DNA from: a virus
Length of the DNA stretch: 22,702 nucleotides
Virus record (IMG/VR): IMGVR_UViG_3300009181_000375
Location: 1 to 22,702 of that record
Reading direction: 5' to 3' (one strand)
Both the position numbers and the translations under genes were made by a program. How positions within the stretch are numbered: position 1 is the first letter of the stretch; every line of letters starts with the position of its first letter. Under the pieces are notes generated by a model. It was not told where the DNA came from. It saw nothing but the letters and a program-made list of their open reading frames with translations, and made no database searches. Positions 1 through 22,702 of this stretch are shown here, in pieces.

Positions 1-177
1 AATAATAAAACTCTCAAAGGAATACTCAAAGATGCCACGCAGCAAGGGTGGCAGTTTGATCGACACAAGAACCACATCAAGGGCAAGCACCCTGACGGCA
101 AGACTACAACCATCAGCGTATCGCCTTCCGATAAACGAGCATTTCAAAACATACTTAGAGACTTGAGGACGAAATGA
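1..177 (+). CDS. HicA-like small protein, C-terminal part (5' end outside window)
   Basis: An open frame runs from the first base to a TGA at 175-177, giving 58 visible residues without a start codon. The visible part has the layout of the HicA/YcfA dsRNA-binding-like fold: a helix with Gly and Trp (residues 7-18), a strand containing H25 in a His-Ile pair, a His-Pro-Asp-Gly turn (30-33), a strand of Thr/Ser, then a Ser-Pro-Ser-Asp-Lys-Arg start to the last helix (41-56). Phages often carry such single-domain proteins near replication genes without a HicB partner. Catalytic activity as an mRNA interferase is not shown; H25 is only a candidate active residue. The gene overlaps the next by ATGA (174-177), so the two are probably translationally coupled. 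The fold assignment is moderate and the function is unknown. Confidence 0.6.
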   Translation, partial: NNKTLKGILKDATQQGWQFDRHKNHIKGKHPDGKTTTISVSPSDKRAFQNILRDLRTK

Positions 178-467
178 CACCAGAAGCTAAAGTTAAGAAG
201 GGGGTGCGTGTTTACTTAAAGGAACTCGGTGCTTATTATTCCATGCCAGTAACGGGCGGCTATGGTAACTCTGGTGTGCCAGATTTCTTAGTATGCTGGC
301 GTGGGAAGTTTTTCGGGATTGAGTGTAAAGCCAACGGCAACAAACCAACCGCGCTGCAAGAAAAGAATATGGGCAGCATACGCGAAGCGGGTGGGCACAC
401 AATAGTTATTGATGAGAACAATGTAGACCAACTTGGGTCGTGGATAAGAGCGCATGAATATGATTGA
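174..467 (+). CDS. VRR-NUC domain nuclease
   Basis: This 97-residue protein is almost exactly one VRR-NUC domain (virus-type replication-repair nuclease of the PD-(D/E)XK superfamily). The signature is visible: an N-terminal Glu (E4), Gly-Val-Pro-Asp with D37, the E50-Cys-K52 pair after a Gly-Ile strand, and Q62 in the following helix. These residues bind the metal and cut DNA in the family. The start at 174 has GAGG at 165-168 and overlaps the previous stop by ATGA. Stand-alone VRR-NUC proteins in phages often sit near an SNF2 helicase, which is also the case here (3919-5496). The probable role is endonuclease in phage replication or recombination, or resolution of branched DNA. The family call is strong; the exact substrate is inferred. 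Confidence 0.9.
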   Translation: MTPEAKVKKGVRVYLKELGAYYSMPVTGGYGNSGVPDFLVCWRGKFFGIECKANGNKPTALQEKNMGSIREAGGHTIVIDENNVDQLGSWIRAHEYD

Positions 468-699
468 CGAGCCATCAGATGCAGTTAAAGCTGAATACGA
501 AACGGCGCTGCAAGGAATAATTAGCGAGTGCGTGTGGGGTGAGAACGGGCGGTTTGCTATCTTGCTGGTTGGCGACCCGCGCAGTTCTTTCATAAACGTG
601 CTGTCTATAAACAGCGATAGAGAACAAGCACTGTTGCTGCTTGCCCTTGCAAACGATGCAATGGTTACCAAACCTAAAAACAACGGAGCGCTTAACTAA
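454..699 (+). CDS. Small hypothetical phage protein
   Basis: An 81-residue acidic protein that I do not recognise. It has an N-terminal amphipathic helix, a central strand pair and a C-terminal Leu/Ala-rich helix (about residues 58-68). It starts inside the VRR-NUC gene. Two starts are possible: ATG 454, or ATG 460, which is 9 bases from the AAGAG at 446-450 and looks better placed. Its TAA (697-699) shares its last A with the ATG of the polymerase gene, so its translation is probably coupled to polymerase. Position in the replication block suggests an accessory role, but nothing in the sequence names one. Confidence 0.7.
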   Translation: MNMIDEPSDAVKAEYETALQGIISECVWGENGRFAILLVGDPRSSFINVLSINSDREQALLLLALANDAMVTKPKNNGALN

Positions 700-2684
700 T
701 GGCTAAACCTTTTAAACGTATTATGGTTCTTGATTTTGAAACGGCTTGGTGCAGCAGCACGTATACGCTAACCAAGCTGACCACGGAGGCGTATGTCCGT
801 GACCCGCGCTTCAAAGCATGGGGCGCTGCGTATAAGTTTCACGGCGACCCCACGCCGCCTATCTGGGTAACCGCCGAAGAACTCCCCGGCTTCTTTGCTG
901 AAATAGATTGGTCAAATACCGCAGTGCTGGCGCAGAACACCGCGTTTGATGCCGCCATCCTGCACTGGGTATACGGATACCTGCCCTGCTTCATGTTTGA
1001 TACCTTGAGCATGGCTCGTGCGGTGCGGGGTGTGGAAGCTGGCAATAGTCTCAAGGCGTTGGCCGAAGCCTTTGGGTTCCCGCCCAAAGGGGATGACTTG
1101 AGGTTGAGCGACGGCATCCTTGATGTGCTGCCCCGCCACATCGAAACCAAGCTAGCCAGCTACTGCATCCACGACGTGGAGCTTTGTGAAGGGGTGTTTG
1201 ATAAGCTGGTGGCGGGGTTCCCGACAAAAGAGTTACGACTCATCGACATGACGTTGAAGATGTTTGTTGACCCGCGCCTTGAGCTAGACTCAGAGATGCT
1301 GAAAGAAGCTATAGAAGATGAACGTATCAAACGGGAGGGGTTGCTGTCGAGGTTGACGGTATCAGAGGAAAGCCTAGCCAGCAACGATAAGTTTGCCGAG
1401 GTTCTGAAGTTGGTTGGGGTATCGCCGCCGCTAAAGAAAAAGAAGGCTACTCCCAAGACACCTAACCCTGTAGGTATGACCTACGCGTTTGCCAAGACAG
1501 ACGCCATGTTTCAAGCTTTGTTGAACGGCGACAATGAGGACGTGGCTCTGCTATGCGAGGCGAGGCTGGCGGTTAAGTCTACGCTGGGGCGCACACGGGC
1601 GCAAAGGTTTCTGGACATCTCTACCCGTGGCACGTTGCCGGTTCCCCTGAACTACTACGGGGCGCACACGGGGCGCTGGGCAGCGGCGCGGGGGAGCAGC
1701 ATCAACCTCCAGAACCTGAAGCGGGGGTCAGCCCTGCGCAGGGCTATCATGGCCCCAGAAGGCTATAAGATTGTAGTCTGTGACCTAGCGCAGATTGAGC
1801 CTCGCGTGTTGGCGTGGCTGGCTGGCTACCAATACCTGTTGGATATCTTTGAGTCAGGAGATGATGCGTATGCCGCGTTTGGAGCGCAGATGTTTGGTAT
1901 TCCCGGCCTCTCAAAAGAAAGTCACCCCGACCTACGGCAGTCAGCGAAGTCTGCGCTGCTAGGGGCTGGCTACGGGATGGGCTGGTTCTCATTCGCAGCG
2001 CAGCTTCTCACGGGGTTTCTGGGCGCACCCCCCATGCGGTATGACGTAGCTTTTGCTAAACAGCTTGGTGTAACTAAGGATACGATGCTGGCGTTCATGG
2101 ACTACCCGCCCAACATGGAGAAGGCGCTGTCCATACCAAGGTTGTGTAACGATGACGAAATCGTGGTGCATTGCGTAGCCGCCAAGCAGATTATCGACAA
2201 GTATCGCGCCGCAGCGAAGCCTGTTAAAGACCTCTGGGAACTGTGCGATTCCCTGATTAGCAACTCCCTAGCGGGGGGTTGGGAGCACCCCTATAAGTGT
2301 CTAAACTTTGGCAATGGGCGTATACTGTTACCCAGCGGCCTCTACTTGCGATACCCCGGTTTAGTAGGCAAAGGTGACGATAAGGGGCGGGTGCAGTGGA
2401 CTTACGGGCCGCAGAATAAAAAGCTGTATGGTGGGAAGCTTACCGAAAACATCGTGCAAGCGGTGGCTCGGTGCGTGATGACGGACGGCATGTTGCGGAT
2501 ACAGAAGCGGTATCCCTGTGTGTTGACTGTGCATGATGAAGCGGTAGTGCTGGTGCCTGAAGACGAGGCAGATGATGCCGAGGGTTGGGTGCTGGAGCAG
2601 ATGATTAAAGAGCCTAGCTATATGCCGGGGATACCACTAGCTGCGGAGACAGGGGTGGCCTCACGGTATGGAGATGCGAAATAA
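699..2684 (+). CDS. DNA polymerase I family A with 3'-5' exonuclease domain
   Basis: A 661-residue replicative polymerase. The N-terminal DnaQ-like proofreading domain has all its acidic residues: D12 and E14 (ExoI), D84 in an Asn-Thr-Ala-Phe-Asp motif (ExoII) and Y155/D159 (ExoIII). The polymerase domain shows motif A with D362 in an Asp-Leu-Ala-Gln-Ile-Glu run, motif B with R413, K417 and Y425, and motif C with H612, D613, E614. There is no 5'-3' nuclease domain, as is usual for phage family A enzymes. The residue four after the motif B Lys is L421, which aligns with Phe762 of E. coli Pol I. About 120 residues between motifs B and C include a long insertion relative to the bacterial enzyme. 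GGAG at 685-688 precedes the start, which overlaps the upstream TAA by one base. It copies phage DNA with the primase-helicase and ssDNA-binding candidate downstream. Confidence 0.97.
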   Translation: MAKPFKRIMVLDFETAWCSSTYTLTKLTTEAYVRDPRFKAWGAAYKFHGDPTPPIWVTAEELPGFFAEIDWSNTAVLAQNTAFDAAILHWVYGYLPCFMFDTLSMARAVRGVEAGNSLKALAEAFGFPPKGDDLRLSDGILDVLPRHIETKLASYCIHDVELCEGVFDKLVAGFPTKELRLIDMTLKMFVDPRLELDSEMLKEAIEDERIKREGLLSRLTVSEESLASNDKFAEVLKLVGVSPPLKKKKATPKTPNPVGMTYAFAKTDAMFQALLNGDNEDVALLCEARLAVKSTLGRTRAQRFLDISTRGTLPVPLNYYGAHTGRWAAARGSSINLQNLKRGSALRRAIMAPEGYKIVVCDLAQIEPRVLAWLAGYQYLLDIFESGDDAYAAFGAQMFGIPGLSKESHPDLRQSAKSALLGAGYGMGWFSFAAQLLTGFLGAPPMRYDVAFAKQLGVTKDTMLAFMDYPPNMEKALSIPRLCNDDEIVVHCVAAKQIIDKYRAAAKPVKDLWELCDSLISNSLAGGWEHPYKCLNFGNGRILLPSGLYLRYPGLVGKGDDKGRVQWTYGPQNKKLYGGKLTENIVQAVARCVMTDGMLRIQKRYPCVLTVHDEAVVLVPEDEADDAEGWVLEQMIKEPSYMPGIPLAAETGVASRYGDAK

Positions 2685-2688
2685 CAAC

Positions 2689-2694
2689 GGAGAG
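2689..2694 (+). promoter_or_regulatory. Shine-Dalgarno site deciding the peptidase-like gene start
   Basis: GGAGAG lies just upstream of ATG 2698, with 5 bases between the GGAG core and the start. The earlier in-frame ATG at 2668 lies inside the polymerase gene with no such site, so 2698 is preferred. Confidence 0.6.
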
Positions 2695-2697
2695 CAT

Positions 2698-3108
2698 ATG
2701 GATAAAATAAAAATTGGTAAAACTGGTTACACAGTAAAAGTAGTTGAAGCGTTCTGGAACAAAGCAGTAGTTGCCCAGATTGATTACCACGCAAAAGTAT
2801 TAACACTCGCCAGACGCGGCGGCATATCGCACAAGCCGCGCTCAAAGACGGACATAGAACAGTCTTTCTGGCATGAGGCTGTGCATGGGATATTGAAAGA
2901 CATGCGCAACCCTTTGGAGAGCAACGAAGCGTTCGTAGATGGAATAGCCATCCGGTTAATGAAGCTTCTCAAACAGGTGTATCCGAATGAAAGTAACTTG
3001 GTCACACAGCGCGTTAAAGGAATACGAAAGCTGCGCCCGGAAGTATTACGAAGTCAACGTATTAAAGAACTACAAGTTTCAAGAAACAGAACAAACAAGA
3101 TATGGTAA
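2698..3108 (+). CDS. Small HExxH metallopeptidase-like protein (3' end uncertain)
   Basis: The frame is open from an ATG at 2668, but ATG 2698 with GGAGAG at 2689-2694 is the better start and gives 136 residues. The clear feature is His-Glu-Ala-Val-His at residues 59-63, the zinc-binding HExxH motif, followed by Glu77 in a helix (Asn-Glu-Ala-Phe-Val-Asp) that is a likely third ligand. This layout matches small zincin-like proteins (ImmA/IrrE-like) common in phages. The part after about residue 96 lies in a 122-base overlap with the next gene, is Arg/Lys-rich, shows no domain signal and may be an artefact of an indel or a frameshift: a -1 shift would end the protein at TGA 2988-2990, in an ATGA overlap. 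Substrate unknown; cleavage of a host or phage protein is inference. Confidence 0.75.
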   Translation: MDKIKIGKTGYTVKVVEAFWNKAVVAQIDYHAKVLTLARRGGISHKPRSKTDIEQSFWHEAVHGILKDMRNPLESNEAFVDGIAIRLMKLLKQVYPNESNLVTQRVKGIRKLRPEVLRSQRIKELQVSRNRTNKIW

Positions 3109-3643
3109 AGACTTACACAAAGCAGCAGAACGTTACGTCAAAGGTGGGCCGCTGGCAAAGCAGTTTAGTTTCATCCAGCCCACCCTCGACGCGCTAAAAG
3201 CTAAACGCGGCACCAAGCACACGGAACTTCAGTTAGCGTTGGGTGTGGACTTGAAGCCGTGCAAGTGGTTTGATAAAGAGTTGGTGTGGGTGCGGGGGAT
3301 TATTGACCTGTTGATTCTTGATGGTGACACCGCGTGGGTGATTGACTACAAGACCGGCAGTAATAAGTATCCCGACAAAGACCAACTTGACTTGATGGCG
3401 TTGATTACGTTCGCGCATTATCCTGAAGTCAAGAAGGTTAATGCGGCGCTGCTGTTCGTTGTAAAAGAAAGTATGACGAAGCACAAAGTAGAAGTAGAGA
3501 ACGCAGAAGGTATCTGGTGGGACTATCGTGAGCGTGTTGCCAAGATTGAGGCAGCGCACACTAACAACGTGTGGAACCCCAAGCAGTCAGGGTTATGCCC
3601 GTGGTGTCCTGTTAAAACGTGTGAGTTTCATCCTGAACATTAG
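2987..3643 (+). CDS. Cas4/RecB-like PD-(D/E)XK nuclease with Fe-S cysteines
   Basis: A 218-residue single-domain exonuclease of the RecB/Cas4/AddB type. The N-terminus has the family start Ser-x-Ser-x-Leu-x-x-Tyr-x-x-Cys (C16). H44, E80, D107 (Gly-Ile-Ile-Asp), D120 and K122 (Asp-Tyr-Lys-Thr-Gly) and Q133 form the nuclease site. At the C-terminus, C204, C207 and C212 complete a Cys-x(n)-Cys-x2-Cys-x4-Cys set that, with C16, could hold a 4Fe-4S cluster as in Cas4 and AddB. The N-terminal motif begins within ten residues of ATG 2987, so this start is firm despite lying inside the previous gene; AGG at 2975-2977 is a weak ribosome site. Likely role: end resection for recombination, or breakdown of host DNA. 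No CRISPR genes are nearby. Confidence 0.92.
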   Translation: MKVTWSHSALKEYESCARKYYEVNVLKNYKFQETEQTRYGKDLHKAAERYVKGGPLAKQFSFIQPTLDALKAKRGTKHTELQLALGVDLKPCKWFDKELVWVRGIIDLLILDGDTAWVIDYKTGSNKYPDKDQLDLMALITFAHYPEVKKVNAALLFVVKESMTKHKVEVENAEGIWWDYRERVAKIEAAHTNNVWNPKQSGLCPWCPVKTCEFHPEH

Positions 3644-3652
3644 GAGAGTGAA

Positions 3653-3919
3653 ATGCCAAAGTCGTCCAAGCAAGAACTTAAAACAAAAGCAGCCTACAAC
3701 AAGATACCCAGTGTGCAAGACAAGCGGGTTATCAACAACCGCGCTAGGCGGCAAGCACTTGCTGCCGGTAAAGCAAGCGTGGGGGATGGCACTAGCGTAG
3801 ACCACATTAAGCCTCTGGGCAAAGGTGGTTCCGCAAGCAAGAAGAACACGCGGATAATTTCAGCCGCAGAAAATAAAGGGTGGCGTAAGAGACAACCTGA
3901 GATGTATGGGAAGAAGTAA
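3653..3919 (+). CDS. HNH endonuclease
   Basis: An 88-residue basic protein with a short HNH motif: D50-H51 in a Val-Asp-His-Ile run, Gly-Gly at 58-59, N65 and N74 in an Ala-Glu-Asn. The order Asp-His, Asn, Asn on a beta-beta-alpha metal unit is typical. The Cys pairs that stabilise some HNH proteins are absent. GGAGAG just before ATG 3653 is a good ribosome site. The TAA overlaps the ATG of the helicase gene by one base. It could be a free-standing homing-type nuclease or part of the replication and repair set; its embedding in the operon with coupled junctions favours the latter, without proof. Confidence 0.85.
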   Translation: MPKSSKQELKTKAAYNKIPSVQDKRVINNRARRQALAAGKASVGDGTSVDHIKPLGKGGSASKKNTRIISAAENKGWRKRQPEMYGKK

Positions 3920-5496
3920 TGCAAATTGTAGATAATAAGGTGCTGGTGTTGCGTACTAAGACGCCCTCTAAGTACGCAATAATCCCCCGCTCAAAACACA
4001 TCGGAGAAGTAAAGAAGGGTGTTCACGAGGTGGCAGTTTATTGGGGCTTGGATGAGGTGCGTGTGCTTAAGAATCTGGGTGTGCGCAACGTGCCTTCTCC
4101 CATCCTGCGTAAGTATGAGTGGCCGGGGCGCTACACCCCGTTTGCCCATCAACGCGATACCGCTGCGTTCTTGACTATGCACAAACGGGCTTTTGTATTT
4201 AGTGAGCCGGGAACTGGTAAAACGCTGTCAGCACTGTGGGCGGCAGATTACTTGATGCGCTTGGGGGAGGTCAGGCGCTGTCTCGTGCTGTGCCCACTGT
4301 CTATCATGCAAGCCGCGTGGATGGCAGATATAACGAAGAGCGTTATACACCGCACGGCTGTGATAGCGTATCACTCTAATGCGGAACGTCGCATAGAAGC
4401 GGTAAAGAACGATTACGAGTTTGTAATCAGCAACTATGACGGGTTGCCCATGATAGCCAACGCGCTGCTGGAAGACGGGCGCTTTGATTTAATCATAGGC
4501 GACGAAGCTAATGCGTGGAAGAACGTATCAACCCGCCGTTGGAAGACGCTTAACAAGTTGATACTGCCTGACACGTACGTGTGGCTGATGACCGGCACAC
4601 CCGCCGCACAATCGCCTGTGGATGCGTATGGGCTGGCGCGTCTGATTAACCCCACCGCCGTGCCTCGCTTCGCTACCGCGTGGCGTGACAAGGTGATGCG
4701 CCAGATTACAAAGTTTAAGTGGGCACCGAAAGAAGATGCTTACGATGCGGTGTACGAAGTGCTGCAACCTGCCATCCGGTATACGAAAGAGCAGTGCCTT
4801 GACCTACCACCAGTTGTAACTATTACACGGGACGTTGAGCTTACGGATCAGCAGATTAAATACTACCGGATGTTAAAAAGCCAGATGCTGGTGCATATGT
4901 CGGGGGAAACAATCACCGCCATAAACGCCGCTGCCAGCGTCAACAAGCTGTTGCAGATTTCGGCGGGGGCAGCATACACCGACAACAAGGAAGTAGTGGA
5001 GTTTGACTGCGCCCCCCGGTTGGCGGTGTTGCTAGAAGCATTGGAGGAAACTACCCGCAAGGTGCTAGTGTTTGCACCCTACCGGCACAGCATAGAAACT
5101 ATCAGTAGCTACCTTGATAAGCATGGCATCTCTAGCACCAAGATACACGGAGATGTTCCTGCTTCTAAACGTGCATTGATATTCGATGCGTTTCAAACCG
5201 CCGAAGAACCACGGGTGCTGGTCATCCAACCGCAAGCTGCATCTCATGGGGTAACGCTTACGGCGGCTGACACGGTTGTCTTCTGGGGGCCGGTGATGTC
5301 TGTTGAGACTTACCTCCAGTGTATAGCCCGTGCGGATAGGGTAGGCCAGACGGGAAACAAAGTTACGGTAGTCCACATACAAGGCAGCGACATAGAACGC
5401 CGTATGTTCAAGCAGCTAGCAGGAAAAGTTGATAGCCACGGAATACTGATCCAGCTTTATGAAGATGAGCTTGCGAACAGAACTATCGACGTGTAA
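3919..5496 (+). CDS. SNF2-family superfamily 2 DNA helicase/translocase
   Basis: A 525-residue helicase. The first RecA-like domain has a Q78 (His-Gln) motif, Walker A Gly-Thr-Gly-Lys-Thr at 98-102, an Asp-Glu-Ala-Asn box (195-198) as motif II and Thr-Gly-Thr-Pro (225-228) as motif III. The second domain ends in motif VI with R471, R474 and Gly-Gln at 476-477, the arginine layout typical of SNF2 proteins. The DEAN in place of DEAH/DEAD is a mild variant. Such phage proteins use ATP to move along or remodel DNA, and the nearby VRR-NUC, HNH and RecB-like nucleases are plausible partners. It follows the HNH gene by a TAATG overlap. A 36-base gap separates it from the next gene. Confidence 0.93.
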   Translation: MQIVDNKVLVLRTKTPSKYAIIPRSKHIGEVKKGVHEVAVYWGLDEVRVLKNLGVRNVPSPILRKYEWPGRYTPFAHQRDTAAFLTMHKRAFVFSEPGTGKTLSALWAADYLMRLGEVRRCLVLCPLSIMQAAWMADITKSVIHRTAVIAYHSNAERRIEAVKNDYEFVISNYDGLPMIANALLEDGRFDLIIGDEANAWKNVSTRRWKTLNKLILPDTYVWLMTGTPAAQSPVDAYGLARLINPTAVPRFATAWRDKVMRQITKFKWAPKEDAYDAVYEVLQPAIRYTKEQCLDLPPVVTITRDVELTDQQIKYYRMLKSQMLVHMSGETITAINAAASVNKLLQISAGAAYTDNKEVVEFDCAPRLAVLLEALEETTRKVLVFAPYRHSIETISSYLDKHGISSTKIHGDVPASKRALIFDAFQTAEEPRVLVIQPQAASHGVTLTAADTVVFWGPVMSVETYLQCIARADRVGQTGNKVTVVHIQGSDIERRMFKQLAGKVDSHGILIQLYEDELANRTIDV

Positions 5497-5501
5497 AATC
5501 T

Positions 5502-5516
5502 TTTACTTGCAGTAAA
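5502..5516. promoter_or_regulatory. Small inverted repeat in the gap after the helicase gene
   Basis: TTTACTTGCAGTAAA is a 5-base inverted repeat around a 5-base centre, directly after a second short inverted repeat (TAAAATCTTTTA, 5494-5505). It lies in one of the few gene gaps of the left arm. It could be an operator or a small RNA stem; there is no T-run, so an intrinsic terminator is unlikely. The call is weak. Confidence 0.25.
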
Positions 5517-5532
5517 CACAACGAGGATAAAA

Positions 5533-5943
5533 ATGACAACAGAAGATTTAGTTCCTATGGATCGGCTTGCAAAGATTTATCTTAAGATTCGCACGAAGGC
5601 TACGATACTCACGCAAGACTACGAGAAACAAAAAGCCGGTTTGAAAGCGCAGCAGACAGAGATAGCTAATGCCATGCGTGACCAGATGAAAGCGTTGGGT
5701 TCCAAGTCCGTAAACACAGAGTATGGAACGGTCATACTTGGCGTAGAGACGCACTACACAACGCGGGACTGGGATTCATTTAAAGATTTCTGCATCAAGA
5801 ACAACACGATTGACCTACTTGAGCGGCGCATTGCTCAACGGAATATGGCGAAATGGTTGGAGGATAACCCTGAAGATGTGCCGCCGGGGTTGAACTCTGA
5901 TTCTGAGTATAAAGTGACTGTTAGAAAACCTAGTATGAAGTGA
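5533..5943 (+). CDS. Hypothetical phage protein with N-terminal coiled coil
   Basis: This 136-residue protein is of unknown function. Residues about 12-55 form a charged helix likely to be a coiled coil. A Tyr-Gly-Thr-Val strand follows (64-67), then Asp-Trp-Asp-Ser-Phe (79-83), a Leu-Leu-Glu-Arg-Arg helix (about 94-98) and a Pro-Pro-Gly-Leu (117-120) before a final strand. I have the impression that this order recurs in phage proteins beside ssDNA-binding genes, and the helix-plus-strand plan recalls host-nuclease inhibitors of the Gam type, but that link is only by architecture. GAGGA before the ATG is a good ribosome site. The last residues are changed by a 26-base tandem duplication: without it the protein would end Arg-Lys-Pro-Asn instead of Arg-Lys-Pro-Ser-Met-Lys. 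Confidence 0.8.
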   Translation: MTTEDLVPMDRLAKIYLKIRTKATILTQDYEKQKAGLKAQQTEIANAMRDQMKALGSKSVNTEYGTVILGVETHYTTRDWDSFKDFCIKNNTIDLLERRIAQRNMAKWLEDNPEDVPPGLNSDSEYKVTVRKPSMK

Positions 5944-5958
5944 CTGTTAGAAAACCTA
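5912..5958. repeat. Tandem direct duplication, 21-base copies with 26-base period
   Basis: The 21 bases at 5912-5932 recur exactly at 5938-5958. The first copy is the coding end of the preceding gene; the second supplies its present TGA (5941-5943) out of the original frame and becomes the leader of the next gene. Removing one unit gives an in-frame end with TAA, so the duplication looks recent and nearly neutral. Confidence 0.9.
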
Positions 5959-5962
5959 ATTA

Positions 5963-5967
5963 AAGGA
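5963..5967 (+). promoter_or_regulatory. Shine-Dalgarno site deciding the start of the ssDNA-binding candidate
   Basis: AAGGA abuts an ATG at 5968 with no spacer but lies 6 bases before the in-frame ATG at 5974. The second ATG is therefore the better start. Confidence 0.6.
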
Positions 5968-5973
5968 ATGAAC

Positions 5974-6939
5974 ATGACTACAGAAGTGGCAGCATTTAAT
6001 CCCGCGCAACTCCCCGCCTTTGCACGTAATCGTAAAGGCCCATCGGCACTGGCGAAGGCGCTGGCAGGTGGGGGTGGGGGTGGTTACCAGCATCGTTTGT
6101 CAATCAAGGGCTGCGTGTTTCGTTTGGTGGCTGGCGGTAAAGAGATTGCGTCTATCGAAGAGCGCTATCTAGACGTAGTGGTAGTCAACGCCTCTCCGAA
6201 AGTTGGCCGTATTTTTTACGGCGTTAAGTTTAGTGAATCGGAGAGCGCGGCACCCAAGTGCCAATCCGTGGACGGTATCAAACCGGATGCTGGCGTTAAC
6301 GAGAAGCAGAGCGGCAACTGCGCAAGCTGCCAGATGAACATCAAGGGTAGCGGGGATGGCGATACTAAAGGGTGTCGCTACTTCCAGCGTGTCGCTTTGG
6401 TTCTTGCCAACGACCTTAAGGGTAACGTGTTACAGCTAACCGTCCCATCGAAGTCTCTCTTTGGTAAAGAAGAGAACGGCAACTACCCACTGCAAGCCTA
6501 TGCGCGTTGGCTGGAAGCGCAGACCATTGACCCCGACCTTGTGGTTACGCGTATTAAGTTTGATACCCGCGAGTCTTCGCCCAAGCTGTACTTCCGCACC
6601 GTGCGCTATCTTGATGATGCAGAGTTTGCGCTGGTGCAAATCAAGGCTGAGTCGCAGGAGGCCAAAGACGCCATTGCTAACGTGAACAAGGAAGGCGCTG
6701 CCCCCACTACCGCACCGGCACAGATCGAAGCTCCCAAAGGGCCACAGTTTCCACCTGACGAGGACGAAGAATCCGCACCGCCTCCCCCGCCGCAGAAGGC
6801 TAAAGCGAAGGCCAAGCCTAAAGCCGCGCCGGATGATGACATAGCCGAACCGCCCGTTCGCAAGAGCGCCACGCCCCCGGCGGCACCAGCACCGCAATCG
6901 CTGGCATCTGTTGTAGCCGATTGGGACACAGACGATTAA
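5974..6939 (+). CDS. Probable single-stranded DNA-binding protein with zinc-finger-like cysteines
   Basis: A 321-residue protein (323 if the ATG at 5968 is used). After a Gly run (about 32-37) comes a beta-rich body with four cysteines, C96, C116, C119 and C134, spaced like a zinc-binding insertion in an OB-fold core. The region up to about residue 225 is compact; the rest is a Pro/Ala/Lys/Glu-rich flexible linker ending in an acidic tip (Asp-Trp-Asp-Thr-Asp-Asp). A disordered tail with an acidic aromatic tip is a hallmark of ssDNA-binding proteins such as bacterial SSB, T7 gp2.5 and T4 gp32, which use it to contact polymerase and helicase. The position between helicase and primase genes fits. 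No direct sequence match to a named SSB is claimed. Confidence 0.7.
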   Translation: MTTEVAAFNPAQLPAFARNRKGPSALAKALAGGGGGGYQHRLSIKGCVFRLVAGGKEIASIEERYLDVVVVNASPKVGRIFYGVKFSESESAAPKCQSVDGIKPDAGVNEKQSGNCASCQMNIKGSGDGDTKGCRYFQRVALVLANDLKGNVLQLTVPSKSLFGKEENGNYPLQAYARWLEAQTIDPDLVVTRIKFDTRESSPKLYFRTVRYLDDAEFALVQIKAESQEAKDAIANVNKEGAAPTTAPAQIEAPKGPQFPPDEDEESAPPPPPQKAKAKAKPKAAPDDDIAEPPVRKSATPPAAPAPQSLASVVADWDTDD

Positions 6940-6951
6940 TTAACTTAAAGG

Positions 6952-6974
6952 GCGGGGGGTGTTAAGCCCCTCGC
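6952..6974 (+). promoter_or_regulatory. GC-rich stem-loop before the helix-turn-helix gene
   Basis: In the 41-base gap, bases 6952-6959 can pair with 6967-6974 (8 pairs, one G-U) around a 7-base loop. There is no T-run after it, so it is not a standard terminator. It ends six bases before ATG 6981, which lacks a clear ribosome site of its own, so the stem may control or reduce translation, or protect an RNA end. Confidence 0.45.
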
Positions 6975-6980
6975 TACAGT

Positions 6981-7259
6981 ATGCCTTATAAGAGCGTGAT
7001 TAGAAAAAAGATAGCTCTAGCGCCAACCAGTTTGGGCAAGACGCTGGGCAGTCATGCCGTGCGCACAGACTTTTCCGTGCTTCGCATTGCAAAGGCAACA
7101 GGCGCAACGCGCCAGACTATATACAACTGGTTTTTTGGCGGTGTTGTCGCGCCGTATTACCGCGATAAAGTTACTGAAATAGTCGATATCTTACGAGATT
7201 CACAAACCGCCGAATATGCATGGAGAACAATATGCTCTCGCTTCCACCTGAGAACTTGA
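6981..7259 (+). CDS. Helix-turn-helix DNA-binding protein
   Basis: A 92-residue basic protein with a Cro/CI-type helix-turn-helix at residues about 32-53: a first helix with Ile-Ala-Lys-Ala-Thr, a Gly turn, then a recognition helix with Thr-Arg-Gln-Thr-Ile-Tyr-Asn-Trp. The flanking Val-Ala-Pro-Tyr-Tyr and the following helix resemble the end of such domains. It has no partner repressor or divergent promoter here, so it may be a Cro-like or replication-control regulator rather than a lysogeny switch. The start has no clear Shine-Dalgarno and is preceded by a GC-rich stem-loop. The last 28 bases overlap the next small gene. Confidence 0.8.
   Translation: MPYKSVIRKKIALAPTSLGKTLGSHAVRTDFSVLRIAKATGATRQTIYNWFFGGVVAPYYRDKVTEIVDILRDSQTAEYAWRTICSRFHLRT
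7222..7225 (+). promoter_or_regulatory. Shine-Dalgarno site deciding the start of the small gene at 7232
   Basis: GGAG lies 6 bases before ATG 7232 and inside the preceding gene. The alternative ATG at 7220 overlaps this site and lacks one of its own. Confidence 0.55.
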
Positions 7260-7402
7260 CAGATGAGGAACTGATCCGCAATGCATACCACTATGTTCAC
7301 GAGGGACTGCCCCTACGCTGGCAGAAAGAAATCGTCCGTCGTTATACAGACCTGTACGAAATACACAATGCCCCCGGCGTAAGCCAATTAAGTAATACTT
7401 AA
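7232..7402 (+). CDS. Small hypothetical phage protein
   Basis: A 56-residue protein (60 if ATG 7220 is used). It begins with a Pro-rich stretch, then a Leu-Thr-Asp-Glu-Glu-Leu helix cap and a long amphipathic helix with Trp-Gln-Lys-Glu-Ile-Val-Arg-Arg-Tyr. I do not recognise a family with certainty. It is read in a different frame within the end of the regulator gene and lies 20 bases before the primase-helicase gene, so it is probably co-translated with both. Function unknown. Confidence 0.65.
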   Translation: MLSLPPENLTDEELIRNAYHYVHEGLPLRWQKEIVRRYTDLYEIHNAPGVSQLSNT

Positions 7403-7422
7403 CTCCACAACGAAGGGTTACT

Positions 7423-10341
7423 ATGACACCGCTGGAATTTATAGCGGCTGTGGTGCCGTCGGCGGGGGTATTGTGCGTCGCGGAACTAAGCTCAAAGAAA
7501 AAAGAACACGTATTCGTAGACAGTGTTAAAGACCTCGGCATACCCATAGCGCGTTTCATTGCAGAAAAACGGGACACCTACTTCGCTTTGGCAAGCTTCA
7601 CGGAAAGTGGTAATCGTACTGCGGCAAATGCGTTGTATATGAAGTCGTTGTTTGTTGACATCGACTGTGGCGGGGGTAGGCCGTATCTGACAAAGCAAGC
7701 AGCAGCAAACGCGTTAGATACGTTCTTGCAGGAAACGAAGTTTGGCACAATGGGCAATCCGTGGGTTGTTACATCAGGCGGGGGTCTGCACGTCTACTGG
7801 CCTTTCACTGAAGATGTACCCATCGCGCAGTGGCGCACTGTTGCTGAGAACTTCAAGCGGTTGTGCCGGAAGCATTCGCTCCATATCGACTTTACTGTAA
7901 CCGCCGATGCAGCGCGGGTGTTGCGTGTGCCTGACTCTTTCAACTGGAAGATCAAGGGCAAACCGCGCAAGGCTAAGCTTATGGTAAAGGGCGGCACCTT
8001 TGTGTTTGCAGATGTAGCAGCAGCGCTTAAAGTGCAGATTAACGGGGAAGCTGTAGCCGAACCGATATTTAATCCTGCGTCTATTCCCGGCATTCGCCCC
8101 AAACGCCAAACCCCATCGCAAATCAGGTTGATCGAGAACAGCATCACACGGTTCAAGACCATCATGCTGCGCACGGACGGAGGCTCTGGGTGCTTGCAGT
8201 TGCGCCACTATGTAGAGAACGCAGCGCAGGAGGGTATGGAACCCCTGTGGCGTGGGATGCTGTCGATAGCGCAAAAGTGCGTGGACGTTACCAAGGCGGC
8301 GAAGTGGCTGTCAGGGCTGCACCCATACGATGAAACCCGTATGGAACAGAAGCTACGCGAGATTAAGGGGCCATACTCCTGCGTCAAACTGGATGGCGAG
8401 AACCCCGGCTTGTGCGAGAAGTGCTCAAACTGGGGCAAGATCACCAACCCCCTTGCACTGGGGCGGGAGCTAGCAACAGATAACACCGCTAAAGAAATTA
8501 CTCTGCTGCCCGAGAGTAGCTCATCCGGTGAGCCAGTGCTTCCTAGCCAGATTAGGGTAACGCGCCCCACGCCACCACGCGGCTTCTCTTACGGTAAGAA
8601 CGGAGGCGTGTATCGTGAGATGGAAGTGGAAGACGAGAGCAAGAACATTATTAAGAAACAAGTTTTGGTATTACCGTATGATCTGTTTGTTGTAGACCTG
8701 CTGAACGTCAACAAAGAACATTACGTGTTCATGCTGGCTACGCGCCCTGAAGGGCCAGTGCAGATATCCCTCCAGCAGAAAGCCGTAGTCAGTAAAGACG
8801 ATACCGTTAAAGCGCTGGCAGCACAGAACATCGTGGCGGCGTATGGCTCTGGCAACGACAAGAACCTGTTTGATTACGTCAGGGCGTGTGTGGAGGCGGT
8901 ATCTTCCAGCAAGAACGCTATCAACGTGCCTAACAGCTATGGCTGGCAACCGGACGGCGGCTTTGTGGCGGGGGGCAAGATATTCATGCCCGACCAGACT
9001 GTTCGCCAGATACCCATGCCGGGGTTAGAGAACCTTACCCACGCCACCACACCAAAAGGAACGTTGGAGACATGGCGTAAGTATCCCGAGATGCTGATTG
9101 CGAAGGGGCTATACGACGTGCTGGCGATTGGCTGCGGGGTAGGGTTTGGCTCCCCGCTGATGGAGTTCACGGGGCTGGACGGCCTAACCTTCCACGCTGG
9201 CTCAACGGAGTCAGGCACCGGCAAGACTGTGGCGCTGGAGTTGGCGGCGTCTATCTGGGGACACCCTCGTGACTACCGCGTAGGCAAGAGCACCTCTGCG
9301 GTAGCCATGCAGCAACGGGCGGGGATGCTACGGAACCTGCCGCTGTTGAGCGATGAGATAACCAGTAAGAACAGGCGCGATGCGGAGTGGTTCCCTGAGT
9401 TCGTGTTTGACCTGTCTGAAGGCCGCGCTAAAGAGCGTATGGAGTCAGGGGCGAACAAGGAACGGCTGAATACCTCAGTCTGGTCGCTGATGGCGGTGCT
9501 GTCATCCAACACCCACATGATGGACTACCTGACCGGCGGGCGTAAGCACTCCTCTGAGGGCGAGATGCGCCGGATGCTGGAGTGGGTTACTAACGAGACG
9601 CTCTCGTGGGAGGTGCATGAGGTCGAGGTTATAAAGACCCTGCGCTACCACCACGGCACCGCTGGCGATGTTTACGCGCAATGGCTGACCCTCAACCGCA
9701 GCACGGCTATGGCGGTCTACCAGAGTGTTTACCAGCGCATCAGGGCTGAGTTCAAGATGACCAACGACGAGCGCTACTGGCATGCTGGCGTGGCGTGTTG
9801 TGTGGCGGGGTGCATCCTTGCGGGGTCAAAATACGCTAACGTGGTAGACCTCCCCATCCAGCAGATCATCATCAGCCTAAAAGTCATTGTAGAGAAAGCC
9901 CGTCAGACGGTTCGCTCCAACGTGCGCACGGCTGAAGATATCCTGAACGCCTACATCCGCGAGTTCTACGGCAAGTTCATCGTAGTCCGCGCTATTGACG
10001 GGGCGATACAGGCTACCTTTGGCGAGGCAGGAACGGTAGATGAATCCATTACACGCACCCAGATTTCAGGGCGGGTGGAACGGAACATAACTCCGGGCTA
10101 CGTAAACTTCTTTATAGAAGAAGGGTTACTGAAATCCTACTGTTCCAGCATGAGCTTCGGGTATGCCGACTTTCGTAAGCAGATGGAGAAGCTGCACCGC
10201 GTTGAATACGTTAAAAAGGATATGCTGTCTAAGACTAAAGGCCCACAGATGCGGGTCAATACAATAAAGATAAGCCGTCCTGAGTCACCCCTGCTTGAGC
10301 CTGATGCCGAAAAAGATACGGATATATTACCCGTGGAGTGA
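7423..10341 (+). CDS. Primase-helicase: AEP-type primase fused to DUF927-like helicase
   Basis: A 972-residue two-part replication protein. The N-terminal domain shows archaeo-eukaryotic primase motifs: D79 and D81 (Val-Asp-Ile-Asp), Ser-Gly-Gly-Gly-Leu-His with H123, and D156 followed by Ala-Ala-Arg-Val-Leu-Arg-Val-Pro (163-170). A Cys-rich patch around residues 322-337 may bind zinc. The second half matches phage DUF927-type ATPases: Walker A with K601 in Gly-Thr-Gly-Lys-Thr, followed by an Ala-Ala-Ser-Ile-Trp-Gly; Walker B with D644-E645 in Leu-Ser-Asp-Glu-Ile; and a Ser-Ser-Asn-Thr sensor near 691-694. It probably makes primers and unwinds the fork for the polymerase at 699-2684. The C-terminal 150 residues look like a small DNA-binding tail. 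It overlaps the next small gene. Confidence 0.9.
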   Translation: MTPLEFIAAVVPSAGVLCVAELSSKKKEHVFVDSVKDLGIPIARFIAEKRDTYFALASFTESGNRTAANALYMKSLFVDIDCGGGRPYLTKQAAANALDTFLQETKFGTMGNPWVVTSGGGLHVYWPFTEDVPIAQWRTVAENFKRLCRKHSLHIDFTVTADAARVLRVPDSFNWKIKGKPRKAKLMVKGGTFVFADVAAALKVQINGEAVAEPIFNPASIPGIRPKRQTPSQIRLIENSITRFKTIMLRTDGGSGCLQLRHYVENAAQEGMEPLWRGMLSIAQKCVDVTKAAKWLSGLHPYDETRMEQKLREIKGPYSCVKLDGENPGLCEKCSNWGKITNPLALGRELATDNTAKEITLLPESSSSGEPVLPSQIRVTRPTPPRGFSYGKNGGVYREMEVEDESKNIIKKQVLVLPYDLFVVDLLNVNKEHYVFMLATRPEGPVQISLQQKAVVSKDDTVKALAAQNIVAAYGSGNDKNLFDYVRACVEAVSSSKNAINVPNSYGWQPDGGFVAGGKIFMPDQTVRQIPMPGLENLTHATTPKGTLETWRKYPEMLIAKGLYDVLAIGCGVGFGSPLMEFTGLDGLTFHAGSTESGTGKTVALELAASIWGHPRDYRVGKSTSAVAMQQRAGMLRNLPLLSDEITSKNRRDAEWFPEFVFDLSEGRAKERMESGANKERLNTSVWSLMAVLSSNTHMMDYLTGGRKHSSEGEMRRMLEWVTNETLSWEVHEVEVIKTLRYHHGTAGDVYAQWLTLNRSTAMAVYQSVYQRIRAEFKMTNDERYWHAGVACCVAGCILAGSKYANVVDLPIQQIIISLKVIVEKARQTVRSNVRTAEDILNAYIREFYGKFIVVRAIDGAIQATFGEAGTVDESITRTQISGRVERNITPGYVNFFIEEGLLKSYCSSMSFGYADFRKQMEKLHRVEYVKKDMLSKTKGPQMRVNTIKISRPESPLLEPDAEKDTDILPVE

Positions 10342-10501
10342 AACCCCGGTAGGGGGTAGCTTCTTCGTGCCAACGCTGGATGTGTATGCAACGAAAGAGA
10401 CAGGGCTGAAGATAGCCCTGCATCTCCGCATCAAAGGTAAAGTAACCTTCGGTTTATACAACGGCAAGCACGGGGTGCTATTTACGCGGCTTTCCGTATG
10501 A
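10304..10501 (+). CDS. Small hypothetical phage protein, last gene of the left arm
   Basis: A 65-residue basic protein from ATG 10304 (an upstream TTG at 10295 is also possible). It starts inside the end of the primase-helicase gene (38-base overlap) and ends inside the end of the convergent giant gene (20-base overlap). It looks coding because of a pattern I have seen in small phage proteins: Tyr-Pro-Trp, then Gly-Gly-Ser-Phe-Phe-Val-Pro (often Gly-Asp-Ser-Phe-Phe-Val-Pro), a basic middle and Gly-Val-Leu-Phe-Thr-Arg near the end. It is predicted to be a small beta-rich protein. No function can be named. Confidence 0.65.
   Translation: MPKKIRIYYPWSETPVGGSFFVPTLDVYATKETGLKIALHLRIKGKVTFGLYNGKHGVLFTRLSV
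10401..10420. other. 7-base perfect stem-loop near the convergent gene ends
   Basis: CAGGGCT (10401-10407) pairs with AGCCCTG (10414-10420) across a 6-base loop, inside the last plus-strand gene and about 60 bases before the minus-strand stop. No T-run follows on either strand, so it is not a standard terminator; it may be chance, or part of a factor-dependent or bidirectional end signal. Confidence 0.3.
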
Positions 10502-13500
10502 TGTCGCGGTATAGCCTAGCCGTATCTATCTGCTCTTTGCGTAGCTGGTCTATGCGGTTGCGCTTTTCGCGGGGCGAAAGATCAGAAGCTTTAACTTCAG
10601 TTATGGCATCGGTTGATTGTTTCATATCTTTTTTAAAGTCACCGTAGCTAGTGCCAATCAAAACCCGTTGCATATTAGCGTTGAGATAAGCTTCGGCTTC
10701 AGTGGGATTACCATCCGCGTACATCTTGTTGTAGGTATTAACCGCCTGCTCACCGTCCTGCATCAACTCATAGGTGCGGTTGATGATACCGCCAGCGTCA
10801 TTGGGCTGGAACGCGCTACTAAAGAACGCAACTTGGGAAGCCTTTTTTTCAGCCTGTTGCACTTTAGGACTAGCAATAAACGCATCAGCCAACGACACCG
10901 CAGACAGCAACGTTTGCGCACCAACGCCTTTTATAAACTGATCCACTTTAACTGGCGATACCCCCGGAATGCCCATGCTGCCAAGCACCTTTGCCAGTTC
11001 AGTTGTTGTATCTTTATACCGTTGCGCAGGGTCAAGGGACTGCATACGCGCCGACTCAACATCAGCACCGGTAAACAAGTCTTTACCAGTTATGCTTTCA
11101 ACAACCGGCACAAGGAACTGCGGTATGCCCTTGCCGGAACCGCCCGGAATCGAGTTAATACCCAACTGCACCAACGCTTGAGCGATGGGCGCTACGTCGC
11201 CATCTCCAGCTACAGAATTGTAAATAGCTTCTGGTATGGCTTTAGCCAGTAAACCAAACTCAAACGGAATCGGTATCCTAAGCGGTTCATCAAACCCCGG
11301 AACACGCACAAACCAGTTGTTAAGTTTTTGCTCCGGTGTGGCGTTCTTGTAGGCTTCGTCGTCTTCCATCGCCATCGCATACATAATCGTAAACGCAGCC
11401 ATTGCCACAACCCGTTGCTTAAACTTTTCCTGAATCTTCAAGCGCTCGTTGTAAGGCATATTGCCCGTCATGGCTTTAACAAACACACTCAAACCTTGTA
11501 TCTGCGCATTAAAGAACGGATACAACGTATTGGCCCACTGCACCGAGGGGGATACACCGCGCCGATTAAAGTCTGTGATTTCATTGGCGGCTACCCACGC
11601 TTCCATCTCATTTAAACCCTGCTTGATGTAGCTGTTGTATGCAGACAAACGCACACCCACATCAGCCTCCATGCTCTTGGCTTCAGCATATGCAAGCATC
11701 CCTGTAATAGATTGCTTACCGCTTACAACGCTGCGAAGAATTGTAGACAACGCTTCTTTGCTGCCACCGGCAAGAACTTGTCCACCCAGCAGCCCTTGGC
11801 TTTCAAGCAGCGCGGCTTCACGACTTGTGCCAGTCAACGATTTATATATGTTTTTGAAAGGGTCTACTATAGGTATAAAGTTGGCACCACTGGTTCCCAG
11901 CGCAGAAAACGAATCTTTAACAACCTGCCGAAGCGGATACATTGGACTCAAAATAACAGCGCGGCGCAGGAACTGCGCAGGGAGGCCCATAAGTTCCAGC
12001 GCCTTGGGCATTGTAGTTTTAACGCCCTCCAGCCCCTTGACCAATAACGTCGGCGGGATACCTTCAAACATCGTATTGTTTGTATCTTTTACGCGAACCG
12101 CGATATCTTCGCCGTCTTTCCTAAAGCGAATAACATCAGCGCCTTTATACGTATCCGCAATCTTAAGGCTTTCTTTTTGTTCGCCAGTTTTTTTGTCTTT
12201 ATACTTACGCGTTTCAAGCATATCAAGTTTGCGTAGAGTATCCACAACACTACCCGTTGCGATGTTGCGCAGGGCCATGTCTGTCAACAAGTTTGTGTTC
12301 TGCACCGCGCTGGTAAAGATGTTACTGATCGCAGTGTCACCGCCCACCAAACTGTGCAAATGCGGTTGGTCTATCAAGTTTCCAACAATAATTGGGCTTG
12401 ATTCTCTACCCAAAATTAATTCAATTTCACCGCTTGGGTTTTCCCGATAGAACGGAATGTAGTCTTTGGTAGCGCGAAGAGCATCAGCTTTTTCTTTAGA
12501 AAGTGCCCCCGCTTGTTCGGCAAAATCAACCAGCCCTTTGTTGTAATCGTTGTATATGCCCCGCGCTTTTTCAAATGCCGTATTAATTCTGGGCATTGCC
12601 GCAATCTCGCGCTCAAACTGTTGCAGCTTGGCTTCGGTCAATACTTGATTGCCGTTTTTATCTTTACCAAAATTTAATTTAGCAACGCCAATTTTCTCGT
12701 TCTTAACCCGCTGCGCTGCTATATACATGGTAAACATATCGCCAGCATCTTTTTCAGCAAGACCCGATTCACCTATGGCTTTAAACACTTTAACAAGATT
12801 AGCGCCGTCCTTGTTCTTGGTTTCAACCATCCAATACTTGTTAGCACCAGTGCCTTTTTGTTTGTATTCAAGAGCGCCGTTTGCCGCAACCAACCGCGTG
12901 AAGTTCATTATCTTGTCACGCGCACTCAAGTCATAACGCACTTGGGACGCTTCCAAGTCTGTTATCTTTTTGCCAGCAACGCCTTTTTTAAGCGCCGCCC
13001 AAACGGGCGCATACCGGTCTACAAACTGGGTCATGCCAGCCAAACCCATTACGTTGCCGCGTATCTCGTCAATCTTAGACCTGTCCTGCGCCACTACCGT
13101 GTGCATCATAGCCCACGATTCCGCGCTCATACCTGCGGGGCGTGGGCCTTCCTTGCTTCTAAAAGCAATTGTGCCATCGGGAGATACATAAGCACCCAAC
13201 CGCCCCGCTGCCAAGTTGCGTGACGACTCACGGATCAGCGCTTGGATTTCTTTAGCGTCACGTTTCGCCATCTCAGACAGACCGGAGTTGCGGAAGTAAC
13301 TACGCACCGCAGCTATCATGTCCCGCACAAAAGTCTTAACCTTCTCGGTAAAGGTAGGCGCAACACGACGCCCCTCGGCAGCGTGGGCAATCATCTCGCG
13401 CACGATTGCCATCCGCACTTCCGGGTTCTGCAACGCATCTTTCGCTGCCAGCGCAGTCTCAACATCAGGGAACACGTTCAGCGCCGTAGCAACATCGGCT

Positions 13501-16500
13501 ACGTGCGCATCGCCTTGCTTAAACAACCGGTCAACCAGCGCTTGCATACGCTCTTTACCAAGCACGGTGTCCACGCCGTAGTGACCAATTAACTCGTGCG
13601 CGATGGTTTCTTCAAGATCGGCGATGGTCTTGTGTGCCTCGCCTATGATGACAACGGTGCCATCGGGCATTACCGCGCCTTTGGCAAAGTCCAGACCTTT
13701 ACGATACATAGCCGCCAAGAACTCGGGCGAAGCATCTTTCAGAGTAGGCGCGTAGACAAAGTTGATACCTTTTGGCAAGGCTTTCTTAACCCGCGCTGCC
13801 ACGTCCGCTGCGGCTTTAGCGTCAACACCACGGTCTTGTTCCGTGGCTTCGCGGTGTTCTGTCCTATCAAGGTTTGCGGCATTAGCATAATCAAGAAAAA
13901 TAGCGCGGTCTTCCCCTTCAATTCCATGTTGGTCTGCGTAAGCAACAGGATTTTTAAGGCGCTGTTTAAAGCTTTGTGGTTTAATTTTTTCAACATATGG
14001 AACTGTAGCGGGCGGCTTGCCGCGTTGCCTAGTTGTAGTGCTGGAAGGTTGATTGGCTAGTTTCTGCTTATCCTTTGTCTGCTGACTTAGTTTGTTGTCA
14101 TTGGTAGACTTACGCCCTTCATAATACGTAGCAATCCCCGCTTCGCGCTCAGAAGCCTGTCGCGCTGAAATGCTTACGACGGGAGCTACACGCGAGCTAA
14201 CATTATAACCAAACCTTTTAAGAGCAGCTTCAATACTGGCTATTTGCTTTGGCAAATTTTTAGCGTCTGAATCGGCGTCTTTAATAGCGCGTTTACGTTT
14301 GTTAAGACTACGACGCTCTTGCGTAAGTGCTTCTATAACATCTGCAACATTACGCGGTTGTAAAGGAGCGCGTTGTTTTGAAGCGCGTAGAAGCATACGT
14401 TGACGAATAGTAGGGTCTTTTTCTTGTGTAAATTGTGCTTCTCCCCGCAAGGCTTCTCCCCTTTGTTCGCCCACATATTGAACGTCTGCATCAGACGCAA
14501 GAGTTTTTTTACCAATTTCTTGTAGGCGTTCTTCTTTATTTTTTATCTTGTTAATGCGGTTATCAAGCTCCGCTATAGTTGTTTTTACACTTGCCCCGCC
14601 AAGGTCGTAAAGCAACGTCTCAGCTTGCGCCAATAGTTTTGTTTTCTCTAAGCGTTTACGGGCAAGTAGCTCTACCGCAACGTCCTCTCTTTGTCCTTTT
14701 GCGCTATCATCTGTTTGCGCAACGGCACTTTCCGCAGTCTTGGCTTTGCGCAAAGCCCTTTGCGCATTTGAAAGTTGTTTGGCAAGTCTTTTGCTGCTGG
14801 GGTTAGCTTCAACCCGTTCCTCTAGCTTTGCTACTGCATCTTGCAAACGGGACACAGCGCCAACAAGTTTAGGCTCAGACACAATCCCCGTTTTTTCAAG
14901 GTTTGTAACAACTTGTTGCTCTGATGTTGGTTTTCCTTTACGTTGTTTTTCTTCTTTAACGGCAAGTTTTTCAGCATTACGTTTTTGCAATTCAAGCTGT
15001 TCAGCCGTGGGCGGCGTGTTTTGTTTTTCCGCAAGTGCTTTTTTGTTACTGTCACGAACGGTTTTGTAAGCTCTACGAGCTTTTCTAAGCATAACTACAA
15101 TTTGTTTATTGCTAGGGTCTTCTACATTTAATTTAAGCAACCGCTCAACGCTGTTACGCAGCCCCTCTATTTTGCTTTTTTGTGCAGCATCTTTTTTAGT
15201 TTGTATTTTTTTAACTTCGTCTGGCCTATTTGAAACTATCAATAATCTAAGACGAGCTAACCCCTCCCGCGATATGCCTTTTTCTGCAACAGCTTGAGCT
15301 TTTCGTAAGATGGCGGTGATGGCTTCATTGTTTGTAAGCCCATCAGATACAACCTGCGCAATGCGTTCTTTAACGGTTTTAGTACCCTGCAAAGTCAAAC
15401 GCGCTGAGGATACAAGAGCGCCAACTGCATCAGATATGGTTTCAAAAGGAACTGTTTTAGTTTCTGGTGCAGGTGCAGCTTCAGATTTAACCGGGGTAGC
15501 CGCTGTGTCTGCGGCAACTTTTTCTACTTTAGGAACCTTGCTCTTAAACTCTTCAGCTTTAACGTATTGAGCACTGCCTGTCTTTTTAGGGAAACTCAGT
15601 TCGTAGGTGCCTCTACCAACGTCGCGGCGCAGTTTGGTTAACTCGCTGCGCAACGTGTCACCCATAGTCATGCCGCGCCGTAGCTCAAAGCCTTTGTCTT
15701 CAAACAAGCTTTGTCTAAGGGAAATGCCCGGCTTACGCTGTTGTTGCGCTTCTTCTTCAACAGGCTTACCAGACGCTTTAATCTGTTTATCAACAATGCG
15801 TTTGTCTAACGTAACCAAATCAGCGTTAAACGCGTTAAGCTGAGTTTGTAAAATTTGTAAAAGTTCTTGCGGAGTAGGTTCTGTGTTTCGTGCAAAAGCC
15901 TCTCGCAAATTTTTAAATCCGCTTATTTTTCGCAAACTTTGTTGCAGTTTTTTTGGTATGCCTTTGTTACGTTTTACATAATTTGATAATGTTGCTACTC
16001 GGCTTGTTAGTTTTGTTATTTCGCTAGCTAGTTGCACACGAGTAAGCCCGTTAATTTTTTCCTCTGCAAATTTTAAAGACCCTGTTTTTTTATTGGGGGC
16101 ATTTTCTTCAGGCAACCGCACTGCCGCGCTCAACGGAGCATTATCAATGAGCTTGGAAAACTGTTTGTCCAGTTTGTTTACAACCGCATCAATCTCAGCT
16201 TGAGTAAGGGCGGGTGATCCAAATTCTTTACGCCGCGCTTTGGCCTCCCGCACAACCGCATCAAGCATATCGCGCTTAATCTTATGGGCTTGAGCTTGCA
16301 AACTTTCTACATCAGCTTCTTCATTTCGGCCTTTACGCAACGAGTCAATAGCATTGGCAAGGTCAAACAAGTGCTGCTCACGTTCTTTAGCCGCCGAGTC
16401 AGCTTCCTGCCGAGCTTGTAACGGGCTAGTTGTTTTTTCTTGTTTCGGTGCTGCTTTAGCCGCATCAACAAGGCGCTGCAAAATACGAGACTTGGCTTCC

Positions 16501-19016
16501 AACGCAACTATCTTTTGCCCCGTAGCTGTTAGCTGCCCGTTTACGGTATACAAAACTTTCCCCTTGGCTTCGCGCAAAGCTTTTTGCGCATTTGAAAGTT
16601 GTGTGGCAAGTCTTTTGCTGCTGGGGTTAGCTTTAACTCGTTTCTCTAGTTTTGCTACTGCATCTTGCAAACGAGATGTAGGGGCTTTACGAATAACGGC
16701 TCCATATAGATTGCGCGGGGCCATTGACCCCGCAGACGCCGCTTCCGTTGCAAGTTTTATCTTAGCCGCATTGGTTTCATCAAGAGCCGTTTTAATTGCA
16801 GGTAGTATCAGCGCGGCTTGGCGCGGGTCGTTCATATCGTATTTTGGGCGCAAACCCGTTTCTGTTTCCAAACCCGGAAGCGCCCTAGTCGGAATGCCTT
16901 CAGGCAGTTTTAGCCCAAGTAAAGTTACCGCGTCCGCAGTAAGCCCACCCTGCTGCACAGCCGCATCCATAGCCGCTACGCGTTTACGTAACAACACTGA
17001 ATCTTTTGTCTTTGAAAGTGCTAACGCACGGAAGGGGGTTTTAAGTTGCTCTTCAGCGCGTTCCATTGCCGCTTTGTATTCAAGTTCTTCCGAACGTTTT
17101 ACACGTTGTGTTTCTGTATCAATGCTTTGCTGTTTTTCAGCGGCTTTACGTTTTTGTTCTGCATCGGCACGTTCTAGTTTCTGTTGCTGTGTAAACAAAG
17201 TGTCGGGCGTGAGTGTTGCGGGAGATACTGGCGCAACGTATTCAGATTCACTTTGTGCAGCAGCTTGTGTACGCTGCTGTTCTTCAGCATATCCACGTTC
17301 TAATTCCTGTTGCTGTGTACTTTGTTTATCAGGCGTAAGCGTTGTAGGGGGTACTGGCGCAACGTATTCAGATTCAATCTGCGCGGCGGCTTGTGTACGT
17401 TCCCCTTCTTGCCGTGGCAAATCAAACAAATCAGCTTGGGGGCCGGGGGCTACACCCGCCGCTTGCTGCATTTGCTGCACTTTTTGTGCTTGCAACGCTT
17501 GTTCTTTTTTTAAAAGCTCAGCAGGAATTACTTGTTGCTTTGTTTTGTAGCGTTGTGCGGTTGCTTGAACAGCTTTTAGTTCTGCATCAACATCTAAAAC
17601 TACGCCTGTATCTTTAGCTTTTTTTATAAGTTCATTTTGAGCGGCCTCAAGGCTGTTTAATTGAATCCGCGCTTCGTTGTATGCAAAATTGTTTCCATCT
17701 TTATCTGCTTTTTCAACAACGCTTTCTAACCTGTCACCTTCAGCTTTTACTTTACGATACTCCTCCTGCAACGTCATTTCAGGTTGTTTTGTTTCAAGTC
17801 CTTCTGGCAGCGCTTGGCCTTGCAGGGGCGTATACGCACCGCCCACTTCTCCAAAGATATCGGTCTGTGTCCCGCCATACGCGGGTAACGCTTCCATCTT
17901 TTTAGTCGCCGCTGTAGCAGGTGCGGCTCCGGGCAATGCTTGAAATGCTTGCTGCGCTGCTGCGGCAGTTTGTTGCTGCTGCTGCAGGGCGGCTTGCTGC
18001 TGTGCAGCTTGTGCGTCTCTGGTCTGCTGCAACTCTTGCAACCGATCACGCGCTGCGCTGCGGCGGCTAACACCACCCACACCGCCAAACACAGCAGCGG
18101 GGCCAGCAACACCCACCGCAGTGGCAACATACTCCTGTTGTGCATCTTTATCAAACAAAGGCAATCCGGCTTGCCAACGTTCAAGCACTGCTTGCGCGGT
18201 TTCTGTTGGGATTTCTACAACTTCACCAGCCACAACCCCCCGCCCAACTGTTCCGGCAAGGCTACGCTTTGATGCTTCAACCAGTGCCAGTTCTGCTTTT
18301 TCAACACCCAACTTTGGTAACGCGCTGGCAAAAAGTTTACCAACACCCAAGCGGCCTAAAACAAAAGCAGTTTCAGCAACATCTAACGCGGCTTGTGGTA
18401 CAGCAGCAGTGGCGGCTTTACCATAATCAAGAGGTTTATTTTCTTTAGCTTTTTCTTGTTCCTCCGCTTGGCGTTCAACGTTTTGCCCAACAAACGCCGG
18501 ATAGGACGCTGCCAACGCACCCAAAACCCCACCGCCAATTGTGCCTATTGGCCCCGCCAGTGACCCAAGGCCAGCGCCTACACGCGCCCCACCCATGACC
18601 GCGCCTATCTGGGGTAGTGACTCGCCCAACTGCCCACGCCACATATTCAGTAGAGAGCTTACGCCGCCCTGTTCTTCTGGTTTCTCACCGCCAAACAAAC
18701 CGTATTTTTCTTGAGCTTTTTGAACATCTTCCCAACTTTTTGATTTTGCAGTTTCAGAACGTTTAGCTTGGGAGCGTTCAATACCTTTCTTAACCGCTTC
18801 ATCAGAGAGGCCGAACAGCGGCGCTGCTGCGGTTGAGTAGGCAGACTTAAGCGATTCGTAGCCCGACTTTATGCTGGGTATAAGCCCTTCTTCGGCTTTT
18901 TTTACATCTGCGTATAGCTTGGGAAACTGGTCTTTGGCAAGTTTTATAGCATCATCATCAGACAAGCCGCTAGGAACTTCAACATACTTGCCAGATGGTG
19001 TTTGTAAATACGGCAT
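10482..19016 (-). CDS. Giant (2844 aa) virion/ejection protein, polyvalent type, with zinc peptidase-like motif
   Basis: The largest gene of the window. Residues 1-40 form a small N-terminal domain; 137-178, 206-232 and 295-317 are Gly/Ala-rich hydrophobic segments of the kind seen in proteins that enter membranes. Residues about 320-1700 are Gln, then Lys/Glu-rich, helical and repeat-bearing. A zinc peptidase-like site follows: His-Glu-Leu-Ile-Gly-His (1807-1812) with E1874, H1878 and E1881 as possible further ligands. The C-terminal third (about 1930-2840) looks conserved and resembles LPD38-type large polyvalent protein domains, notably Arg-Arg at 2351-2352 through an Ile-Pro-Ile-Pro motif near 2580. 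GGAG (minus strand, 19025-19022) precedes the start. Probably packaged and ejected into the host; the domain names are by eye and moderate. Confidence 0.85.
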   Translation of the reverse strand: MPYLQTPSGKYVEVPSGLSDDDAIKLAKDQFPKLYADVKKAEEGLIPSIKSGYESLKSAYSTAAAPLFGLSDEAVKKGIERSQAKRSETAKSKSWEDVQKAQEKYGLFGGEKPEEQGGVSSLLNMWRGQLGESLPQIGAVMGGARVGAGLGSLAGPIGTIGGGVLGALAASYPAFVGQNVERQAEEQEKAKENKPLDYGKAATAAVPQAALDVAETAFVLGRLGVGKLFASALPKLGVEKAELALVEASKRSLAGTVGRGVVAGEVVEIPTETAQAVLERWQAGLPLFDKDAQQEYVATAVGVAGPAAVFGGVGGVSRRSAARDRLQELQQTRDAQAAQQQAALQQQQQTAAAAQQAFQALPGAAPATAATKKMEALPAYGGTQTDIFGEVGGAYTPLQGQALPEGLETKQPEMTLQEEYRKVKAEGDRLESVVEKADKDGNNFAYNEARIQLNSLEAAQNELIKKAKDTGVVLDVDAELKAVQATAQRYKTKQQVIPAELLKKEQALQAQKVQQMQQAAGVAPGPQADLFDLPRQEGERTQAAAQIESEYVAPVPPTTLTPDKQSTQQQELERGYAEEQQRTQAAAQSESEYVAPVSPATLTPDTLFTQQQKLERADAEQKRKAAEKQQSIDTETQRVKRSEELEYKAAMERAEEQLKTPFRALALSKTKDSVLLRKRVAAMDAAVQQGGLTADAVTLLGLKLPEGIPTRALPGLETETGLRPKYDMNDPRQAALILPAIKTALDETNAAKIKLATEAASAGSMAPRNLYGAVIRKAPTSRLQDAVAKLEKRVKANPSSKRLATQLSNAQKALREAKGKVLYTVNGQLTATGQKIVALEAKSRILQRLVDAAKAAPKQEKTTSPLQARQEADSAAKEREQHLFDLANAIDSLRKGRNEEADVESLQAQAHKIKRDMLDAVVREAKARRKEFGSPALTQAEIDAVVNKLDKQFSKLIDNAPLSAAVRLPEENAPNKKTGSLKFAEEKINGLTRVQLASEITKLTSRVATLSNYVKRNKGIPKKLQQSLRKISGFKNLREAFARNTEPTPQELLQILQTQLNAFNADLVTLDKRIVDKQIKASGKPVEEEAQQQRKPGISLRQSLFEDKGFELRRGMTMGDTLRSELTKLRRDVGRGTYELSFPKKTGSAQYVKAEEFKSKVPKVEKVAADTAATPVKSEAAPAPETKTVPFETISDAVGALVSSARLTLQGTKTVKERIAQVVSDGLTNNEAITAILRKAQAVAEKGISREGLARLRLLIVSNRPDEVKKIQTKKDAAQKSKIEGLRNSVERLLKLNVEDPSNKQIVVMLRKARRAYKTVRDSNKKALAEKQNTPPTAEQLELQKRNAEKLAVKEEKQRKGKPTSEQQVVTNLEKTGIVSEPKLVGAVSRLQDAVAKLEERVEANPSSKRLAKQLSNAQRALRKAKTAESAVAQTDDSAKGQREDVAVELLARKRLEKTKLLAQAETLLYDLGGASVKTTIAELDNRINKIKNKEERLQEIGKKTLASDADVQYVGEQRGEALRGEAQFTQEKDPTIRQRMLLRASKQRAPLQPRNVADVIEALTQERRSLNKRKRAIKDADSDAKNLPKQIASIEAALKRFGYNVSSRVAPVVSISARQASEREAGIATYYEGRKSTNDNKLSQQTKDKQKLANQPSSTTTRQRGKPPATVPYVEKIKPQSFKQRLKNPVAYADQHGIEGEDRAIFLDYANAANLDRTEHREATEQDRGVDAKAAADVAARVKKALPKGINFVYAPTLKDASPEFLAAMYRKGLDFAKGAVMPDGTVVIIGEAHKTIADLEETIAHELIGHYGVDTVLGKERMQALVDRLFKQGDAHVADVATALNVFPDVETALAAKDALQNPEVRMAIVREMIAHAAEGRRVAPTFTEKVKTFVRDMIAAVRSYFRNSGLSEMAKRDAKEIQALIRESSRNLAAGRLGAYVSPDGTIAFRSKEGPRPAGMSAESWAMMHTVVAQDRSKIDEIRGNVMGLAGMTQFVDRYAPVWAALKKGVAGKKITDLEASQVRYDLSARDKIMNFTRLVAANGALEYKQKGTGANKYWMVETKNKDGANLVKVFKAIGESGLAEKDAGDMFTMYIAAQRVKNEKIGVAKLNFGKDKNGNQVLTEAKLQQFEREIAAMPRINTAFEKARGIYNDYNKGLVDFAEQAGALSKEKADALRATKDYIPFYRENPSGEIELILGRESSPIIVGNLIDQPHLHSLVGGDTAISNIFTSAVQNTNLLTDMALRNIATGSVVDTLRKLDMLETRKYKDKKTGEQKESLKIADTYKGADVIRFRKDGEDIAVRVKDTNNTMFEGIPPTLLVKGLEGVKTTMPKALELMGLPAQFLRRAVILSPMYPLRQVVKDSFSALGTSGANFIPIVDPFKNIYKSLTGTSREAALLESQGLLGGQVLAGGSKEALSTILRSVVSGKQSITGMLAYAEAKSMEADVGVRLSAYNSYIKQGLNEMEAWVAANEITDFNRRGVSPSVQWANTLYPFFNAQIQGLSVFVKAMTGNMPYNERLKIQEKFKQRVVAMAAFTIMYAMAMEDDEAYKNATPEQKLNNWFVRVPGFDEPLRIPIPFEFGLLAKAIPEAIYNSVAGDGDVAPIAQALVQLGINSIPGGSGKGIPQFLVPVVESITGKDLFTGADVESARMQSLDPAQRYKDTTTELAKVLGSMGIPGVSPVKVDQFIKGVGAQTLLSAVSLADAFIASPKVQQAEKKASQVAFFSSAFQPNDAGGIINRTYELMQDGEQAVNTYNKMYADGNPTEAEAYLNANMQRVLIGTSYGDFKKDMKQSTDAITEVKASDLSPREKRNRIDQLRKEQIDTARLYRDIIRKAA
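13374..13598 (-). other. Zinc peptidase-like region (HELIGH) within the giant protein
   Basis: Residues 1807-1881 of the giant protein. His-Glu-Leu-Ile-Gly-His has three, not two, residues between the Glu and the second His; the M49 dipeptidyl-peptidase III family uses the same spacing (HELLGH). The Glu/His-rich helix 1874-1881 offers a third ligand. Peptidase activity is inferred from the motif only. Confidence 0.55.
14739..14853. repeat. Dispersed direct repeat, copy 1 (115 bases)
   Basis: Matches 16563-16677 at 105 of 115 positions by eye, same orientation, 1824 bases apart. It encodes residues 1389-1426 of the giant protein, a helical pair with Asn-Pro-Ser-Ser-Lys in the turn. Confidence 0.9.
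15055..15177. repeat. Degenerate third copy of the helical repeat
   Basis: At protein level (residues about 1281-1320) the pattern Leu-x3-Val-x2-Leu, a Pro-Ser-x-Lys turn and Leu-x2-Ala-x2-Ala matches the 115-base repeat, but DNA identity is low. Confidence 0.45.
16563..16677. repeat. Dispersed direct repeat, copy 2 (115 bases)
   Basis: Partner of 14739-14853, with 10 differences in 115 bases. It encodes residues 781-818 of the giant protein. Several of the five amino acid differences exchange Lys and Glu. Confidence 0.9.
17169..17400. repeat. Two-copy tandem repeat, 126-base period, in the giant gene
   Basis: The unit at 17169 recurs at 17295, exactly 42 codons away, so the frame is kept. 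It encodes residues about 540-617: a Gln-Ala-Ala-Ala-Gln helix, Glu-Ser-Glu-Tyr-Val-Ala-Pro-Val, a Thr/Pro stretch, then a Gln-rich Glu/Arg helix. The copies have diverged mostly in the Thr/Pro stretch. Confidence 0.85.
17955..18035. repeat. CTG-rich low-complexity tract coding Gln and Ala
   Basis: Runs of CTG/GCT and TTG triplets on the plus strand encode a Gln/Ala-rich helix at residues about 328-354 of the giant protein. Such tracts can gain or lose triplets without breaking the frame. Confidence 0.6.
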
Positions 19017-19021
19017 GGCGG

Positions 19022-19025
19022 CTCC
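19022..19025 (-). promoter_or_regulatory. Ribosome binding site of the giant gene
   Basis: GGAG on the minus strand, 5 bases before the ATG at 19016, within the 21-base gap between the two long virion genes. It supports this start for the giant protein. Confidence 0.65.
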
Positions 19026-19037
19026 AATCTTTTAAAG

Positions 19038-21886
<2,849 letters not shown>

Positions 21887-21890
<4 letters not shown>

Positions 21891-22291
21891 AATTTAACCC
21901 CTACGATTCTGTATTTTTCCGTGAACCCAAAGTTCTGCCGCCACAGCCGCGCAACCGATTCTCGTGCCGCGCCTTCAATTTCCGTAGCACCCCTAGAAGC
22001 AACTAAGTCCTTTAGCTGGTTAAACCCATCGAGCGTCGTAATAAATTTACCACTGATAGCCGTAACAAACGCTACTCGTGCATTAGGACGGTTGAAAAAA
22101 TTAATAGTGCCAGCGCCTTTGATTCCTGTCTCGTCCGACATAACAACCAACATCCAGATGCCCTGCGTTACCAACGTTTTTATTTGATCTACTGTGTAGT
22201 CCTCACCATGCTGAGAAGCCTCGGCTATAAACGGTTCTACGGTAGGCCATACCCGGTTAACCCACTCAAACGGGACAGCTTCTACTTTCAT
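21887..22291 (-). CDS. GNAT-like acetyltransferase-fold protein
   Basis: A 134-residue protein with a GNAT-like layout: N-terminal helices, a strand pair with Trp-Met-Leu-Val-Val, an Ala-Phe-Val-Thr-Ala-Ile strand, a helix, then Gly-Ala-Thr-Glu-Ile-Glu-Gly-Ala-Ala-Arg and a final Asn-Phe-Gly-Phe. The classic acetyl-CoA loop (Arg/Gln-x-x-Gly-x-Gly/Ala) is not clear; Ile-Ser-Gly-Lys occupies about that place, so catalysis is unproven. It overlaps both neighbours by ATGA and lies between virion genes, a place where phages often keep such proteins. It could modify a virion or host protein, or be a structural relic of the fold. Confidence 0.7.
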
Positions 22292-22702
22292 GCTGGCATA
22301 AACTTCATGGGGTTAATTTGACGCCCTTGCTTCTTGGTGCCAGTTCTTGCGTGACGAATCTTGTCCATCATGGCATAAAGCCTCTTAGCTCCAGCATCCG
22401 TTGAACCGTTGCCCAAGTGCGAAACTACGTCAGCAGGTATAACAAACTCCCCTTGAGCTAGTGCCGCCCGTTGGGGTCTGGCACCCTTGATTACCGCAGG
22501 GATAGAGTCCGACATGCCATCCCCCGGCCCTTGGAGCAGTTTACCACCCGCTGCGTATTCATTGGGCAGCGAGGTTATGCCGCCTTGGGCTAACTCGGTA
22601 TACTTCTGGCCTTTAGGGTCGTAGGAATACTGTTTAGCCGTAGGTGCTGAGGTTTGCCCCGTCATTGCCCGCAAAAGCTGTGGGGCCATGTCTATAAACA
22701 TA
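22288..22702 (-). CDS. C-terminal part of a virion protein (5' end outside window)
   Basis: The frame is open to the window edge; the ATG at 22701 may be internal. About 137 residues are visible. They contain a Gln-Gly-Gly-Ile-Thr-Ser-Leu-Pro and an Ala-Gly-Gly-Lys-Leu, then Gly-Pro-Gly-Asp-Gly-Met-Ser-Asp-Ser-Ile-Pro, a Gly-Glu-Phe-Val-Ile-Pro-Ala-Asp and a Leu-Gly-Asn-Gly-Ser run, and end in a basic tail with Lys-Lys-Gln-Gly. This series is a common C-terminal module of virion proteins in many environmental phages. It overlaps the GNAT-like gene by ATGA, placing it first in the visible minus-strand operon. Its exact virion role is unknown. Confidence 0.75.
   Translation of the reverse strand, partial: MFIDMAPQLLRAMTGQTSAPTAKQYSYDPKGQKYTELAQGGITSLPNEYAAGGKLLQGPGDGMSDSIPAVIKGARPQRAALAQGEFVIPADVVSHLGNGSTDAGAKRLYAMMDKIRHARTGTKKQGRQINPMKFMPA

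Follow-up and report, generated by a model that had tools for sequence, protein, structure and literature searches.

The window analysed here is a stretch of 22,702 nucleotides from a virus (IMG/VR record IMGVR_UViG_3300009181_000375), in which an open reading frame on the plus strand (positions 699-2684) encodes a family A DNA polymerase of 661 amino acids with exonuclease motifs and a polymerase domain. The protein matches PF00476 with 86.2 bits (cut-off 34.3), including motifs A, B and C, and the phrog_17 DNA polymerase profile with an E-value of 8.4e-84. By motif position, and with columns numbered after E. coli, motif A (DLAQIEPR, 1782..1805, +) contains D362, the steric gate E367 and P368, the last of which corresponds to E. 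coli residue 711. Motif B with the O helix (R413-K417-L421-Y425, 1935..1973, +) was read from the sequence, and the AlphaFold2 model places a helix at residues 410-425. Motif C (H612-D613-E614, 2532..2540, +) is present in 83/83 family members, a number that comprises the window, 80 viral relatives and two MAG contigs. The sequence also displays Exo I (D12-F13-E14, 732..740, +; DFET in 79/83 members), Exo II (N80...D84, 936..950, +; 82/83) and Exo III (Y155...D159, 1161..1175, +; 82/83) of a 3'-5' exonuclease, for which PF01612 gives 20.9 bits and does not reach its cut-off of 23.6. The AlphaFold2 model (mean pLDDT 82.6) resembles the Klenow, Bst, Taq and T7 polymerases with Z-scores of 20-24, and its fold is Klenow-like (Z 22.4 against 1kfd over 487 aligned residues, with an rmsd of 4.4). 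We infer that the protein is the replicative enzyme of a tailed phage.

The residue of interest is L421 in motif B. The first-pass annotation had taken K417 for the motif B lysine, Y425 for the tyrosine and L421 for the counterpart of Phe762 in E. coli Pol I, and these positions proved to be exact. R413 starts at 1935, K417 is encoded by AAG at 1947-1949, L421 by CTA at 1959-1961 (+) and Y425 by TAC at 1971-1973, and the translation of 1947-1973 reads KSALLGAGY. A second leucine, L420, adjoins L421; since K417 and Y425 fix the register, the K+4 position is nevertheless unambiguous. Two MAFFT alignments, with residues counted in the E. coli and T7 genes, agree in placing L421, and no other residue, in the column of E. 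coli F762 and T7 Y526. In addition, phmmer pairs L421 with the phenylalanine of Taq motif B, which we take to be Taq Phe667, the equivalent of E. coli 762.

The polymerase gene is surrounded by further genes on the plus strand. An endonuclease-like gene (174..467, 97 aa) matches phrog_93 with an E-value of 1.3e-18 and has no Pfam match. Behind the polymerase follow a RecB/Cas4-like PD-(D/E)XK nuclease (2987..3643, 218 aa; PF12705 with 67.2 bits, phrog_69 exonuclease, and a weak Cas4 match under the cut-off), an SNF2-type helicase-like protein (3919..5496, 525 aa; PF00176 with 91.5 bits) and a DUF927 primase/helicase-like protein (7423..10341, 972 aa; PF06048, phrog_8841 DNA primase/helicase). 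The minus strand holds, at 10482-19016, a single open reading frame for 2844 amino acids, in which an LPD38 large polyvalent protein domain lies close to the C-terminus.

How far these neighbours are shared was followed in 31 family contigs, namely the window and the 30 relatives located on contigs of at least 20 kb; the other 50 of the 80 relatives lie on contigs below 20 kb and were left out. The SNF2 protein is present in 31/31 of these contigs, and a search with family profiles found UvrD in 0/31 and ribonucleotide reductase in 0/31 of them. The RecB/Cas4-like nuclease was looked at in the window, in one MAG contig (L101) and at a prophage of Motiliproteus coralliicola only; it was found in the window, and the SNF2 and PD-(D/E)XK proteins also occur at the Motiliproteus prophage.

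Scanning IMG/VR with the window polymerase yielded 256 relatives; we retained the 80 best, which show 61-91% identity. Leucine occupies position 762 in 80/80 of these best relatives, and residue 421 was contained in none of the six search peptides by which they were found. The leucine codons of the 80 relatives comprise CTA (23), CTG (23), CTC (11), CTT (10), TTA (7) and TTG (6). As the residue is fixed while all six leucine codons are in use, Leu762 is most likely under purifying selection in the family of the window, as judged from the sequences. The first-pass annotation had also named Leu762 as common in marine virus polymerases, which agrees with its presence in 617/1195 and 934/2045 PolA peptides from aquatic viromes (PMC6302109). 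One scan of bacterial genomes added close relatives on two MAG contigs and, in one prophage, a polymerase of 31% identity. The two close relatives, with 61% and 75% identity, lie in contigs of an Armatimonadetes MAG (L100) and a Chitinophagales MAG (L101), which might point to hosts or to wrong binning.

In a first tree of 43 polymerases, calculated from an alignment without column 762, the window falls within a clade of 30 rows that carries Leu762 throughout (30/30, support 100/100), so that the placement in a Leu762 clade, which had been named as a check, is confirmed. KPP25 is the nearest isolate row to the window, and RHph_TM3, Rollin, phiA008 and the Motiliproteus prophage are close by; the branching order among these five has partial support and differs between our two trees. 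CN2 and VD13 are Leu762 rows outside the 30-row clade, and CN2 represents a separate Leu762 lineage, with the Phe762 polymerase of ZCSE2 as its sister. On a second tree of 48 rows, from which the motif columns were left out, Leu762 needs three state changes. A single group of all Leu762 polymerases is disfavoured, the tree forced to contain it being rejected by the AU test with p 0.022, a value to be taken with caution because the set contains long branches. Sau690 and ten of the fifteen rows of the window family are present in the first tree only. A preprint describes two Leu clades, each as monophyletic (PMC13228545); CN2, a second Leu lineage in our set, may be one of them, and VD13 would be a third lineage.

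Some records stand outside these counts. The polymerase of Salmonella phage SE2 (L093:164-3263) has an interrupted motif B and for this reason entered neither tree nor any count at residue 762: it is annotated as two genes, and motif B ends shortly before 762. A record related to SE2 bears the name 'intein-containing DNA polymerase precursor'. Two loci (L147, in the CN2-like set, and L203) have an unreadable motif B and were counted as unresolved, and phiR18, CRPAP1904 and other unfetched tblastn matches are not among the records read at 762. Scanning viral sequences with the Rollin polymerase yielded no relatives.

What might this leucine mean for the phage? It had tentatively been suggested in the first-pass annotation, as in the literature, that Leu762 marks a temperate phage, since a slow and accurate polymerase would suit a virus that integrates into its host. 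Such an association has been published for cultivated phages (PMC6302109), and it is matched by part of our records: tyrosine integrases occur in six Leu762 phage records (ctvy9321, phiCDKH02, phiSP119-1, Emery, Javan512 and Sau690), and Ec606R2, also with Leu762, has a resolvase domain. Moreover, the Motiliproteus coralliicola prophage combines a Leu762 polymerase with a tyrosine integrase about 13 kb downstream that adjoins PhoH (L102:9974-11938 and L113:8122-9381), and hence the wider, deep clade includes temperate members; an open reading frame resembling a repressor beside this integrase has no Pfam match and was not used as evidence. However, in the 31 contigs of the window's own family, which may be incomplete, tyrosine integrase (PF00589), serine recombinase (PF00239) and S24 repressor (PF00717) were each found in none. 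Only 10/30 of the relatives' contigs exceed 58 kb, a length close to that of the records for KPP25, RHph_TM3, Rollin and phiA008 (60.9-65.3 kb; that of Rollin is called partial). KPP25, RHph_TM3, Rollin, phiA008, BU183P1, JessA, phiEc3, VD13 and CN2 all carry Leu762 and lack both PF00589 and PF00239, which leaves the 16 Leu762 phage records (without SE2) with six tyrosine integrases, one further resolvase domain and nine with neither. Conversely, integrases or recombinases of either type are carried by HTVC201P, RhynO and phiC31 among the ten Phe/Tyr762 phage records searched, and HMO-2011, with a Phe762 polymerase, has an annotated integrase in its record. The records used for lifestyle are a hand-picked sample, and thus these fractions are not rates.

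Published phages argue against the temperate reading as well. The authors who describe CRPAP1904, a genome relative of KPP25 at 92.7-93.7%, call it lytic, partly for lack of known integrases (PMC13340246), and Leu762 also occurs in virulent Bradyrhizobium elkanii phages, whose annotations show none of the hallmark genes of lysogeny, although lysogeny is not excluded by the authors (PMC12656738). For the Mesyanzhinovviridae, to which CN2 belongs, 77 genomes were searched and two of them, both misclassified, were the only ones with integrases, although reports on lysogeny conflict (PMC11946847). The same source describes primase-helicases of this family that were misnamed as integrases. A putative integrase annotated in RHph_TM3 (L083:30601-33684) matches DUF927 only, so we did not include it among the lysogeny genes; the RHph_TM3 record also contains an attL note. 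Leu762 in all 80 relatives examined (the best of 256), together with the absence of the lysogeny families from the 31 contigs, speaks against reading temperate life from this residue by itself, and so does the rejection of a single Leu762 clade. We therefore consider it quite improbable that Leu762 marks the window phage as temperate, and the temperate life proposed for its lineage was not corroborated. The absence of an integrase is compatible with lysogeny; the three gene families searched reveal no hint of temperate life in the family of the window itself, and a mainly lytic life would be the more plausible one. This is of some relevance, since residue 762 serves as a marker for reading phage lifestyle from metagenomes.

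The opposite view would be that Leu762 is a frozen marker of the lineage, which became fixed in an ancestor, has persisted for historical reasons and does not affect copying in any way relevant to the phage. The few state changes on the tree, three for Leu762, and the almost uniform Leu clades are in line with it. However, it is difficult to reconcile with the use of all six leucine codons around a fixed residue, that is, with purifying selection, nor does it fit the T7 enzyme, in which the change Y526L lowers activity by 97% and fidelity was unmeasurable, and a T7 phage with leucine at 526 cannot complete its life cycle (PMC13228545). There is thus at least one background in which site 762 is not neutral, and we regard a mere relic as rather unlikely. 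The source of the idea of a slow but accurate enzyme is a single Taq mutant, to which PMC6302109 and PMC9069017 refer. Among eight natural Leu762 polymerases that were purified, five extended primers and two of those five displaced strands (PMC9069017). For the window polymerase, any effect of Leu762 on rate or accuracy is something we infer.

A third reading starts from phiVC8 DpoZ, a family A polymerase of solved structure (PDB 7PBK) from a 2-aminoadenine phage; its motif B includes L455 and F459 (PMC8599892), equal to 762 and 766 by motif spacing. The window polymerase might then copy 2-aminoadenine DNA too, and it does match the NCBIfam DpoZ model weakly. This match, however, scores 30.1 bits, below the cut-off of 350, residue 766 of the window polymerase is Tyr425 and not phenylalanine, and PF00709, the PurZ-type family, was found in 0/44 records searched, including all 31 family contigs. 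For these reasons we dropped the 2-aminoadenine reading, which we hold to be extremely improbable. The window and phiVC8 DpoZ are alike in their leucine at 762, whereas the former has Tyr766 and Pro711 and the latter Phe766 and Val711. The polymerases of RHph_TM3 (L083:19992-21902) and Rollin (L084:2986-5127) possess Leu762 and Phe766, the same pair as phiVC8 DpoZ, and despite this no PF00709 gene was found in either record.

We therefore favour, with a probability of roughly 0.6, the reading that the gene encodes the replicative family A polymerase of a tailed phage, in which a natural and long-fixed Leu762 marks an old lineage and its replication module, and not lysogeny. The position of the residue, its conservation, its clade, its gene neighbours and the absence of the three lysogeny-linked families from relatives were directly observed. 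According to this reading, the polymerase would work in a module with the SNF2-type motor, the RecB/Cas4-like nuclease and the DUF927 primase/helicase-like protein, a module from which UvrD and ribonucleotide reductase are absent. For T7 it has been argued that leucine is unable to stack on the incoming sugar as phenylalanine or tyrosine does (PMC13228545), and the enzyme thus most likely depends on alterations elsewhere in the pocket. Foremost among the candidates would be a small residue or proline at 711, adjoining the steric-gate glutamate.

In the first alignment, residue 711, just after the steric-gate Glu710, is alanine, proline, glycine or serine in 15/16 rows of the Leu762 clade, with the window family counted once and Rollin (L711) as the exception. 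It is proline in both Leu762 rows outside the clade, and none of the 11 Phe/Tyr rows has one of these four residues. Larger sets of loci point in the same direction: proline is found in 83/83 members of the window family, in 79/79 readable CN2-like loci (from the best 80 of 87) and in four of the six readable VD13-like loci (seven fetched), the other two having leucine, and alanine is found in 2/2 KPP25-like loci. By comparison, the residue is tyrosine in 4/4 ZCSE2-like (Phe762) loci, valine or isoleucine in 80/80 HTVC201P-like Tyr762 loci (best 80 of 411) and phenylalanine in 80/80 HMO-2011-like Phe762 loci (best 80 of at least 599); the latter two sets represent one lineage each, so that their sum of 160 counts sequences and not events. 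A further exception among Leu762 enzymes is phiVC8 DpoZ, with valine at 711 in a pairwise alignment. On the 48-row tree, a small residue at 711 needs four changes. The independent pairs that differ at 711 always do so in the same direction, yet there are two to three such pairs only, with which a sign test cannot reach 0.05 and no significance can be claimed. Position 845 (Glu/Gln in the clade versus Asn) was considered as a partner of 762 as well and rejected, as both Leu762 rows outside the clade keep asparagine.

It is possible, if tentative and clearly short of even odds, that Leu762 and a small residue or proline at 711 form a two-residue solution, reached in three lineages (the clade of the window, CN2-like and VD13-like) with few exceptions, which compensates for Leu762 and marks SNF2-type replication and not temperate life. 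Residue 711 may then be the compensating partner, as far as comparisons of sequences suggest. The available passages of PMC13228545 name Glu480 and call for compensating changes, of which they name none, and a word search of its text did not find the residue after the steric gate as a partner. Nor did a word search of PMC9069017 find motif A, residue 710 or residue 711, and the DpoZ paper, in the portion at hand, gives unusual residues for motifs B, 6 and C, not for A (PMC8599892). Titles and the openings of abstracts contained nothing on 711 as a partner either, which is no proof of its being unpublished. If true, the pair with 711 would supply the compensation so far missing, by which natural Leu762 enzymes remain functional although the single change kills T7. 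Residue 711 would thereby offer a concrete residue for the compensation that, according to the T7 work, must exist, and it is the one lead of wider interest here.

Among cultivated phages, KPP25 and RHph_TM3_14A offer the closest comparison. Their polymerases match that of the window by tblastn over 99% of the query, with 32.0% and 31.1% identity, and like the window they combine Leu762 with an SNF2 family protein and an annotated RecB-type exonuclease. In contrast to the window with its Pro711, both have alanine at 711, and RHph_TM3 has phenylalanine at 766. The CN2-like polymerases (Bordetella phage CN2, Mesyanzhinovviridae) share both Leu762 and Pro711 with the window. In the CN2-like loci (L114-L193), motif B is often near-canonical, for example AKTINLG, with leucine replacing phenylalanine, and motif A is of the QEPR type; these motifs provide a natural contrast to the Phe762 polymerase of ZCSE2. 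Finally, the profile of the Leu762 Group I of PolA, as described by Nasko et al. 2018 (PMC6302109), comprises SNF2-like and RecB-like neighbours and neither UvrD nor ribonucleotide reductase. The window matches this virioplankton group in Leu762, in its SNF2-like and RecB-like genes and in the lack of ribonucleotide reductase and UvrD, and it differs in that its RecB-like gene encodes a PD-(D/E)XK nuclease of 218 amino acids and not a helicase. Placed by its neighbours and its residue, and not by a joint tree, the window polymerase would be an ordinary member of the already known Leu762 Group I.
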